64,000 bases of DNA from an uncultured Lachnospiraceae bacterium. GTDB lineage: Bacteria; Bacillota; Clostridia; Lachnospirales; Lachnospiraceae. The notes below the pieces were generated by a model that was not told the origin of the DNA, made no database searches, and worked only from the letters and a program-made list of their open reading frames with translations. Where the stretch lies: NCBI GenBank assembly GCA_944381635.1, contig CALWLY010000002.1, positions 1 through 64,000 of the forward strand, in the 5' to 3' direction. Positions 1 through 64,000 of the stretch are shown piece by piece (positions within the stretch are counted from its first letter, which is position 1; each line of letters opens with the position of its first letter). A program made the position numbers and the translations under genes.

Positions 1-215
1 TTTCCTCGCTTAGAGCTGTCGCTCTATCTTGCCCAATTTCCATACAGCATCTGATAAACAGGTTTCTCATCTGCTGTGGAAATGGAAAGAGGAAGCCCGC
101 AGTGCAGGCTCGAAAATGCGAAGCATTTCCTCGCTTAGAGCTGTCGCTCTATCTTGCCCAATTTCCATACAGCATCTGATAAACAGGTTTCTCATCTGCT
201 GTATGGAAATTGGGC
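1..215. repeat. Direct repeat of a hairpin-rich intergenic unit
   Basis: Bases 1-77 recur without change at 126-202, an offset of 125. The second copy continues into a perfect inverted repeat: the 19-base arm starting at 156 (GCCCAATTTCC...) pairs with the arm ending at 215, with a partly self-complementary loop. In the first copy the right arm is broken after base 77. Each unit also contains small hairpins (GAGC/GCTC, TGC/GCA). This looks like a dispersed REP-type or miniature palindromic element in an intergenic gap. No gene is supported here. Confidence 0.8.
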
Positions 216-457
216 AAGGCACAGCTCGTAGATATTAAAAATATAGCACGTTAAAGTGCGAAAAGCAAGGCGGGGTTGGAGGACTGGAAATGTGCACAAA
301 AATGATAGAGAAATTTTATTGTTTAATATGTTTAAAAAAGCTTGTAATATTTCGGATAGTTTAGTAGAATATATCCATGGGGAAATTGGGAATGATTTAT
401 CGTATTTTAAAATCTTTGACAGAATACCCAGAAATCGCATAATACGGAGGAATGAAT
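216..457. other. Intergenic stretch before the EF-G-like gene
   Basis: No convincing gene is present. A 73-codon frame at 256-477 runs into the next coding region, lacks a ribosome binding site and resembles nothing I recognise. A TTGACA at 416-421 followed after 16 bases by CATAAT at 438-443 resembles a SigA promoter. However, it would start transcription at about 450, inside the ribosome binding site of the next gene, so I do not rely on it. Confidence 0.4.
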
Positions 458-2548
458 ATGAACATTTACACAACTGACAAGATTCGTAATGTTGTTTTGT
501 TGGGGCATGGCGGATCTGGTAAGACTAGTTTAGTAGAATCCATGGCATATTTGTCCGGCATCACATCCAGGATGGGTAAAGTGTCCGACGGCAATACAGT
601 CAGCGATTTTGGAAAAGAGGAACAGAAAAGACAGATTTCAATCAGCACATCTGTTGTTCCGATTGAATGGGAAGGAGTAAAGATTAACGTATTGGATACT
701 CCCGGATATTTCGATTTTTCCGGTGAAGTGGAAGAAGCAATCAGCGCAGCCGGCGCAGCAATCATTGTTGTTTCCGGAAAAGCAGGCGTGGAAGTGGGAA
801 CACAGAAAGCCTGGGAACTGTGTGAAAAATATAAGATTCCTCGAATGATCTTCGTTACAGATATGGATATCGACAATGCTTCCTATCGTCAGGTAGTGGA
901 AGATATGACAGAAATGTACGGAAAGAAGCTGGCTCCGTTCCATCTGCCGATTCGTGAGAACGAAAAGTTTGTCGGATACATAAACGTTATTTCTGAAAAA
1001 GCATACCGCTGGCAGAATAAGCAGGTAGTAGAATGTGATGTGCCTGAATACAGCAAACCGAATCTTCAGATTTACAGAGATACTTTGATGGAAGCTGTTG
1101 CAGAGACAAGCGAAGAGTTTATGGACCGTTATTTCAGCGGAGATACTTTCTCAGAGGCTGAGATCAGAGCGGCTCTTCGTACCAATGTATGGGACGGAAG
1201 CATCGTTCCCATGTCTATGGGATCCAGTCTGATGTGTCAGGGTATTTATACACTGTTGGATGACATTGTGAAATATTTCCCGAGTCCGGAAGACAGAGAG
1301 TGCAAGGGCATTAACTTAAAGACAAAGGATATCTTCCATGCAGACTATGATTTCGCTAAACCGAAATCTGCTTATGTATTCAAAACTATCGTGGATCCGT
1401 TTATCGGTAAATATTCACTGATTAAGGTTTGCTCCGGCGTATTAAAAACAGACGACCTTCTGTACAATCAGGATAAAGATACAGAAGCTAAAATCGGCAA
1501 ACTGTATGTTCTTCAGGGCAATAAACCTATTGAAGTCAGCGAACTGCATGCAGGTGATATCGGAGCTCTTGCAAAACTGACAACAGCAAAAACAGGTGAC
1601 AGCCTTTCTACAAAGGCAAATCCGATTCAGTTCGGAAAGACAGAACTGCCGAAACCTTACACCTGCAAGCGTTATAAAGCAAAGAACAAAGCAGATATTG
1701 ATAAGATTTCTCAGACATTACAGAAAATGATGGATGAAGATCCTACCTTAAAGATTGTAAATGATTCCGAAAATCGTCAGACTCTTATTTACGGTATGGG
1801 AGACCAGCATCTGGATGTGGTGGCAAGCAGATTGCTGAATGAATATAAAGTAGAGATTGAACTTTCACAGCCGAAAGTAGCATTCCGCGAAACAATCCGC
1901 AAAAAATCTGATGTGGAATACAAGTATAAAAAACAGTCCGGCGGCCATGGACAGTATGGACATGTAAAGATGAAATTTGAGCCTTCTGGAGATCTGGAAA
2001 CTCCTTATGTATTCGAACAGGAAGTAGTCGGCGGAGCTGTTCCGAAAAACTATTTCCCGGCAGTGGAAAAAGGACTTCAGGAATCTGTATTGAGAGGACC
2101 TATGGCTGCTTATCCGGTTGTGGGAGTAAAAGCTATTCTTTACGATGGATCTTATCATCCGGTTGACTCTTCTGAAATGGCATTTAAGATGGCTACCATT
2201 CAGGCGTTCAAAAAAGGATTTATGGAGGCTGGTCCGGTTCTGTTAGAGCCGATTGCTTCCCTGAAGGTAACTGTTCCGGATGCATACACAGGCGATGTAA
2301 TGGGTGATTTGAATAAACGCCGCGGACGTGTGCTTGGAATGAATCCTGCACCGGGCGGAAAGACAGTAGTTGAAGCGGATATTCCTGTGGCAAATCTGTA
2401 TGGTTACTGTACAGATCTTCGCTCTATGACAGGAGGACGCGGAGATTACGAGTATGAATTTGCACGCTATGAGCAGGCTCCCAGCGATGTACAGGAAAAA
2501 GAAGTGGCTGCAAGAGCTGCCAGCGTAGCAGAAGGCGGAGAAGACTGA
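458..2548 (+). CDS. EF-G-like translational GTPase (EF-G paralogue)
   Basis: A 696-residue protein with the EF-G domain layout. The P-loop is GHGGSGKT and the switch II motif is DTPG, followed by domains II to V ending in the GRGDYEYEF region typical of EF-G. The KEEQKRQISI stretch before switch II is the form seen in EF-G paralogues rather than the main FusA. The usual NKxD guanine-specificity motif reads TDMD (FVTDMD), so base recognition may differ from standard GTPases. The start at 458 is chosen over the ATG at 452 because GGAGG (446-450) lies seven bases from 458 but only one from 452. It probably acts on ribosomes, but its exact step is unknown; TetM-like protection is possible but not indicated. 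The gene stands alone and ends at a terminator. Confidence 0.9.
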   Translation: MNIYTTDKIRNVVLLGHGGSGKTSLVESMAYLSGITSRMGKVSDGNTVSDFGKEEQKRQISISTSVVPIEWEGVKINVLDTPGYFDFSGEVEEAISAAGAAIIVVSGKAGVEVGTQKAWELCEKYKIPRMIFVTDMDIDNASYRQVVEDMTEMYGKKLAPFHLPIRENEKFVGYINVISEKAYRWQNKQVVECDVPEYSKPNLQIYRDTLMEAVAETSEEFMDRYFSGDTFSEAEIRAALRTNVWDGSIVPMSMGSSLMCQGIYTLLDDIVKYFPSPEDRECKGINLKTKDIFHADYDFAKPKSAYVFKTIVDPFIGKYSLIKVCSGVLKTDDLLYNQDKDTEAKIGKLYVLQGNKPIEVSELHAGDIGALAKLTTAKTGDSLSTKANPIQFGKTELPKPYTCKRYKAKNKADIDKISQTLQKMMDEDPTLKIVNDSENRQTLIYGMGDQHLDVVASRLLNEYKVEIELSQPKVAFRETIRKKSDVEYKYKKQSGGHGQYGHVKMKFEPSGDLETPYVFEQEVVGGAVPKNYFPAVEKGLQESVLRGPMAAYPVVGVKAILYDGSYHPVDSSEMAFKMATIQAFKKGFMEAGPVLLEPIASLKVTVPDAYTGDVMGDLNKRRGRVLGMNPAPGGKTVVEADIPVANLYGYCTDLRSMTGGRGDYEYEFARYEQAPSDVQEKEVAARAASVAEGGED

Positions 2549-2660
2549 TAAAGTCGGGACTGAGCCGTTTCATATGTATTCATTATAAAAAAGCGGAAGA
2601 AAAATACCGCTTTCAAAAACAGGAAGAGCTGAAAGAAGAGATTCTTTTTAGATGAAGGTA

Positions 2661-2703
2661 ACAGGGCGCACAATGTGTTGGGGGACACAGCGCCCTGTTT
2701 TTA
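2661..2703 (+). terminator. Rho-independent terminator after the EF-G-like gene
   Basis: ACAGGGCGC pairs with GCGCCCTGT across a short loop and is followed by a T run. It lies about 110 bases past the stop codon at 2548. Confidence 0.85.
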
Positions 2704-2783
2704 TGTGAGAGAAATTTCATTTTCACTTATAAATTGATCTGTAAGACCCACGTTACTTTATAAAAACTTAATATTGCGAAAAA

Positions 2784-2812
2784 TTGTAATACAAAAACCT
2801 ATGTGCTATACT
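2784..2812 (+). promoter_or_regulatory. SigA-type promoter with extended -10
   Basis: TTGTAA (2784-2789), a 17-base spacer and TATACT (2807-2812), with TG one base before the -10. It is correctly placed for the membrane-protein gene at 2994 and implies a leader of roughly 175 bases. I see no riboswitch signature in that leader. Apart from this promoter and the terminator at 2661, the gap 2549-2993 holds nothing I can identify. Confidence 0.55.
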
Positions 2813-2993
2813 GATACTGATATCCCAAAGTACGATGATAAATTTTCGGTATCTGATTCAGGATTGGGGAAATGTGGTTTCAGAAAACAGGATGTGACAA
2901 AGAAAAGATCGGGAACTTTGGGAAAAACGATTGCATGCCAAATGGCATACAGGAAATCAGAAGCTGTATATTACAGCAGAAATGAGAGGGATT

Positions 2994-4712
2994 ATGAAAA
3001 AGGGAAAGAAAGTAATTTTTTATGTGATCGCGGCTATTATCATTGCCGCAGCGGCATTCATTTATTATTATGTGACATTGCCGGCTATCAATATTCATTC
3101 CAGCGGTTTCTGGTTTTTTATCATGGCGGCAATTATTGCAGTCATCATCATTTATGTGATCAGAAAAATGGGAAAAGACGGCGCCCTTACACATACGGGC
3201 GTACAGATTAATTGGAGAGAATATAAAGTGGCCAAATGGCTTGGAATTTTGCTTCTCCTTATTCTGGCAGTTTATTTAATTGGAAGTATTTTGTCTTCCC
3301 CGATAATCAATGCCAAAAAATATCAGGAATTGATGCAGATTGAAGAACGCAACTTTACCGATGATATCAAAGAAGTGGACTACAATACGATTCCGCTGCT
3401 TGACAAAGAATCCGCAGCGCTTCTCGGCGATCGAAAAATGGGAAGCCTTGTGGATATGGTATCTCAGTTTGAAGTGGCAAATGACTATACGCAGATTAAC
3501 TATAATGGTACTCCTGTGCGTGTAACTCCCCTTGTCTATGCAAGTCCGATCAAATGGCTTACCAATCAGAAAAATGGTATTCCGGCTTATATTATGATTG
3601 ATATGGCAACGCAGGATACGGAATGTGTTATGCTGGATGAGGGAATCAAATACTCCAAGTCAGAGTATTTCAACAGAAATATATACCGTCATCTGCGTTT
3701 TAATTTCCCCACATACATTTTCGATGACCAGATTTTCTTTGAAATTGACGACAACGGAGTTCCTTACTGGGTTTGCCCGGTTAAGAAGTTTAATATCGGT
3801 CTCTTTGGCGGACAGACAATCGGAAGAGTAGTTTTGTGCAATGCCATTACCGGCGAATGCATAGATTATGCAGTGGAAGATGTTCCCCAGTGGATAGACA
3901 AAGTATACTCAGCGGAACTGCTCATTCAGCTGTACGATTATCACGGAGTTTTAGTGCACGGATTTTTCAACAGTATCCTTGGTCAGAAAGATTGCCTTCG
4001 CACGACGGAAGGATACAATTATATTGCGCTTGATGATGATGTATGGGTATATACAGGTATCACTTCTGTAAATGGCGATCAGTCAAACGTTGGTTTTGTT
4101 TTGATGAACCAGCGTACCATGGAGACAAGATATTATAAAGTAGAAGGTGCTACGGAAACGTCGGCTATGTCTTCGGCAGAAGGTCAGGTACAAAACCTGC
4201 GCTATGTGGCAACCTTCCCGCTGCTTTTAAATATCGCGGATGAACCCACCTATTTTATGGCTTTGAAAGATGCCTCCGGCCTTGTTAAAAAATATGCTAT
4301 GGTAAATGTGGAAAAATACCAGTGGGTAGCTATCGGCGACACAATTCAGGAATGTGAAAAAGATTATGTAGAACTTTTAAATACCAACGGTATTGTCAGT
4401 CAGTTTGCGGCAGATAAAACGATTACCGGAAAAATAACGGCAATTGCGCCGGTAGTCCTGGAGGGAAATAGCCACTATTATCTGTGCTTATCCGGAAGTG
4501 AGGATATGTTTGACATCAATATGGCAGATGACAGATTGATCGGAATCATTCGCTTTGCCCAGGGAGATACCATCACACTTCACTACAATGAAGGCTATGG
4601 ACTTCACGAAGTTACGGCACTGGAAGGAACACCTGGCAGTACAGGTACCCCTGTAAAAGTGCAGCAAGAGGAAGACAGCCCGGAAACAGAAACGCAGGAG
4701 AATGTTGAATAA
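2994..4712 (+). CDS. Uncharacterised three-helix membrane protein with large extracellular domain
   Basis: A 572-residue protein I do not recognise. It starts with a basic MKKGKK and has three hydrophobic segments in the first 120 residues (about 7-28, 37-55 and 78-100). A soluble region of about 450 residues follows, rich in aromatic and acidic residues, and the tail is low-complexity glutamate-rich. The soluble part has no cysteine pairs or catalytic motif that I can name. The start at 2994 is preferred because AGAGGG sits just upstream and the segment looks like a proper N-terminus; 2982 is an alternative. It is transcribed alone, between its own promoter and a strong terminator. A role in the cell envelope is only a guess. 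Confidence 0.75.
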   Translation: MKKGKKVIFYVIAAIIIAAAAFIYYYVTLPAINIHSSGFWFFIMAAIIAVIIIYVIRKMGKDGALTHTGVQINWREYKVAKWLGILLLLILAVYLIGSILSSPIINAKKYQELMQIEERNFTDDIKEVDYNTIPLLDKESAALLGDRKMGSLVDMVSQFEVANDYTQINYNGTPVRVTPLVYASPIKWLTNQKNGIPAYIMIDMATQDTECVMLDEGIKYSKSEYFNRNIYRHLRFNFPTYIFDDQIFFEIDDNGVPYWVCPVKKFNIGLFGGQTIGRVVLCNAITGECIDYAVEDVPQWIDKVYSAELLIQLYDYHGVLVHGFFNSILGQKDCLRTTEGYNYIALDDDVWVYTGITSVNGDQSNVGFVLMNQRTMETRYYKVEGATETSAMSSAEGQVQNLRYVATFPLLLNIADEPTYFMALKDASGLVKKYAMVNVEKYQWVAIGDTIQECEKDYVELLNTNGIVSQFAADKTITGKITAIAPVVLEGNSHYYLCLSGSEDMFDINMADDRLIGIIRFAQGDTITLHYNEGYGLHEVTALEGTPGSTGTPVKVQQEEDSPETETQENVE

Positions 4713-4715
4713 GGG

Positions 4716-4748
4716 AAAGGAAGGGTACCGACATACCCTTCCTTTTTT
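4716..4748 (+). terminator. Rho-independent terminator
   Basis: AAAGGAAGGGTA pairs with TACCCTTCCTTT around a six-base loop, ending in a T run directly after the stop of the membrane-protein gene. Confidence 0.85.
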
Positions 4749-4916
4749 CATACATTAGAAAAGTTACCGATGCGCGAGATTATGCCTGGAGAGGAACAGA
4801 AAGACTATGAATTTATGATTTTATTCTGAAAATTTTCTGGAAAATCCAAAAAAATTACCAGAGAATATTTGTGAAACAAGTATAATGAAGGTAGAATGTT
4901 TTTGGAGGTATTAGTG

Positions 4917-5897
4917 ATGCAGGGAGAAGTAAGTGCTTTAGAAAATATATTTTCCAAAGTGGACAGAAACGAAGACCTGACCAGGGAAGATGCGCTTGTA
5001 TTGTTAAAGATAGAGAATCGCTCTGATGACTTTTATCGGCTTTTATCAAAAGCCAATGAATTAAGTCAGAAAGAATACGGAAACAAAGGATATGTATTTG
5101 CACAGATTGGTCTTAACAGTGCGCCATGTCCGGGAAACTGTAAATTCTGCTCTATGGGATGTGAAAATTTCATGGTGGAAGAGGAAACGGAAAAAAGCAT
5201 GGAAGAAGTAGTGGAAGAAGCCGGGAGAGCACTTGCGCAAAACATTGACGCCCTGTTTCTTATGACAACTGCTGATTATGATATTGAAAAATATATCGAA
5301 ATTTCTCGGCAGGTAAAGAAAATTATGCCGCCGGATGTGATGCTTATCGCCAATATTGGAGACTTTGATCTCAAAACGGCAAAGAAGCTGAAAGAAACCG
5401 GATTTACCGGTATTTATCACATTGTACGTTTAAATGAAGGAATTGACACTGCACTGGATCCCGCACAGCGAATCCAGACGCTTGACGCTATTCGGGATGC
5501 AGGACTTGAATTGATTTATTGTGTGGAGCCTATCGGGCCGGAACACACCTATGAGCAGATTGCGGAGGAAATGTTCCGTGCAAGGGAGTACCATGTGGAT
5601 ATTATGGCATGCATGAAACGAGTGGGAGTAGAAGGAACACCTTTGTTTGACAGGGGCGAGATCACGGATTTGGAGCTGACAAAAATAGTTGCTGCAGCTC
5701 GTCTTGTGACAAGACCTAAAAAATCCATGAATGTGCATGAACCTAAGCAGATGGCTCTGTTAGCCGGTGTGAACCAGTTATATGCCGAGATTGGAATCAA
5801 CCCCAGAGATTGTGCGGTAGAGACGGGAAATAACAGAGGATTTTCCATTGCAGCGGTAAAAGATATGTTAAGACAAGTTGGTTATACCACAAAATAA
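4917..5897 (+). CDS. Radical SAM protein, BioB/HydE-like, in a methyltransferase-like cluster
   Basis: A 326-residue protein with the radical SAM cluster motif CPGNCKFC (CxxxCxxC) at about residue 70, preceded by a short helical N-terminal part as in BioB and HydE. The rest fits a TIM barrel (GDFDLKTAKKLKETGFTGIYHIVRLNEG, VEPIGPEHTYEQI). The start at 4917 is supported by GGAGG at 4904-4908; the ATG at 4896 precedes that site. A TATAAT at 4881-4886 could be a -10, though no good -35 is visible. The stop lies 33 bases before the UroD-thioredoxin gene, so the two are probably co-transcribed. The substrate is unknown. The neighbourhood suggests work on a methyl, sulfur or metal cofactor reaction rather than biotin synthesis, since no other bio gene is nearby. 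Confidence 0.8.
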   Translation: MQGEVSALENIFSKVDRNEDLTREDALVLLKIENRSDDFYRLLSKANELSQKEYGNKGYVFAQIGLNSAPCPGNCKFCSMGCENFMVEEETEKSMEEVVEEAGRALAQNIDALFLMTTADYDIEKYIEISRQVKKIMPPDVMLIANIGDFDLKTAKKLKETGFTGIYHIVRLNEGIDTALDPAQRIQTLDAIRDAGLELIYCVEPIGPEHTYEQIAEEMFRAREYHVDIMACMKRVGVEGTPLFDRGEITDLELTKIVAAARLVTRPKKSMNVHEPKQMALLAGVNQLYAEIGINPRDCAVETGNNRGFSIAAVKDMLRQVGYTTK

Positions 5898-5930
5898 AGA
5901 ATTAAAATAAAAAATGGGAGGATGCAAAAA

Positions 5931-7298
5931 ATGACACCGAAAGAAACCTTAATTAAAACATTGAATCATGAGGCTACAGAACAGGTGGCGTGGGTTCCGT
6001 TTGCAGGAGTACATGCCGGAAAACTGCTGGGCTATACAGCGACAGAAGTGCTCCAGGACGGGGATAAGCTGTTTCAGTCTCTGATGGAAGTAAACAAATT
6101 GTATAAACCTTCCGGACAGCCGGTTATCTTCGACCTTCAGGTTGAGGCAGAGTGCCTTGGCTGCGATCTTGTGTGGGCTGACGATGCACCGCCGTCTGTT
6201 TCCAAGCACCCTTTGGAAGGGGAAGAAGAACTGGTTACACCGTGCTACTGTACGATTCCCACCAAAGAATCCGGAAGAATTCCGATGATTTTGGACGTGA
6301 TGAAACGCATGAAAGAGGCAGTAGGTGATACAACAGCATTATACGGACTGATTTGCGGACCTTTTACCCTTGCTACTCATCTGCGCGGAAACGATATTTT
6401 TATGGACATGTACGATGACGAAGAAGCAGTTGAAAAATTCCTGGATTACTGCAGCGCGGTAGTAATGAAAATGGCAGATTACTATATCGAAGCCGGAATG
6501 GATGTAATCGCAGTGGTGGATCCTCTGATCTCCCAGATTTCTTCCAATCACTTTGAACAGTTTATGACAAAACCCTTTACAGATATATTCTCTCACATCA
6601 GAGAAGCCGGAGTATATTCTGCGTTCTTTGTGTGCGGAGACGCTACAAGAAATATCGAAGTAATGTGCCAGACAGGTCCGGATTCCATTTCCATTGATGA
6701 AAATGTGGATCTGATTGCAGCAAAGAAGATTACTGATAAATATAACATAGCTATTGGCGGCAATATTCCGCTGACCACTGTTATGCTTCACGGAAGCCAG
6801 CAGGATAACATGAAACTTGTGGTAGATTTGCTGGATAAGCTGGAAGATAAGAGAAACTTCATCCTGGCTCCCGGATGCGATATGCCTTATGACGTGCCGG
6901 TAGAAAATACGATCGGAATCGTTCAGGCCATCCACGAGACGGATTCTGTCAGAGAAATGCTGAAAAACTATGTGGCTCAGGATGAAGATATCGAAGTGGA
7001 AATCCCGGATTATGAGCACCTGGAAAAACCGCTGGTAGAGGTATTTACACTGGATTCCGCTACCTGTGCGGCATGTACCTATATGATGGGAGCTGCAAAC
7101 GAGGCGAAGAAAACATTCGGAGATTCCATTGATCTGGTTGAATATAAATTCACCAAGAAAGAAAATATCGCAAGATGTAAAAAGATGGGTGTTCCGAACC
7201 TGCCTTCCATGTATATCAACGGAGAACTGAAATTCCGCTCCCTTGTGCCGGCGAAAGAAGAGCTGGAAGAAGCAATCCGTGCGGCGATGAAAGCATGA
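5931..7298 (+). CDS. UroD/MtaA-family protein fused to a C-terminal thioredoxin-like domain
   Basis: A 455-residue two-domain protein. Residues 1 to about 345 form a uroporphyrinogen decarboxylase/MtaA-type barrel as used by corrinoid methyltransferases. Residues from about 365 form a thioredoxin-like fold with the redox motif CAAC after a beta strand and a cis-proline loop (NLPSMYING). In MtaA the zinc ligands are HxC plus a later Cys. Here the second and third are kept (FVCGD, LAPGCD) but the His position is Phe, so the metal site differs. The start at 5931 is set by GGGAGG nine bases upstream; the ATG at 5922 abuts that site. It overlaps the CobW gene by four bases, implying coupled translation. 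No corrinoid protein gene is nearby, so a classical methyl transfer role is inferred only. Confidence 0.82.
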   Translation: MTPKETLIKTLNHEATEQVAWVPFAGVHAGKLLGYTATEVLQDGDKLFQSLMEVNKLYKPSGQPVIFDLQVEAECLGCDLVWADDAPPSVSKHPLEGEEELVTPCYCTIPTKESGRIPMILDVMKRMKEAVGDTTALYGLICGPFTLATHLRGNDIFMDMYDDEEAVEKFLDYCSAVVMKMADYYIEAGMDVIAVVDPLISQISSNHFEQFMTKPFTDIFSHIREAGVYSAFFVCGDATRNIEVMCQTGPDSISIDENVDLIAAKKITDKYNIAIGGNIPLTTVMLHGSQQDNMKLVVDLLDKLEDKRNFILAPGCDMPYDVPVENTIGIVQAIHETDSVREMLKNYVAQDEDIEVEIPDYEHLEKPLVEVFTLDSATCAACTYMMGAANEAKKTFGDSIDLVEYKFTKKENIARCKKMGVPNLPSMYINGELKFRSLVPAKEELEEAIRAAMKA

Positions 7299-8218
7299 GC
7301 AGACTGTATCTGATCACCGGATTTCTTGGTGCGGGTAAGACTACCTTTTTAAAAAAGATGCTGCGAATATTTCCGGATAAAAAAATTCATGTGATCGTGA
7401 ATGAATTTGGGAAAGAAGGCGTTGATGGAGAGCTGCTTCGGGAGACCGGAGCAGCTTTGGACGAGATTAACAACGGTTCCATTTTCTGCTCCTGCAGACT
7501 GGATAAGTTCGAGGAAGTCTTAACCGCATCTTTGAATCAGAAACCGGATATTATCATTGTTGAGGCATCGGGACTTTCAGATCCTACCAATGTCAAAAAA
7601 ATATTGAACCGGACAGAAAAATTTCCCAACGTGGAATACATGGGGAGCATATGTCTGGTAGATGCCAAACAATTTCTGAAAGTGTACGAAACGGCAACTG
7701 TCGTAAAAAAACAGCTGAATGTAAGCGATGTGATTCTTTTGAATAAGACCGACATGGTCTCAAAAGAGCAGATATGTGATGTGTGCGCAAAAATTCATGC
7801 CCATCGTCCGGATATTCCCATCCATGAGACCACATACGGCGATCTGAAGCCGGAATGGCTGGACCCACTGTGTGAGAATAAAGAGGAAGCTGCCGAAGCG
7901 GATATTCTGCAGAGCGCAGATATCACACTTCGCAAATATCTTCTTTCAATCAATGAAAACACAGACCTTCAGACCTTGGAAAATTTCCTGAAAATGATTA
8001 TGGATGACACATTCCGAATCAAAGGGTTTGTATGCATTCAAAAAGAATGGTATCTGATAAACTGCGTGGGAAATCTGTTTGAAGCAGAAAAATGCAGTGA
8101 AAAAAGTCAGGAACAGAAAAACCTCCTGGTGGTGCTGTCCGGGTATGGACTCCCCGTAAAAAAGGCATTGAAGAAGGCCATGGAATGGTATCCTGATGTG
8201 GTAGAGAGCATGGAATAA
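7295..8218 (+). CDS. G3E-family (CobW/P47K) GTPase, probable metal chaperone
   Basis: A 307-residue G3E GTPase. Visible motifs are the P-loop GFLGAGKTT, VNEFGKEG, the switch-like EASGLSDP and the specificity motif NKTD. A C-terminal CobW-type domain follows. The family's usual GCxCC metal-binding motif is changed to GSIFCSCR, keeping only a CSC. Members insert or deliver metals (Zn, Co, Ni) to partner enzymes. Overlap of start and stop (ATGA) with the UroD-thioredoxin gene suggests that protein is the client. The gene converges with the regulator at 8252-9505; a short AAAACG/CGTTTT hairpin (8224-8238) between them may serve as a weak two-way terminator. Confidence 0.85.
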   Translation: MSRLYLITGFLGAGKTTFLKKMLRIFPDKKIHVIVNEFGKEGVDGELLRETGAALDEINNGSIFCSCRLDKFEEVLTASLNQKPDIIIVEASGLSDPTNVKKILNRTEKFPNVEYMGSICLVDAKQFLKVYETATVVKKQLNVSDVILLNKTDMVSKEQICDVCAKIHAHRPDIPIHETTYGDLKPEWLDPLCENKEEAAEADILQSADITLRKYLLSINENTDLQTLENFLKMIMDDTFRIKGFVCIQKEWYLINCVGNLFEAEKCSEKSQEQKNLLVVLSGYGLPVKKALKKAMEWYPDVVESME

Positions 8219-8251
8219 AATCAAAAACGAGCCGTTTTATGCAATGCCTAT

Positions 8252-9505
8252 CTACCGAAATTGTTTGGGGGTCAGACCAGTATATTTTTTGAATACCTTG
8301 GAAAAATAACTCTGATCTTCAAAACCTACTGCCACGGCAACATCCACAATAGAAAAATCCGTGTTTGTTAAAAGACGCTTACTCTCTTCAATGCGGACCA
8401 TGTTCAGGTATTCCTTAAAGGAAGAACCGGTGGAGTGCTTAAAGAGGGTTGAAAAATAAGAGGAATGCAGATGGACATAATCGGCAACCTCTTCCAACGT
8501 CAGAGGACGGTTAAAATGTTCGGATATGTACAGCATGGATTTTTTGATAATTTCACTGTTCTTGGAAGGAATATAGTTGAACATGCTTTCGGAAAAGGTT
8601 TCCACAATTTCCTGGAGTTTATGGCAGAGGGTATCCAGGTTGTCAATCTGCTGCAGATTCTGTAAGAACTGATTGTTCAGTTTTAAAATACTGTCTGTAG
8701 GGGCGCCGCCTTCTATAGCGGTTCTGGACAGCAGAGAACACAGTTCCAGAGCCCTTGCTTTTACCACATCCAGGCTGTTGCCCTGGGAAAACAGAACGTA
8801 GCCCAGAAGATCGTTCAAAACCGCATTGGCTTCTTTTACATCCCCTAATTTTACTTTGTTGAGCAGGATTTTCTCTTTTTCGTAAGGGTAAGTATTCTCT
8901 GAAATATTTTCAGCTTTGTAGCGCTGAATGGATTCATTGATGCGGGACTGCTGCAAAAGCTTCTGATTGTTTTGCCACAGTTCTTTCTTGCTGTCTGTGA
9001 CAACATTGGAGAACAGGTAAAAAAGCAGGTGGCTGATATGGTTTACAATGGCGGGTGCCACCACCGGAAGACTGGATGTTTCATCGTACAGTTCCAGCGC
9101 ATCGTCCGTAGTCATCGGATATTTCATGGCGATGTTGGATATCAGTGTGGAATCAGCATCATCCATCAGAAAAGGACCCACCAGAATAGAGCCTAAAAAG
9201 GTCTGTTTGCTTATCAGAGGGTAAACAATGTGGTTCAGATCTGCATAACAGGCAAAAACATAAGGTTCTCCCAGAGAAATTGCTTTTTTGCTGGCGGAAA
9301 TATGCATTTGTTCGCAGGTGTAACGGGAAGGAAGATGCTTTTGAAAAAGTTTGCAGAATTTCGGAGTTTCTCCCTCGGAAACAAGAATTCCACCCTGTTC
9401 ATTGATGATCTGAATAGGGAGTTTGATGCAGGCATGAAATGTAACTGCCATGGATTTCAGTGCTTCTTCCGGCACGATCGTGTATAATAATGGTTTCAAA
9501 ACCAT
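8252..9505 (-). CDS. AraC-family regulator with PocR sensory domain
   Basis: A 417-residue regulator. The N-terminal 160 residues match a PocR ligand-binding domain (start LLYTIVPEEALKSMAVTF, CELF-like Cys/His pattern FCKLFQKH, then HIVYPLISKQTFLGSILVGPF). A middle helical region leads to an AraC DNA-binding domain of two helix-turn-helix motifs at the C-terminus (LTLEEVADYVHLHSSYFSTLFKHSTG; FEDQSYFSKVFKKYTGLTPKQFR). The open frame extends to 9640, but that would overlap the leuS promoter. AGGAGG at 9508-9513 instead points to ATG 9505 or TTG 9499, the latter having better spacing. PocR regulators commonly control propanediol, cobalamin or corrinoid methyltransferase genes, which fits control of the convergent 4.9-8.2 kb cluster. 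Confidence 0.82.
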   Translation of the reverse strand: MVLKPLLYTIVPEEALKSMAVTFHACIKLPIQIINEQGGILVSEGETPKFCKLFQKHLPSRYTCEQMHISASKKAISLGEPYVFACYADLNHIVYPLISKQTFLGSILVGPFLMDDADSTLISNIAMKYPMTTDDALELYDETSSLPVVAPAIVNHISHLLFYLFSNVVTDSKKELWQNNQKLLQQSRINESIQRYKAENISENTYPYEKEKILLNKVKLGDVKEANAVLNDLLGYVLFSQGNSLDVVKARALELCSLLSRTAIEGGAPTDSILKLNNQFLQNLQQIDNLDTLCHKLQEIVETFSESMFNYIPSKNSEIIKKSMLYISEHFNRPLTLEEVADYVHLHSSYFSTLFKHSTGSSFKEYLNMVRIEESKRLLTNTDFSIVDVAVAVGFEDQSYFSKVFKKYTGLTPKQFR

Positions 9506-9589
9506 GTCCTCCTGTGCGTTTAAAATAGTCATGGGAGTATCATAACACATTGCGGCAAATTTTCCAAAAGATTCTCGCAGAAATTCTTG

Positions 9590-9618
9590 TTGACAAGACA
9601 GGGGGCAGACGGTAGAAT
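9590..9618 (+). promoter_or_regulatory. SigA promoter for leuS
   Basis: TTGACA (9590-9595), 17-base spacer, TAGAAT (9613-9618). It lies directly upstream of the T-box leader and inside the longer reading frame of the divergent regulator, which argues that the regulator starts further in. Confidence 0.8.
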
Positions 9619-9639
9619 TACATTTAGTTAACAGTTTCA

Positions 9640-9998
9640 TAAAATAAAAACTGTGAAAAGGAATAGTAGGAGGAAAGTTTCTCAGAGAGCTGTCGGATGG
9701 TGCGAGACAGTGAAACGTAACTTTGAACTGGCCTTTGAGTTTCCATGGTGAACAGAAGCTGCAAAATGTTTTTTGATTTCACGAGAAAAGAGCATTTTTC
9801 CAGTGATTAGTAACTAGGGACGGGTATTCCCGTTACAGAATTTAAGTGCATGAAAAGACAGGCTGGCAGAAACAACTTTTATATGTTTCTTTTATAAAAA
9901 GATTTAGCAAAATGTCCTGGTGTTTTCATGAAATAGAGTGGTACCGCGGATATTACCCCTTTCGTCTCTATCTTGTTGGAGAAGAAAGGGGTTTTTTA
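9640..9998 (+). promoter_or_regulatory. T-box riboswitch (leucine) with intrinsic terminator
   Basis: Class features of a T-box leader are present in order. An AGTA-type motif and AGAGAGC box lie near 9664-9690, and a GGATGGTGCGAGACAG element follows. The specifier region GAACTGGCC has CTG (9728-9730) as the leucine codon, and the antiterminator T-box is GTGGTACCGCGG (9938-9949). The terminator stem pairs ACCCCTTTC (9955-9963) with GAAAGGGGT (9984-9992) and ends in six Ts. By family knowledge, uncharged tRNA-Leu pairs with the specifier and T-box and permits leuS transcription. Confidence 0.93.
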
Positions 9999-10047
9999 TG
10001 CGAGCGGTAATATTTTTAGCAGAAAAAGATGCAGGAGGTAATCATCC

Positions 10048-12465
10048 ATGAAAATGGCATATGAGCCTAAAAATGTGGAAAAGAAATGGCAGAAGATTTG
10101 GGAAGATGAAAAAGCTTTCGAGGCTACAAATGATTTTTCAAAGCCTAAATACTACTGTCTGGTAGAATTCCCTTATCCGTCCGGACAGGGACTTCATGTA
10201 GGTCATCCCCGTCCGTATACGGCGCTGGATATCGTGGCAAGAAAAAGAAGAATGGAAGGCTACAACGTACTTTATCCTATGGGATGGGATGCTTTTGGAC
10301 TTCCCACTGAAAACTATGCGATCAAAAATAAAGTGCATCCTAAGATTGTTACTAAAAACAATGTGCATCGCTTTAAAGAGCAGCTTCAGGCTTTGGGATA
10401 TTCTTTTGACTGGGACAGAGAGATCAACACTACAGATCCCAACTATTATAAATGGACCCAGTGGATTTTCCTGAAACTGTTTAAGGCAGGACTGGCTTAC
10501 AAATCAGAGATGCCCATCAACTGGTGTACATCCTGTAAGGTCGGTCTGGCAAACGAAGAAGTGGTAAACGGCGTATGTGAGCGCTGCGGAAGCGAAGTAG
10601 TGCGCAAAGTCAAGAGCCAGTGGATGTTAAAGATTACAGAGTATGCGGATAAGCTGATTGACGGTCTTGACGGTGTGGATTATATCGAGAGAGTAAAAGT
10701 TTCTCAGAAAAACTGGATTGGCCGGTCTCAGGGCGCTGAGGTAGATTTCCTGATCAAAGGAAAAGAAGAAAAACTTCGCATTTATACAACAAGACCGGAT
10801 ACTTTGTTCGGCGTTACCTATATGGTACTTTCCCCGGAACACCCCTACATTGACCAGTTTGCAGATGAAATCAAAAACATGGACGAAATCCGTGCTTACC
10901 GTGAACAGGCGGCGAGAAAATCTGATTTTGAACGTGCAGAACTTGCAAAAGATAAGACCGGTGTTATGATTGACGGACTGTCTGCCGTAAACCCTGTAAA
11001 CGGAAAAGAGATTCCGATCTGGATTTCCGACTACGTTCTTATGAGCTACGGCACGGGTGCGATCATGGCTGTTCCTGCTCATGATGAAAGAGACTGGGAG
11101 TTCGCAAAGAAATTTAACATGCCGATCATTCAGGTTGTGGAAAGCAGCCAGGGTCCGGTCGATGTAAACGAAGCTGCCTTCACGGATGTGGCTACGGGAA
11201 AACTTGTAAACTCCGGATTCCTGAACGGCATGGAAGTGGCAGAAGCTAAAAAAGCAATCATTGGTTTCCTGGAAGAGAAAGGCATCGGCACACCCAAGAA
11301 AAACTATAAACTCAGAGACTGGGTGTTCTCAAGACAGCGCTACTGGGGAGAACCTATTCCGATCATTCACTGTGAGAAATGCGGTTATGTTCCGGTACCT
11401 GAAAACGAGCTTCCTCTGGAACTTCCTGATGTAGACAGCTATATGCCTACAGATAACGGCGAGTCACCTCTGGCAGCTATGAGAGACTGGGTGGAGACTA
11501 CATGTCCCTGCTGCGGCGGAAAGGCAGAGAGAGAGACAGATACCATGCCTCAGTGGGCAGGTTCTTCCTGGTATTACCTGCGTTACATCGATCCTCACAA
11601 CGATGAAGCTCTGGCAAGTCCGGAAGCTTTGAAATACTGGCTGCCCGTTGACTGGTATAACGGAGGAATGGAGCACACAACTTTGCATCTTCTTTATTCC
11701 CGTTTCTGGCATAAATTCCTTTATGACCAGGGCGTTGTTCCTACTTCGGAACCTTACCAGAAGAGAACTTCTCACGGCATGATCCTGGGTGAGAACGGTG
11801 AAAAGATGAGTAAATCCCGCGGAAACGTGGTAAACCCGGATGACATTGTCAATGAGTTTGGCGCAGATACACTGCGTACTTATGAAATGTTCATCGGCGC
11901 CTTTGATCTGAGCGCTGCATGGAGCAACGAAGGTGTAAAAGGCTGCCGCCGTTTCCTGGATCGTGTATGGAAACTCCAGGATATTGTGACAGAGGAAGAG
12001 GGATATTCCAAGGAACTGGAAACCAAAATGCATCAGACCATCAAAAAAGTTTCCAACGATTATGAAAGTCTGAAATACAATACCGGTATTGCTGCCATGA
12101 TGTCTCTGATCAACGACTTCAACCGCGTAGGAAAAATCACAAAAGACGAATTCAGAACATTCCTGATTCTGTTAAACCCGGTAGCACCTCATATGACAGA
12201 AGAGCTGTGGGAAATGATGAATTACGGCGGACGTCTCTATCAGGCACAGTGGCCTTCCTACGACGAAGCGAAAACCGTGGAATCTGTGGTGGAAATCGGT
12301 ATCCAGATCAATGGAAAAATGCGCGGAACCGTTAAGGTGGCTGCGGATATCAGCAAAGAAGACGCAATTGCAGCTGCAAAAGAGGCAGTTGCCGATAAAT
12401 TGACCGGAAACATTGTAAAAGAAATTTATGTTCCGGGACGTCTGGTAAATATTGTTCAGAAATAA
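10048..12465 (+). CDS. leuS: Leucyl-tRNA synthetase
   Basis: An 805-residue class Ia synthetase of normal bacterial length that charges tRNA-Leu. The HIGH motif is HVGH (within [18 protein letters not shown]) and the KMSKS motif is KMSKS ([10 protein letters not shown]). A CP1 editing domain lies between them ([31 protein letters not shown]) together with zinc-binding cysteines (CTSCKVG...CERCGSEV and CEKCG...CPCCGG). The start has AGGAGGT eight bases upstream. Expression is controlled by the leucine T-box directly upstream, and a terminator follows at 12522. Confidence 0.98.
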
Positions 12466-12521
12466 TCATTGACGTCATAGGCGAAGGACTATGAGTTTCA
12501 TGCTTGCGTGAAAATATAAGG

Positions 12522-12563
12522 AAAAACAGGGCAGACAGTGAAAAATCTATCTACCCTGTTTTT
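12522..12563 (+). terminator. Rho-independent terminator after leuS
   Basis: AAACAGGG with AGA pairs with TCT and CCCTGTTT, one mismatch inside the stem, followed by a T run. Confidence 0.75.
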
Positions 12564-12667
12564 AAATGGAAATCGGACTGGATTTTTCCGTGGATATGAG
12601 TTATAATGAAAAATGTAAAAAGATAAGGCTTTATTTTTGTATAAAATTGATAAGGAGAATGAGGACA

Positions 12668-13036
12668 ATGAAATTTTACATTTGTGAACATTGCAAAAAC
12701 ATTATTACCTATGTGGAGCCCAGTGGAGTGCCGGTTATGTGCTGCGGCGAACCGATGAAAGAACTGGTTCCTGGAACTACTGACGGTGCAGCAGAAAAGC
12801 ATGTGCCTGTAGTAAAAAGAGAAGGAAATACTGTTACAGTGACAGTAGGAGAAGTAGAGCATCCTATGATGGAAGCACACTATATCATGTTCATTGCACT
12901 GGAAACAAAACAGGGCGTTCAGCTGAAACATTTAAAACCCGGCGAAAAACCGGAGGCTGTTTTTGCATTGAATGAAGGCGACGAAGTAGTTGCAGCTTAC
13001 GAGTACTGCAACCTGCATGGTCTCTGGAAAGCCTGA
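12668..13036 (+). CDS. dfx: Desulfoferrodoxin (superoxide reductase)
   Basis: A 122-residue class I desulfoferrodoxin. The N-terminal desulforedoxin-like FeS4 site uses CEHC and a CC pair (VMCCGEP). The catalytic Fe centre is given by EKH, EHPMMEAHYI and CNLHGLW, supplying the Glu, four His and one Cys of the family. It reduces superoxide to hydrogen peroxide in anaerobes, using rubredoxin or similar donors. The start at 12668 follows AAGGAG with ten bases spacing; an ATG at 12659 is too close to it. A TATAAT at 12602-12607 is a plausible -10 with a poor -35. The gene is monocistronic and ends at the terminator at 13063. Confidence 0.95.
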   Translation: MKFYICEHCKNIITYVEPSGVPVMCCGEPMKELVPGTTDGAAEKHVPVVKREGNTVTVTVGEVEHPMMEAHYIMFIALETKQGVQLKHLKPGEKPEAVFALNEGDEVVAAYEYCNLHGLWKA

Positions 13037-13062
13037 TCCAAACAGAATCTATGAAAATCTTG

Positions 13063-13103
13063 AAAACTGCAAGGCGGGAAAATTCCTGCTTTGCAGTTTT
13101 TTT
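13063..13103 (+). terminator. Rho-independent terminator after desulfoferrodoxin
   Basis: AAAACTGCAAGGCGGGAA pairs with TTCCTGCTTTGCAGTTTT (two G-U pairs), then a T run. It runs into the palindromic repeat that follows. Confidence 0.85.
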
Positions 13104-13240
13104 ATACGGTAGGAAACTTCATTTCCTACCGTATAAAAAATAACGCTCCGCTGTAGATGCGCACTCGCGCGAAAGGTAACCATTGCCTAACGGCATCGCG
13201 CTCGGCGCGAGTGTGTGCCAGGGCACACACTTTTTATACG
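13098..13240. repeat. Composite palindromic intergenic repeat
   Basis: Three nested inverted repeats occur in 140 bases. The first is at 13098-13140, with arms TTTATACGGTAGGAAA and the complement around CTTCA. The second pairs CACTCGCGC with GCGCGAGTG (about 13162-13212), and the third pairs GTGTGTGC with GCACACAC (13211-13230), followed by Ts. The central AGGAAA-N5-TTTCCT unit recurs twice at 45.9-46.0 kb. No gene is present. The last hairpin could also end transcription before the ABC operon at 13362. Confidence 0.75.
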
Positions 13241-13361
13241 ATAAAAACCGGACATATCTCTTTCACACAAGTTTCACATAAAAAACACACATCTTTCCTC
13301 ATTTCAACACACTTTTTGAATAATATTATTAAGTAAGTTGTACAAACAGGAGGGAAAAAGC

Positions 13362-14573
13362 ATGATTGAGATTAACCATCTGGTAAAAAAATACGGAAAT
13401 CATTATGCAGTAAATGACTTGACTTTCCGTGTGGAAAAAGGCCAGATATATGGTTTTCTTGGACCGAACGGAGCTGGAAAATCCACAACGATGAATATTA
13501 TTACGGGATATCTGGCGCCGTCTGGCGGAGAAGTTTTGGTGAATGGGTTTAATATTATGAAGGAGCCAGAGCAGGCTAAAAAATGTATCGGTTACCTTCC
13601 GGAACAGCCGCCTCTTTATCAGGATATGACCGTGGAAGAGTACTTGGAATTTGCAGCAGAGCTGAAAAAAATTCCGAGGAAGGAAAGAAAAAAAGAGATG
13701 GAGGAAGCCATGAAGGCAACCGGTATACTGGATGTGAGAAAAAGGCTGATTCGAAATCTGTCCAAAGGTTATAAGCAGAGAGTGGGGCTTGCACAGGCGC
13801 TTATGGGAAATCCCCAGGTTATTATTCTGGATGAGCCCACAGTAGGTCTTGACCCGAAGCAGATGATTGAAATGAGGGATCTGATTCGCAGTTTAAAAGA
13901 AAAGCACACTGTGATCTTAAGTTCTCATATTCTTTCAGAAGTAAGCGCGGTATGCGATCAGATTATGATTATTTCCAGAGGAAAACTGGTAGCATGCGAC
14001 ACACCGGAAGGATTGAGCCAGAGAATGCGCGGAGGCGCAGAACTGGAAGTAACTGTCCGGGCAAATGAAAACAAACTGAAAGATATTTTAAATAACATGC
14101 CGCAGGTAGAATCCTATACCGCAAAGAGTTCTTCCGAAGAAGAAACAGAAGTACATATCTTAAGTGCGGAAGGAAAAGACATCCGGGAAGAACTTTTCTA
14201 TACTTTGGCAGAAAAACGCTGCCCGATCATTGAAATGCGCATGGTAAATAAATCTCTGGAAGATATCTTCCTGGAACTGACAGAAAAACAGGGAAAAATA
14301 GATGCACGGGAAAAGAAGTCATCTCGTTTCCGGAAAAAGAAAGAAAACTGGAAGTCAAATGGCAGTGCATATTCCAATATAGATGAACTGGTTTCACAGG
14401 CGGAGAAAGAAGCAGAGCATGCATCAGGCGCTCCGGAAGATGAGAGTGTCAGTGTGAAAGAAAATGAGGATTCTGTAATCCTGACAGATGATACAGCACA
14501 GACTGCCGAACAGGATTTTACAGGCAGCGAAGCTGAAGACAACAGTGCGATGGCCAAGAAGGAGGAAAACTGA
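13362..14573 (+). CDS. ABC transporter ATP-binding protein, GldA-like
   Basis: A 403-residue ABC ATPase. Walker A is GPNGAGKST, the signature is LSKGYKQR, Walker B is VIILDEPTVGLDP, and the switch histidine is in SSHIL. The first 310 residues match the ABC-2 type ATPases of the GldA/YhaQ kind. A further 90 residues form a charged, serine- and glutamate-rich tail not needed for the fold. The start at 13362 follows AGGAGGG at seven bases. The stop is two bases from the next ORF, which encodes the fused permease and GldG-like partner, so the three genes 13362-17484 form one exporter operon. The exported substrate is unknown. Confidence 0.88.
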   Translation: MIEINHLVKKYGNHYAVNDLTFRVEKGQIYGFLGPNGAGKSTTMNIITGYLAPSGGEVLVNGFNIMKEPEQAKKCIGYLPEQPPLYQDMTVEEYLEFAAELKKIPRKERKKEMEEAMKATGILDVRKRLIRNLSKGYKQRVGLAQALMGNPQVIILDEPTVGLDPKQMIEMRDLIRSLKEKHTVILSSHILSEVSAVCDQIMIISRGKLVACDTPEGLSQRMRGGAELEVTVRANENKLKDILNNMPQVESYTAKSSSEEETEVHILSAEGKDIREELFYTLAEKRCPIIEMRMVNKSLEDIFLELTEKQGKIDAREKKSSRFRKKKENWKSNGSAYSNIDELVSQAEKEAEHASGAPEDESVSVKENEDSVILTDDTAQTAEQDFTGSEAEDNSAMAKKEEN

Positions 14574-14575
14574 AA

Positions 14576-16702
14576 ATGTTAGCGATTTATAAAAGAGAGG
14601 TAAAAGCCTATTTTCAGTCCGTCATCGGATGGCTGTTTTTGGCTGCAACAATTTTCCTGGCAGGATTGTATTTCTTTGCCATCAACCTTGTTTATGGATA
14701 CGCAGATCTTACAAATACCATAGGAAGTATTCTGTTTCTTCTGATCATAACAATTCCCATACTTTCCATGCGTATCTTATCGGAAGACAAAAAGCAGAAG
14801 ACAGATCAGCTTACACTGACATCTCCGGTCTCGATCGGAAGCATTGTAATGGGTAAATACCTGGCCATGGCGACGATATTTACCATTTCCACCCTGGTGA
14901 TCTGTACGTTTCCTCTTATCCTCTCTGCTTTCGGAGAGGTGCCTTACGGGGAAAGCTACACAGCAATTCTCGCCTATTATCTGTTTGGATTGACAGGACT
15001 TGCTATCGGTCTTTTTGTATCTTCCATTACAGAAAGCCAGGTAATTGCAGCGGTTTTAAGTTTTGGTATATTCTTTTTGGGCTATATGATGAGCAGCATC
15101 ACACAGCTCATCTCATCTACCGGAAACCTGCTGACAGATATTTTAAACTGTTTTGATTTCTATGGACGTATGATGGATATGATGCAGGGAACTTTGGAAT
15201 TAAAATCGGTTGTCTACTTCCTGACCATTATTTTCGTCTGCATATTCCTGACCATTCAGTCCATTCAGAAACGCAGATATCAGATTTCTGTAAAAAGCCT
15301 GAAAATGGGTGCTTACAGCACCAGCATGATCGCAATTGTTTTGGTTGCGGCCGTTTTTCTTAACCTTGCAGTAAACCAGCTTCCGGGCAGCATGACTGGG
15401 ATCGACGTGACAAGCCAGAAGCTTTATTCCCTTACAGATACCACAGAAGAAGTTCTGGCAAATCTGGAAGAAGATGTAACTATCTATGTTCTGGATTCCG
15501 AAGATGGCGAAGATGTCACTCTGGGACAGACACTGCAAAGATATGCCGGAGCTTCGGATCATATCAAGATCGAGTACAAAGACCCGGTAGTTTATCCTAA
15601 TTTCTACCAGGAATACACAGATGACACGACACTCAGAATGAATTCTCTGATCGTGGAAAGCAGCAAACGTTCCACAGTCATCAATTACAGTGATATTTAT
15701 GAATACGATTACAGCAGCAGTTACTATGGTCAGGTAAGCGGCTATGACGCAGAAGGCCTGCTGACAAGTGCAATCTCCTACGTAACCGGAGACGATATGC
15801 CGGTTGTTTATACTCTGGAAGGTCAGGACGAAGAAACAATTCCGGCAAGTTTTCAGGACGGCATTAAAAAACTTAATATAGAAACACAGAGTTTAAATCT
15901 TTTGACAGAAGAATCTGTGCCGGAAGATGCAGCCGGAGTTATTATCTTTGCTCCTCAGTCTGACATTTCAGAAAATGTGGCAGATCAGCTGATTGCATAT
16001 CTGGACAAAGGCGGTAAAATTTTTGTCACAACCACATATATCGACAACTTCTCTGAAACAATGCCGAACCTGTCAAAAGTTCTTGATTACTTCGGACTTT
16101 CTGTTGCAGACGGACTTGTCATGGAAGGTGACAGAAATTATTACACTCAGCTGCCTTTCTATCTGCTGCCAAATGTAGAGTATGACACGATCACAGACGG
16201 TCTCACCGGAAGCGATGATGTAATCTTTATGCCATATGCACAGGCAATCAACAAAACAGAAACGGAGGGTGTGACGGTAACCGACCTGCTCACCACATCT
16301 TCCAGCGCTTATATCAAAACAGGAGTCAACAGTCTTCAGGACATCAGACAGACCGATCACGATCCGGCAGGAACCTTTACGCTTGCAGTCAACGCGGAAA
16401 AGAGTCTGGGTGAAGATACGGAAAATACCGCACAGCTGACCCTCTACACATCATCCACTCTGTTTTCAGAAGAAGCAAACAGTCAGGTGGCTGACAGAAA
16501 ACTGAAACTCTTTACCAATACAGTGGGAACAATGGCCGGAGAAGAAACCAACGTCTCTATTCCTGTAAAATCTTATTCTATAGCTACCGTTACTGTTGAC
16601 TTTGGCAATGCGATCATGATTGCTGCTGTGATAATGGTAATCATACCTCTGACGCTTATCATTGTCGGTATCGTCAACTGGATGAGGAGACGAAAAAGAT
16701 AA
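14576..16702 (+). CDS. Fused ABC-2 permease and GldG-like auxiliary domain
   Basis: A 708-residue membrane protein. Residues 1 to about 235 hold six hydrophobic segments of an ABC-2 permease (GldF-like; MLAIYKREVKAYF at the start, SILFLLIITIPILSMRILSEDKK). Residues from about 250 resemble the extracytoplasmic GldG/ABC_transp_aux domain: an anchor helix (MIAIVLVAAVFLNLAVNQL), a DVTSQKLYSLTDTT strand-turn, and a long soluble alpha/beta part. A last transmembrane helix (about 680-700) precedes RRRKR. In Bacteroidetes GldF and GldG are separate; here they are one chain. It works with the ATPase before it and the DUF4340-like protein after it. The Gram-positive function is not known, and gliding is unlikely. 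Confidence 0.85.
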   Translation: MLAIYKREVKAYFQSVIGWLFLAATIFLAGLYFFAINLVYGYADLTNTIGSILFLLIITIPILSMRILSEDKKQKTDQLTLTSPVSIGSIVMGKYLAMATIFTISTLVICTFPLILSAFGEVPYGESYTAILAYYLFGLTGLAIGLFVSSITESQVIAAVLSFGIFFLGYMMSSITQLISSTGNLLTDILNCFDFYGRMMDMMQGTLELKSVVYFLTIIFVCIFLTIQSIQKRRYQISVKSLKMGAYSTSMIAIVLVAAVFLNLAVNQLPGSMTGIDVTSQKLYSLTDTTEEVLANLEEDVTIYVLDSEDGEDVTLGQTLQRYAGASDHIKIEYKDPVVYPNFYQEYTDDTTLRMNSLIVESSKRSTVINYSDIYEYDYSSSYYGQVSGYDAEGLLTSAISYVTGDDMPVVYTLEGQDEETIPASFQDGIKKLNIETQSLNLLTEESVPEDAAGVIIFAPQSDISENVADQLIAYLDKGGKIFVTTTYIDNFSETMPNLSKVLDYFGLSVADGLVMEGDRNYYTQLPFYLLPNVEYDTITDGLTGSDDVIFMPYAQAINKTETEGVTVTDLLTTSSSAYIKTGVNSLQDIRQTDHDPAGTFTLAVNAEKSLGEDTENTAQLTLYTSSTLFSEEANSQVADRKLKLFTNTVGTMAGEETNVSIPVKSYSIATVTVDFGNAIMIAAVIMVIIPLTLIIVGIVNWMRRRKR

Positions 16703-16800
16703 GCAAACAGTCTGAAAAATGTCAGAATCAGCCGTGCCTGGCCGAAGTAAAAACCGGCAGGCATGGCTGAAGAAAAAGAAAAGAAGGAGCAGAATCATTT

Positions 16801-17484
16801 ATGAAAAAGCAGAAAATACAGTTGATTGTATTGGCTTGTATCTGTGTTTTGTGTATTGCAGGATATTTTATTGTAAGCAACATGAATTTTTCGGAAGAAG
16901 AGACAACAGAAACTGTGCAGGTGACAGACTTTAATGCAGAAGACGTGACCGAGATTGTTGTGGAAGGGGACAATAATATCCATCTGATCAAAGACGGAGA
17001 GAGCTGGAAAAATGCAGATGATGAAAGTATGAACATTGACAGCAGCGAGGTAACTGTCATGTTAAACTCTGCAGCGGCTGTTTCCACAGACTCCGTGATA
17101 GAAAATCCGGAAGACTTGTCTCAGTACGGCGTAGACACACCTTCTAAAACGATAACACTTACCATGAGTGACTACAGCACTCTTGTGATAAAAGTCGGAA
17201 ATCAGATGGAGATGTTAGGACAGTACTATATTCAGCTGGAAGGCGATTCCAACGTATATCTTGTAACTTCCTCTGTTGTCCTGGCATTTAACAGAACACC
17301 GGAAGATCTGATCGCTGAAGACGTCTCCGGCAACGATGTATCAGGCAACGACGTATCCGGAAACAGCGTGTCAGGAAATGCCGCATCTGAGGAAACTGAG
17401 ACAGAAAGCAGCGAAGAAGAGACTGAGAGCGTACAGGAAGAATCCGTGACACAGGAAACAGAAACGGTAACTTCGGAAGAATAG
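16801..17484 (+). CDS. DUF4340-type extracytoplasmic partner of the GldFG transporter
   Basis: A 227-residue protein with an N-terminal membrane anchor (about 5-24) and an extracytoplasmic beta-rich region fitting DUF4340, a family often encoded after GldG homologues. The C-terminal 55 residues are low complexity: four five-residue repeats DVSGN/DVSGN/DVSGN/SVSGN (17320-17379), then a Glu/Ser/Thr tail. The repeat codons differ at synonymous positions, so the repeat is kept at protein level rather than being a recent DNA duplication. It is the last gene of the operon and is followed by a strong terminator. Confidence 0.75.
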   Translation: MKKQKIQLIVLACICVLCIAGYFIVSNMNFSEEETTETVQVTDFNAEDVTEIVVEGDNNIHLIKDGESWKNADDESMNIDSSEVTVMLNSAAAVSTDSVIENPEDLSQYGVDTPSKTITLTMSDYSTLVIKVGNQMEMLGQYYIQLEGDSNVYLVTSSVVLAFNRTPEDLIAEDVSGNDVSGNDVSGNSVSGNAASEETETESSEEETESVQEESVTQETETVTSEE

Positions 17485-17507
17485 TTTCGGTTTTATAAAA
17501 CAGAAAG

Positions 17508-17556
17508 ACAGACAGAGAAGACTTTTCCGATTCGGAAAAACCACTCTGTCTGTTTT
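17508..17556. terminator. Terminator between convergent genes
   Basis: ACAGACAGAG pairs with CTCTGTCTGT and ends in TTTT on the plus strand. An inner TTTTCCGA/TCGGAAAA hairpin sits in the loop. It separates the exporter operon from the minus-strand pair ending at 17569. Confidence 0.8.
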
Positions 17557-17568
17557 GGCATGTGAAGA

Positions 17569-17874
17569 CTAATTTTTTTTGTGCATGAGTTTTAAAATCT
17601 GATTCATTTTGACAATCTCTTCGGAAGAACTATGTTTTTTTAAGGCCTCTATGATAGCGGAAACTTCATCCTCTGTGAAAAGAACAGAAGCGTTTTTACT
17701 TCTCTGAGCCAAAGCCATCAGGAAAGGCATAAGTTCTTTGCGGGAAAGATTTTTCCCTTCAAAAACAAGTTTCTGAAGAAAATCCAGCTTCTCCTGTGGA
17801 ATATTCTTTACCGATTCCTCTTTCATCCATTCGGGTTTTCCGGAAGAGCCGGAATCATTCCCTGACTGATTCAT
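17569..17874 (-). CDS. Unknown small protein, second gene of a SigE-type operon
   Basis: A 101-residue protein I do not recognise. It is mostly helical and hydrophilic (SRKELMPFLMALAQRSKN, LFTEDEVSAIIEALKKHSS, KMNQILKLMHKK), with no signal peptide or membrane segment. A longer frame reaches 17940, but AAGGAGG nine bases before the ATG at 17874 fixes that start. It overlaps the end of the upstream gene by 20 bases, so the pair is co-transcribed and likely co-translated. The upstream SigE-like promoter suggests both act in the sporulating mother cell. The function is unknown. Confidence 0.65.
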   Translation of the reverse strand: MNQSGNDSGSSGKPEWMKEESVKNIPQEKLDFLQKLVFEGKNLSRKELMPFLMALAQRSKNASVLFTEDEVSAIIEALKKHSSSEEIVKMNQILKLMHKKN

Positions 17875-18430
17875 CTGCTGATTCCTCCTTATCTTTGTTT
17901 TCAGTGTTTCCGCCGCCGACAGCGGATTGAAAGATTTCAAACATAGCCTGCTGTTCCGGGGAAAGCATCGTTTTCAGAAAATCCATGGGAGAGCTTCCCT
18001 CCTGATAAGACATTCCGTCCTCCGGATTTTGTCCGTCAGAATTCGCCCCGGCAGACATGGTTTCAAAAAGCTGCATCATATTTTTTACTTCTTCATACAT
18101 AGACATAGCCTGCCTCATATTGGAAATCTGATCCAGCATGGCTTTTTCTCTGGGGGAACAGAACGCTTTGATCTGTTCCAGAAGGGAAAAAAAATCAAAA
18201 CCGTCTTTTTCTGGTTCCTGTTTATCCGGAATTTCAGCTGCACCAAGTACATACGGATGGGAAGAAAAATATTGAAGGGTATACTGAAACTCCATATATT
18301 TTATCAGAATGGCAAGAGTTTTCTGGTTTTTGCGTTCAACATAAGGAAGGAGAATTTTCAGAATCTGTATATGATTTGTGGTATATAGAGTATCAAAGGT
18401 AATAATGCTTTCGTTTTCACAATAATCCAT
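17855..18430 (-). CDS. Unknown helical protein, first gene of a SigE-type operon
   Basis: A 191-residue cytoplasmic protein without a recognised domain. It begins MDYCENESIITFDTLYTTNHIQILKILLPYV, continues with helices, and has a methionine-rich segment (MRQAMSMYEEVKNMMQLFETMSAG, MDFLKTMLSPEQQAMFEIFQ). The C-terminus is acidic and disordered. GAGGG lies six bases before the ATG. A promoter with the SigE consensus lies 27-55 bases upstream. Together with the next gene it forms a two-gene operon beside a cysteine-rich protein and a split protease that also have mother-cell type promoters. I infer a sporulation role; the actual activity is not visible. Confidence 0.7.
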   Translation of the reverse strand: MDYCENESIITFDTLYTTNHIQILKILLPYVERKNQKTLAILIKYMEFQYTLQYFSSHPYVLGAAEIPDKQEPEKDGFDFFSLLEQIKAFCSPREKAMLDQISNMRQAMSMYEEVKNMMQLFETMSAGANSDGQNPEDGMSYQEGSSPMDFLKTMLSPEQQAMFEIFQSAVGGGNTENKDKEESADESVRE

Positions 18431-18456
18431 ACGGTTCCCTCTTCCTTTCTTTAGAA

Positions 18457-18485
18457 ATTCTATGATGTTTTTCTTTAGAATATGT
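18457..18485 (-). promoter_or_regulatory. Probable SigE (mother-cell) promoter
   Basis: On the minus strand ACATATT (18485-18479) is followed by a 14-base spacer and CATAGAAT (18464-18457). The known Bacillus/Clostridium SigE consensus is KMATATT, 14-15 bases, CATACAHT; 6 of 7 and 7 of 8 positions fit. The implied start near 18450 leaves a leader of about 20 bases with a good ribosome binding site before the ATG at 18430. Confidence 0.65.
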
Positions 18486-18651
18486 ATGATACCAGACTCT
18501 CAAAGTCCTGCATTTTCATGCAGGCACGAAATACAGAACCTTGGGAGAAGGCAAACAAGAGGAAATACATGATGATGCAAGTCTCTTACTTGCGGAATGG
18601 TAAAGCAAACAAAGCTTCCCAATTTGTGGTATCATTTTTCAGTTTTGATGG

Positions 18652-18683
18652 TTCAGGCTGCCTGAGAAGCCAGACAGCCTGAA
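18652..18683. repeat. Inverted repeat downstream of the cysteine-rich gene
   Basis: TTCAGGCTG pairs with CAGCCTGAA across a 14-base loop. It lies just past the 3' end of the minus-strand gene at 18705 and may act as its terminator, although the following T run is poor. The remaining bases between 18486 and 18704 hold no convincing gene. Confidence 0.5.
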
Positions 18684-18704
18684 TGGTCAAAAACGGTTAC
18701 ACAA

Positions 18705-18932
18705 TCAGCATCCGCAGTTGTTTCCGCCGCAGCAGCAAAGCAGAATCAGAATCCAGAGGATATTGCTGCAGCCGTTATTGTCGCCGCATCCACATCCGGA
18801 ACCAAAGTTGCCCCATCCGTTTCCGCCGCAGCAGGAAAGTAAAATGATCAGCCAAATAATGCTTTCGCATCCGCCGAATCCGTTGTTGCATCCATTGTTG
18901 CATCCGCAGTTAGTTGCTGTTAAATCACTCAT
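18705..18932 (-). CDS. Small cysteine/glycine-rich duplicated protein, likely spore coat-like
   Basis: A 75-residue protein made of two similar halves. Each has a Cys/Gly/Asn-rich stretch and a hydrophobic core ending in a Cys cluster (CESIIWLIILLSCCGGN and CSNILWILILLCCCGGN). It holds 16 cysteines or so. The start has GGAGG seven bases upstream. Related clostridial proteins are annotated as high-cysteine chorion-like proteins, without function. The Gly-rich plus hydrophobic layout recalls small sporulation proteins of the YjcZ kind. A SigK-like promoter directly upstream supports late mother-cell expression, so a cross-linked coat component is a fair inference. Confidence 0.75.
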   Translation of the reverse strand: MSDLTATNCGCNNGCNNGFGGCESIIWLIILLSCCGGNGWGNFGSGCGCGDNNGCSNILWILILLCCCGGNNCGC

Positions 18933-18961
18933 TTTAGAGCCTCCAAATTTGTTTTATGGTT

Positions 18962-18989
18962 TATGATATGTAGGGAGGCATGTCAGTGT
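18962..18989 (-). promoter_or_regulatory. Possible SigK/SigE promoter of the cysteine-rich gene
   Basis: On the minus strand AC (18989-18988), 17 bases, then CATATCATA (18970-18962), matching the SigK form AC-N16/17-CATANNNTA. It is correctly spaced for a short leader containing GGAGG before the ATG at 18932. Confidence 0.45.
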
Positions 18990-19086
18990 TTCCGGTTGAA
19001 CATAAGAATTTTTTGCTTATTTGAATTTGCAGGGCTGAGGCGTATTGTCCCCTGTACACTGACGCTATGGACTATCCGGATAAGAA

Positions 19087-19113
19087 ACCAGAGCGGGAAA
19101 CAGTCATAAAATA
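19087..19113 (+). promoter_or_regulatory. Possible SigK/SigE promoter of the split subtilase
   Basis: AC (19087-19088, context AACC as in mACm), 16 bases, then CATAAAATA (19105-19113). This fits the SigK consensus fully, and the -10 also fits SigE in 7 of 8 positions. Transcription would begin about 18 bases before the ATG at 19137, leaving room for the AAAGGAA ribosome binding site. Confidence 0.5.
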
Positions 19114-19610
19114 GAAGAAAAAAGGAAATTTTGTCGATGGACCGGGTAAGAAGAGTTGTACATGCAGAAGATGTTGGCTATACCGGAAAAGGCATCAATG
19201 TTGCGGTTCTGGATACAGGAATAGCAGGTCACAGGGATTTTTCAGGACGAATCCTTCAATTTAAAGATTTTGTGGAAAATCAGAAGAGCCCTTATGATGA
19301 CAGCGGACATGGCACACATGTGGCCGGATGTCTTGGGGGAGACGGGAAGATGTCCCGTGGAAAGTTCCGGGGGATTGCTCCGGAATGCGGTATTATCGTC
19401 GGAAAAGTGCTGGATCGCATCGGAGAAGGCTCTGCCAGCCGGATGATAGACGGAATCGAGTGGATTCTTTCTATAAGGAAAGACTACGATATTCGTATTT
19501 TAAATATATCAGTGGGAATCGGAGAGATCAGAGAAAAGCAGGAAGAAAAGAAGCTGCTTGACTGGCTGGAACGAGCCTGGAAGGAAGGAATCTTCGTTGT
19601 GGTAGCCGCG

Positions 19611-19613
19611 GGG
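19611..19613. other. Left attachment core (attL) in the subtilase gene
   Basis: GGG (a Gly codon in VAAG) is the point where protease homology is lost. The same GGG at 31128-31130 precedes the rest of the protease. Only these three bases are shared at the junction, as is usual for serine recombinases, which need a short (two-base) crossover core. Confidence 0.7.
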
Positions 19614-19640
19614 GATCGTGAAATAATAGGGATCGTCTAC

Positions 19641-19669
19641 TTGACAAAAAGAAGGTATTGGAATATCAT
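19641..19669 (+). promoter_or_regulatory. SigA promoter of the fab/acc operon
   Basis: TTGACA (19641-19646), a 17-base spacer and TATCAT (19664-19669). It lies only 27 bases inside the left end of the element, so the operon does not depend on protease transcription. Confidence 0.8.
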
Positions 19670-19670
19670 T

Positions 19671-19687
19671 ACTTTGATATTCAAAAT
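19671..19687. promoter_or_regulatory. FabT-like operator
   Basis: The 17-mer ACTTTGATATTCAAAAT contains the palindrome TTTGA-TAT-TCAAA and sits one base after the -10, over the expected start site. The streptococcal FabT box is ANTTTGATTATCAAATT, and all but three positions agree. This is a classical place for a repressor. It suggests control by a MarR-type FabT repressor that senses acyl-ACP; no fabT gene lies in this window. Confidence 0.6.
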
Positions 19688-19753
19688 ATTTATAATGAAA
19701 AGATAATACGCGATAAAAAATCATTGAAAAAGACAAAATGAAGGAGCATGATT

Positions 19754-20680
19754 ATGAGCAAGGTTGCATTTATTTTTCCGGGACAGGGCGCACAGGTTTG
19801 CGGCATGGGCCAGGAATTTTATGAAAACAGTGAGACGGCAAAACAGATTTTTGACAAAGCCGGAGAATGGCTGGGATTTTCCATGACGGAACTGTGCTTT
19901 ACGCCCAATGACAGATTGGATATCACAGAATATACACAGCCGGCTATGGTGACAGCTGAAGTTGCCATGATGCGTGTACTTGAGGAAAACGGCGTCCATG
20001 CAGACATGGCGGCCGGACTTTCTCTTGGCGAGTACAGCGCCCTGGTGGCAGCCGGCGTTATGAACGAAGAAGATGCAATCCGTACCGTAAGAGAACGCGG
20101 CATCCTGATGCAGGAAGCGGTTCCCGCCGGAGAAGGCGCCATGGCAGCAGTATTGGCCCTGGATGCTGTCAAAATTGAAGAAGTAACGGAAAGTATGGAA
20201 GGGGTATGGATTGCAAACTACAACTGCCCTGGCCAGATTGTTATTTCCGGGGAGACAGAAGCGGTTAAAGAAGCGGCTGAACGGCTGAAAGAGGCAGGGG
20301 CCAAAAGATGTGTGATGTTAAACGTCAGCGGACCGTTTCATTCCGGAATGCTTGTGGAAGCAGGCAGAAAGCTGGGAGAAGTTCTGGACGAAGTTTCCAT
20401 CAGCAAACCCGTGATTCCTTACATCGCAAATGTAAATGCTGAACTTATCACAGAAGAAAGTCAGATCAAAGATCTGCTCTGCAGACAGGTATCCTCTTCT
20501 GTAAGATGGGAGCAGAGTGTGAGAAAGATGCTGGACGAGGGCGTGGATGTTTTTGTGGAGATCGGTCCCGGAAAGACTCTGTCATCTTTCGTGAAAAAGA
20601 TCAAAAGAGATGCTCTTGTAGTAAACGTAGAGCATGTTGCTGATATTGCAAAAGTGAAAGAAGCTCTGGGTATTGTCTGA
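19754..20680 (+). CDS. fabD: Malonyl-CoA:ACP transacylase
   Basis: A 308-residue FabD. It has the N-terminal FPGQGAQ motif, the nucleophile motif GLSLGEYSAL (Ser in GLSLG), and the catalytic His in NVSGPFHSGML. A C-terminal EIGPGKTLSSFVKK completes the acyltransferase fold. It moves malonyl groups from CoA to acyl carrier protein. The start at 19754 has AAGGAG at seven bases; the ATG at 19748 is too close to it. It is the first gene of the operon behind the FabT-like operator and lies inside the recombinase element. acpP and fabH, which often come first in such operons, are absent. Confidence 0.96.
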   Translation: MSKVAFIFPGQGAQVCGMGQEFYENSETAKQIFDKAGEWLGFSMTELCFTPNDRLDITEYTQPAMVTAEVAMMRVLEENGVHADMAAGLSLGEYSALVAAGVMNEEDAIRTVRERGILMQEAVPAGEGAMAAVLALDAVKIEEVTESMEGVWIANYNCPGQIVISGETEAVKEAAERLKEAGAKRCVMLNVSGPFHSGMLVEAGRKLGEVLDEVSISKPVIPYIANVNAELITEESQIKDLLCRQVSSSVRWEQSVRKMLDEGVDVFVEIGPGKTLSSFVKKIKRDALVVNVEHVADIAKVKEALGIV

Positions 20681-20710
20681 GCAAAAAGTCTGTTTTAATT
20701 GGAGGAAATC

Positions 20711-21454
20711 ATGAAATTAGAAGGTAAAGTAGCAGTTGTAACAGGAGCCAGCAGAGGAATCGGAAGAGAGATCGCACTGGGACTGGCAAAGGAAGGCGCT
20801 TATGTCATCGTAAACTATCTGGGAAATGCGGCAAAAGCAGAGGAAGTTGTTTCTCTGATCAAAGAGCAGGGCGGTGACGCGGAAGCGATTGGCTGCAATG
20901 TGTCAGACTTTGAAAAGGCAGCTGAATTTTTCAATGATATTATCGCAAGACATAAAAGAGTGGATATTCTTGTGAACAATGCAGGAATCACAAGAGATAA
21001 CCTTCTCATGAAAATGACTGAGGAGGAATACGACAGCGTTCTGGATACCAACTTAAAAGGAGCTTTCTGCTGTATGCGCCATGTTTCCAGACAGATGTTA
21101 AAGCAGAGAGGCGGAAGAATCATCAACATTTCTTCTGTTTCCGGTATATCCGGAAATCCGGGACAGGCAAATTATTGTGCCTCCAAAGCAGGTATCATCG
21201 GCATGACAAAGTCTGTGGCAAGAGAGCTGGCAAGCAGAGGCATTACCGTCAATGCAGTAGCTCCCGGATTTATTTCCACAGATATGACAGAAGTTCTCGC
21301 AGATTCTGTGAAGGAAGCTACTATGAATCAGATTCCTATGAGACGTTTCGGTAAACCGGAGGACGTGGCAGCGGCAGTTGTATTCCTGGCATCCGACAGT
21401 GCTGCTTATATTACAGGACAGGTTCTCTCCGTAGACGGCGGACTGGCAATGTAG
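20711..21454 (+). CDS. fabG: 3-oxoacyl-ACP reductase
   Basis: A 247-residue short-chain dehydrogenase. It has the NADPH motif [12 protein letters not shown], the NNAG strand, the catalytic Ser in ISSVSG, and YCASK (Tyr-Lys pair). The C-terminus [12 protein letters not shown] is typical of FabG. It performs the first reduction of fatty-acid elongation. GGAGG precedes the ATG at 20711 by five bases. It lies 30 bases after fabD and 17 before accB. In many related operons fabF follows fabG; it is missing here. Confidence 0.95.
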
Positions 21455-21471
21455 GAAGTAAAGGAGTGTTA

Positions 21472-21993
21472 ATGGCAATGGAAATGAATGAAATCATGCA
21501 GTTGATCCAGGCGGTCTCTGCTTATGGACTTACCAGCTTTGAACTGGAAGAAGGCAATCTTAAGATTTCTCTGAAAAGAGAATATGGAAAAAAAGAAGGT
21601 GTGACAGAAGCTGCCGGGGAGATGGCGGAAGCTGTGAAGATAGAAAATCCTGCAGTAGTTGTGGAAACAAAAGCTTCTTCTTTAGTAAAAGAAGAGGTAA
21701 AGGAAACAGCTGTTGTGGCAGCAGAAAAAACAGAGGAAAAAGAACCGTCCATTCCTGCGGGAAATGTGGTGACATCTCCTCTTGTAGGTGTGTTTTACAG
21801 TGCTCCTGCGCCGGATAAGGATGACTATGTGAAAGTGGGAGATACGGTAAAAAAAGGTCAGGTTCTGGGATTGATTGAAGCGATGAAGCTGATGAACGAA
21901 ATTGAGAGCGAATACGATGGCGTAGTAGAGGCAATCCTTGCAGAAAATGAAGGAAATGTAGAATACGGCCAGCCGTTATTTGTGATCCGCTAA
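21472..21993 (+). CDS. accB: Biotin carboxyl carrier protein of acetyl-CoA carboxylase
   Basis: A 173-residue BCCP. The N-terminus is MAMEMNEIMQLIQAVSAYGLTSFELEEG. A Glu/Val/Ala-rich flexible linker (about 40-95) and the biotinyl domain follow, with the modified Lys in EAMKLMNE. The start at 21472 has AAGGAG at five bases, and GTG 21466 would lie within that site. BCCP carries carboxybiotin between AccC and the carboxyltransferase. The next gene is accC; fabZ, commonly found between them, is not here. Confidence 0.95.
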   Translation: MAMEMNEIMQLIQAVSAYGLTSFELEEGNLKISLKREYGKKEGVTEAAGEMAEAVKIENPAVVVETKASSLVKEEVKETAVVAAEKTEEKEPSIPAGNVVTSPLVGVFYSAPAPDKDDYVKVGDTVKKGQVLGLIEAMKLMNEIESEYDGVVEAILAENEGNVEYGQPLFVIR

Positions 21994-22051
21994 GCGGATA
22001 AAAAAGAAAGAACGAACAGTTTCTGAAAGTTGGAAAGGTACAGGGATTTAT

Positions 22052-23404
22052 ATGTTTTCAAAAATATTGGTGGCAAACCGCGGTGAAATAGCTGTGCGCA
22101 TCATTCGTGCGTGCAGGGAAATGGGCATTCAGACCGTCGCAGTTTATTCCGAGGCAGACAAGGATGCACTTCACGCTATGCTGGCAGACGAAGCGGTTTG
22201 CATTGGTCCGGCTGCTTCTTCCGGCAGTTACCTGAATATGGAACAGATTTTGTCAGCTACAGTCATTACGAAAGCAGACGCCATCCATCCGGGTTTTGGT
22301 TTCCTTTCAGAAAATTCCAGATTTGCAAAACTCTGCGAACAGTGCAATATTACCTTTATCGGGCCTTCCGGCGACATTATTGACCGTATGGGGAATAAAT
22401 CGGAAGCCAGAAAGACTATGATGGAAGCCGGCGTACCGGTAGTTCCCGGAACGAAAGAACCGGTGTTTACTGCTGAGGAGGGGCTTAGCTTTGCGAAGGA
22501 GATCGGCTTTCCTGTTATGATCAAGGCTTCTTCCGGCGGCGGCGGAAAAGGAATGCGTGTGGCAGCCAACGAAGAAGAATTTCTGGCTCATTTTCAGAGC
22601 GCGCAGCTGGAATCTGTCAAAAGCTTTTCTGATGACGCTATGTATATTGAAAAATATGTGAATCATCCAAAACATGTGGAATTTCAGATTCTCGCAGACA
22701 AACACGGGAATGTAGTACATATCGGAGAGCGTGACTGCTCCATACAGAGAAGACACCAGAAAGTTCTGGAAGAATCTCCCTGTGTGGCTATCGATGAAAA
22801 CCTTCGCCGCAAGATGGGAGAAACTGCCGTTCGGGCTGCCAAAGCGGTAGGCTACGAGAACGCAGGAACGATTGAATTCCTCTTAGATGCGGATAAGAAC
22901 TTTTATTTTATGGAGATGAACACAAGAATCCAGGTGGAGCATCCTGTTACAGAAATGGTTTCCGGTCTGGACCTGATCAAAGAACAGATCCGCATTGCAG
23001 CAGGCGAGCCTTTGAGTGTAGCGCAGGATGACATTCATCTGTCAGGCCATGCGATTGAATGCCGCATCAATGCGGAAAATCCGCAGAAACATTTCATGCC
23101 TTGTCCGGGCAAGATCACAAATCTTCATCTTCCGGGAGGAAACGGAGTGCGTGTGGATACTCATATTTATACAGACTATGTAGTTCCGCCCTATTATGAT
23201 TCCATGCTGCTTAAGCTGATCGTTCATGGAAAAGACAGGGATGAAGCCATCAGCAAAATGAGAAGTGCGCTGGGAGAGCTTATCATTGAAGGAATTGATA
23301 CGAATCTGGCTTTCCAGTATGAAATTCTAAATCATGAAGTATTTGAAAATGGAGATACCAATACAGGTTTCATTCCGGATTATTTTCCTCAATACGGAGA
23401 GTAG
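22052..23404 (+). CDS. accC: Biotin carboxylase subunit of acetyl-CoA carboxylase
   Basis: A 450-residue biotin carboxylase with the ATP-grasp fold. It starts MFSKILVANRGEIAVRIIRACRE. The glycine-rich ATP loop is SSGGGGKGMR, and HVEFQILADKHGNVVHIGERDCSIQRRHQK and the EMNTRIQVEHPVTE metal/biotin region are intact. It carboxylates biotin on AccB with ATP and bicarbonate. It is part of the accB-accC-accDA series in which all four ACC activities are present. Confidence 0.97.
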   Translation: MFSKILVANRGEIAVRIIRACREMGIQTVAVYSEADKDALHAMLADEAVCIGPAASSGSYLNMEQILSATVITKADAIHPGFGFLSENSRFAKLCEQCNITFIGPSGDIIDRMGNKSEARKTMMEAGVPVVPGTKEPVFTAEEGLSFAKEIGFPVMIKASSGGGGKGMRVAANEEEFLAHFQSAQLESVKSFSDDAMYIEKYVNHPKHVEFQILADKHGNVVHIGERDCSIQRRHQKVLEESPCVAIDENLRRKMGETAVRAAKAVGYENAGTIEFLLDADKNFYFMEMNTRIQVEHPVTEMVSGLDLIKEQIRIAAGEPLSVAQDDIHLSGHAIECRINAENPQKHFMPCPGKITNLHLPGGNGVRVDTHIYTDYVVPPYYDSMLLKLIVHGKDRDEAISKMRSALGELIIEGIDTNLAFQYEILNHEVFENGDTNTGFIPDYFPQYGE

Positions 23405-23466
23405 GAGATTTTTCAAATAAACGAGGGTGTCTGCGTGCAGACGCTGTCAAAAAGGAGAGACGCTAA

Positions 23467-25296
23467 ATGTTGCGCAACATGTTTAAAAAGACTTACACCA
23501 AGCTGGAACCGGAGCGCAAATCTCCGGAAGAAGGACGTCAGCCCGAGATACCGGAAGGATTATGGCGTAAGTGTAATAAATGTCGAAAACCTATTTATGT
23601 GGACGATGTAAAGCAGAATTTCTATGTCTGCCCGAAATGTGGAGGTTACTTCCGGGTACATGCGTATCGCCGGATTGAAATGGTGATCGATGAGGGAACC
23701 TTTGAAGAGTGGGACAAAGAGATGCCTTTTGCAAATCCTCTGAATTTTCCCGGATATGAGAAAAAGACGGCAGCTGTAAAAGAAAAGACAAACCTTTCCG
23801 AAGCGATTGTCACCGGAAAGGGTAAAATAAACGGTCTTGATACTGTGATCGGAGTGTGCGATTCCCGCTTTTTCATGAGCAGCATGGGAAGCATTGTGGG
23901 AGAGAAGATTACAAGAGCTGTGGAGAGAGCCACGGAGCAGAAGCTTTCGGTTATTCTGTTTGCCTGCTCAGGAGGAGCCAGAATGCAGGAGGGTATGGTT
24001 TCTTTGATGCAGATGGCGAAAACATCGGCGGCGATAAAGAAACATCACGAAGCAGGACTTTTATATATTACCTACCTAACAGACCCTACAACGGGCGGCG
24101 TGACGGCAAGTTTTGGCATGTTGGGAGATGTGATCCTGGCAGAACCCGGAGCTTTGATCGGTTTTGCGGGTCCCCGCGTAATTGAGCAGACAATTCGTCA
24201 GAAACTTCCGGAAGGATTTCAGAGAGCAGAGTTCCTTTTAGAGCACGGTTTTATAGACAAAATTGTAGAGAGAAAAGACTGCAAGAGCACATTGGCCAAA
24301 ATATTGCTTCTTCACAATCCGGAAGCAGCTATGGCGGCTGATGCAGAAAAGAAAGCAGAAGCATCTGACCGGAAAGAGACTGTTTCTGTTATGGCAGAGG
24401 AAGTTTCCGGAAAAAGAGGGAAAGAAGAAAAATCTTCCCGCAGGAAACGCAGAAAAGATGCAGAGGCTGATTTCACTGGGTTTGAAAAGACAGAGGAAGG
24501 AAAGAAGCCTGCCTCCGCCTGGGACTGTGTCCTTTTATCCAGGAGAAACGACAGACCTACCGCCAGAGATTACATCCAGTCATTGTTTGATGAGTTTATG
24601 GAATTCCACGGCGATCGTTATTTTGGGGATGACGGCGCAATTGTCGGCGGAGTTGCTCTTTTCCACGGTATTCCGGTTACGGTTATCGGTCAGCAGAAAG
24701 GGCGGAATACAAAAGAAAATCTGAAAACAAACTTCGGTATGCCCTCTCCGGAAGGGTATCGCAAAGCTTTGCGGCTTATGAGACAGGCTGAAAAGTTCGG
24801 CCGTCCCATCATCTGCTTTGTGGATACGCCGGGTGCATTCTGCGGTATGGAGGCAGAGGAGCGGGGACAGGGTGAAGCAATCGCCCGCAACCTGTTTGAA
24901 ATGTCTGATATGAAGGTCCCGATCCTTTCTGTCGTGATCGGCGAAGGGGGAAGCGGAGGAGCGCTTGCCATGGCCATGGCAAATGAAGTGTGGATGTTGG
25001 AAAACAGTATTTATTCCATTCTTTCCCCGGAAGGCTTTGCATCCATCTTGTGGAAAGACAGCACAAAAGCTCCGGATGCGGCAAAAGTTATGAAGATCAC
25101 GGCAAAGGATCTTAAGAAACTTGGAATCATTGAAGAGATTATTCCGGAAGAAGAGCCGGCTGTTCTTGAGAATCTGGAAACACTGACAGGCATTATGAGT
25201 GAAAAACTGACAGGATTTCTGGATTCCATGAAAACGATGAGCGGGGAAGAAATTGCAGAAGCCAGATACCAGCGGTTTCGAAAAATAGGAGCATAA
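23467..25296 (+). CDS. accDA: Fused acetyl-CoA carboxyltransferase, beta plus alpha subunits
   Basis: A 609-residue protein. Residues 1 to about 285 are AccD, with its zinc ribbon (CNKC...CPKC) and crotonase-type core ([27 protein letters not shown]). A basic and acidic linker (about 290-350) leads to AccA ([48 protein letters not shown]). Separate genes are the rule in Escherichia and Bacillus, while fusions occur in some clostridia. The fusion enforces 1:1 stoichiometry. The enzyme transfers CO2 from carboxybiotin to acetyl-CoA, giving malonyl-CoA for FabD. Confidence 0.95.
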
Positions 25297-25317
25297 TCAG
25301 AAGGGACAGGAGACAGA

Positions 25318-26466
25318 ATGAATTTATATCAACCGTTGAAAATCGGAAAACTGACAGCGGAACGGCCGGTTATTCAGGGAGGAATGGGAATCGGCATCAG
25401 TTTGTCAAATCTGGCAGGCGCAGTGGCAAAGGCAGGGGGAGTCGGCATCATTTCTGCCGCACAGATAGGATTTCGGGAGGAGGATTTTGAAAAAAATCCT
25501 CTGGAAGCCAATATGAGAGCCATGGAATCAGAGTTCAAAAAAGCAAAAGCCATATCTGAGGGGAACGGCATTGTGGGATTTAATATTATGGTTGCCATGA
25601 AAAAGTACGAAAACTATGTGCGCGCAGCAGTGAAAGCGGGAGCCGATTTGATTATTTCCGGCGCAGGCCTTCCGGTAAAACTTCCGGAATATGCGGCATG
25701 CCCGGAAAAAGAAAGCCCGGAAGGGGCAACTTTGTTTGAGCGTATTGCCGCAAGAAAAACCATGCTTGCTCCTGTCGTTTCTTCCGTAAAGGCGGCCAGA
25801 GTTATCTGCCGTCTTTGGGACAGAAATTATAAAACAGCGCCGGATCTGCTGGTGGTGGAAGGACCTCTGGCAGGCGGTCATCTGGGATTTTCCAGGGAAG
25901 AACTGGCTGAATACGGAGCGGAAGGCAGCGACACCGCTCACACCTATCAGGCAGAAAAGTATGGAGAAGAAATCAAGGGAATCCTTAAAGTCGCACAGGA
26001 ATTCGGAGAAAAATACGGAAAAAAAATCCCGGTGGTAAGTGCCGGCGGTGTATTCGGAAGAGAAGATATGGCGGCGCAGATGGCATTAGGCGTGGACGGC
26101 GTACAGGTCGCAACACGATTTGTGACTACAAAAGAATGCGACGCTGCCGATGAATATAAAAAGGCTTATCTGAACGCGAAAGCAGAGGATGTGGAAATTG
26201 TAAACAGTCCGGTAGGAATGCCGGGAAGAGCCATCCGCAATGATTTTCTGATGAGGATCAAACAGATGCCTGAAAAGATTACGGCGTGTTTCCAATGCCT
26301 GGAGCATTGCAATCCGGCAACAATTCCCTATTGTATTACAAAGGCGCTGATTCATGCAGCTGTGGGAGATGTGAAAAACGGACTTCTGTTCTGCGGAAGC
26401 AATGTATATCGCTGCACAAAAATGGAAACTGTAGAAGAGATTATGAAAGATTTATGTGAAGCATAA
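25318..26466 (+). CDS. FabK/nitronate monooxygenase-family FMN enzyme
   Basis: A 382-residue flavoprotein of the FabK/2-nitropropane dioxygenase family. It starts PLKIGKLTAERPVIQGGMGIG. It has the FMN loops SGAGLP, EGPLAGGHLGF and SAGGVFGREDMAAQMALGVDGVQVATRF, and NSPVGMPGRA. It is longer than classical FabK (about 315). The extra C-terminal part has a cysteine group (CFQCLEHCNPATIPYC) that is also found in clostridial nitronate monooxygenases. Its place at the end of an ACC/FAS operon suggests enoyl-ACP reductase activity, but a nitronate or other oxidase role cannot be excluded from sequence. Confidence 0.82.
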   Translation: MNLYQPLKIGKLTAERPVIQGGMGIGISLSNLAGAVAKAGGVGIISAAQIGFREEDFEKNPLEANMRAMESEFKKAKAISEGNGIVGFNIMVAMKKYENYVRAAVKAGADLIISGAGLPVKLPEYAACPEKESPEGATLFERIAARKTMLAPVVSSVKAARVICRLWDRNYKTAPDLLVVEGPLAGGHLGFSREELAEYGAEGSDTAHTYQAEKYGEEIKGILKVAQEFGEKYGKKIPVVSAGGVFGREDMAAQMALGVDGVQVATRFVTTKECDAADEYKKAYLNAKAEDVEIVNSPVGMPGRAIRNDFLMRIKQMPEKITACFQCLEHCNPATIPYCITKALIHAAVGDVKNGLLFCGSNVYRCTKMETVEEIMKDLCEA

Positions 26467-26627
26467 AAACAGGGTGCTGCATAAACCGGAAACAGGGGTT
26501 TATTCTGTCATTTTTGTTCAAAAGGTAACGATTGTTCAAAAAATATGATAGAATAAACGTGACCTATCTGGTTATGAGGCACCCTTTTTTGGGCTTACAA
26601 TACAAAGCAGGAAAGAGAGAACAGTTA

Positions 26628-27599
26628 ATGAAGTTTTATTTTGCGCCGATGGAAGGAATTACAGGATATGTCTACAGAAGGGCTTACCATGAATTTTTTC
26701 CCGGTGTGGACAAATTTTTCACACCATTTCTGGCACCCAAACAGGAAAAACATATGAGCAGCAGAGAGAAAAATGACGTGCTGCCGGAACATAATCAGGG
26801 AATGTATACGGTCCCTCAGATCTTATGCAACCGTTCCGAAGATTTTATAAGAACAGCGAAAGAACTTTCTTCCATGGGGTATGAGGAAATCAATCTGAAT
26901 CTGGGCTGTCCATCTGCCACGGTTGTGACAAAGAAAAAAGGAGCAGGATTGTTGGGGGAACCGTTGCTTTTGGAACATTTTCTCGACGATATTTTTTCAG
27001 AGCTCTCCATAAAAATATCCATAAAGACCCGGTTGGGAATGGAAGATGGGGAGGAATTTGAAAATCTTCTTAAAATTTATAACCGTTTTCCGCTGCATGA
27101 GCTGATTGTTCATCCCAGAGTCCGGGAGGACTACTACAAAAAACCGGTGCGGATGGAATATTTTTCAATGGCTCTGGAAGAAAGCCGTTGTCCGGTCTGT
27201 TACAACGGCGATATCGCCACTTTAACGGACCTGAAAAACTGGGAACAAAAATATCCCCAGGAAGACCGTTGTATGTTGGGAAGAGGGCTTTTGACGACGC
27301 CCGGGCTGATTGCGCTGTACCAAAACGGACAGGAAATGAAAAAAGAACGCCTTTATGCCTTTCATCAGGCGTTGCTTTCCGGATACAGAGAGGTTTTATC
27401 CGGAGAGCGAAATGTGCTGTTTAAAATGAAGGAACTCTGGTTTTATATGCTGCCTAATTTCGCAGATGCCGAAAAGGCGGCAAAAAGAATCAGAAAGGCA
27501 GAAAGGATTTCAGAATATGAGGCAGCGGTGAGGATGCTTTTTGAAGAAGGGGAGTTTATTCCCTCTTCCTGCCGGGAGAAGCCGTATTATTTATGCTGA
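26628..27599 (+). CDS. tRNA-dihydrouridine synthase
   Basis: A 323-residue Dus enzyme. It starts FYFAPMEGITGYVYRRAY, with FMN-barrel motifs NLGCPSATVVTKKKGAGLL (catalytic Cys in GCPS) and IKTRLGMED. VYNGDI-type (VCYNGDIATLTDL) and GRGLLTTPGL segments follow. It reduces uridines in the tRNA D-loop. A 160-base gap with a weak inverted repeat (26481-26503) separates it from the operon before it, so it may have its own promoter. The upstream in-frame extension to 26532 lacks family similarity and is not included. It is an unexpected passenger in the recombinase element. Confidence 0.9.
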   Translation: MKFYFAPMEGITGYVYRRAYHEFFPGVDKFFTPFLAPKQEKHMSSREKNDVLPEHNQGMYTVPQILCNRSEDFIRTAKELSSMGYEEINLNLGCPSATVVTKKKGAGLLGEPLLLEHFLDDIFSELSIKISIKTRLGMEDGEEFENLLKIYNRFPLHELIVHPRVREDYYKKPVRMEYFSMALEESRCPVCYNGDIATLTDLKNWEQKYPQEDRCMLGRGLLTTPGLIALYQNGQEMKKERLYAFHQALLSGYREVLSGERNVLFKMKELWFYMLPNFADAEKAAKRIRKAERISEYEAAVRMLFEEGEFIPSSCREKPYYLC

Positions 27600-27677
27600 G
27601 ATTGGAGAAAATCAGTATCGAAGCATAAAGGACAAAGCAGGCGGAATAAATTGTAGAAAAAGAAAAGGCGGCAGCTC

Positions 27678-27896
27678 ATGAAAAAAAAACAGGATCTGAC
27701 AGATCACAGAGAGTCAGTGTTTATCCTTGACAAATACCGAACCCCGGATGGAAACCTGATTCTTCCGGATGAGACGGCAGCAAGATTAAGGCGTGATCTC
27801 CCTTCTGATTTTCGTTACAAAGATTTGCAGATCCATGTGGAATTTGAAGAAAATCAGCCGGATTTTGACTGGTGCATCCGAAAATACTTTGGCTGA
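27678..27896 (+). CDS. Small unknown protein before the recombinases
   Basis: A 72-residue, charged protein with no recognised domain (KKKQDLTDHRESVFILDKYRTPDGN...). It has no membrane segment. It lies between dus and the first recombinase, in the same direction and 37 bases upstream of it. A small accessory factor such as a directionality factor would be a natural thing at this place, but nothing in the sequence proves it. The ribosome binding site is weak (AAAGGCGG). Confidence 0.45.
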   Translation: MKKKQDLTDHRESVFILDKYRTPDGNLILPDETAARLRRDLPSDFRYKDLQIHVEFEENQPDFDWCIRKYFG

Positions 27897-27932
27897 ATCA
27901 TCGGAAGATTCTGTCATGGGCTTTAAAAAGGA

Positions 27933-29210
27933 ATGGAAGATTTCACAACCTTTCGGACGGCAGCCTACTACCGTCTTTCCAAAGAAGATGCGAAAGAGGA
28001 AAACGAAGAGAGCAACAGCATTCAAACTCAGAAAAAACTGATTGCAGGTTATATCGAGAGACATCCGGAATTTCTGCTGACTATGGAAATCTGTGACGAT
28101 GGCTATTCCGGATTGCATATGGACCGCCCGGGTATAAAAGAATTGTGGGAAGCAATATGCGGCGGAAGGATAGACTGTATTATTGTCAAAGATCTGTCCA
28201 GACTTGGCCGAAACTATATACAGACGGGTACCTGGCTGGAAAAAATATTTCCTTCGCTGGGTATCCGTTTTGTCGCAGTAAACGATGGCTATGACAGCTT
28301 TTTCTGCGATGATTTCTATAAAGATCTGATGCTTCCCTTTAAAAACATACTGAACGATGCTTACAGCCGCGATATTTCAGAAAAAGTGAAAAGCCACTTG
28401 AAGGCAAAGCGGGAAAACGGAGAATTTGTGAATCCTTTTCCCAGGTATGGTTTTGTGAGAAACCCTGCCAGTAAAAGCGATCTTCTGGCAGATGAAAAAG
28501 CTGCAGATATAGTTCAGGAAATTTTAAGAAGAAAGCTGGAGGGAGAGAGCATAAGAAAAATTACAGACGACCTGAATTTTAAAAATGTTCCATCCCCTCT
28601 TGCCTGGAAAAGGCAGAACGGATGCCAACTTAAGACTTCGTTTGACAAAACGGGAACACCCCGATGGACTCCAAGCGCGGTGCGCAGAATTTTGACAGAC
28701 GAATTGTATACAGGGATTCTAATTCAGGGCAAAAGTGTTTCGGGAAGTCTCAAAATAAAAAAGAGATTTTCCGTGCCGGAAGAGAAATGGAGCAGAACAG
28801 AAGGGAAAGTGGAGCCGTTTATAAACCGCTGGGATTTCGAAGCCGTACAGAGAGAACTTAAGATGGATACGAGAAAAGCGCCGGGAACAGAAAAATGCTA
28901 TCTGTTTTCAGGTTTTTGTATTTGCAAAGACTGCCAACAGGCCATGGTTCGAAGAGTTGGGGGGAAGCAAACGTTTCTTATCTGCTCCGGAAGAAAGGAT
29001 AAAAAAGGGTGTTCTTCCTGGCATCGTCTTCCCGAGGAGCAATTGAGGGAAGGCCTTCAAATGCTGCTCATACTCTATGGAATTGTTGCGCAAACACCCT
29101 ATACAGTCAAGCTGAATCGCAGAAGCCTGCTTTTGCTCGTAGAAAAAATAGAGGTGGAAGAGGGAAAAAGAGTGTGCATTGTCTTTCGTTTTGGAAAAAT
29201 TCGTGCATGA
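27933..29210 (+). CDS. Large serine recombinase 1 (with zinc ribbon)
   Basis: A 425-residue serine recombinase. The resolvase domain has the nucleophile Ser in AYYRLSKED and the active-site Arg motif DLSRLGRNY. The recombinase domain ends with WTPSAVRRILTDELYTGILIQGK, and a zinc ribbon follows (CICKDC...CSGRKDKKGC). It lacks only part of the long coiled coil of bigger family members. It is the first of three tandem recombinases. Thirteen bases separate it from the second. The start codon at 27933 has AAGGA too close for normal spacing, so it may be translated by coupling. It is predicted to cut and join the element ends at GGG. Confidence 0.9.
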   Translation: MEDFTTFRTAAYYRLSKEDAKEENEESNSIQTQKKLIAGYIERHPEFLLTMEICDDGYSGLHMDRPGIKELWEAICGGRIDCIIVKDLSRLGRNYIQTGTWLEKIFPSLGIRFVAVNDGYDSFFCDDFYKDLMLPFKNILNDAYSRDISEKVKSHLKAKRENGEFVNPFPRYGFVRNPASKSDLLADEKAADIVQEILRRKLEGESIRKITDDLNFKNVPSPLAWKRQNGCQLKTSFDKTGTPRWTPSAVRRILTDELYTGILIQGKSVSGSLKIKKRFSVPEEKWSRTEGKVEPFINRWDFEAVQRELKMDTRKAPGTEKCYLFSGFCICKDCQQAMVRRVGGKQTFLICSGRKDKKGCSSWHRLPEEQLREGLQMLLILYGIVAQTPYTVKLNRRSLLLLVEKIEVEEGKRVCIVFRFGKIRA

Positions 29211-29222
29211 AAGGGGAAGAGT

Positions 29223-30215
29223 ATGGCGAGGAAAAGCCGAAAAACAATATCCGGAAAGGCTGACGACAGGGAAGAATACAACCGGGAAGAGAAAACGGGA
29301 AAAAAAATATGGTCCACGGACCTTTATCTGCGCATTTCCCAGCGGGAGCCGGAGAGCAATTCTCTCAAAAATCAGGAAATTTTGCTCCGATCGTTTCTGA
29401 AAATCCATACGGAATGCAGGCTTCATAAAATCCGTAAAGACAACGGATGCAGCGGAACGGACTTTGCACGGAGAGCTTTTCAGGAAATGTTGGAAGACGT
29501 CAAAGAAGGAAAGACACAATGTATTATGGTAAAAGATTTATCCCGGCTTGGAAGAAATTATCTGGAGAGCGGATATTATCTGGAAATCGTGTTTCCTTTG
29601 TATCAGGTGCGGTTTCTTTCCTGCGAAGAAAGGTATGACAGTCTTACAGGAGAAAATGACCTGAGAACATTGTTCCTTCCTCTGAAAAACCTTTCCAATC
29701 AAAATTATGCGTTTGATATTTCCAAAAAGGTAAACAGCGCGTTTTTGACAATGAGAGAGGAAGGAAAACTTTTGCATCCACACGCAGTGTATGGCTATGT
29801 GCGCCAGGACGGAAACTGGACGCCGGATGGTAAAACAGCCGGAGTGGTGACTGAAATTTTCCGGGAGTTTGCAGAGGAAGAATGTTCCGTCTATGGAATT
29901 GTAAAAAAACTCAATGACAATGACGTATCCTCTCCCGGCAGACGGAGATACGAGCTGGGAATCAGCCGGGACGCATCGCTTTTAGATGCAAAGTGGAGTA
30001 AAAATGCTGTAAAAAGAATATTGACCAATCCGGTCTATATCGGATGCCTCATACAGGGTAAGTATCATCCATATAAAATCGGAAGCCATAAGATGGTTCC
30101 TGTAGAAAGGGAAAAATGGTATATTCACGAAAATCATCACCCGGCTCTTGTAAGCCGTGAACTTTTTCAAAAGGCGAGGGAGCGCTTACAAAGATGGAAA
30201 GAAAAAAAGGAATAA
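29223..30215 (+). CDS. Serine recombinase 2 (no zinc ribbon)
   Basis: A 330-residue protein. After a basic N-terminal tail of about 35 residues, the resolvase domain has its Ser in DLYLRISQRE and Arg motif DLSRLGRNY. The recombinase domain follows (HPHAVYGYVRQ, WSKNAVKRILTNPVYIGCLIQGK). It ends soon after HHPALVSRELFQKARERL, so the zinc ribbon and coiled coil of a full-length large serine recombinase are missing. Catalytic residues are intact. It overlaps the third gene by 22 bases. It may work together with its two neighbours rather than alone. Confidence 0.9.
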   Translation: MARKSRKTISGKADDREEYNREEKTGKKIWSTDLYLRISQREPESNSLKNQEILLRSFLKIHTECRLHKIRKDNGCSGTDFARRAFQEMLEDVKEGKTQCIMVKDLSRLGRNYLESGYYLEIVFPLYQVRFLSCEERYDSLTGENDLRTLFLPLKNLSNQNYAFDISKKVNSAFLTMREEGKLLHPHAVYGYVRQDGNWTPDGKTAGVVTEIFREFAEEECSVYGIVKKLNDNDVSSPGRRRYELGISRDASLLDAKWSKNAVKRILTNPVYIGCLIQGKYHPYKIGSHKMVPVEREKWYIHENHHPALVSRELFQKARERLQRWKEKKE

Positions 30216-31135
30216 TCTATGTGCGTATTTCCCGGGCAGAAGGGGAAAGCATTGCCAACCAACAAGCTTTTCTGGAAAATTTTCTCTCCAAAAAGGAGGA
30301 ATTTTCTGCGGAAAGCTTCCAAGTGATTGCAGATGAAGGATATACGGGAACAAATATGAATCGTCCGGGGATAAAAAAACTTCTTTCCATGGTGAGCAGG
30401 GAAGAAGTTTTCTGCATTGTTGTCAAGGATTTTTCCAGGTTCAGCCGTGATTATCTCATGACAGGCTACTATCTGGAACAATTTTTTCCTCAGAAAGGAA
30501 TCCGTTTTATTTCTGTGAACGATCATTATGACAGTGCCGGACTTGATGGGAGAGAAACAGAGAGGATTATACTCCAGGTCTTTCTCTATGACTGGTACAC
30601 AAGAGATTTATCCGGAAAAGTAAGGGCCGTAAAAAGGGCGCAGGCGGCCAAAGGGCTTTATATGGGAAGCAGACCTCCGTTCGGCTATGAAAAAAGAGAA
30701 AATTGTTTATATCCGGACGAAAAAAAAGCGCAGATTATAAAAGATATTTTTTCCCTGGCATCCTCCGGGATGACTGACGGAAGGATTGCGGCTAAATTAA
30801 ATCGAAACAAAATACCGCCGCCTTCCGGTTCCGGGGGCTGGAGAAGAGAGTCTGTGGCCTATATTCTGACTAATCCGGTCTATATAGGAACGGCAGTCAG
30901 TGGGAAAAGCAGCCGTCCCAATTTGAAATGTTCACGAAAAAAAACAAAGCCGGATGGCTGGATTTGCAGAAAAGCTGTACACGAACCGCTTGTTTCGGAG
31001 GAACTTTTTAAAAAAGCACAAATACAGAGAGCAAAACGAAGAAAAGAAAAGCCTGCTGACAAACGAGGTACAAAGCAGAAGACGGCACATTATGAGGCGT
31101 CCCTGTATCCCTTGTGGCTCACCATCCGGGAATAA
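30194..31135 (+). CDS. Serine recombinase 3 (no zinc ribbon), crossing the right element end
   Basis: A 313-residue protein. The resolvase domain has Ser in IIYVRISRAE and the Arg motif DFSRFSRDY (slightly divergent). The recombinase domain has MGSRPPFGYEK and WRRESVAYILTNPVYIGTAVSGK. There is no zinc ribbon; the tail is basic. The coding region passes the attachment core (31128-31130) and stops at 31133-31135 inside protease sequence. In an excised circle the ORF would instead end RGS and stop at a TGA from the left end (19619-19621), so the protein changes by only a residue or two. Confidence 0.9.
   Translation: MERKKGIIYVRISRAEGESIANQQAFLENFLSKKEEFSAESFQVIADEGYTGTNMNRPGIKKLLSMVSREEVFCIVVKDFSRFSRDYLMTGYYLEQFFPQKGIRFISVNDHYDSAGLDGRETERIILQVFLYDWYTRDLSGKVRAVKRAQAAKGLYMGSRPPFGYEKRENCLYPDEKKAQIIKDIFSLASSGMTDGRIAAKLNRNKIPPPSGSGGWRRESVAYILTNPVYIGTAVSGKSSRPNLKCSRKKTKPDGWICRKAVHEPLVSEELFKKAQIQRAKRRKEKPADKRGTKQKTAHYEASLYPLWLTIRE
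31128..31130. other. Right attachment core (attR)
   Basis: GGG, the codon before NNGPKPGS of the protease. Using it with the GGG at 19611-19613 restores the reading frame ...VVVAAGNNGPKPGSIS.... Other registers of the short G run would shift the frame and give an early stop. Confidence 0.7.
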
Positions 31136-31562
31136 CGGCCCCAAACCGGGAAGTATTTCGGCGCTGGGGAAAAGTGAGTACACGGTGGCTGTAGGCTGTC
31201 ATGATGGGATGGATTATCCCGACAGAAAGGGATCCTGTGAGGACTATTCCGGAAGAGGACCGTCGGAATTTGTGATGAAAAAGCCGGATCTGGTGGCTCC
31301 GGGAAGCAATATCGTTTCCTGCAATGCCGCCTGCGGAAAAAGTGGTGTGGGAAAGACAAAATCTTATATAGGAAAAAACGGCACATCCATGGCAACTCCC
31401 ATTGTATCGGGAGCCGTGGCGCTTTGTATGCAGAAGTTTCCGGAAGATACCAACGAGCAGATAAAACGCCGTCTGCTGTGGAGCTGCGAAGATTTGAAGG
31501 AACCCTGGAACAAGCAGGGATGGGGGATGCTACATGTGAGAAGAATGCTTTATGGAAATTAA
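31131..31562 (+). pseudogene. Subtilisin-like protease, 3' part of the interrupted gene
   Basis: Encodes 143 residues continuing the S8 fold. The oxyanion Asn is in NNGPKPGS, substrate-site strands include YTVAVGCHDG, DYSGRGP and PDLVAPGSNIVS, and the catalytic Ser is in NGTSMATPIVSGAVAL. The C-terminus is WNKQGWGMLHVRRML. The part has no start codon or ribosome binding site of its own here and is fused out of frame to recombinase sequence, so it should not be made unless the element leaves. No stop or frameshift is seen within it, which suggests it is still under selection. Confidence 0.88.
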
Positions 31563-31603
31563 AAAACAACCATAAAAATTTATCACTCTATTAAAATAAA
31601 GTA

Positions 31604-31632
31604 TTGACAATACATGTATGATTGTATACAAT
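31604..31632 (+). promoter_or_regulatory. SigA promoter of the citrate/isocitrate operon
   Basis: TTGACA (31604-31609), 17-base spacer, TACAAT (31627-31632). The -10 lies inside the palindromic operator, so binding of a repressor would block it. Confidence 0.75.
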
Positions 31633-31635
31633 CAT
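31618..31635. promoter_or_regulatory. Palindromic operator, probably for the GntR/FadR regulator
   Basis: ATGATTGTATACAATCAT is a perfect 18-base palindrome overlapping the -10 and extends outward with ATG/CAT arms after one mismatch. GntR-family FCD regulators often bind TNGTNNNACNA-like palindromes such as TTGTATACAA. A half-site-like GCAATCATG recurs near 31654. The GntR gene is the second gene of the same operon, so autoregulation is likely. Confidence 0.65.
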
Positions 31636-31718
31636 GCATAAAGAGAAAAGCATGCAATCATGGGTACGAGGATAGCTTTGCCGCACCTGACAGTCATGCA
31701 GGAAAAGGAGAAATGGAA

Positions 31719-33134
31719 ATGACAAGTGAAGAGACTTTCAGCAACCGCCCGGTCACAATGAACGAGAGAAACAATCTTCTTCAAATCGAAGAACACATGT
31801 ACATTCTTGATGATGTTAAGAAACCTAATGTATTCCGGAATATGTTTCCCTATTCCGAGGTTCCCAAGATTCCTTTTAACGATCGTATCGTTCCCCATGA
31901 TATGCCGAAAGATATCTGGATTACAGATACTACCTTCCGCGACGGACAGCAGTCCCGGGCTCCCTACAGCACCGAGCAGATTGTAACCATATACGATTAT
32001 CTGCATCGCCTGGGCGGCCCGAATGGCATGATCCGCGCCAGTGAATTTTTCCTGTACAGCAAAAAAGACAGGGACGCTGTTTATAAGTGTATGGAGCGGG
32101 GCTATCAATTCCCGGAAGTAACAAGCTGGATCCGCGCCAGCAAAGAAGATTTCAAACTGGTAAAAGACATCGGAATGAAAGAGACCGGTATCCTGGTAAG
32201 CTGCTCGGATTATCATATCTTCATGAAACTGAAGATGACAAGACGACAGGCTATGGAACATTACCTGAGCGTTATCCGAGACTGTCTGGAAGAGGGCATC
32301 AGCCCCAGATGTCATCTGGAGGACATCACCAGAGCGGATATTTACGGATATGTAGTGCCGTTCTGTCTGGAATTGATGAAACTTATGGATGAATATAAGA
32401 TTCCAATCAAAATCCGTGCCTGTGACACTATGGGATATGGAGTGAACTTTGCGGGAGCTGTTATTCCTAGAAGTGTGCAGGGCATTATTTATGCACTCCA
32501 CACCCATGCAGGGGTTCCTCACGAACTATTGGAGTGGCATGGACACAATGATTTCTATAAAGCTGTGACCAATTCCACTACGGCATGGTTGTATGGCTGC
32601 AGCGGCGTCAATACTTCGCTGTTCGGTATCGGAGAGAGAACCGGAAATACGCCTCTTGAGGCGATGGTTTTTGAATATGCCCAGTTAAAAGGCGACTTAA
32701 ACGGTATGGACACCACAGTCATTACAGAATTGGCAGAGTATTACGAGAAAGAAATCGGTTACCATATTCCGCCGAGAACTCCCTTTGTCGGAAAGAATTT
32801 CAATGTTACAAGGGCCGGTATCCATGCAGACGGCTTATTGAAAAATGAAGAGATTTATAATATCTTTGATACAGAGAAATTTTTGAATCGTCCGGTGTTA
32901 TGTGCGGTTTCCAACACATCAGGATTGGCAGGCATTGCCCATTGGATGAACACTTATTTCCATCTGAAAGGCGACAAGCAGGTGGATAAAACTTCAGAAC
33001 TTGTGGCTGAAGTTAAAAAGTGGGTGGACGAAGAATATGCCGGCGGCCGTGTTACCGTTCTGACAGACGAAGAACTTCTGAAGGTTATCGAGGACGCCTG
33101 CAGAAAGCTGGGACTTCCGCCCATGACAAAATAG
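31719..33134 (+). CDS. HMGL-family synthase, probable (Re)-citrate synthase
   Basis: A 471-residue enzyme of the isopropylmalate/homocitrate synthase barrel family. The metal and catalytic motif is DTTFRDGQQSR. CHLEDITRAD, the LEWHGHNDFYKAV His pair and GIGERTGNTPLEAM follow. The C-terminal regulatory domain of LeuA is absent. Re-citrate synthases of clostridia belong to this group and not to the classical citrate synthase family. The directly following regulator and isocitrate dehydrogenase make citrate formation from acetyl-CoA and oxaloacetate the best reading. Homocitrate or methylmalate synthesis is the alternative. Aconitase is not in the window. AAGGAG at eight bases decides the start at 31719. 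Confidence 0.8.
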   Translation: MTSEETFSNRPVTMNERNNLLQIEEHMYILDDVKKPNVFRNMFPYSEVPKIPFNDRIVPHDMPKDIWITDTTFRDGQQSRAPYSTEQIVTIYDYLHRLGGPNGMIRASEFFLYSKKDRDAVYKCMERGYQFPEVTSWIRASKEDFKLVKDIGMKETGILVSCSDYHIFMKLKMTRRQAMEHYLSVIRDCLEEGISPRCHLEDITRADIYGYVVPFCLELMKLMDEYKIPIKIRACDTMGYGVNFAGAVIPRSVQGIIYALHTHAGVPHELLEWHGHNDFYKAVTNSTTAWLYGCSGVNTSLFGIGERTGNTPLEAMVFEYAQLKGDLNGMDTTVITELAEYYEKEIGYHIPPRTPFVGKNFNVTRAGIHADGLLKNEEIYNIFDTEKFLNRPVLCAVSNTSGLAGIAHWMNTYFHLKGDKQVDKTSELVAEVKKWVDEEYAGGRVTVLTDEELLKVIEDACRKLGLPPMTK

Positions 33135-33155
33135 AACCGGACAAAAGGAAAAGGC

Positions 33156-33866
33156 ATGAATGAATATAGTGTAAAAAAAGAAGTAAATGACAAGTATTCT
33201 CTGAGAGGACGGGTTTTTCATCGAATCCGGGAAGACATCTTAAACGGCAAGTACCGGGAGAACGAAGAACTTCGGGAAGTAGCCATCGGAGAGGAACTTG
33301 GCGTCAGCCGGACACCTGTGAGGGAAGCTTTTCGCCAGCTGGAGCTGGAAGGACTGATCCATATTGTTCCAAATAAAGGAGCCTATGTGACGGGTATAAC
33401 CAGCAAAGACGTGAGAGATATTTATGCGATGCGTTCCCTGCTGGAGGGACTGTGTGCCCGCTGGGCCACAGAACATATTACGGAGGAACAGATGGAAGAG
33501 ATGGAGGAAAACATTTATCTGTCTGAATTCCACGCGGCAAAAGGACATGCGGAACAGCTGACAGAGCTTGACAGCCGTTTTCATGAAATTCTCTATGAAG
33601 CCTCTGACAGCAAAATGCTTAAGCATACTCTCAGCGATTTTCATGAATATGTCATGAGAATCCGGAAACAGACACTTTCCGACAATACCCGCAGTGTCCA
33701 GTGCAACAGCGAACATCGTAAAATTATGGAAGCAATCAAGGCAAAAGATGCCGAAGAAGCGGAAAAGCAGGCAAGACAGCATATGATCAATGCGTACCAT
33801 CATATGGCAGAACACGGACTGGGCGCTATTTACGATTCCGGCAGAGAAAAAAATCTGAAATTATAG
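33156..33866 (+). CDS. GntR-family (FadR/FCD) transcriptional regulator
   Basis: A 236-residue regulator. The N-terminal winged helix (LRGRVFHRIREDILNGKY, LGVSRTPVREAFRQLELEGLI) is followed by an all-helical FCD ligand domain. The domain has the metal/acid-binding pattern ELDSRFHEILYEAS and EHRKIMEAIKAKDAEEAEKQARQHM. It lies between the citrate synthase-like gene and icd with short gaps, so it probably controls this operon through the palindrome at 31618-31635. Ligands of such regulators are often carboxylic acids, and citrate or 2-oxoglutarate would be sensible here (inference). Confidence 0.9.
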   Translation: MNEYSVKKEVNDKYSLRGRVFHRIREDILNGKYRENEELREVAIGEELGVSRTPVREAFRQLELEGLIHIVPNKGAYVTGITSKDVRDIYAMRSLLEGLCARWATEHITEEQMEEMEENIYLSEFHAAKGHAEQLTELDSRFHEILYEASDSKMLKHTLSDFHEYVMRIRKQTLSDNTRSVQCNSEHRKIMEAIKAKDAEEAEKQARQHMINAYHHMAEHGLGAIYDSGREKNLKL

Positions 33867-33938
33867 TGACAGCCGGAATGGAACCTTATGTGTGAAATAC
33901 CGGCATGGCAATTATTTAAAAAGAAAGGTGAAAGCAGA

Positions 33939-35144
33939 ATGGAAAAAATCAAAATGACAACCCCCCTGGTAGAAATGGACGGAGACGAAATGACCAGAAT
34001 CCTCTGGCGTATGATCAAGGACGAGCTCCTGCTTCCCTACATTGACTTAAAGACAGAATATTACGATTTAGGCCTTGAACACAGAAATGAGACCAACGAT
34101 CAGGTGACCGTGGATTCCGCCAATGCAACCTTAAAATACGGCGTAGCGGTAAAATGTGCGACAATCACGCCTAACGCAGCGCGTATGGATGAATATCATC
34201 TGAAAGAAATGTGGAAAAGCCCTAACGGAACTATCCGCGCCATGCTGGACGGAACCGTTTTCCGTGCGCCAATTGTAGTAAAAGGGATCGAACCCTGTGT
34301 GCGCAACTGGGAAAAACCGATCACTCTGGCCCGTCATGCCTATGGCGATGTATACAAAAACACGGAAATGAAAATTGACGGTCCCGGAAAAGCAGAACTT
34401 GTTTTCACCGCGGAGGACGGGACAGAAACCCGCGAACTGATCCACAACTTTACCGGAAGCGGAATCCTGCAGGGAATTCATAACACAGACAAATCCATTG
34501 CAAGCTTTGCCAGAGCCTGCTTTAACTACGCGATCGATACCAAACAGGATCTGTGGTTTGCCACAAAGGATACCATTTCCAAAAAATACGACCACAATTT
34601 CAAAGATATTTTTCAGGAAATCTACGATGCGGAATATAAAGAGAAATTTGAAAGTCTTGGCATTGAGTATTTCTATACTCTGATCGATGATGCGGTGGCA
34701 CGCGTGATGAAAGCGAAAGGCGGTTTTATCTGGGCATGCAAAAACTATGACGGAGATGTGATGAGCGATATGGTTTCTTCCGCATTCGGTTCTCTTGCCA
34801 TGATGACTTCTGTCCTGGTTTCTCCTTCCGGCGTTTACGAATATGAGGCCGCACACGGCACGGTGCAGAGACATTACTATAAACACTTAAAAGGGGAAGA
34901 GACATCCACAAACTCGGTGGCTACCATTTTTGCATGGACAGGCGCTCTCAGAAAGAGAGGAGAACTGGACAATATTCCTGAACTGGCAGCATTTGCGGAC
35001 AAATTGGAGAAAGCTACCCTTAAAACTATCGAAAATGGCAAAATGACGAAAGATTTAGCCTTGATAACTTCCTTAAAAAATGTTACTGTATTAAACAGCG
35101 ACGGCTTTATCAAAGCTGTCCGTGATACATTCGATGCAATGTAA
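33939..35144 (+). CDS. icd: Isocitrate dehydrogenase (NADP-type, eukaryote-like subfamily)
   Basis: A 401-residue enzyme that oxidises isocitrate to 2-oxoglutarate. It starts [29 protein letters not shown]. Substrate-binding residues lie in [26 protein letters not shown], and the NADP site contains [30 protein letters not shown]. This is the dimeric subfamily that includes mammalian cytosolic IDH. AAAGGTG at eight bases supports the start at 33939. With the Re-citrate synthase candidate it provides 2-oxoglutarate for glutamate synthesis in an organism with an incomplete TCA cycle. Confidence 0.95.
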
Positions 35145-35170
35145 ATACAGAGTTGGAAGAGGGAAGAGCT

Positions 35171-35605
35171 TTGATCAAAAAACTCATGGAAAAACCGCTG
35201 ATACAGCAGATCATGAAATTTGGCGTAGTAGGATTTTTGTGCTTCTTTATTGAATACGGTCTTTTGATCTTCATGCAGGAGTTGACCAGTATTTCGCTGG
35301 CATGGGCAACCGGCATCGCTTTTACGGTGTCTGTCATTGTCAATTATATCTTGAGTATCCTGTTCGTGTTTGAAACGGACAAGGAAGCCAACAAGATCAA
35401 GGAATTTGTTGTATTTATTCTTTTGAGCATTGGCGGATTGATCATCAATGAACTGGTAATGCTTGGGGGAACCGCGGTGCTTAACCCTATCTGGGATAAA
35501 TCTTATATTATCGTGAAACCTTTTGCTACCGGCGTAGTCATGGTATACAATTTTATCACCAGAAAAATATTTATTGAAAAAAAACCGGAGAAAGCAAATT
35601 CATAA
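35171..35605 (+). CDS. GtrA-like four-helix membrane protein
   Basis: A 144-residue protein with four predicted transmembrane segments in the GtrA pattern (IMKFGVVGFLCFFIEYGLLIFM; WATGIAFTVSVIVNYILSILFVF; FVVFILLSIGGLIINELVML; IIVKPFATGVVMVYNFITRKIFI). Family members take part in moving lipid-linked sugars for cell-surface glycan modification. The likely start is TTG 35171 with GAGGG seven bases upstream; TTG 35153 and ATG 35186 are alternatives. It follows icd closely and ends at a terminator. Its role next to icd is unclear. Confidence 0.85.
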   Translation: MIKKLMEKPLIQQIMKFGVVGFLCFFIEYGLLIFMQELTSISLAWATGIAFTVSVIVNYILSILFVFETDKEANKIKEFVVFILLSIGGLIINELVMLGGTAVLNPIWDKSYIIVKPFATGVVMVYNFITRKIFIEKKPEKANS

Positions 35606-35623
35606 AAACGATTTTGCAAATCT

Positions 35624-35682
35624 AAAAACAGCTGTGAAATCAGAAAACCTTTTGGTCCGTCTGAAATCACAGCTGTTTTTAA
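35624..35682. terminator. Terminator between convergent genes
   Basis: AAAAACAGCTGTGA with CAG pairs with CTG and TCACAGCTGTTTTT. Both ends carry T or A runs, so it can work in both directions, for gtrA and for the ABC-F gene. Confidence 0.85.
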
Positions 35683-35728
35683 TTTTCTTCATTCTCTTGT
35701 TTCAGAAACATCCAGGGTTCCGATGGGA

Positions 35729-37636
35729 TTATTTATTTAATTCCTCCCATTCGTCCATGAGCAATAAAAGTTCTTCTTCGATTTCTTCTTTTTCTCTGCC
35801 AAGTTTTGTCAGCTCTTCCACATTGGTGCAGATTTCAGGAAGAAGCATTTGTTCTTCGATTTCTTTTTCTCTTGCTTCCAGACTGGAAATTTTTTCTTCG
35901 CATTTTCGGATCGCATTTTCTTTTTTACGCCGCGCAGCCTGTTCTTCCTTTTTTTCCTGCCAGCTTAATTTGGACTCTGATTCCGGAGCAGGAGAGGAAG
36001 AAATGCCTGTCTGATTTTCCGAAAGGGAAATTTCTTCTTTCTTTTCCAGATAATAGTCATAATTTCCCAGATAGTTATTCAAATGTCCATGTTCCAGTTC
36101 CAGGATCCTGGAAGCAGTGCGGTTGATAAAATAACGGTCATGGGACACATAAAGTACCGTGCCGCTGTATTGATTGAGGGCATCCTCTAAAATTTCCTTG
36201 GAAGCAATATCCAGATGGTTGGTAGGCTCGTCCAGAATCAGGAAATTACACTCGGAAAGCATCAGTTTTGCCAGAGAGACACGGCCTCTTTCACCGCCAG
36301 ACAGATCTTTGATCCGTTTGAACACATCGTCGCCGGTGAAGAGGAAAGCAGCCAGTGTATTGCGGATTTCTGTGTTGATCAGAGTAGGGTATTCATCCGA
36401 AATTTCCTCAAAAAGTGTTTTGTCACTGTGAAGCACATGATGCTCCTGGTCATAGTAACCAATCTGCACCTTGCTGCCCAGCTTGATCTTGCCGCCGTCC
36501 AGAGGTGTAAGTTCATTGATCAGTTTTAAGATTGTAGTTTTGCCGGTTCCGTTATCTCCGATGATGGCCACATGTTCTCCCCGTTTTATGGAAAAATTCA
36601 GGTCAGTAAAAAGGCAGTGATTTCCGAAAGATTTGGCGAGATGTTCCGCCTCACATACATCGTTTCCGCTGATGATGCGGGGAGTGAGCTGGATTTTCAT
36701 ATCAGCCTTCACTTCCGTGGGCTTTTCCAGAACATCCATTTTTTCCAGCATTTTTTCGCGGCTCTCTGCGCGGCGTATGGATTTTTCCCGGTTAAAAGAG
36801 CGCAGTTTTTCAATGACCTCTTCCTGGTGTTTGATTTCTCTTTGCTGGTTTAACCAGGCATTCATTTTGGCTGCGCGCAGCTGCTCCTTTTTGGCGGCAT
36901 AGTCGGAGTAATTGCCCTGAAATACAGTCACCTGAGTATTATCGATTTCGATAATTTTGGAAGCGATGCGGTCCAGAAAATAACGGTCGTGAGAGACGAT
37001 CAGAACAGCGCCTTTGTAATTGAGCAGGTAAGTTTCCAGCCATGCGATGGAAGACATATCCAGATGGTTGGTAGGCTCATCCAGAATGATCAGATCCGGT
37101 TTTTGCAGCAGCAGCTTTCCTAAAGCCACTCGCGTTTTCTGCCCGCCGGAAAGTGTGGAAACCGGTTTGGAAAATTCTTCTTCCGCAAACCCCAGTCCCT
37201 TTAAAACACCAGTCAGTTCGCTTTTATAGGCGTAGCCGTTGGCTGCTTCAAAAGAATGAGTGCAGGCCGCATATTGTTCCATCAATTCTTCCAGCTCTTT
37301 CCCTTCGGAAAGTTTCATCTGTTGTTCCAGGGTGCGGATTCGAAGCTCCATATCAATCAGATACTGTTTGACGCTGAGAAGCTCTTCGTAGATTGTATTT
37401 TCACCGTTGACGGCAGCGTTCTGGGACAGATAGCCGAAAGTTTTATCCTTTGCAAAAGTGACAAGTCCTCCGTCGGCTTCCAGTTCCCCTACGATAATGC
37501 GCAGAAGAGTGGTTTTGCCGGCGCCGTTGATGCCTACGATAGCTGCCTTCTCGTAATCTTCAATGTGGAAAGAGCAGTTTTTGAGCACCTGCTTTTCCAG
37601 AAATGCTTTTTCTATATTTTGACAGGAAAGTACCAT
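35729..37636 (-). CDS. ABC-F family ATPase
   Basis: A 635-residue soluble protein with two ABC cassettes: GINGAGKTT, LSGGQKTRV and DEPTNHLD, then GDNGTGKTT, LSGGERGRV and DEPTNHLD. An interdomain linker holds the charged YAAKKEQLRAAKMNAWLNQQREIKHQEEVIEKL helix (P-site interaction region). A C-terminal coiled coil rich in Glu and Lys follows. ABC-F proteins act on ribosomes; the sequence fits housekeeping Uup/YdiF types better than resistance types, but I cannot settle this. GGAGG seven bases upstream sets the start at 37636, and the frame continuing to 37711 is not used. It is divergent from rex. Confidence 0.92.
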   Translation of the reverse strand: MVLSCQNIEKAFLEKQVLKNCSFHIEDYEKAAIVGINGAGKTTLLRIIVGELEADGGLVTFAKDKTFGYLSQNAAVNGENTIYEELLSVKQYLIDMELRIRTLEQQMKLSEGKELEELMEQYAACTHSFEAANGYAYKSELTGVLKGLGFAEEEFSKPVSTLSGGQKTRVALGKLLLQKPDLIILDEPTNHLDMSSIAWLETYLLNYKGAVLIVSHDRYFLDRIASKIIEIDNTQVTVFQGNYSDYAAKKEQLRAAKMNAWLNQQREIKHQEEVIEKLRSFNREKSIRRAESREKMLEKMDVLEKPTEVKADMKIQLTPRIISGNDVCEAEHLAKSFGNHCLFTDLNFSIKRGEHVAIIGDNGTGKTTILKLINELTPLDGGKIKLGSKVQIGYYDQEHHVLHSDKTLFEEISDEYPTLINTEIRNTLAAFLFTGDDVFKRIKDLSGGERGRVSLAKLMLSECNFLILDEPTNHLDIASKEILEDALNQYSGTVLYVSHDRYFINRTASRILELEHGHLNNYLGNYDYYLEKKEEISLSENQTGISSSPAPESESKLSWQEKKEEQAARRKKENAIRKCEEKISSLEAREKEIEEQMLLPEICTNVEELTKLGREKEEIEEELLLLMDEWEELNK

Positions 37637-37779
37637 GAAAAAACCTCCGTTTACTGCACATAGTTTATTTTTCTTCTGTATGTGCTGTCTTTTGTATGGA
37701 TTATCGGGCAAAAACGCTGATAATCCAAAGATAGTTTACCGTGCCAAAAGCAGACTGTCAATCAGCTTGGAAGAATTGA

Positions 37780-37808
37780 TTGACATTTTTTTAACAGCTA
37801 TCTATAAT
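37780..37808 (+). promoter_or_regulatory. SigA promoter of rex
   Basis: TTGACA (37780-37785), 17-base spacer, TATAAT (37803-37808): full consensus. The spacer contains TTTAACA, which could be half of a Rex site (TTGTTAA-N4-TTAACAA), but no second half is visible. Confidence 0.9.
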
Positions 37809-37840
37809 AAAGACTAGATTTATTCAGGAGGCTGGTTAAA

Positions 37841-38482
37841 GTGGTAGAGAAAGAAATTTCACAGGCTGTAATCGCCAGACTTCCAAGATATTTCCGCTAT
37901 CTGGGAGAACTTAAGGATGAGGGAGTGGAAAGAATATCTTCTCAGGAGTTAAGCCGCATCATGAATGTGACGGCATCTCAGATCAGGCAGGATTTCAATA
38001 ATTTTGGTGGTTTCGGACAACAGGGATATGGCTATAATGTAGAATTTTTATATACGGAAATTGGTAAAATCCTCGGGATTGACAAGACCCATCAGCTGAT
38101 TATTGTGGGTGCGGGAAATCTTGGTCAGGCGCTTGCTAATTATATGAATTTTGAGAGACGTGGATTTATCATTACCGGAATTTTTGACATCAATCCGGAA
38201 CTGTATGGAAAGACTATCCGTGGCATTCAGGTAAGGCCCATGGAAGAGATGAAAGATTTTATTAAAGAAAACAATGTGGATATTGCCGTACTGACGATAC
38301 CAAAATCAGCGGCTCTGACAGTTTCCTGCCAGCTTGTGGAGGTGGGAATTAAGGCAATCTGGAATTTTGCCCATGTAGATTTGCAGGTGCCGCCTCAGGT
38401 TCAGGTGGAGAACGTTCATCTTTCAGACAGTTTAATGCGTCTTTCCTATATGATAAACCGGTTCGAATCCGGAAAGAAATAA
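37841..38482 (+). CDS. rex: Redox-sensing repressor Rex
   Basis: A 213-residue Rex. The N-terminal winged helix (AVIARLPRYFRYLGELKDEGVERISSQELS, ASQIRQDFNNFGGFGQQGYGY) is followed by a Rossmann domain (IIVGAGNLGQALANY) that senses the NADH/NAD ratio. The C-terminal swapped helix is LSDSLMRLSYMINRF. It starts with GTG, with CAGGAGG nine bases upstream. Rex controls fermentation and redox genes in anaerobes. A strong SigA promoter is directly upstream. Confidence 0.97.
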   Translation: MVEKEISQAVIARLPRYFRYLGELKDEGVERISSQELSRIMNVTASQIRQDFNNFGGFGQQGYGYNVEFLYTEIGKILGIDKTHQLIIVGAGNLGQALANYMNFERRGFIITGIFDINPELYGKTIRGIQVRPMEEMKDFIKENNVDIAVLTIPKSAALTVSCQLVEVGIKAIWNFAHVDLQVPPQVQVENVHLSDSLMRLSYMINRFESGKK

Positions 38483-38675
38483 CACGGTTCGTGTATTCTG
38501 ACAAGAGAACTTTTGTCGAAGGAAAAGCTGTTGCCAAAGCTGCTTTCCGTTTTGTGCGCCGTATTTGAAAAGCAGTCTTCTTAAGGAACAGTTTGCATCC
38601 TCAGGAGAAAGAAAGAGCGGTCAGCAAGGGATTCAGGCTTTTGCAGCAGTTTGTTTTTTAGGGAAGGGAAATCGT

Positions 38676-40271
38676 ATGGAATATTTGGTAAATGCCGCAC
38701 AGATGAAAAGTTGTGATAACGCCACCATCGAACATTTTAAAGTTCCTTCGCTGGTTTTAATGGAAAGGGCAGCTCTTGCGTGCGCGGATGTTTTGATACA
38801 GAGGGAGCGCCAGAAACAGGTGGCTTTGTCTGAAAAGGGGATTCTTCCGCTTCAGAAAGCCTGCGTTTTGTCGAAAGTGCTGATTGTCGGCGGCTGCGGA
38901 AATAACGGCGGGGATGGATTTGCGATTGGGAGGCTTTTGATGCAGGCAGGTTTTCCCGTGGATTTTGTTCTGATTGGAAAACGTGAAAAATGTTCCGAAC
39001 AGACAGAAAGGCAGCTTGCCATACTGGAAAGCTACGGCTGTACGATCATGAGCAAATTTCCGGAAGCGGAATATGATATCATTATAGATGCCCTGTTTGG
39101 AATTGGCCTGACACGGAATCTGGAAGGAATCTACCTGGAGACAGTAAAAGAAATAAACCGAAGAAATTCTTTTGTCCTCTCCGTAGACATTCCATCCGGG
39201 ATTCATGCGGATACCGGAGCTGTGATGGGCGATGCGGTCATGGCCGATGTGACGGTGACCTTTGCTTTCAAAAAACTTGGCAGTATCTTTTATCCGGGAA
39301 GACGTTACACAGGGCAGTATCTGCTGAGGCAGATTGGAATTACACAGGAGAGTTTTCTGGATGACAGACCGGAATTTTTTACCTATACCGGTCAGGCAGA
39401 GGAATACCTGCCGGTAAGAGATCAGAACGGAAACAAAGGCAGCTTTGGCAAAGTGATGCTTTTAGCCGGAAGCAAAGAAATATATGGCGCCTGTGCGTTA
39501 AGCGCGGAGGCAGTGTTGAGAACCGGCGCCGGTATGATAAAAGTGGTAACCGAAGAGAGCAACAGAGATCTGCTTTTCGGGAAATTGCCGGAAGCGATGC
39601 TTTCTTCCTATCGGGACAATGATCGTCCGGAAAATCTTTGGCAGCTGATAAAGGAAGTGGTTTCCTGGGCGGATATTGCGGCGGCCGGTCCGGGAATGGG
39701 AATGAGTGAGACCGCTGCCTGTCTGCTGGATGCTCTGATTCAGCAGGGAAGACAGCCGCTGATACTGGATGCGGATGCCATCAACCTTCTCGCAGCACAC
39801 GGCGAGCTTGCAGCAGAATTGGAGAGGCTCCAGAAAAGTGAGGATACCAGACGTACACTTGTTTTTACGCCTCATCCGGCGGAACTGGCAAGACTGGCCG
39901 ATTGTCAGGTCAGAGAGGTTCTGGATGATCCTGTTTCTAAAATCCGACAGATTGCAAAGCGTTTTCAGGCCTGGGTCATCTGTAAGGGCGCCTGCACGAT
40001 GGCCGGCGGCAAAACAGGAATGATTTATGTGAATACATCCGGCGATAACGGAATGGCAACAGCCGGAAGCGGCGATGTGCTGACCGGAATCATCGCAGGA
40101 CTGCTGGCACAGGGCATGGAAGGCTTCGAGGCTGTCTGCGCCGGAGTTTACCTGCATGGGTTGGCCGGTGAGCGGACTGCCCATAAGAAAAGTTCTTACT
40201 CCATGACAGCCGGCGACCTTGCAGGAGAGCTTGCTGCGCTGATGCAAAGCGCGGACAGAAACAGGTTTTAA
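38676..40271 (+). CDS. nnr: Bifunctional NAD(P)HX epimerase and dehydratase
   Basis: A 531-residue repair enzyme. The N-terminal YjeF_N epimerase part (VNAAQMKSCDNATIEHFKVPSLVLMERAAL, GGCGNNGGDGFAIGRLL, DALFGIGLTRNLEG) is followed by the ADP/ATP-dependent dehydratase part. That part contains GSFGKVMLLAGSKEIYGAC, LVFTPHPAELARL and the GDNGMATAGSGDVLTGIIAGL motif. It converts damaged NAD(P)H hydrates back to NAD(P)H. The start at 38676 matches the family N-terminus and follows GGGAAGGGAA. It is followed 20 bases later by alr, so both are probably in one operon. Between rex and this gene (38483-38675) nothing is recognised. Confidence 0.95.
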   Translation: MEYLVNAAQMKSCDNATIEHFKVPSLVLMERAALACADVLIQRERQKQVALSEKGILPLQKACVLSKVLIVGGCGNNGGDGFAIGRLLMQAGFPVDFVLIGKREKCSEQTERQLAILESYGCTIMSKFPEAEYDIIIDALFGIGLTRNLEGIYLETVKEINRRNSFVLSVDIPSGIHADTGAVMGDAVMADVTVTFAFKKLGSIFYPGRRYTGQYLLRQIGITQESFLDDRPEFFTYTGQAEEYLPVRDQNGNKGSFGKVMLLAGSKEIYGACALSAEAVLRTGAGMIKVVTEESNRDLLFGKLPEAMLSSYRDNDRPENLWQLIKEVVSWADIAAAGPGMGMSETAACLLDALIQQGRQPLILDADAINLLAAHGELAAELERLQKSEDTRRTLVFTPHPAELARLADCQVREVLDDPVSKIRQIAKRFQAWVICKGACTMAGGKTGMIYVNTSGDNGMATAGSGDVLTGIIAGLLAQGMEGFEAVCAGVYLHGLAGERTAHKKSSYSMTAGDLAGELAALMQSADRNRF

Positions 40272-40291
40272 TAAAAGGAGAAACAAACAAC

Positions 40292-41470
40292 ATGAAACAT
40301 TATGACAGAATATGGGCAAATATCGATTTGGACATATTTGACGAGAATCTGGAAAACATGGCAAAAACCTTGACTTCCGATACGAAAATGATAGGGGTGA
40401 TCAAGGCAGACGGCTATGGGCACGGCGCAGTCCCCATTGCCCATGAGATGGAAAGAAAAGACTATGTTTCCGGCTTTGCTACCGCAACCCTGGAAGAAGC
40501 ACAGATTTTAAGGCGAAGCGGTATCAAAAAAGACATTCTGATTTTAGGATATACGTTTCCTCAGGGATTCGAGGAAATGATAAAGGAGAATATCAGCGCA
40601 GCTTTGTTCCGGGAAGACACTTTAAAGGAAATGGAAGAAAGTGCAAAAAGAGCCGGAAAGGCTATGAAGGTACACATCGCAGTGGACACCGGAATGTCGA
40701 GAATCGGTATTCAGCCGGATGAGACAGGAATAGCTTTTGTAAAAAAAGCCATGGAGACAAATGGGGTTGAGATTGAAGGAATCTTTACTCATTTTGCAAC
40801 GGCTGACGAGAAGGATAAGAGCAAAACCTATGCGCAGCTTGCAGTTTTCCAGAAATTTATCCGGCGGCTGGAGGAGGAACTGGGATTGTCTGTTCCCGTA
40901 AAGCATTGTTCAAACAGCGCGGGAATGATAGAGCTTTCCGAAGCCCATATGGACGCTGTGCGTGCAGGTGTCATTTTGTACGGACTGTGGCCTTCCAGTG
41001 AAGTTTCCCGCAGTAGGATTTCCTTAAAACCGATTCTGTCGCTGTACAGCCGCATTGTTTTCGTAAAGGAATTGGAGGCCGGAAGAGAAATAAGTTACGG
41101 CGGAACTTATACAACAACTAAAAAAACAAGGGTGGCAACCATTCCCGTAGGCTATGCGGACGGCTATCCCCGCCAGCTTTCCAACAAAGCGGATGTTCTG
41201 ATCTGCGGGAAAAGAGCACCAATCCTGGGACGCGTCTGCATGGATCAGTTTATGGTAGATGTTACAGATATCCCGGAAGCAAAAGAGGGAAGTCTGGTAA
41301 CACTGATCGGCAGTGATGAAGATCAGACAATCACCATGGAAGAGCTGGGAGAAATATCCGGTCGTTTCAATTATGAGCTGGCCTGTGTTCTGGGAAAAAG
41401 AATCCCCAGAGTTTATTCCAAGGGCGGCAAAGTTATCCATACAAAAGATTATTTTGAGGATTATGAATAA
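40292..41470 (+). CDS. alr: Alanine racemase
   Basis: A 392-residue PLP enzyme. It starts YDRIWANIDLDIFDENLENM; the PLP Lys is in VIKADGYGHGA, and the catalytic Tyr is in EISYGGTYTT. GRVCMDQFMVDVT closes the active site. It supplies D-alanine for peptidoglycan. An AAAGGAG stands before the ATG. The alr-mazF order is the same as in Bacillus (alr-ndoAI-ndoA), but the antitoxin gene is not present in the usual form. Confidence 0.97.
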   Translation: MKHYDRIWANIDLDIFDENLENMAKTLTSDTKMIGVIKADGYGHGAVPIAHEMERKDYVSGFATATLEEAQILRRSGIKKDILILGYTFPQGFEEMIKENISAALFREDTLKEMEESAKRAGKAMKVHIAVDTGMSRIGIQPDETGIAFVKKAMETNGVEIEGIFTHFATADEKDKSKTYAQLAVFQKFIRRLEEELGLSVPVKHCSNSAGMIELSEAHMDAVRAGVILYGLWPSSEVSRSRISLKPILSLYSRIVFVKELEAGREISYGGTYTTTKKTRVATIPVGYADGYPRQLSNKADVLICGKRAPILGRVCMDQFMVDVTDIPEAKEGSLVTLIGSDEDQTITMEELGEISGRFNYELACVLGKRIPRVYSKGGKVIHTKDYFEDYE

Positions 41471-41585
41471 CAAGGCAGATTTTGCCTTTCCTTATCTGAA
41501 TACCTTCCGAAAAAATGGCAACAATACTTTCAGTACAACGTTGTTACTCAAAAACAGGGTAAAGGAAGTGTATACAGATTTATGA
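41463..41585 (+). CDS. Possible 40-codon ORF between alr and mazF
   Basis: A short frame ([17 protein letters not shown]...KEVYTDL) starts eight bases before the end of alr, with GAGG four bases upstream. It ends with TGA overlapping the ATG of mazF. MazF itself has no good ribosome binding site, so reading this frame could feed ribosomes to mazF. The peptide is not like MazE/EndoAI (no ribbon-helix-helix or AbrB pattern). It may be only a leader, or chance. Confidence 0.3.
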
Positions 41586-41923
41586 AACGTGGAGATATTT
41601 ATTATGCAGATTTAAGACCGGTGGTAGGATCTGAGCAGGGAGGAATACGCCCGGTGCTGATCATTCAGAATGACGTCGGAAACAAGCACAGCCCCACAGT
41701 GATCTGCGCAGCCATCACATCAAAGATGAACAAAGCCAAACTCCCTACCCATATCGAGCTCCTCTGCGGGGAATATGATATGGAGAGAGATTCTGTGATT
41801 CTGTTGGAACAGCTGCGGACCATCGACAAAAAAAGACTGAAAGATAAAGTATGCCATCTGGATAAAGCAACCATGGAACGGGTCAACAAAGCATTGAAAA
41901 TAAGTCTGGAGCTTGATACATAG
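41582..41923 (+). CDS. mazF: MazF/EndoA-type endoribonuclease toxin
   Basis: A 113-residue protein of the MazF/NdoA family. It starts [30 protein letters not shown] (conserved RGD and the catalytic Arg and Thr region), with [11 protein letters not shown] and [16 protein letters not shown]. It cuts mRNA at specific sites. The partner antitoxin EndoAI, normally directly upstream, is absent from the 111-base gap after alr, apart from the doubtful 40-codon ORF. The ATG lacks a well-placed ribosome binding site. Confidence 0.95.
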
Positions 41924-42041
41924 AATGCCAGACCGGGTTTCTTGACGATTTTTGTCTCAGATGATATATTATAAACTGGTCTGTCCGCAATTTGCCCAGG
42001 GCAAATACATTTTGAGGCGGCAGAGAAAAGGAGTTGATACT

Positions 42042-43436
42042 ATGGAGGATGGTGGACCTACTGCCAGTATCATTTTGTTTCTGATACTGATGGTAATTAA
42101 CGCCATGATTTACGGGTTCGGCGCTGCCGTGCAGGAGCTGAATCTGAAAGAAGAACAGCGCAAGGCTGTGGAAAACAACAACAAAAAGGCTTCCAGAATC
42201 TGTCGGATTATGGGAGGCTCCGAAAAATATGTGAATATGGTTCAGTTGATCATCACATTCATAAATCTTTTCGTGGGAGCCTGCTATCTCCGGGTGATTC
42301 TTGTCTATGCCGAACATTTTACAGAGTCGCTGGCGGGACAATGGGGTCATGTTTCTGAAATCAGCGTACATATTTTAGTCTGGGTATCTTTTATCGTGGT
42401 AACCCTGCTGCTTTTGTATGTCATTCTGGTGTTTGGAATGCTGATACCTAAAAAAATGGCAAAAAGGAGTCCTGAGAAATGGGCTTATCGGCTGATCAAT
42501 CCCATTTATGCCCTGATGTGTCTGTTTGCACCATTTACTAAATTTATGTCTGTGACAGCAGGGGCTATTTTAAAGCTTCTGGGACTTCATACAGATCAGG
42601 ATAACAGCGACGTGACGGAAGAAGAAATCCTTTCCATGGTCAATGAAGGCCATGAACAGGGCGTTATTCAGGCCAGTGAAGCAAAAATGATCAACAACAT
42701 TTTTGAATTCGGCGACAAGGAAGCTCAGGATATCATGACAAACCGCAGAGATATTGTGGCGATTGACGGAAGCACTTCTTTTGGAGAAGCGATTCGCTTC
42801 ATGCTGAAAGAGCGAAACAGCCGTTATCCGGTTTATGAAGAAAACATTGACCATATCATTGGTATTCTGCATATGAAAGACGCTCTGCGCATGCAGCCTA
42901 ATGTATCAGAAAATATGACGATAGCCAAAGTTCCGGGCCTGCTCCGAGAAGCAAGATTTATACCGGAAACCAGGAAAATAGATGTATTGTTTAAAACCAT
43001 GCAGTCCACAAAGCAGCAGATGGTTATCGTGGTGGATGAGTACGGACAGACATCTGGGCTTATCGCAATGGAAGATATACTGGAAGAAATTGTGGGAAAC
43101 ATCCTGGACGAATATGATGAGGATATAGATTATATCGAAGAAAAGGGTAAAGACGTCTATATTATTGAGGGAAAAACACACCTGGAGGATCTGGAGGAAA
43201 GATTTCATATTTCATTCCATGAAGAAGAATTCGAAACGCTCAACGGATTCTTCATCTCAAAACTTCAGCGTATTCCGGAACCTGATGAACAGTTTTCCGT
43301 GGATGTGGACGGTTACAATTTTAAAATCCTTTCCGTGCAGAACAAGATGATCCAGAGCGTTATGGTCACCAAACTGCCGGAAACAAAGCAAACGGTTCCT
43401 GACTCGGATGAGTCAGAAAAAGCAGCCGAAGAGTAA
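42042..43436 (+). CDS. CNNM/CorC-type membrane protein with CBS pair
   Basis: A 464-residue protein. The N-terminal CNNM (DUF21) membrane domain has three or four helices (ASIILFLILMVINAMIYGFGAAV; VNMVQLIITFINLFVGACYL; ILVWVSFIVVTLLLLYVILVFGMLIPKKMAK). Two CBS domains follow (VTEEEILSMVNEGHEQGVI...ILHMKDALR; MVIVVDEYGQTSGLIAMEDILEEIVGNI). The C-terminal CorC/HlyC domain (LEDLEERFHISF...ETLNGFFISKL) ends the chain. Members are linked to magnesium or cobalt efflux. The start at 42042 follows AAAGGAG at eight bases. Confidence 0.92.
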   Translation: MEDGGPTASIILFLILMVINAMIYGFGAAVQELNLKEEQRKAVENNNKKASRICRIMGGSEKYVNMVQLIITFINLFVGACYLRVILVYAEHFTESLAGQWGHVSEISVHILVWVSFIVVTLLLLYVILVFGMLIPKKMAKRSPEKWAYRLINPIYALMCLFAPFTKFMSVTAGAILKLLGLHTDQDNSDVTEEEILSMVNEGHEQGVIQASEAKMINNIFEFGDKEAQDIMTNRRDIVAIDGSTSFGEAIRFMLKERNSRYPVYEENIDHIIGILHMKDALRMQPNVSENMTIAKVPGLLREARFIPETRKIDVLFKTMQSTKQQMVIVVDEYGQTSGLIAMEDILEEIVGNILDEYDEDIDYIEEKGKDVYIIEGKTHLEDLEERFHISFHEEEFETLNGFFISKLQRIPEPDEQFSVDVDGYNFKILSVQNKMIQSVMVTKLPETKQTVPDSDESEKAAEE

Positions 43437-43490
43437 AGACAGCCGGCTGTCTTGCAGCTGCATATATAAAATTACAGAAGGAGAAAGATT

Positions 43491-44219
43491 ATGTCAGGAC
43501 ATTCAAAATTTGCAAATATCAAACATAAAAAAGAAAAAAATGACGCAGCAAAGGGAAAAATCTTCACCATCATCGGACGTGAGATCGCTGTTGCTGTAAA
43601 AGAAGGCGGCCCGGATCCGGCAAACAATTTTAAACTGGCTCAGGTTATTGCAAAGGCAAAATCCAACAATATGCCAAACGATACTATTGAAAGAGGTATC
43701 AAAAAAGCTGCCGGAGATGTAGGAAACGTAAACTACGAATACGTAACCTATGAAGGCTATGGCCCTAACGGTATTGCTATCATCGTAGACGCGCTTACAG
43801 ATAACAAAAACCGTACAGCAGCAAATGTAAGAAGTGCATTTACAAAAGGAAACGGAAACATTGGAACACCGGGATGCGTTTCTTTCATGTTTGATAAACG
43901 CGGACAGATCATTGTGGCAAAAGAAGACTGCGAGATGGAAGCAGACGATCTGATGATGATGGCTCTCGACGCAGGAGCAGAAGATTTCAGCGAAGAGGAA
44001 GACAGCTTTGAAATTCTGACAGATCCGGATAATTTCGAAGCAGTGCGCGAAGCTCTTGAAAAAGAGGGCATCGTTATGGCCAGCGCAGAGGTTACCATGA
44101 TTCCTCAAAACTACGTGGAACTGACCGATGAAACTGCTGTAAAGAACCTGCAGAAAACACTGGATCTTCTTGATGCAGATGACGACGTGCAGGCGGTTTA
44201 TCACAACTGGGATGAATAA
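43491..44219 (+). CDS. yebC: YebC/PmpR-family protein
   Basis: A 242-residue protein with the family start [43 protein letters not shown] and [28 protein letters not shown]. YebC proteins were described as transcription regulators and more recently as ribosome-associated factors for difficult sequences. It stands alone, with AAGGAGAAAG before its ATG and a strong terminator after it. Confidence 0.96.
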
Positions 44220-44253
44220 ATAAAAAGAATCACCGGAAAGAATTAAAAATTTA

Positions 44254-44312
44254 AGCCATGTATAAAAATTTGTTCTTATCTGAGAGGAACAAAATTTTAT
44301 ACATGGCTTTTT
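44254..44312 (+). terminator. Strong Rho-independent terminator after yebC
   Basis: AGCCATGTATAAAA and TTTGTTC pair with GGAACAAA and TTTTATACATGGCT around a ten-base loop, ending in TTTTTCT. Reading frames across it (such as 44258-44455) are artefacts. In the rest of the gap up to metY (44313-44566) I see only the promoter described next. Confidence 0.9.
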
Positions 44313-44457
44313 CTGTGATAAGCAATTTCATTTTCAATATAAAAACACACGATAAATCGCACTGGGGACCGGAGAAGACGGGAAAATCCTACATTGTGAG
44401 AACCTTGCTTCAGGGCTTTTACGCAGAAAAACACTTTATGAAATTACATTGTTAAAC

Positions 44458-44486
44458 TTGATAGTATTTTTTGATTATGTTATACT
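44458..44486 (+). promoter_or_regulatory. Promoter of metY flanked by a repeated GATAGTATT
   Basis: TTGATA (44458-44463), 17 bases, TATACT (44481-44486). The sequence GATAGTATT occurs at 44460-44468, over the -35, and again at 44494-44502, just after the -10. The second copy is part of a GATA-GTAT-TATC palindrome. Two equal sites around a promoter suggest a regulator of sulfur or methionine metabolism. No SAM riboswitch signature is visible in this leader. Confidence 0.6.
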
Positions 44487-44566
44487 GTTTTTCGATAGTA
44501 TTATCAAAAAACATACGCTATTTTATATTACAAGAAGCCAGAATTACGGCAGATAAAGGAGCAGAC

Positions 44567-45850
44567 ATGAAAAAAACATATGCAAAAGAGACCATCTGCA
44601 TCCAGTCCGGATGGCAGCCCAAGAACGGAGAGCCTCGTGTTCTTCCCATTTATCAAAGCACTACATTTAAGTACGAAACATCAGAACAGATGGGCAGACT
44701 TTTTGATCTGGAGGAATCCGGATATTTTTACAGCAGACTTCAGAATCCCACCTGCGATTATGTGGCACAGAAAATCTGCGAGCTGGAAGGCGGTGTTGCA
44801 GCAATGCTGACTTCCTCAGGACAGGCGGCCAACTATTACGCCGTATTTAATATCTGCGAGGCAGGAGACCATGCAATCCTTTCCAGCAAGGTGTACGGCG
44901 GAACCTTCAACCTTCTCACAGTAACCATGAAAAAAATGGGAATCGAATGCACTGTGGTAGACCCGGATTGTTCCTACGAGGAATTATGCGAACAATTTCG
45001 TCCCAACACAAAATGCGTTCTGGCGGAAACCATTGCCAATCCGGCACTGGTTGTTCTTGATATCGAAAAATTTGCAAACGCAGCCCATGCCCATCATGTG
45101 CCGTTGATTGTAGATAATACCTTTGCAACCCCCATCAACTGCCGGCCGTTTGAATGGGGAGCGGACATTGTGACTCACTCCACAACCAAATATATGGACG
45201 GACACGCTATGTGCCTGGGAGGAGCGATTGTAGACTCCGGCAATTTTGACTGGGCAGCTTACCCGGATAAATTCCCCGGACTTTGCACTCCGGATGAATC
45301 CTATCATGGAATCGTTTATGCAGAAAAATTTGGCAAAGCGGCTTATATCACAAAGGCTACATCACAGCTGATGCGTGACCTTGGCTCCATGCAGTCGCCG
45401 CAAAATGCATTCCTTTTGAATGTTGGTCTGGAAACCTTACATCTGAGAGTTCCGCGTCACTGCGAAAATGCACAGAAAGTAGCTGAATTTTTAGAAAATC
45501 ATGAAAAAGTAGCCTGGGTAGATTATCCGGGATTAAAGAGCAGCAAATACTATGACCTCGCACAGAAATATCTGCCTGACGGAAGCTGTGGAGTTATTGC
45601 CTTCGGCTTAAAAGGCGGAAGAAAAGCAGCGGAATCGCTGATGGACAAGCTGGAACTGGCAGCTATCGTTACTCATGTGGCAGATGCACGTACCTGTGTT
45701 CTTCACCCCGCAAGCCATACCCATCGTCAGATGAACGATGAACAGCTGAAGGAAGCAGGGGTAGAGCCGGATCTGATTCGTCTCTCTGTAGGTATTGAAA
45801 ACGTGGATGACATTATTGCAGATCTGGCACAGGCTATCGATAAACTGTAA
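44567..45850 (+). CDS. metY: O-acetylhomoserine sulfhydrylase (Cys/Met metabolism PLP enzyme)
   Basis: A 427-residue enzyme of the cystathionine gamma-synthase family. It starts ETICIQSGWQPKNGEPRVLPIYQSTTFKYE. It has the YSRLQNPT motif, the PLP-phosphate SSGQAAN segment, the Asp in VDNTFATP, and the PLP Lys in THSTTKYMDGH. Length and insertions fit O-acetylhomoserine aminocarboxypropyltransferase, which makes homocysteine from sulfide. Methionine gamma-lyase is less likely. AAAGGAG supports the start at 44567. Confidence 0.88.
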   Translation: MKKTYAKETICIQSGWQPKNGEPRVLPIYQSTTFKYETSEQMGRLFDLEESGYFYSRLQNPTCDYVAQKICELEGGVAAMLTSSGQAANYYAVFNICEAGDHAILSSKVYGGTFNLLTVTMKKMGIECTVVDPDCSYEELCEQFRPNTKCVLAETIANPALVVLDIEKFANAAHAHHVPLIVDNTFATPINCRPFEWGADIVTHSTTKYMDGHAMCLGGAIVDSGNFDWAAYPDKFPGLCTPDESYHGIVYAEKFGKAAYITKATSQLMRDLGSMQSPQNAFLLNVGLETLHLRVPRHCENAQKVAEFLENHEKVAWVDYPGLKSSKYYDLAQKYLPDGSCGVIAFGLKGGRKAAESLMDKLELAAIVTHVADARTCVLHPASHTHRQMNDEQLKEAGVEPDLIRLSVGIENVDDIIADLAQAIDKL

Positions 45851-45880
45851 CAGAGAGCAATAAAAGCAAGCCCTTGAGAC

Positions 45881-46035
45881 AGGAAATGAAATTTCCTTAT
45901 GATACAAAAAGAATCTCGCGTTGCGAGATTCTCCGCCTGCGGCGGGTCGCTTTGCGATACTTTCCACTCCGCCGCAGTGCGATTTTTCATTCTTTTTCCT
46001 ACGATAGGAAATAAAATTTCCTATCGTAGGAAAAA
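45881..46035. repeat. Composite palindromic intergenic repeat
   Basis: It contains four palindromes in a row. AGGAAAT/ATTTCCT lies at 45881-45897, GAATCTCGC/GCGAGATTC at 45911-45931, and CTGCGGCGG/CCGCCGCAG at about 45937-45977 with an inner TCGC/GCGA. The fourth is a 43-base palindrome with 20-base arms at 45993-46035, containing AGGAAAT-AAA-ATTTCCT. The AGGAAA...TTTCCT unit is shared with 13111-13127. It looks like a genome-specific dispersed repeat; parts may act as the metY terminator. Confidence 0.75.
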
Positions 46036-46069
46036 GCTATTTTCGGAAAAGGGAAGGATTGAACTGAGT

Positions 46070-47737
46070 ATGGAAGTTCTAAAGAAAAGGGGAAATACAA
46101 TTTTATGGTTTCTGTATGCCTGCTGTATTTGTATCTGCTTTACAAAAACCACAGCGGCGCTTACGAAAATGGCGGGACTTTCCGTGCAGTATTATTTTCT
46201 GTTCACGGCGGCACTTGTAGTTTTCAGCCTTCTGCTTGTCTATCTTCCTCTGAAATGGATTTTTAGCCGTACTTCGTGGGAAGAGCAGCGAAGGAGAACC
46301 AAATGGGATTTTATATTGCCAATTGTTTTTACAGCGATTGCGGTTGGAATCAGAATTTTTTATGGAATGTCTGCTTCATCTTTCAGTGAAACCGAAAGCT
46401 ATGAGGCAGCTTCCATATTAGCTGCCAACAATCTGTCACCGCTTAGCTTAAATGCAGCTAATTTTTATATATGGATTTTAGCTCTGCTGTTCAAGGCGGC
46501 AGGAACGAAAGACACTGTCTGCATTATCCTGAATTTGTGTCTTCAGGCCGGCACAGTTTTGCTCCTGTATCCGTCTGTGCGAAAGATGGCAGGCCGTATA
46601 CCGGCTATTACCGTGTCATTGACAGTTTCCTGTCTGCCCTTGTATGTAAAACTATGCTTTTTTGCACAGCCGCAAAATCTGGTTCTTTTTCTGGCAGCAT
46701 TTCTCATCTTTTTCTATTCGATATGTATCACGGGGCTGCGTTCCGGCAAAAACAGTACAAAGATGCCGGTTCTTTTTCTGGCAGCCGGAATTGTTACGGG
46801 AGTTTTCTGCTATTTAAGCGTGCAGCTGATTGCCGTAGGAATTTTGGGCTTTTTCTGTATTCTTTTTATAAAAATAAAAGAAGGAAAGACCAGAAAGCCG
46901 GCATGCTTTCTGACATTTCTTTTGGGTATTTTAGCTGGATTTGCCCTGCTCATGTTCTGGGAACTGTTCCGATATGGTTTTGAGGGAATGATGGAGGGCT
47001 TTGGCAGTATTTACGGACAGCTTTCCATGAACGGAGAAAATACGGCGTATGAGCCTTCGATTGCAGACTATGCAAGCGCTCTTCCGGTTTTCATCCTGGG
47101 ACTTTTTTATATGTTCGGTACTTCCGGTCAGATAGAGAACAGAGGCAGAATCTGGATGATTCCTCTTGTTATTTCTGTGATGGTAGAACTTTCTGCCGGC
47201 GCAGGGCTTGCAGAACAGGGAATTCGTTTTCTGTTTCTGGGTGTATTTGCCGGACTTGGCGTAGTTAATTTACTGACTGCTCCGGTCAAAGAAGAGGAGA
47301 GCCCGGAAACTGCAGAAATTTCTTCTTTTGAGGAAGAGATACAGAAGAAAGAAGGGAAAAAGCCGGAGAGCGTTTCTTCAGAAACAATGCAGCCGCTGCT
47401 GATAGAGGAGCCTTCTGAAACTTTCGCAGAAATGAAAACGAAAGACAGAGAGGCAGAGTTGAGTTTCGAAGAAAAAGAAACGACCAAAGAAGAAGCCAAA
47501 GAAAATTCCGCTTATGATAATGACGAAGAGGACGATGAAGAGATAGAAGTTATCCTCAAGGCAGAAGAGGAGGAAAGGAAAAGAAAGCGTCAAAAAACAA
47601 CGCTGATACCAAATCCTCTTCCAGGTCCCAAAAAACATACGTCGCGAAAAATGGATTATCGTTACGAACCCCGGGAGGATGAGCTGCATTTTGATCTGGA
47701 ACCTTCGGAGGAAGACGATTTTGATTTGAGAGATTGA
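46070..47737 (+). CDS. Multi-spanning membrane protein, possibly GT-C-like, with acidic cytoplasmic tail
   Basis: A 555-residue protein. About 400 residues contain some 9-11 hydrophobic helices. A short loop, SSFSETESYEAASILAANNLSPLSLNAANFYIW, lies between early helices as in GT-C glycosyltransferases of the PMT type. However, no certain catalytic motif is seen. The last 150 residues are strongly acidic with a Pro-rich NPLPGPKK segment near the end. It lies directly upstream of tepA and ftsK. The start at 46070 was chosen because the longer frame runs through the palindromic repeat. The function is unknown. Confidence 0.7.
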   Translation: MEVLKKRGNTILWFLYACCICICFTKTTAALTKMAGLSVQYYFLFTAALVVFSLLLVYLPLKWIFSRTSWEEQRRRTKWDFILPIVFTAIAVGIRIFYGMSASSFSETESYEAASILAANNLSPLSLNAANFYIWILALLFKAAGTKDTVCIILNLCLQAGTVLLLYPSVRKMAGRIPAITVSLTVSCLPLYVKLCFFAQPQNLVLFLAAFLIFFYSICITGLRSGKNSTKMPVLFLAAGIVTGVFCYLSVQLIAVGILGFFCILFIKIKEGKTRKPACFLTFLLGILAGFALLMFWELFRYGFEGMMEGFGSIYGQLSMNGENTAYEPSIADYASALPVFILGLFYMFGTSGQIENRGRIWMIPLVISVMVELSAGAGLAEQGIRFLFLGVFAGLGVVNLLTAPVKEEESPETAEISSFEEEIQKKEGKKPESVSSETMQPLLIEEPSETFAEMKTKDREAELSFEEKETTKEEAKENSAYDNDEEDDEEIEVILKAEEEERKRKRQKTTLIPNPLPGPKKHTSRKMDYRYEPREDELHFDLEPSEEDDFDLRD

Positions 47738-47827
47738 TTTTTGGAAATGTTTGCTGCGGCTGAATAAAAGTTTCGCTTTTCTCGCATACTTTGAACAGTT
47801 AGGAAAAGATGCAGGAGGAAGACGAAC

Positions 47828-48517
47828 ATGAGCAAAAAGACAGAGGAAGAAAAGCACCGGGATGAAAGGATTGAAGAAACCGGCCAGATCACCTTATCAT
47901 CTGACAAGGACGGAGTCTGTCAGAGAATCCATCTTTTGACGATCATTGGGGAAGTGGAAGGCCATGATAATTTAAACGGTTCTTCCAAAACAACCAAATA
48001 TGAACATGTTTTGCCTCAGTTGGCAGCCATTGAGGACAGTAAGAATATCGACGGACTTTTGGTTCTTTTAAATACGATGGGCGGTGATGTGGAAGCAGGA
48101 CTTGCCATCGCAGAAATGATCGCTTCGCTGAGCAAGCCCAGTGTGTCTCTGGTTTTAGGCGGAAGCCATTCCATAGGAGTTCCCATAGCTGTCAGCACAG
48201 ATTATTCGTACATTGTCCCAAGCGGAACCATGGTCATTCATCCGGTACGCATGAGCGGAACCGTGATAGGTGCGCCCCAGACTTTTGATTATTTCAGGCA
48301 GATTCAGGATCGAATTACCGGGTTTATCTGTCGTCACTGCCGGGCAGAAAAAAGCCGTGTGGAGGAAATGATGATGAACCAGGGAATGCTGACCAAGGAC
48401 TTAGGAACCATTCTTGTAGGAGAAGACGCCGTCAGAGAAGGAATTATTGACGAAGTAGGCGGGATTCGTGAAGCTGTAAAAAAGATTCATGAACTTGCCG
48501 GAAGAGGAAAAAGTTAG
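47828..48517 (+). CDS. tepA: ClpP-like protein TepA
   Basis: A 229-residue protein of the ClpP/crotonase fold. The nucleophile Ser lies in LGGSHSIGVPIAVS, and LLNTMGGDVEAGLAIAEMI and MVIHPVRMSGTVIGAPQTFDY match the Bacillus TepA/YmfB group. There is no signal peptide. In Bacillus this gene also precedes spoIIIE, as here, so the order is conserved. AGGAGG precedes the ATG. Its work there has been linked to protein export and degradation of spore proteins; the role in this organism is inferred. Confidence 0.9.
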   Translation: MSKKTEEEKHRDERIEETGQITLSSDKDGVCQRIHLLTIIGEVEGHDNLNGSSKTTKYEHVLPQLAAIEDSKNIDGLLVLLNTMGGDVEAGLAIAEMIASLSKPSVSLVLGGSHSIGVPIAVSTDYSYIVPSGTMVIHPVRMSGTVIGAPQTFDYFRQIQDRITGFICRHCRAEKSRVEEMMMNQGMLTKDLGTILVGEDAVREGIIDEVGGIREAVKKIHELAGRGKS

Positions 48518-48547
48518 AATTCGAAAGAAACTGTCTGAAAGTACATT

Positions 48548-48576
48548 TTGACCCATGCACTATTACATGGTATACT
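48548..48576 (+). promoter_or_regulatory. SigA promoter of ftsK/spoIIIE
   Basis: TTGACC (48548-48553), 17-base spacer, TATACT (48571-48576). The leader that follows carries two small hairpins, CACCT/AGGTG (48585-48600) and TATGCCG/CGGCATA (about 48612-48638), before the ribosome binding site GGAAGGAG. Confidence 0.8.
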
Positions 48577-48659
48577 AATACCGCACCTGGAAATCAGGTG
48601 AAAATAACAAATATGCCGGAAAGCGACAGTTCGGCATACTTTGGAAGGAGATTGAAGTT

Positions 48660-51545
48660 ATGGCATCAAATTCAGGAAGCAGAAAAAAAACAACTTCTTC
48701 CAGAACGAGAAGCTCATCAAATACAAAAGCTAAAAGCAGATCCTCTGCTAAAAATACATCTGCCAGAAAAGGCAGAACCCAGGAAGAAAAAGCGATCACC
48801 GGAGAAATTCTCCTGATCGGTGTTTTTGCACTGACAATACTGCTTTTTTTATGTAATTTCGGCCTGATCGGTATGGTCGGAGACAAAATCAGCTATGTCA
48901 TGTTCGGAATTTTCGGACTGATGGCCTATGTTGTTCCGGTGTTATGTTTTATTGCCGTTGCCTTTGGAATTTCCAATCAGGGAAACACCATCGCTGTCAT
49001 GAAATTAAGTGCAGGATGCATTCTGTTTTTCCTGGCGGGGATTGTTCTGGAACTGATTACCGGCAGCGTCTCCGATATGGAAAGTTATTCCATCTCTGAA
49101 CTTTTTCTCTATTGTGCAGAGTATAAAACAGGAGGCGGCGTCCTTTCCGGCTCCCTTGCTTATCTGATGCATCATTTTCTGGGAATGGTGGGCACTGTTT
49201 TACTGATCATGGTATTTGCAGTTATCTGTCTGGTTGTGATAACAGAAAAATCGCTGGTAAGCGGCGTCCGTTCCGGAAGCCGAAAGGTTTACGAGTCTGC
49301 CCGCACAGATGCTCAGTATCGGAGAGAACGGATAGAAAAAAGAAGAGAAGAGGCAAAAATACGCCAGCAGGAAAGAGAGGAAGAAGCTCTTCTCAAAAGA
49401 CAGGAGCGCGAACGACTGCGGGAAGAAAGAGAGAGACTCCGCCAGGAGAGAGAGGCGAAAGAAGAGGCAGAACGAATTTTGCGCATGGACCGTAAGGTGA
49501 GCGGTGTCACCATGGATACCGCGCTGATGGAACCGGTTTTGGAGAAAGAAAAAAACGATATCCATGAAATTACGGTAAACGGTATGGAAGAAGAAACCGT
49601 GGAAATACATAAAGTGCAGCCTGTAAATGAACCTTTTCTTGATTTTGATAAAATCAGAATCAACAGAGAAGAACCGGAGGATGGAGAAGAGGAAGAAAAA
49701 CCTGTTTTTGAGACATATGAGGGAGTGCAGAAACAAGACGCTTCTGCAGATGTGTTTGCGGATATGAAAGAAATTCTGCCTTCTGTCCAGAAGCAGCAGG
49801 AGGAACCCCTTCCTTTTGAAGAAGACATAAAAGAACCGGCCGATTCTTTTGCACACGATAAAATGGAACCGGCGGCTTATCAGGTTCCCAACAGACCTTC
49901 ACTGAAAGAAACATCTGCTGCAAATACTTCTGTAAGGCAGAACACAGCGTTTCCTGAGGATAATTCTCCGTCACCAAAAGAAAATACACATTTGGAAGGA
50001 AAAAGGAATGCCGCAGATAACGGCGCTTCGGAGAGCGCACAGACAGCGGCTCCCAAAGAGTCTGTTGCCAGACCGTATGAATTTCCTCCCATTTCTCTTC
50101 TGAAAAAGATAGAAAAAAAAGACGGGGGAAATTCCTTAAAAGAACTGAAAGAAACGGCGGCTAAACTGCAGCAGACGCTGCATACGTTCGGAGTCAACGT
50201 TACGATCACCGACATCAGCCAGGGACCGGCGGTGACACGTTATGAGCTTCAGCCGGAGCAGGGCGTGAAAGTCAGCAAAATCCTTGGTCTTTCCGATGAT
50301 ATTAAATTGAATCTGGCAGCCACAGACATTCGTATCGAAGCGCCCATTCCCGGTAAGGCAGCGATCGGTATTGAAATTCCCAACAAAGAAAACAGCGCAG
50401 TGGGATTGAGAGAGCTGATAGAATCGAAGGAATTCCGGGACTTTCCTTCCAATCTTGCTTTTGCAGTAGGTAAAGATATCGGAGGAAAAGTGGTAGTAGC
50501 CGATATAGCCAAAATGCCGCATATGCTTATCGCCGGCGCTACCGGCTCCGGAAAATCCGTGTGTATCAATACTTTGATTATGAGTCTTATTTATAAGTCC
50601 AAGCCGGAAGATGTAAAATTGATTCTGGTGGATCCCAAAGTGGTGGAATTAAGTGTCTATAACGGTATTCCCCATCTTCTGATTCCGGTAGTGACCGATC
50701 CGAAAAAAGCATCGGCGGCCCTGCAGTGGGGAGTGGCTGAAATGATGGATCGCTATCAGAAATTTGCAGATTTTAACGTCCGTGATTTGAAGGGCTTTAA
50801 TAAAAAAGCAGAGGAAATGCGTCAGAACGGGAAACCGGATGCTCCGTCCAAACTTCCGCAGATAGTCATTATTGTGGACGAGCTTGCAGATCTGATGATG
50901 GTAGCTCCCGGAGAAGTGGAAGAGGCTATCTGCCGTCTTGCCCAGTTAGCCAGAGCAGCCGGCATCCATTTGATCATTGCCACACAGCGTCCGTCTGTAG
51001 ACGTTATTACCGGACTTATTAAAGCCAATATGCCAAGCCGTGTGGCATTTTCCGTATCAAGCGGCGTGGATTCCAGAACCATTCTGGATACAAACGGAGC
51101 CGAAAAGCTGCTTGGAAAAGGAGATATGCTTTTCTATCCTCAGGGATATACAAAGCCTGCCCGTGTGCAGGGAGCCTTTGTGTCTGACGGTGAGGTTTCC
51201 GATGTCGTGGACTTCCTGAAAAATCAGGTGATTGGAAATGTATACAGTCCGGATATCGAAGAAAAATTAAAAAATATGGGAAGCGGCGGCGCAGCGGGAG
51301 GAAACTCCCAGGGCGGTACAGAATACGATGCCTATTTTGCTGATGCCGGACGCTTTATCATAGACAAAGACAAAGCTTCCATAGGAATGCTCCAGCGTGT
51401 ATTCAAAGTGGGATTTAACCGTGCGGCACGCATTATGGATCAGCTTGCGGAAGCGGGAGTAGTCGGGGATGAAGAAGGAACAAAGCCTCGAAAAGTACTC
51501 ATGTCTTTGGAAGAATTTGAACAGTTTGTGGAAGAAACCCTGTAA
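48660..51545 (+). CDS. DNA translocase FtsK/SpoIIIE
   Basis: A 961-residue translocase. After a Ser/Lys-rich N-terminus come four membrane helices (about 45-195) and a long charged linker of some 260 residues with a coiled-coil part ([24 protein letters not shown]). The motor follows: alpha domain, Walker [10 protein letters not shown], Walker [14 protein letters not shown], and [28 protein letters not shown]. The C-terminal gamma winged helix ([24 protein letters not shown]) reads oriented DNA sites. It pumps chromosomes at the division or sporulation septum. The organism may have one or more paralogues, so FtsK and SpoIIIE cannot be separated here. Confidence 0.95.
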
Positions 51546-51577
51546 CAGCATTTAGGGAAAACCAAGGAGGAATACCA

Positions 51578-53248
51578 ATGAAAACCGACATTCAAATTGC
51601 ACAGGAAACCGTTATGGAACCTATTACAAAAGTCGCAGAAAAGCTCGGCATCAAAGAGGATGATCTGGAATTATACGGAAAATACAAAGCTAAAATTTCA
51701 GATGAATATATTTCCTCGATTCAGGACCGTCCGGATGGAAAACTGATTTTGGTTACAGCCATCAATCCTACACCTGCCGGCGAGGGAAAAACAACAACAA
51801 GTGTAGGTCTCGGAGAAGCTTTCGGCAGACTTGGCAAAAAGGCAGTGATCGCACTGCGTGAGCCTTCTCTTGGTCCCTGCTTCGGAATCAAAGGGGGCGC
51901 AGCCGGCGGCGGATATGCCCAGGTAGTTCCCATGGAAGATTTGAACCTGCATTTTACAGGGGATTTTCACGCGATCACTTCTGCAAACAACCTTCTGGCG
52001 GCGCTGCTGGACAACCATATTCAGCAGGGAAATGAATTGGAAATCGACCCGAGACAGGTTGTATGGAAACGTTGTATGGATATGAACGACAGAGTTCTCC
52101 GCAACATCGTGGTAGGTCTTGGAAGCAAAATGGACGGAATGGTAAGAGAAGATCACTTTGTCATTACCGTAGCATCCGAGATTATGGCAATCCTTTGTCT
52201 GGCAACAGATATGAAAGATTTAAAGGAACGGCTGGCAAAAATTGTAGTAGCCTATAATTTCAAAGGAGAACCTGTAACCGCCGGTCAGCTGAAAGCGGTA
52301 GGAGCTATGGCCGCTCTGTTAAAGGATGCGTTAAAGCCAAATCTGATTCAGACACTGGAGCATACACCGGCTTTGGTTCACGGAGGACCTTTCGCAAATA
52401 TCGCACACGGCTGTAATTCAGTGAGAGCAACAAAAACAGCTCTGAAAATGGCCGACTATGTGATCACGGAAGCAGGATTTGGTGCGGACCTTGGTGCAGA
52501 AAAATTCTTTGATATCAAGTGCCGCATGGCCGGATTAAAACCGGATGCTGTAGTCCTTGTTGCCACTGTCCGCGCTTTGAAATACAATGGCGGAGTACCG
52601 AAAACAGAGCTGTCTGAAGAAAATCTGGATGCCTTAAAGAAAGGTATTGTTAATCTGGAGAAGCATATCGAAAATCTCCAGAAATTCGGTGTTCCGGTTG
52701 TTGTGACCTTAAACTCTTTTGTGACGGACACAGAGGCAGAAGTAGAGTTTATAAAATCTTTCTGCGAGGAAAGAAACTGCGAATTCGCCCTGTCAGAAGT
52801 TTGGGCAAAAGGCGGGGAAGGCGGAATCGCGCTGGCAGAAAAAGTCCTGAAAACATTGGAAGAAAAGGAGAGCCATTTCAGCCCTCTTTACGAAACAGAT
52901 CTTTCCTTAAAAGACAAAATTCAGAAAATAGCACAGGAAATTTACGGTGCGGACAAAGTTCACTATGCTTCTTCCGCGGCAAAACAGCTGAAAAAGCTGG
53001 AAGAACTGGGCTTTGGAAATCTTCCGGTATGTATGGCAAAAACACAGTATTCTCTTTCCGATGACCCTGCTCTTTTAGGACGCCCGGAACACTTTGATAT
53101 TACGGTTCGTGAAGTATACGTATCAGCGGGCGCAGGATTTGTGGTTGTTTTGACAGGTGCTGTCATGACAATGCCCGGCTTATCCAAAAATCCGGCCGCT
53201 TACGGCGTTGATGTGGATGAAAACGGAAAAATAACCGGATTGTTCTGA
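51578..53248 (+). CDS. fhs: Formate-tetrahydrofolate ligase
   Basis: A 556-residue enzyme making 10-formyl-THF from formate, THF and ATP. It has the P-loop [48 protein letters not shown] and the C-terminal [24 protein letters not shown]. Full normal length. It stands in front of folD and is part of one-carbon metabolism (purines) and, in acetogens, of the methyl branch of the Wood-Ljungdahl pathway. AAGGAGG stands eight bases or so before the start. Confidence 0.97.
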
Positions 53249-53278
53249 TAAAATAAAAACGGAAGGGAAAACTTATTT

Positions 53279-54148
53279 ATGGCAAAATTGATCGACGGAA
53301 AAGCAATTTCCCAGGCAGTAAAAGAAGAAACGGCATTACAGGTTGCCGCTTTAAAAGAAAAAGGCGTCCAGGTGACGCTGGCAGTCATTCAGGTGGGAGC
53401 CGATCCGGCATCCTGTGTTTACGTGCGAAACAAGAAAAAAGCATGTGAAGCAGTCGGAATCCGTTCTCTTTCCTATGAACTGCCGGAAGAAACGTCAGAA
53501 GATGAACTTTTAGCATTGATTGATGAGTTAAACGGCAGAGAGGATGTGCATGGAATCCTTGTTCAGCTTCCTTTGCCGAAACATATGAACGAGGAGCGCG
53601 TTGTGGTTCACGTTTCTCCCTATAAAGATGTGGACTGTTTTCATCCGGAAAATGTGGGAGCTTTGTGTATCGGAAAACCGAGGTTTGTTTCCTGTACCCC
53701 GGCCGGAATTGTTGAGCTTCTGAAACGTTCTGACATTCAGATAGACGGAAAAGAATGCGTGGTGGTTGGCCGAAGCAATATTGTCGGGAAACCTGCAGCA
53801 CAGCTTTTGCTTGCTGAAAACGGAACCGTCACGACAGCCCATTCCCATACATCTGATCTGAAAGAAGTCTGCAAAAGAGCGGATATTCTTGTGGTCGCTG
53901 TGGGAAAAGAAAAAATGATTACCAGAGAATATGTCAAAGAAGGAGCCACTGTTATTGATGTGGGAATGCACAGAAGCCCTTCCAATAAACTGAGCGGTGA
54001 TGTGGACTTTGAAGATGTTTTGCCGGTTGCCGGGGCAATTACCCCGGTACCGGGCGGTGTGGGACCTATGACAATAGCTATGCTTATGAAAAATTGTCTC
54101 CATGCAGCCACACTCTGGTATGAAAGACAGGAAGGAAACCGCCTATGA
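53279..54148 (+). CDS. folD: Methylene-THF dehydrogenase / methenyl-THF cyclohydrolase
   Basis: A 289-residue FolD. The cyclohydrolase residues lie in SCVYVRNKKKACEAVGI (Tyr and Lys kept), with VQLPLPKHM, the NADP loop VVGRSNIVGKPAAQLLL, and PVAGAITPVPGGVGPMTIAML at the end. Both activities are expected, which accounts for the absence of a separate cyclohydrolase gene (fchA) between fhs and folD. Four bases overlap with the next gene. Confidence 0.96.
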   Translation: MAKLIDGKAISQAVKEETALQVAALKEKGVQVTLAVIQVGADPASCVYVRNKKKACEAVGIRSLSYELPEETSEDELLALIDELNGREDVHGILVQLPLPKHMNEERVVVHVSPYKDVDCFHPENVGALCIGKPRFVSCTPAGIVELLKRSDIQIDGKECVVVGRSNIVGKPAAQLLLAENGTVTTAHSHTSDLKEVCKRADILVVAVGKEKMITREYVKEGATVIDVGMHRSPSNKLSGDVDFEDVLPVAGAITPVPGGVGPMTIAMLMKNCLHAATLWYERQEGNRL

Positions 54149-55638
54149 AATGTCCCCGGTGTGGCACAGAAATCAAAGACGATAGTCTTTACTGTGAAAA
54201 ATGCGGAAAGGAAATCCAGATAGTACCTGAATTTGAACCGGAAATCGAAAACAGTATGAGAGATACCCTTTCAGGTGTTGGCGATGAGGTGGATCGTACA
54301 GTAGGACTGGAAGATTCTGCGGAAGAATCCGCGATAGACCCTTTCGAATCGGTTCCTTCTTCTGAATCTGCCGTTTCGGAAAAAAGAGAAGACAAGGAAA
54401 ATGTTGCATTGCAGAAAAAAGCATCCGGAAAGAAAAAAAGTATAATCGTGCTTTTTACCGCAGTTTTTCTCATCTGCCTTCTTCTTGGAATTAAATTCGC
54501 AAGGGAGCGTATGCCTTCTTTTCAGGTTCAAAAGGGAACTGCCGCTTTAGAGCAGGGAGATTATGAGACGGCAGTCTCTTATCTGCTTAAGGCTCTTGAG
54601 CTGCAGCCCGATAACATCAATACACTGGATCGACTTGCGCAGTGCTACTACGCGCTAGGGAAAAAACAGGAAACAAAAGAGCTTTGCGAGCAGATGCTTA
54701 TGCTTGATAAAGAAAACAGAAATGCCTATTACCGGCTGATCGCCATATATGAAGAGGAAGAACAGTATCAGGAATTGAACAGACTGCTCCTTTCCTGTCC
54801 GGTAGCAGAAATTCAGAACCAATATTCCGGCTATATGGCAAAGGCCCCTCAGTTCAGTGTGAAAGAGGGAGTTTATCACGAAAAGATAACCGTAAAGCTG
54901 ATTGCAAATACGGCTGGTACGATTTATTACACACTGGATGGAACCAGACCCAACGAATACAGCGATGTGTACACTTCTCCTTTGGAGATAGAAAACGGTT
55001 CCGTAGAGATAAAAGCCATATTTGTGAACAGTTATGGAATAGAAAGCGGAGAGGCATCTGCTGCCTATATGATTGACGCCGTTGTGCCGGAAATGCCGGA
55101 AATTACACCGGCGAGCGGTTCCTATACACGTCCTCAGATGATCAGTCTGGGAGAAATACCGGAAAATTATCTTGTATTTTATACTACGGACGGATCGGAC
55201 CCGAGCAGCAGTTCTCTGCAGTATACAGAACCGATACCCATGCCGGTGGGAAACAGTCATTTCCGTTTTTGCTGCATCAGCGATGCAGGAATACGAAGCG
55301 AAATAGAGGTCCGGGATTACACCCTGAACCTTCATGCCGCACTGAGTATGGACGGAGCTCAAAATAAGCTATTGATAGATTTGATGGAAGCGGGTATTAT
55401 TAACAGTATGGATGGCACTTTAGCAGACAGAAGCGGCCGTAACATTTACAGTTATCGCTATCCGCTGACACTTGAGGAAGAGGATTTCTATCTGTTCCGC
55501 GAGTACTATGAAGATGAAACCGGTTTAAGCAGCAGTACCGGAAATTCCTACCTGGTAAACATCAATACCGGCGACTGCTATAAAGCTGTGGAAGAAGCCG
55601 GGAAAATTGTTGCCAGACAAGATATTACAGCCCCTTAA
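54145..55638 (+). CDS. Zinc-ribbon, TPR and chitobiase-C-terminal-like membrane protein
   Basis: A 497-residue protein. Its parts are an N-terminal zinc ribbon (CPRCGTEI...CEKCGKEI), an acidic linker, one membrane helix (about 98-116), and TPR-like repeats (GTAALEQGDYETAVSYLLKALELQPDN). Two beta-sandwich modules of the CHB_HEX_C type follow (GTIYYTLDGTRPNEYSDVY; YLVFYTTDGSDPSSSS), then a C-terminal domain of about 90 residues. The topology puts the zinc ribbon inside and the rest outside the cell. The start overlaps folD by four bases. The function is unknown; recognition of envelope glycans is only a guess. Confidence 0.75.
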   Translation: MKCPRCGTEIKDDSLYCEKCGKEIQIVPEFEPEIENSMRDTLSGVGDEVDRTVGLEDSAEESAIDPFESVPSSESAVSEKREDKENVALQKKASGKKKSIIVLFTAVFLICLLLGIKFARERMPSFQVQKGTAALEQGDYETAVSYLLKALELQPDNINTLDRLAQCYYALGKKQETKELCEQMLMLDKENRNAYYRLIAIYEEEEQYQELNRLLLSCPVAEIQNQYSGYMAKAPQFSVKEGVYHEKITVKLIANTAGTIYYTLDGTRPNEYSDVYTSPLEIENGSVEIKAIFVNSYGIESGEASAAYMIDAVVPEMPEITPASGSYTRPQMISLGEIPENYLVFYTTDGSDPSSSSLQYTEPIPMPVGNSHFRFCCISDAGIRSEIEVRDYTLNLHAALSMDGAQNKLLIDLMEAGIINSMDGTLADRSGRNIYSYRYPLTLEEEDFYLFREYYEDETGLSSSTGNSYLVNINTGDCYKAVEEAGKIVARQDITAP

Positions 55639-55677
55639 AGGAGCGGCTCTCTAAAAGGAGCAGAAAGGTGAGTGTTT

Positions 55678-56559
55678 ATGTATCAGATTTTACAGGCAAA
55701 AGAACTTACTGCCAACATCTATCAGATGGAGGTAAAAGCACCCAGAGTTGCAAAGTCCTGCCAGCCGGGACAGTTTGTTATCGTTCGAATTGACGAGGAC
55801 GGAGAGCGTATTCCGCTTACAATTTGTGATTACGACAGAGAAGCAGAGACAATTACCATTGTTTTTCAGACAGTCGGAGCAGCTACATATAAAATGGCAG
55901 AGTTAAAAGCGGGAGACAGTTTCTGTGATTTTGTTGGACCGCTTGGAAGACCTTCTGAATTCGTATCGGAAGATCTGGAAGAGCTGAAAAAGAAAAAGAT
56001 TCTTTTTGTTGCAGGCGGTGTGGGAACTGCGCCGGTTTATCCCCAGGTAAAATGGATGAAAGAACATGGCATTGATGTCGATGTTATTATAGGTGCTAAA
56101 ACGAAAGATCTGGTTATTCTGGAAGAGGAAATGAAAGCAGTTGCCGGAAATCTTTACGTTACAACCGATGACGGTTCTTACGGACGCAGCGGTATGGTTA
56201 CTGCAACCATTCAGGATCTGGTTGAAAAAGAAGGCAAACATTATGATATGTGTGTGGCAATCGGACCTATGATCATGATGAAATTTGTTTGCAAGATGAC
56301 AGAAACTTTAAATATTCCTACGATTGTCAGCCTCAATCCTATTATGGTGGATGGAACAGGCATGTGCGGCGCATGCCGTGTAACAGTAGGAGGCGAAGTA
56401 AAATTTGCCTGCGTGGACGGACCGGAATTTGACGGTCATCTGGTTAACTTTGATGAGGCAATGCAGCGTCAGCAGATTTATAAAACTGCCGAGGGAAGAG
56501 CTTATCTTGCTGCAAAAGAAGGAGATACCCATCACGGCGGCTGCGGTCATTGCGAATAG
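55678..56559 (+). CDS. nfnA: NfnA-type ferredoxin-NADP reductase small subunit
   Basis: A 293-residue flavoprotein of the dihydroorotate dehydrogenase electron-transfer family. The FAD-binding barrel has RIPLTICDYD, the NAD site has VAGGVGTAPVYPQVKWM, and the C-terminal iron-sulfur ligands are CGACRVTVGGEVKFAC with a later GGCGHC. With the next gene it matches the electron-bifurcating transhydrogenase NfnAB, which couples NADH, NADPH and ferredoxin. AAAGGTG seven bases before 55678 favours this start over GTG 55672. Confidence 0.9.
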   Translation: MYQILQAKELTANIYQMEVKAPRVAKSCQPGQFVIVRIDEDGERIPLTICDYDREAETITIVFQTVGAATYKMAELKAGDSFCDFVGPLGRPSEFVSEDLEELKKKKILFVAGGVGTAPVYPQVKWMKEHGIDVDVIIGAKTKDLVILEEEMKAVAGNLYVTTDDGSYGRSGMVTATIQDLVEKEGKHYDMCVAIGPMIMMKFVCKMTETLNIPTIVSLNPIMVDGTGMCGACRVTVGGEVKFACVDGPEFDGHLVNFDEAMQRQQIYKTAEGRAYLAAKEGDTHHGGCGHCE

Positions 56560-56586
56560 TCAGAGACAAAAAAAGGAGAAATCATC

Positions 56587-57972
56587 ATGGACGTATTAAA
56601 AAAAGTGCCTGTAAGAGAACAGGATGCAAAAGTAAGAGCAACCAATTTTGAAGAAGTATGCCTCGGATATAACAAAGAAGAAGCTATGGAAGAGGCTGCA
56701 CGCTGCATTAACTGTAAAAATGCACAGTGTATGAAAGGATGTCCTGTTGCCATCAATATTCCCGGATTTATCGAAAAAGTAAAAGAAGGAGATATTGCGG
56801 CAGCTTACCAGATTATCAGTGAGTCCAGCGCACTTCCCGCAGTCTGCGGCCGTGTTTGCCCGCAGGAGAGCCAGTGCGAAGGAAAATGTATCCGCGGAAT
56901 CAAAGGTGATCCGGTTTCCATCGGCAAGCTGGAACGTTTTGTTGCCGACTGGGCAAGAGAAAACGGAATCAAACCCGAAGGTGCAAAAGAAAAGAAAGGC
57001 AAAAAAGTCGCTGTCATCGGCTCCGGCCCTGCAGGTCTTACCTGTGCGGGAGATCTTGCAAAAATGGGCTACGATGTTACAATCTTTGAAGCACTGCATG
57101 AGCCTGGCGGAGTTCTTGTTTACGGAATCCCGGAATTCCGTCTTCCCAAAGAAGATGTTGTAAAAAAAGAAATCGAAAACGTGAAAGCGCTGGGTGTTAA
57201 AATAGAAACCAACGTTGTGGTAGGAAAATCCGTTACCATCGATGAACTTTTACAGGAAGAAGGTTTCTCAGCGGTATTTATCGGTTCCGGCGCAGGACTT
57301 CCGAAATTCATGGGAATTCCTGGAGAAAATGCGAACGGTGTCTTCTCTGCCAACGAATATCTGACCAGAAGCAACCTGATGAAAGCTTTCAGAGAGGATG
57401 CACCTACCCCGATTATGAAAAGCCATAAGGTAGCCGTTGTAGGCGGCGGTAACGTGGCAATGGATGCTGCAAGAACAGCACTGCGCCTGGGCGCTGAAGT
57501 ACACATTGTTTACCGCAGAAGTGAAGAGGAACTGCCGGCTCGTGTGGAAGAAGTGCATCATGCAAAAGAAGAGGGCATCATTTTTGACCTGCTTACCAAC
57601 CCCACAGAAATTCTGGAAGATGAAAAAGGATGGGTATGCGGCATGAAATGTGTTCGTATGGAGCTTGGCGAACCGGATGCTTCCGGAAGAAGACGCCCTG
57701 TTGTAATTCCCGGCTCTGAGTTTGTTATGGACGTAGACATCGTTATCATGTCTTTGGGAACTTCTCCCAACCCGCTGATCTCCTCCACTACAGAAGGACT
57801 GGAAGTCAACAAGTGGAAATGTATTGTGGCAGAAGAGGACAACGGTCAGACAAGCAAAGAAGGCGTGTACGCAGGCGGAGATGCCGTAACAGGTGCGGCA
57901 ACTGTTATTCTTGCTATGGGCGCAGGAAAAGCAGGAGCCAAAGGTATTGATGAATATCTGTCTGGAAAATAA
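56587..57972 (+). CDS. nfnB: NfnB-type large subunit (glutamate synthase small-chain family)
   Basis: A 461-residue protein. The N-terminal iron-sulfur region (CINCKNAQCMKGCPVAINIPGF, CGRVCPQESQCEGKC) leads to FAD and NADP domains (VAVIGSGPAGLTCAGDLAKMG, VAVVGGGNVAMDAARTALRLG, YAGGDAVTGAATVILAMGAG). Without a glutamate synthase large chain nearby, and directly after the NfnA gene, it is best read as NfnB rather than GltD. AAAGGAG stands before the ATG. Confidence 0.9.
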   Translation: MDVLKKVPVREQDAKVRATNFEEVCLGYNKEEAMEEAARCINCKNAQCMKGCPVAINIPGFIEKVKEGDIAAAYQIISESSALPAVCGRVCPQESQCEGKCIRGIKGDPVSIGKLERFVADWARENGIKPEGAKEKKGKKVAVIGSGPAGLTCAGDLAKMGYDVTIFEALHEPGGVLVYGIPEFRLPKEDVVKKEIENVKALGVKIETNVVVGKSVTIDELLQEEGFSAVFIGSGAGLPKFMGIPGENANGVFSANEYLTRSNLMKAFREDAPTPIMKSHKVAVVGGGNVAMDAARTALRLGAEVHIVYRRSEEELPARVEEVHHAKEEGIIFDLLTNPTEILEDEKGWVCGMKCVRMELGEPDASGRRRPVVIPGSEFVMDVDIVIMSLGTSPNPLISSTTEGLEVNKWKCIVAEEDNGQTSKEGVYAGGDAVTGAATVILAMGAGKAGAKGIDEYLSGK

Positions 57973-58067
57973 ATCGTATTCTGCACAGCCGGTAAAAGCC
58001 TTTCGTCCTATTTTACAAAATCAGGACGGACAGGCAGGAAGGCTGCAAAGGAGGTTTTTTCGGGAGT

Positions 58068-58364
58068 ATGGTACAGCATATTGTATTGTGGAATTTAAAA
58101 CCGGAGCTTTCCGCCGCAGAGCGGGAAGCTGCCGGAACAAAAATAAAAGAAATCCTGGAAGCGGTGAAAGATAAGGTAGATGGGGTTATTTCTCTTGAAG
58201 TAAAAATAAACCCGCTTTCCGGAAGCAATCGTGATATTGCCCTTCTTTCCTGTTTTGAATCGGAAGAGGCCTTAAACGCCTATCAGATTCATCCGGAGCA
58301 CCAGGCGGCAAGTGTGTATATTCGCTCCGTCACATGCGAACGGGCATGTTTTGACTACAGATAA
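58068..58364 (+). CDS. Dabb (stress-responsive alpha/beta barrel) protein
   Basis: A 98-residue protein with the Dabb pattern: MVQHIVLWNLKPELS at the start, then helix AAGTKIKEILEAVKDKVDGV, and ALLSCFESEEALNAYQIHPEH. Members form small dimeric ferredoxin-like barrels of varied or unknown use. The start follows GGGAG too closely and AAGGAGG at 13 bases, so translation may be weak. It stands before a zinc-ribbon gene with 16 bases between. Confidence 0.85.
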   Translation: MVQHIVLWNLKPELSAAEREAAGTKIKEILEAVKDKVDGVISLEVKINPLSGSNRDIALLSCFESEEALNAYQIHPEHQAASVYIRSVTCERACFDYR

Positions 58365-58380
58365 CGGGAGGAAACAGCAT

Positions 58381-59316
58381 ATGCCGTGGTGTCCAAAATG
58401 TAAAAACGAATATATAGACGGAATAGAGGTCTGTTCAGACTGCGGATGTAAACTTGTGGAAAGTCTGGAGGAGGAGCTGAGCGAACCTCTCACTTTCGGA
58501 ACGGAGGAAGAAATAGACGCTCTGATTGATTTCCTCACATACAGCAAAGTAAAAGGCGTGCAGAAAAAGTGGGATGAAAGAGATCAGATTTATGAACTTT
58601 ATGTTTCTGCCTCTGATCAGAAAAAAGCAGTGAGATACATTCAGCTTTTTGAATCACAATCAAAGCTCCAAAAGAAAAATTCACAAAGCACAGAAGAGGA
58701 AGAAGATTTCTTGCAGATGCCGGAAACAGATCTTTCAGAAGAAAGTACAGAAGAAGAGCCGACGGAAAATGGGGAAGAGGAGGATTCCCGCCTGTTTTCC
58801 GGAAAACAGGTTCCTACCCGTGGCGTTTATCAGGCTGCATCAAAAAGAGCGGAAGAATACAAATCGGGTGCTGTCACACTTCTTTTTACCGGAGTAGTGG
58901 GATTTGTGCTTTTAATTCTTCTGTTGACAGGTATTATCCCGCTTAACTTAGCCGTAACAACCAAATATCTGGCGGGCATTGTTATGGGAGCTCTTTTCCT
59001 TGTTTTTATTATTATGGGAATTCTGTCTTTCCGCTCTTATAAAGAGCTGGAGGGAAAGGCAGTAAAAGAAAATAATTTAAAGGAAGAGCTTCTAAGATGG
59101 TGTCATGATAATATGACGGCGGATAGTATCGACCGGGAATTTTCTTTTTCTGATTCAGACAGTGAAGAAATGAAATATTTCAAAAGAAGCGCCAAAATGA
59201 AAAAGATGATTACCGAAAATTTCCTTCACCTGGAGGAAGGGTATCTGGACAGTTTTGTGGATGAACTTTATCCTGACATTTTTGAAACAGAAGAGGACAG
59301 CGAAGAGAACCTATGA
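58381..59316 (+). CDS. Zinc-ribbon membrane protein of unknown function
   Basis: A 311-residue protein. It has an N-terminal zinc ribbon (MPWCPKCKNEYIDGIEVCSDCGCKL) and a DUF2007-like alpha/beta part (EEIDALIDFLTYSKVKGVQ...YELYVSASDQKKAVRYI). An acidic linker, two membrane helices (about 165-225) and a C-terminal helical part follow. GGGAGG nine bases before 58381 sets the start. Its last bases overlap rlmH (ATGA), so the two are translated together. The function is unknown; it shares the zinc-ribbon plus membrane layout with the gene at 54145 but not the rest. Confidence 0.72.
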   Translation: MPWCPKCKNEYIDGIEVCSDCGCKLVESLEEELSEPLTFGTEEEIDALIDFLTYSKVKGVQKKWDERDQIYELYVSASDQKKAVRYIQLFESQSKLQKKNSQSTEEEEDFLQMPETDLSEESTEEEPTENGEEEDSRLFSGKQVPTRGVYQAASKRAEEYKSGAVTLLFTGVVGFVLLILLLTGIIPLNLAVTTKYLAGIVMGALFLVFIIMGILSFRSYKELEGKAVKENNLKEELLRWCHDNMTADSIDREFSFSDSDSEEMKYFKRSAKMKKMITENFLHLEEGYLDSFVDELYPDIFETEEDSEENL

Positions 59317-59792
59317 AAATTACGATACTGACCGTAGGAAAAATCAAAGAGAAATATTTTCGGGATGCCGTTGCTGAATACAGCAAAAGACTTTCCAGAT
59401 ACTGCAAACTGGAAATATGCGAGGTTGCGGACGAAAAGACCACAGAGGAGTGCAGCCCGGCAGAGGAAGATCTGATTCGAAGCAAAGAAGCGGAACGGCT
59501 GAAGAAATTCATAAAAGACGATGCGTTTCTTGTTGCTCTGGCTATTGACGGAAAAAAGTACGACTCTCCGGGGTTTTCTGCCAGAATCGAGCAGCTTGGC
59601 GTTCAGGGGAAAAGCCACATTATCTTTGTGATCGGCGGCAGTATCGGACTTCATGAATCGGTGCTGAAAAGAGCCAATGAGAAAATCAGCTTTTCCGATA
59701 TGACCTTTCCTCATCAACTGATGAGAGTGATTCTTCTGGAACAGATATACAGGGCCTATCGAATTATGAACCACGAACCTTATCACAAATAA
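59313..59792 (+). CDS. rlmH: 23S rRNA pseudouridine-1915 N3-methyltransferase
   Basis: A 159-residue SPOUT methyltransferase: MKITILTVGKIKEKYFRDAV at the start, IDGKKYDSPGFSARI, the SAM-knot FVIGGSIGLHESV, and the end TFPHQLMRVILLEQIYRAYRIMNHEPYHK, all typical for RlmH. It methylates pseudouridine in helix 69 of 23S rRNA. It is followed by an ACAGGGGAAACT/AGTTTCCCCTGT hairpin at 59804-59854, a likely terminator with a poor T run. Confidence 0.97.
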   Translation: MKITILTVGKIKEKYFRDAVAEYSKRLSRYCKLEICEVADEKTTEECSPAEEDLIRSKEAERLKKFIKDDAFLVALAIDGKKYDSPGFSARIEQLGVQGKSHIIFVIGGSIGLHESVLKRANEKISFSDMTFPHQLMRVILLEQIYRAYRIMNHEPYHK

Positions 59793-59803
59793 CAGTATTT
59801 AAA

Positions 59804-59854
59804 ACAGGGGAAACTATACAGAACTTTCAGAAGTTTTTGTGCAGTTTCCCCTGT
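59804..59854 (+). terminator. Hairpin after rlmH
   Basis: ACAGGGGAAACT pairs perfectly with AGTTTCCCCTGT around a 27-base loop; only a short T stretch (CTTTT) follows, so termination strength is uncertain. Confidence 0.55.
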
Positions 59855-59921
59855 AAGCTTTTCCGGGTAATAAAATGGAATAACCGGAATATGGGACCCG
59901 CCTGCCTGCATATTCTTTACC

Positions 59922-60230
59922 ATGAGCAGAAAAGAAAAATCGAAAAAAAGAGAAAAAGAAGAAATTTCATACAGCAAAAAGGAAGTCCTGATCAATTCCC
60001 TGAAGCTTCCCAAAGATACTCTTTTAGGTGCCTCCATCGTTACGATGATAGGAAATCGGGAGGTAATTGTGGAAAATTACAGAGGTATTTTGGAGTATAC
60101 CAGCGAAAATATTTTACTGCAGGGCAAAAGCTGTCAGATTATCATAACCGGGGACAGACTGCATATTGACTATTATACCAACGAGGATATGAAAATTTCC
60201 GGAATGATCCGGGAAATTCGCTATCAGTAA
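59922..60230 (+). CDS. yqfC: Sporulation protein YqfC
   Basis: A 102-residue protein. A lysine-rich N-terminus (SRKEKSKKREKEE) is followed by the YqfC/YabP-like beta domain (ASIVTMIGNREVIVENYRGILEYTSENILLQGKSCQIIITGDRLHIDYYTNEDM). In Bacillus yqfC and yqfD belong to the SigE regulon. No clear ribosome binding site precedes the ATG. Confidence 0.93.
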   Translation: MSRKEKSKKREKEEISYSKKEVLINSLKLPKDTLLGASIVTMIGNREVIVENYRGILEYTSENILLQGKSCQIIITGDRLHIDYYTNEDMKISGMIREIRYQ

Positions 60231-60266
60231 AACAATCCGCTGTGATTTGGCAAAAAGGAGCAGAAA

Positions 60267-61547
60267 ATGGTAGAATTGATTCGATATCTTCGCGGTTATG
60301 TAAAGATAAAAGTATGGGGATATTCACCGGAACGCTTTATGAATCTATGTACCAATCATCATATCATGTTGTGGGGAATGGAAAATTTCGGTGATTATTA
60401 CACGATGTATTTAAGCCTGGAAGATTTCTTTTCTTTGAAAACAATTGTAAAAAAGACAAGAACAAGGGTAGCTGTCTTGGAAAAAGCCGGGCTGCCCTTT
60501 TTCATTCAGAAAATGAAGAAAAGAAAAGTATTTGCCTTTGGTGTTCCCTCCTGCATTCTCTTTCTTCTTTTCATGTCAAGGTTTATCTGGGCCATGGACT
60601 TTCAGGGAAATGTTTCCGTGACAGATGATGTATTAAAGGATTTTTTGAGAGAATCCGGCGTTGATTATGGAATACGAAAAAGCAATATTGACATGGAAGC
60701 GCTGGAATCCGCAATCCGCGAAGAATTTCCCATTGTGACCTGGACATCGGGAGAAATTCAGGGCACCAGGCTGATCATAAAGATAAAGGAAAACGATCTG
60801 GTAAATGCTGCCGAAGAAGAAAACAAACAGGCTGGAAAAGAAGAACAGGATACCATGACCGCAAGCAATCTGGTGGCAGATTGTGACGGCGTTGTTTATT
60901 CCATTCTCACTCGTAACGGTGTTCCTCAGGTAAAGGCGGGAAGCGAGGTCAAAAAAGGGGATCTTCTTGTTTCGGGTGCAATTCCGGTGACCGCCGATGA
61001 TGGTACTGTAAAAAATTATCAATATTGTAACGCGGATGCCGATATTTTTGTCCGCACAAGCAAGGAAGTTTCTCTCAGGCAGGATTTGACTCATGAATAT
61101 CAGAATTATACCGGAAGAGAGAAAAAAATTCCCTTTTTTACTGTAAACGGAAAAAGATATACGCTTCCGGGTGTGAAATGTAAGTACCTGAAATACGATG
61201 AGGTGGTGGAAGAATCGCAGTTCTGCCTTTTTGGACAGATTGATCTTCCTTTCTATACAGGAACCATTACCTGCCGTGAATACCTGCCTGTGGAAGCTTA
61301 TTATGAAAAAGAAACGGCAGAAACTCTTTTGTATGATAAATTAGACAAAATAATCGTAAATTTAGAAGAAAAAGGGGTACAAATAATTACAAAAGATGTT
61401 AAAATAGAAGAGGCATCCGACTTTCTTACCCTGCAGGGGACGCTTTCTTTGATTTCGCCCTGCGGTGTTTCTCAGGAATTGACGCCTTCTGCTGTTTCCG
61501 GCAACGGAATAGAAGGTGCGCCGGATGCAAATGACAACGGAGAGTAA
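60267..61547 (+). CDS. yqfD: Sporulation protein YqfD
   Basis: A 426-residue protein: N-terminal small domain (YLRGYVKIKVWGYSPERFMNLCTNHHIMLWGM), one membrane helix (FAFGVPSCILFLLFMSRFIWAM), then a long extracytoplasmic region starting with a POTRA-like segment (DFQGNVSVTDDVLKDFLRESGV). The last 25 residues include AVSGN and are low complexity. Known YqfD proteins act in mother-cell stages of sporulation. AAAGGAG stands before the ATG. The next gene is phoH, six bases away, as in Bacillus. Confidence 0.94.
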   Translation: MVELIRYLRGYVKIKVWGYSPERFMNLCTNHHIMLWGMENFGDYYTMYLSLEDFFSLKTIVKKTRTRVAVLEKAGLPFFIQKMKKRKVFAFGVPSCILFLLFMSRFIWAMDFQGNVSVTDDVLKDFLRESGVDYGIRKSNIDMEALESAIREEFPIVTWTSGEIQGTRLIIKIKENDLVNAAEEENKQAGKEEQDTMTASNLVADCDGVVYSILTRNGVPQVKAGSEVKKGDLLVSGAIPVTADDGTVKNYQYCNADADIFVRTSKEVSLRQDLTHEYQNYTGREKKIPFFTVNGKRYTLPGVKCKYLKYDEVVEESQFCLFGQIDLPFYTGTITCREYLPVEAYYEKETAETLLYDKLDKIIVNLEEKGVQIITKDVKIEEASDFLTLQGTLSLISPCGVSQELTPSAVSGNGIEGAPDANDNGE

Positions 61548-61552
61548 ACAGA

Positions 61553-62563
61553 ATGGAACAGACAGAAATTTTTTTGGAAATGGATGCCGGCCATATCAGC
61601 AATATTTTTGGGCAGTTTGACATTTATGTAAAAAAGCTGGAAAGGCAGCTGCATGTGACAATTACGGACCGAAATGGAAATATCCGAATCGCAGGAAGCC
61701 CTCACGCTGCCAGACAGGCGGAATCTATTTTAAAACAATTATTGGAATTATCAAAGAGAGGAAACCAGATTCAGGAACAGAATGTGGATTATGCAATTGC
61801 TATGAGTATGGAAGAAAAAGAAGACGCACTTTTGGAAATTGACGGAGACTTAATCTGTCACACCATGAGCGGCAAACCGATAAAACCCAAAACACTGGGG
61901 CAAAAGCAATACATCGATGCTATTCGCGATAACATGATTGTATTTGGCTTAGGACCCGCAGGAACAGGAAAGACCTATCTGGCTATGGCTATGGCCATCA
62001 CAGCCTTTAAAAACAACGAGGTGGAACGCATCATTCTGACCCGTCCCGCCATAGAAGCCGGAGAAAAACTGGGATTTCTTCCCGGCGATCTGCAAAGCAA
62101 GGTAGACCCTTATCTGCGTCCCCTTTACGACGCTCTTTACCAGATCATGGGGGCAGAGAGCTTTGCCAAAAATATGGAGAAAGGTCTGATAGAAGTGGCG
62201 CCGCTTGCTTATATGCGCGGCCGTACACTGGATAATGCCTATATTATCCTGGATGAAGCTCAGAATACCACACCGGCCCAGATGAAAATGTTTCTGACAC
62301 GTATCGGATTTGGTTCCAAGGTCGTGATCACAGGCGATTCCTCACAGAAGGATCTTGCCCCCGGAGCAACGTCAGGTTTGGATGTGGCAATCCGGGTTTT
62401 AAGCAAGGTGGACGATATTGCTTTTTGTCACCTGACCAGCCGTGACGTAGTAAGACACCCCCTGGTACAGAAAATCGTAAAGGCTTATGAGGATTATGAG
62501 GCCAGAGAGCAGCGCCGGGCGATAAAAACCCGGGATAAAGGCAAAAAACACACAAGAGGATAA
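61553..62563 (+). CDS. phoH: PhoH-family ATPase
   Basis: A 336-residue protein. A KH-like N-terminal region (about 1-75) precedes the P-loop ATPase: Walker A GPAGTGKTYLAMA, RPAIEAGEKLGFLPGD, Walker B IILDEAQN, and VITGDSSQKDL. PhoH proteins are linked to RNA metabolism and sit before ybeY in most Firmicutes, as they do here (four-base gap). Confidence 0.95.
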   Translation: MEQTEIFLEMDAGHISNIFGQFDIYVKKLERQLHVTITDRNGNIRIAGSPHAARQAESILKQLLELSKRGNQIQEQNVDYAIAMSMEEKEDALLEIDGDLICHTMSGKPIKPKTLGQKQYIDAIRDNMIVFGLGPAGTGKTYLAMAMAITAFKNNEVERIILTRPAIEAGEKLGFLPGDLQSKVDPYLRPLYDALYQIMGAESFAKNMEKGLIEVAPLAYMRGRTLDNAYIILDEAQNTTPAQMKMFLTRIGFGSKVVITGDSSQKDLAPGATSGLDVAIRVLSKVDDIAFCHLTSRDVVRHPLVQKIVKAYEDYEAREQRRAIKTRDKGKKHTRG

Positions 62564-62567
62564 AATT

Positions 62568-63077
62568 ATGACTTATTATGTGGAAAATGAAACCGAAATT
62601 ACATTTCCATTCGACGTAGAAGAATTGACTCAGTTAGTCGCTGACGCTGTCCTGGAAATGGAGCAATGTCCTTATGAGACAGAAGTAAATGTCCTTATCA
62701 CTGATAATGAGGGGATACGCAATTATAACCGGGAATACAGGGAAATTGATAAAGAGACCGATGTTTTGTCTTTTCCCAATATTCCTTTTGAAAAAGAAGC
62801 CGATTTTTCTATTGTGGCGGAAAGAGAGGCCGACTATTTCGAACCGGATACCGGCGAGCTCATCCTGGGCTATATCATTCTTTCGGCAGATAAAATACGG
62901 GAACAGGCCGAGCTTTACGGACATTCGCAGAAAAGAGAGTGTGCATTTCTGATTGCCCACAGCATGCTTCATTTATGCGGCTATGACCATATGGTTCCGG
63001 AGGAAGCTGCCGTGATGGAAGAAAAGCAGAACGAAGTTCTGCAGAAATTGGGCATCACAAGAGAAATCGAAGATTAA
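62568..63077 (+). CDS. ybeY: Endoribonuclease YbeY (rRNA maturation factor)
   Basis: A 169-residue protein with VLITDNEGIRNYNREYREIDKETDVLSFPN and the metal motif HSMLHLCGYDH (Gly usual after the first His is Ser). It helps process the 3' end of 16S rRNA. It lies directly after phoH. A CAGACA/TGTCTG hairpin follows the stop codon (63078-63093). Confidence 0.96.
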   Translation: MTYYVENETEITFPFDVEELTQLVADAVLEMEQCPYETEVNVLITDNEGIRNYNREYREIDKETDVLSFPNIPFEKEADFSIVAEREADYFEPDTGELILGYIILSADKIREQAELYGHSQKRECAFLIAHSMLHLCGYDHMVPEEAAVMEEKQNEVLQKLGITREIED

Positions 63078-63111
63078 CAGACATCCTGTCTGAAGCAAAA
63101 GAGTGAGAAAT

Positions 63112-64000
63112 ATGAAAACACCTAAGAAAAAAACGAAAAAGCAGAGTAAAGGTAGACAGGGAGGATTTCCTGTTTTTTCCCTGATTGGATTGACTGCTAT
63201 TATTCTGGCACTGTCGCAGAAGATTCCGCTTGCTAATACAGCAGGCGATCATGGAAGCGCTTATTATTCTGTTGTTTTGGACTTTAACCTGCTTCTTTTT
63301 GTTATCTGCGGCGCCGGATTGATGCCTGCAGTAAAGAAAATGGTAAACAGCCGACGAATACGCGGACAATTTAAAAATGCCGGGAGAACCTTTTATGCCT
63401 CCCTTCTATACAGTTTGCTCACAGGCATACTATTAGGAGTCCTGTCATGGTTTGCCTCGGATTTTCTGGCGGAGTACCTTTTCAGTATGCCGCTTGCATC
63501 TGTCGTGTTTAAATGTGCAGCTCCTATAGCGCTTATAGTAGGAATCTGTTTCATTTTGCAGGGATATTTTTCCGGAATGGGAACCACGGTCCCCGGTGCA
63601 TTGACCAGAACAGTCGGTTTCATTGCTTTGTTCGCTTTCAGTTTTCTGTTCATACCGCTGTTAGGTAATTATGGGGAGAAAATAGGCGCGCTTTTGAGAA
63701 ACAGTGATTATCAGGCAGCCTATGCTGCTGCCGGAGGTGTCATAGCTTTGCTTGCAGGCGTATTGATTTCTCTGCTGCTGCTTTTTGTTATTTTTATGAT
63801 GTTCCGTTCGGTGTTTGAAAAGCGGGCTCAAAAAGAAAATTCCCGTTATCTGGAAAATTACAGGAATCTTTTTGTTTCTCTGATGAGCAATGCTTTGCCT
63901 TTTATACTCTGTCTGCTTCCTTTAGCGCTGTCCAGAATTATGGAACCGGTACTTTTTATGAATCTGACAGAGGAGTCCCTTCATGATACAGCTCTGACGG
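63112..64000 (+). CDS. MOP/SpoVB-like flippase family membrane protein (partial, runs off the window)
   Basis: An open frame from ATG 63112 to the window end without stop, 296 codons so far. A very basic N-terminus (KTPKKKTKKQSKGR) is followed by at least six hydrophobic helices. The segment GYFSGMGTTVPGALTRTVGFIALFAFSFLFIPLLGNYGEKIGAL resembles the RGYFQGM-T-VP motif of polysaccharide exporters of the SpoVB/MurJ type. The ribosome binding site is weak (GAGTGAG). I am fairly sure of the family, not of the substrate. Confidence 0.65.
   Translation, partial: MKTPKKKTKKQSKGRQGGFPVFSLIGLTAIILALSQKIPLANTAGDHGSAYYSVVLDFNLLLFVICGAGLMPAVKKMVNSRRIRGQFKNAGRTFYASLLYSLLTGILLGVLSWFASDFLAEYLFSMPLASVVFKCAAPIALIVGICFILQGYFSGMGTTVPGALTRTVGFIALFAFSFLFIPLLGNYGEKIGALLRNSDYQAAYAAAGGVIALLAGVLISLLLLFVIFMMFRSVFEKRAQKENSRYLENYRNLFVSLMSNALPFILCLLPLALSRIMEPVLFMNLTEESLHDTALT

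Follow-up and report, generated by a model that had tools for sequence, protein, structure and literature searches.

An element with serine recombinases and fatty-acid synthesis genes splits a subtilase gene and is probably excised during sporulation

Results

The window analysed here, 64,000 nucleotides of DNA from a probable gut bacterium, holds an S8 subtilase gene in two parts (Table 1). The gene starts with an ATG and its N-half runs for 159 codons to 19613, where it ends in VVVAAG; the C-half has NNGPKPGS as its first residues. Both parts match the Pfam S8 family, over profile positions 1-174 (ORF 19131-19706) and 151-288 (ORF 30954-31562), respectively. The sequence-only reading, which had described a subtilase split between these two motifs by an element of ~11.5 kb with serine recombinases, is thereby confirmed, the element now measuring 11,517 bp. 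It had placed the joint at a GGG; fusion of the host ends does restore the frame, giving 302 codons and zero internal stops, but the crossover core is now refined to a GG. The predicted empty-site joint is GCGGGGAATAAC. Taken by itself, a restored frame is weak evidence, since it follows from the departure of any conservative insertion, and we dropped it as proof of excision.

Table 1. Features at the interrupted protease gene (positions in the window)
Feature	Position	Strand	Basis
SigK-type promoter pattern AC-N16-CATAAAATA ahead of protease	19087-19113	+	pattern match, kept upstream of unsplit relatives
Protease (S8 subtilase) N-half, catalytic Asp and His	19137-19612	+	Pfam S8, translation, joined alignment
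Left GG crossover core (attL)	19611-19612		att-site comparison
Left inner att arm, pairs with 31106-31127 at 15/22	19613-19634		att-site comparison
Putative vegetative (SigA-like) promoter of fab genes	19641-19669	+	by eye
Putative FabT-like operator	19671-19687		by eye
fabD, sole match to its Pfam family genome-wide	19748-20680	+	TIGR00128, 331 bits, cut-off 261
fabG	20699-21454	+	TIGR01830, 353 bits, cut-off 298
accB	21466-21993	+	TIGR00531, 130 bits, cut-off 115
accC	22052-23404	+	TIGR00514, 713 bits, cut-off 627
accDA, one fused ORF	23467-25296	+	accD and accA models, both above cut-offs
fabK-like (NMO family) enoyl-ACP reductase	25318-26466	+	FabK model 109 bits, below cut-off 453
Dihydrouridine synthase (Dus) family	26532-27599	+	profile match
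72-aa ORF, candidate directionality factor	27678-27896	+	small ORF, weakly DUF6870-like
R1 serine recombinase, 425 aa, with zinc ribbon	27933-29210	+	profile match, tree, motif
R2 serine recombinase, 330 aa, without zinc ribbon	29223-30215	+	profile match, tree, motif
R3 serine recombinase, 313 aa, without zinc ribbon	30194-31135	+	profile match, tree, motif
Right inner att arm	31106-31127		att-site comparison
Right GG crossover core (attR)	31128-31129		att-site comparison
Protease C-half, oxyanion Asn and catalytic Ser	31130-31562	+	Pfam S8, translation, joined alignment

The inner ends of the element pair with each other as an inverted repeat at 15 of 22 positions, a match reached by none of 20,000 random pairs, and the host-side ends pair at only 4 of 22. 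Such ends are what one would expect of a serine-integrase site, and the att sites look intact. Arms that form an inverted repeat occur in three elements, two of which differ from this one in content.

Most of the element consists of housekeeping genes of the host, a cargo atypical of mobile DNA that went unmentioned in the earlier reading. The fatty-acid synthesis operon is divided: fabD, fabG, accB, accC, accDA and the fabK-like gene lie in the element, while acpP, fabF, fabZ and fabH are found at the ancestral locus (genome-wide family counts covered fabD and fabF). Ahead of fabD are a putative SigA-like promoter and a box that presumably represents a FabT-like operator, both read by eye; a similar box also precedes fabF on C18. 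The element may have entered the protease gene after it had acquired the fab genes. Among the ORFs of 19613-31127, inspected by eye and in part scanned with profiles, no conjugation or phage gene was recognised, which leaves the recombinases as the sole recognised mobility genes; classification as a prophage or conjugative element was dropped for this reason.

All three recombinases carry the motif Y-x-R-[LIV]-S, as the claim of three intact active sites had implied; R2 and R3, however, lack the zinc-ribbon domain of R1. The stop codon of R3 falls past the core, within host sequence. In a tree of 26 triplets, taken from selected cases and leaving out the streptococcal sequences, all 26 R1 and all 26 R3 proteins form clades and 25 of the 26 R2 proteins group together. 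By sequence, the recombinases are thus assigned to a three-gene (triplet) integrase lineage, as distinct from the prophage type with one recombinase seen in skin or SPbeta. IMG/VR yielded no relative of R3 and a single contig for R1 (42%), and among the matches listed for R3 in phage (343 records) and plasmid (183 records) collections all fell below 60% identity. The 72-aa ORF has a pI of 5.6 and no significant Pfam match, DUF6870 scoring 3.9 bits. The smallest related form, that of L134, measures 2.1 kb and comprises one recombinase and one DUF6870 protein.

A SigK-type promoter pattern precedes the protease gene, and it recurs upstream of 54 of 62 unsplit relatives, as against 0.9% of shuffles. 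The interrupted protease is thus probably a late mother-cell gene and looks spore-specific; it is by this promoter pattern that we place it among mother-cell sporulation genes. The genome has an intact SigK (NF004471, 278 bits, cut-off 252) and an intact spoIVA. Ahead of the recombinases and small ORFs of eight such elements, a SigE/SigK-like pattern was found in one of ten stretches, in L229 and not in the protease element. None was found ahead of spoVD, nor any SigK pattern upstream of the G306 protease, and the G077 protease has a match to the -10 part only.

The same genome has another element, with a related triplet of integrases, inside spoVD; the two halves of that gene match positions 3-167 and 171-558 of the NCBIfam spoVD profile. 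No second, unsplit copy of either gene was found in this genome; in each of the other 32 genomes that gave a strong match, spoVD is unsplit, and unsplit relatives of the protease are common. The protease is interrupted at the identical codon in another genus (G077), by an element with different cargo, and at the DTG motif in two further genera (G306 and L134); its halves are conserved in all three. Split protease rows deviate at 0-2 of 69 near-invariant columns and unsplit rows at 0-5, and the split spoVD deviates at 7 of 235. The halves are therefore as intact as the sequence-only reading had held, with an unbroken joined frame, and relatives show the opposite of what would have spoken against that reading, namely only split forms with decayed halves. 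Candidate split Csp-type proteases were noted in G154, G296 and G219; among the upstream ORFs of G296, read by eye, no Csp N-half was seen.

The assembly contains the integrated form alone, with neither an excised junction nor a circle. A search of IMG/VR for the circle junction gave no match, and end overlaps indicating circularity were present in none of five sequences with such recombinases (one IMG/VR contig and four faecal scaffolds).

Discussion

The protease gene combines intact halves that fuse into one frame at a short common core with inverted-repeat att sites and recombinases encoded by the element itself. We therefore favour, with a probability of about 0.7, a domesticated skin-like gene-intervening element that leaves in the sporulating mother cell and rebuilds the protease; that excision occurs, its timing, and the recombinase and cofactor responsible are what we infer. 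In growing cells the element would sit within the subtilase gene, itself under SigK control. In the mother cell during sporulation the serine recombinases, probably aided by a small directionality factor, would recombine the two GG cores, freeing an 11.5-kb circle and rebuilding the 302-codon gene; the related element would rebuild spoVD likewise. The placement in the skin-like class, already proposed from the sequence, is supported in part, by the probable late mother-cell role of the gene (54/62), the intact halves, the att sites and the unsplit relatives, and has to be amended for the triplet lineage, the two shortened recombinases and the housekeeping cargo. The spoVD element, the parallel splits in G077, G306 and L134, the intact SigK and SpoIVA and the divided fab operon also favour our reading; the weak likeness of the 72-aa ORF to DUF6870 speaks against it, as do the traits that fit the first rival below.

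The most serious competitor, which we nevertheless regard as unlikely, is a stranded mobile element: a triplet element entered the protease gene, as another did spoVD, and, stripped of its transfer genes and with two of its recombinases truncated, no longer leaves. Either a recent insertion or an ongoing loss of sporulation would then account for the intact halves. Streptococcal triplets, as far as their description extends, serve conjugative elements that merely disrupt genes (PMC4701971), and the missing zinc ribbons of R2 and R3, the lack of a recognised sporulation promoter ahead of the recombinases and the assembly without an excised form would all fit such a history. Against it stand the SigK-like gene and spoIVA, both intact, the few deviating columns of the split protease and spoVD, the conserved att arms, and the fact that the same protease has been struck in other genera with its halves intact; recombinases equally short, moreover, exist in G077.

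Two further explanations are far less probable. A reversible on/off switch operating in growing cells, instead of a developmental one, has a parallel in yin, reported to be excised in some cells at every time point (PMC10747680), but loss of the circle during growth would remove the sole fabD, and the SigK-type promoter indicates late sporulation. That a rearrangement or assembly error, and no element at all, placed a piece of the fab region beside recombinase genes would suit a cargo of ordinary chromosomal DNA whose operon is located elsewhere in relatives, yet the matching att arms about a common core at both ends, and the same end structure in two other elements of different content, make this hardly credible.

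Since the sole fabD lies inside the element, loss of the element from the germ line should kill the cell, so that only a terminal cell could bear excision, and in it the freed circle would last for some time. On the favoured reading, half of the host's operon for fatty-acid synthesis, the sole fabD included, would have passed to the element. More tentatively, and with somewhat less than even odds, an excisable element may have made itself indispensable by capturing a copy of the operon, followed by reciprocal gene loss, and triplet integrases may, within this family, have been recruited repeatedly as developmental switches of sporulation and germination genes. The spore line would then never lose the element, and each sporulating mother cell would shift this half of its genes for lipid synthesis to a circle; the targets of recruitment would be the protease, spoVD and Csp-type proteases, with recombinases shrinking down to the 2.1-kb form.

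Should the element excise, the range of programmed gene rearrangement would widen to this gut family, to a late protease and to spoVD, two such genes within a single genome. The removed DNA would hold a growth-essential gene, which would couple the element's loss to the death of the cell and illustrate a route by which such insertions get fixed. The series from the full triplet to the 2.1-kb form with one recombinase and DUF6870 makes the minimal parts of excision directly testable, and DUF6870, a family of unknown function, becomes a candidate family of directionality factors.

Comparison with known systems

To judge from its sequence, the protease element departs from the known sporulation gene-intervening elements in its use of a triplet-integrase module. 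Among the closest in outline is gin, a non-phage element of 28.6 kb in gerE of Bacillus cereus ATCC10987, whose excision has been demonstrated and requires the recombinase GirC together with GirX, a protein of 42 aa (PMC5595907). By its description, gin likewise has three serine recombinase genes, splits a mother-cell gene in frame and has inverted-repeat att sites; it differs in host genus, target gene and size, in that girC lies apart from girAB, and in that the available account describes no essential vegetative genes in it, as opposed to the fab cargo here, while our element is known from sequence alone (PMC5595907). The skin element in sigK of Clostridioides difficile, prophage-like and with 19 genes, is said to share the mother-cell target, a recombinase (CD1231) directly upstream of the 3' part of the gene, and a directionality factor, CD1234, of 72 aa and pI 5.5, which our 72-aa ORF resembles in size and pI, but it relies on one large serine recombinase instead of a triplet (PMC5025042). 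In Clostridium botulinum, yin is described as a circle excised from yabG, also a sporulation-specific protease gene, although the protease is a cysteine protease and the element prophage-like with one recombinase (PMC10747680). Finally, the streptococcal triplet modules, as reported, consist of tandem serine recombinases in the same orientation that cluster by position in the triplet and disrupt protein genes at very short repeats, as here, but they are tied to conjugation modules and target mutT, traG and hsdM, with no link to sporulation in that account (PMC4701971).

The interrupted protease gene and its promoter

The window comprises bases 1-64000 of contig C2 (261,613 bp), from an assembly of 3.08 Mb in 49 contigs that is 98% complete. 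All relatives searched lie outside the genus of this genome, and the loci with the nearest proteases (80 named) are mostly metagenome assemblies labelled Lachnospiraceae, which points to that family for this genome as well. The S8 subtilase gene is split by an 11,517-bp insert (the element), which we read as skin-like: its excision in the sporulating mother cell would rebuild the gene. Both protease halves match Pfam S8, the N-half ends in VVVAAG, and fusion of the host ends at the GG core, the shared crossover dinucleotide, gives 302 codons with zero internal stops. At 69 near-invariant columns, drawn from 77 unsplit rows that themselves depart at 0 to 5, the window protease departs at 2, split copies in the relatives G077 and G306 at 1 each, and that of locus L134 at 0. 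The other match to the protease query in this genome is a single 588-aa frame, Csp-type in appearance.

Ahead of the protease start lies AC-N16-CATAAAATA, which fits the SigK pattern of Bacillus. A usable stretch before the unsplit S8 gene was available in 62 of 109 loci; the pattern, at a spacing of 15-17, is present in 54 of these 62 relatives, which are not mutually independent, versus 0.9% of single-base shuffles, and its -10 part in 59 versus 6.0%. Since the pattern occurs seven times on the two strands of the window, it counts as evidence by where it stands and how well it is conserved. Of the split copies, that of L134 carries the pattern, that of G077 the -10 match alone and that of G306 neither. 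Judged from these upstream stretches, the protease looks like a late sporulation gene.

Ahead of unsplit proteases (L016, L117-L196), the SigK-type promoter of many relatives has its -10 within an apparent hairpin that leads into T (CCCGGCATA...GCCGGGAGTTTTT), and thus seems to overlap a terminator. Directly upstream of the window's protease promoter is a repeat of ~45 bp that recurs as 31 more short matches (about 80-97% identity) on many contigs of this genome, probably an intergenic repeat family. Elsewhere in the window, a T-box leader (Rfam, 124 bits) directly precedes an ORF that resembles leucyl-tRNA synthetase.

Features with coordinates, and genes interrupted in the triplet set (L, locus; G, genome)
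Feature	Locus	Position	Remark
T-box leader	window	9644-9972 (+)	
Leucyl-tRNA synthetase-like ORF	window	10048-12465	
~45-bp repeat	window	19023-19072	
SigK-type pattern	window	19087-19113	
Protease start ATG	window	19137	
Left GG core	window	19611-19612	
Right GG core	window	31128-31129	
Protease C-half	window	from 31130	
Protease split at DTG	L134 (CATLHM010000003.1)	3453-5592	insert of about 2.1 kb
Weakly PIN-like ORF and small ORF	L129 (JAMPGS010000123.1)	2966-3942	between R2 and C-half
Same protease interrupted	window, L221, L228		
Csp-type protease interrupted	L226, L229, L234 (G154, G296, G219)		C-half after R3
spoVD interrupted	L073		
M23 peptidase interrupted at HLGHD	L081 (G021:C29:35000-54000)	about 2440 and 13324	triplet element; one stretch is N

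Element ends and recombinases

With the cores placed as in the table, the inner arms of the element form an inverted repeat in which 15 of 22 positions pair, a score that 0 of 20,000 random pairs drawn from the window equal. Those of a second element in this genome, which cuts spoVD, pair at 17/22 (0/20,000), and those of the G077 element at 14/22 (P 0.00045); the host arms of the three pair at just 4, 5 and 8 positions. Pairwise comparison of the three elements gives 13 or 14 identical bases out of 22 for the left inner arms and 9 to 12 for the right ones. Inverted-repeat symmetry of this kind is a property of the attP sites of serine integrases.

The tandem serine recombinases at the right end, R1, R2 and R3 (425, 330 and 313 aa), all retain the motif Y-x-R-[LIV]-S. 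In R1, a resolvase and a recombinase domain are combined with a zinc ribbon, which is missing from R2 and R3, from R2 of the spoVD element (333 aa) and from R2 and R3 of the G077 triplet (425, 322 and 311 aa). A tree was built from the 78 recombinases of 26 triplets, which were selected for their resemblance to R3, irrespective of target. It unites every R3 (support 100/99), every R1 (99/92) and 25 of the 26 R2 (90/92), the exception being R2 of the spoVD element, which is placed beside R1. The window R1 is sister to that of the spoVD element (100/92), and the R3 of the two pair with weaker support (80/85). R1 of G077 falls inside another clade (97/82) and its R2 also stands apart; its R3 does not settle the placement and is, by path length, the nearest to the window R3. 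Because R1 and R2 place the short G077 triplet apart, repeated shortening of R2 and R3 is likely, if not settled, on this tree.

A second split gene and the fatty-acid cargo

On contig C13 (L073), a penicillin-binding protein gene is cut by an element of 8,192 bp, which contains a DUF6870 gene, a triplet, a member of the sulfate permease family and another gene that looks PHP-like by eye and has no Pfam match. When the cut gene is compared with the NCBIfam spoVD model (TIGR02214), one half covers positions 3-167 with 113 bits and the other 171-558 with 429 bits. An unsplit relative reaches 551, and all three scores are below the cut-off of 688. The spoVD query finds matches in 40 of 41 genomes, 33 including this one at E 1e-119 or better, and the frame measures 572-690 aa in the 32 others (that of G005 with a TAG inside) versus 419 aa here. 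A frame could be recovered from 6 of the 19 loci of relatives; measured against these, the split copy differs at 7 of 235 invariant columns, and unsplit rows, each left out in turn, differ at 4 to 33 of 239-268. The other match in this genome is a single paralogue of 38% identity. The genome has an intact SigK gene (278 bits to NF004471, whose cut-off is 252); TIGR02846 stays below its cut-off, which control genomes likewise fail to reach. Judged by rank and place, further sigma-factor matches resemble SigE, SigG and SigF; SpoIVA is above its cut-off.

The relative G018 has the operon order fabH, acpP, fabK, fabD, fabG, fabF, accB, fabZ, accC, accDA, fabK-like (acpP and the first fabK identified by eye), which G014 keeps from fabD onward. 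In this genome, contig C18 carries acpP (by eye), fabF, fabZ and fabH, flanked by the neighbours that they have in G018 (by eye), and the element carries fabD, fabG, accB, accC, accDA and the fabK-like gene. As the two sets interleave in ancestral order, their arrangement suggests that the operon was split by a duplication followed by reciprocal loss, and not by the transfer of one block. A vegetative-type promoter and FabT-like box lie immediately within the left end of the element (by eye). fabD has a single match here; of 31 genomes searched, 26 match, each of them once.

Parallel interruptions in relatives

G077, of another genus, has this protease interrupted at the identical codon; the element there measures 6,631 bp and, in place of fab genes, encodes a response regulator, a kinase with a GHKL domain and a carbon-nitrogen hydrolase. 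In G306 the break falls at the catalytic DTG, where about 5 kb carrying a triplet and a DUF6870-like ORF (by eye) is inserted. The insert in the orthologue of L134 holds a DUF6870 gene and one serine recombinase, R3, and nothing more, a candidate minimal intervening element. In L125 and L129 the protease C-half follows recombinases, both contigs starting within the element. No R3 lies between R2 and the C-half of L129; the two ORFs found there are perhaps a toxin-antitoxin pair, the PIN-like match being weak and below cut-off. Of 110 protease loci, 30 of them with a flank of only 1.5 kb, four contain triplet-type recombinases: the window, L125, L129 and L134.

In a partial survey of triplets chosen by likeness to R3, the interrupted gene was recognised at 8 of 26; none was recognised at the remaining 18, several of whose contigs end shortly past R3. 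The C-halves of the Csp-type germination proteases match CspBA or CspC best in NCBIfam, all below cut-off, and their N-halves were not found. Genes described as interrupted in sporulating bacteria are, in the accessible portions of the literature, sigK, spsM, gerE, spoVFB, spoVR, kamA and yabG. In the literature searched, no title or abstract opening describes a subtilase or spoVD split in such a way and no paper mentions DUF6870, subscription papers lying mostly outside the search.

Proposed excision and known systems

Several points count against excision. No excised form is present in the assembly, where the N-half plus left end matches in full at C2 alone and the remaining 31 matches to this query are short repeats. 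R2 and R3 are short, and no sporulation promoter pattern was recognised ahead of R1, a 72-aa ORF or spoVD. The element could have entered the protease gene late, after acquiring the fab genes, and streptococcal triplets belong to ordinary conjugative elements, according to the available part of one report (PMC4701971).

We infer that the element is most likely excised. A recombinase would recombine attL and attR in the mother cell together with a small partner, for which the 72-aa ORF is a possible candidate. R3 would be the first candidate for the recombinase because L134 keeps it alone; in the window triplet a zinc ribbon is restricted to R1. If the circle were lost from a growing cell, fabD would go with it. 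The proposed pair has parallels in two known systems, as far as the accessible text of the reports goes: gin excision requires a recombinase, GirC, and a small protein, the 42-aa GirX, and not GirAB (PMC5595907), and excision of the C. difficile skin element requires the recombinase CD1231 with the 72-aa factor CD1234 (PMC5025042).
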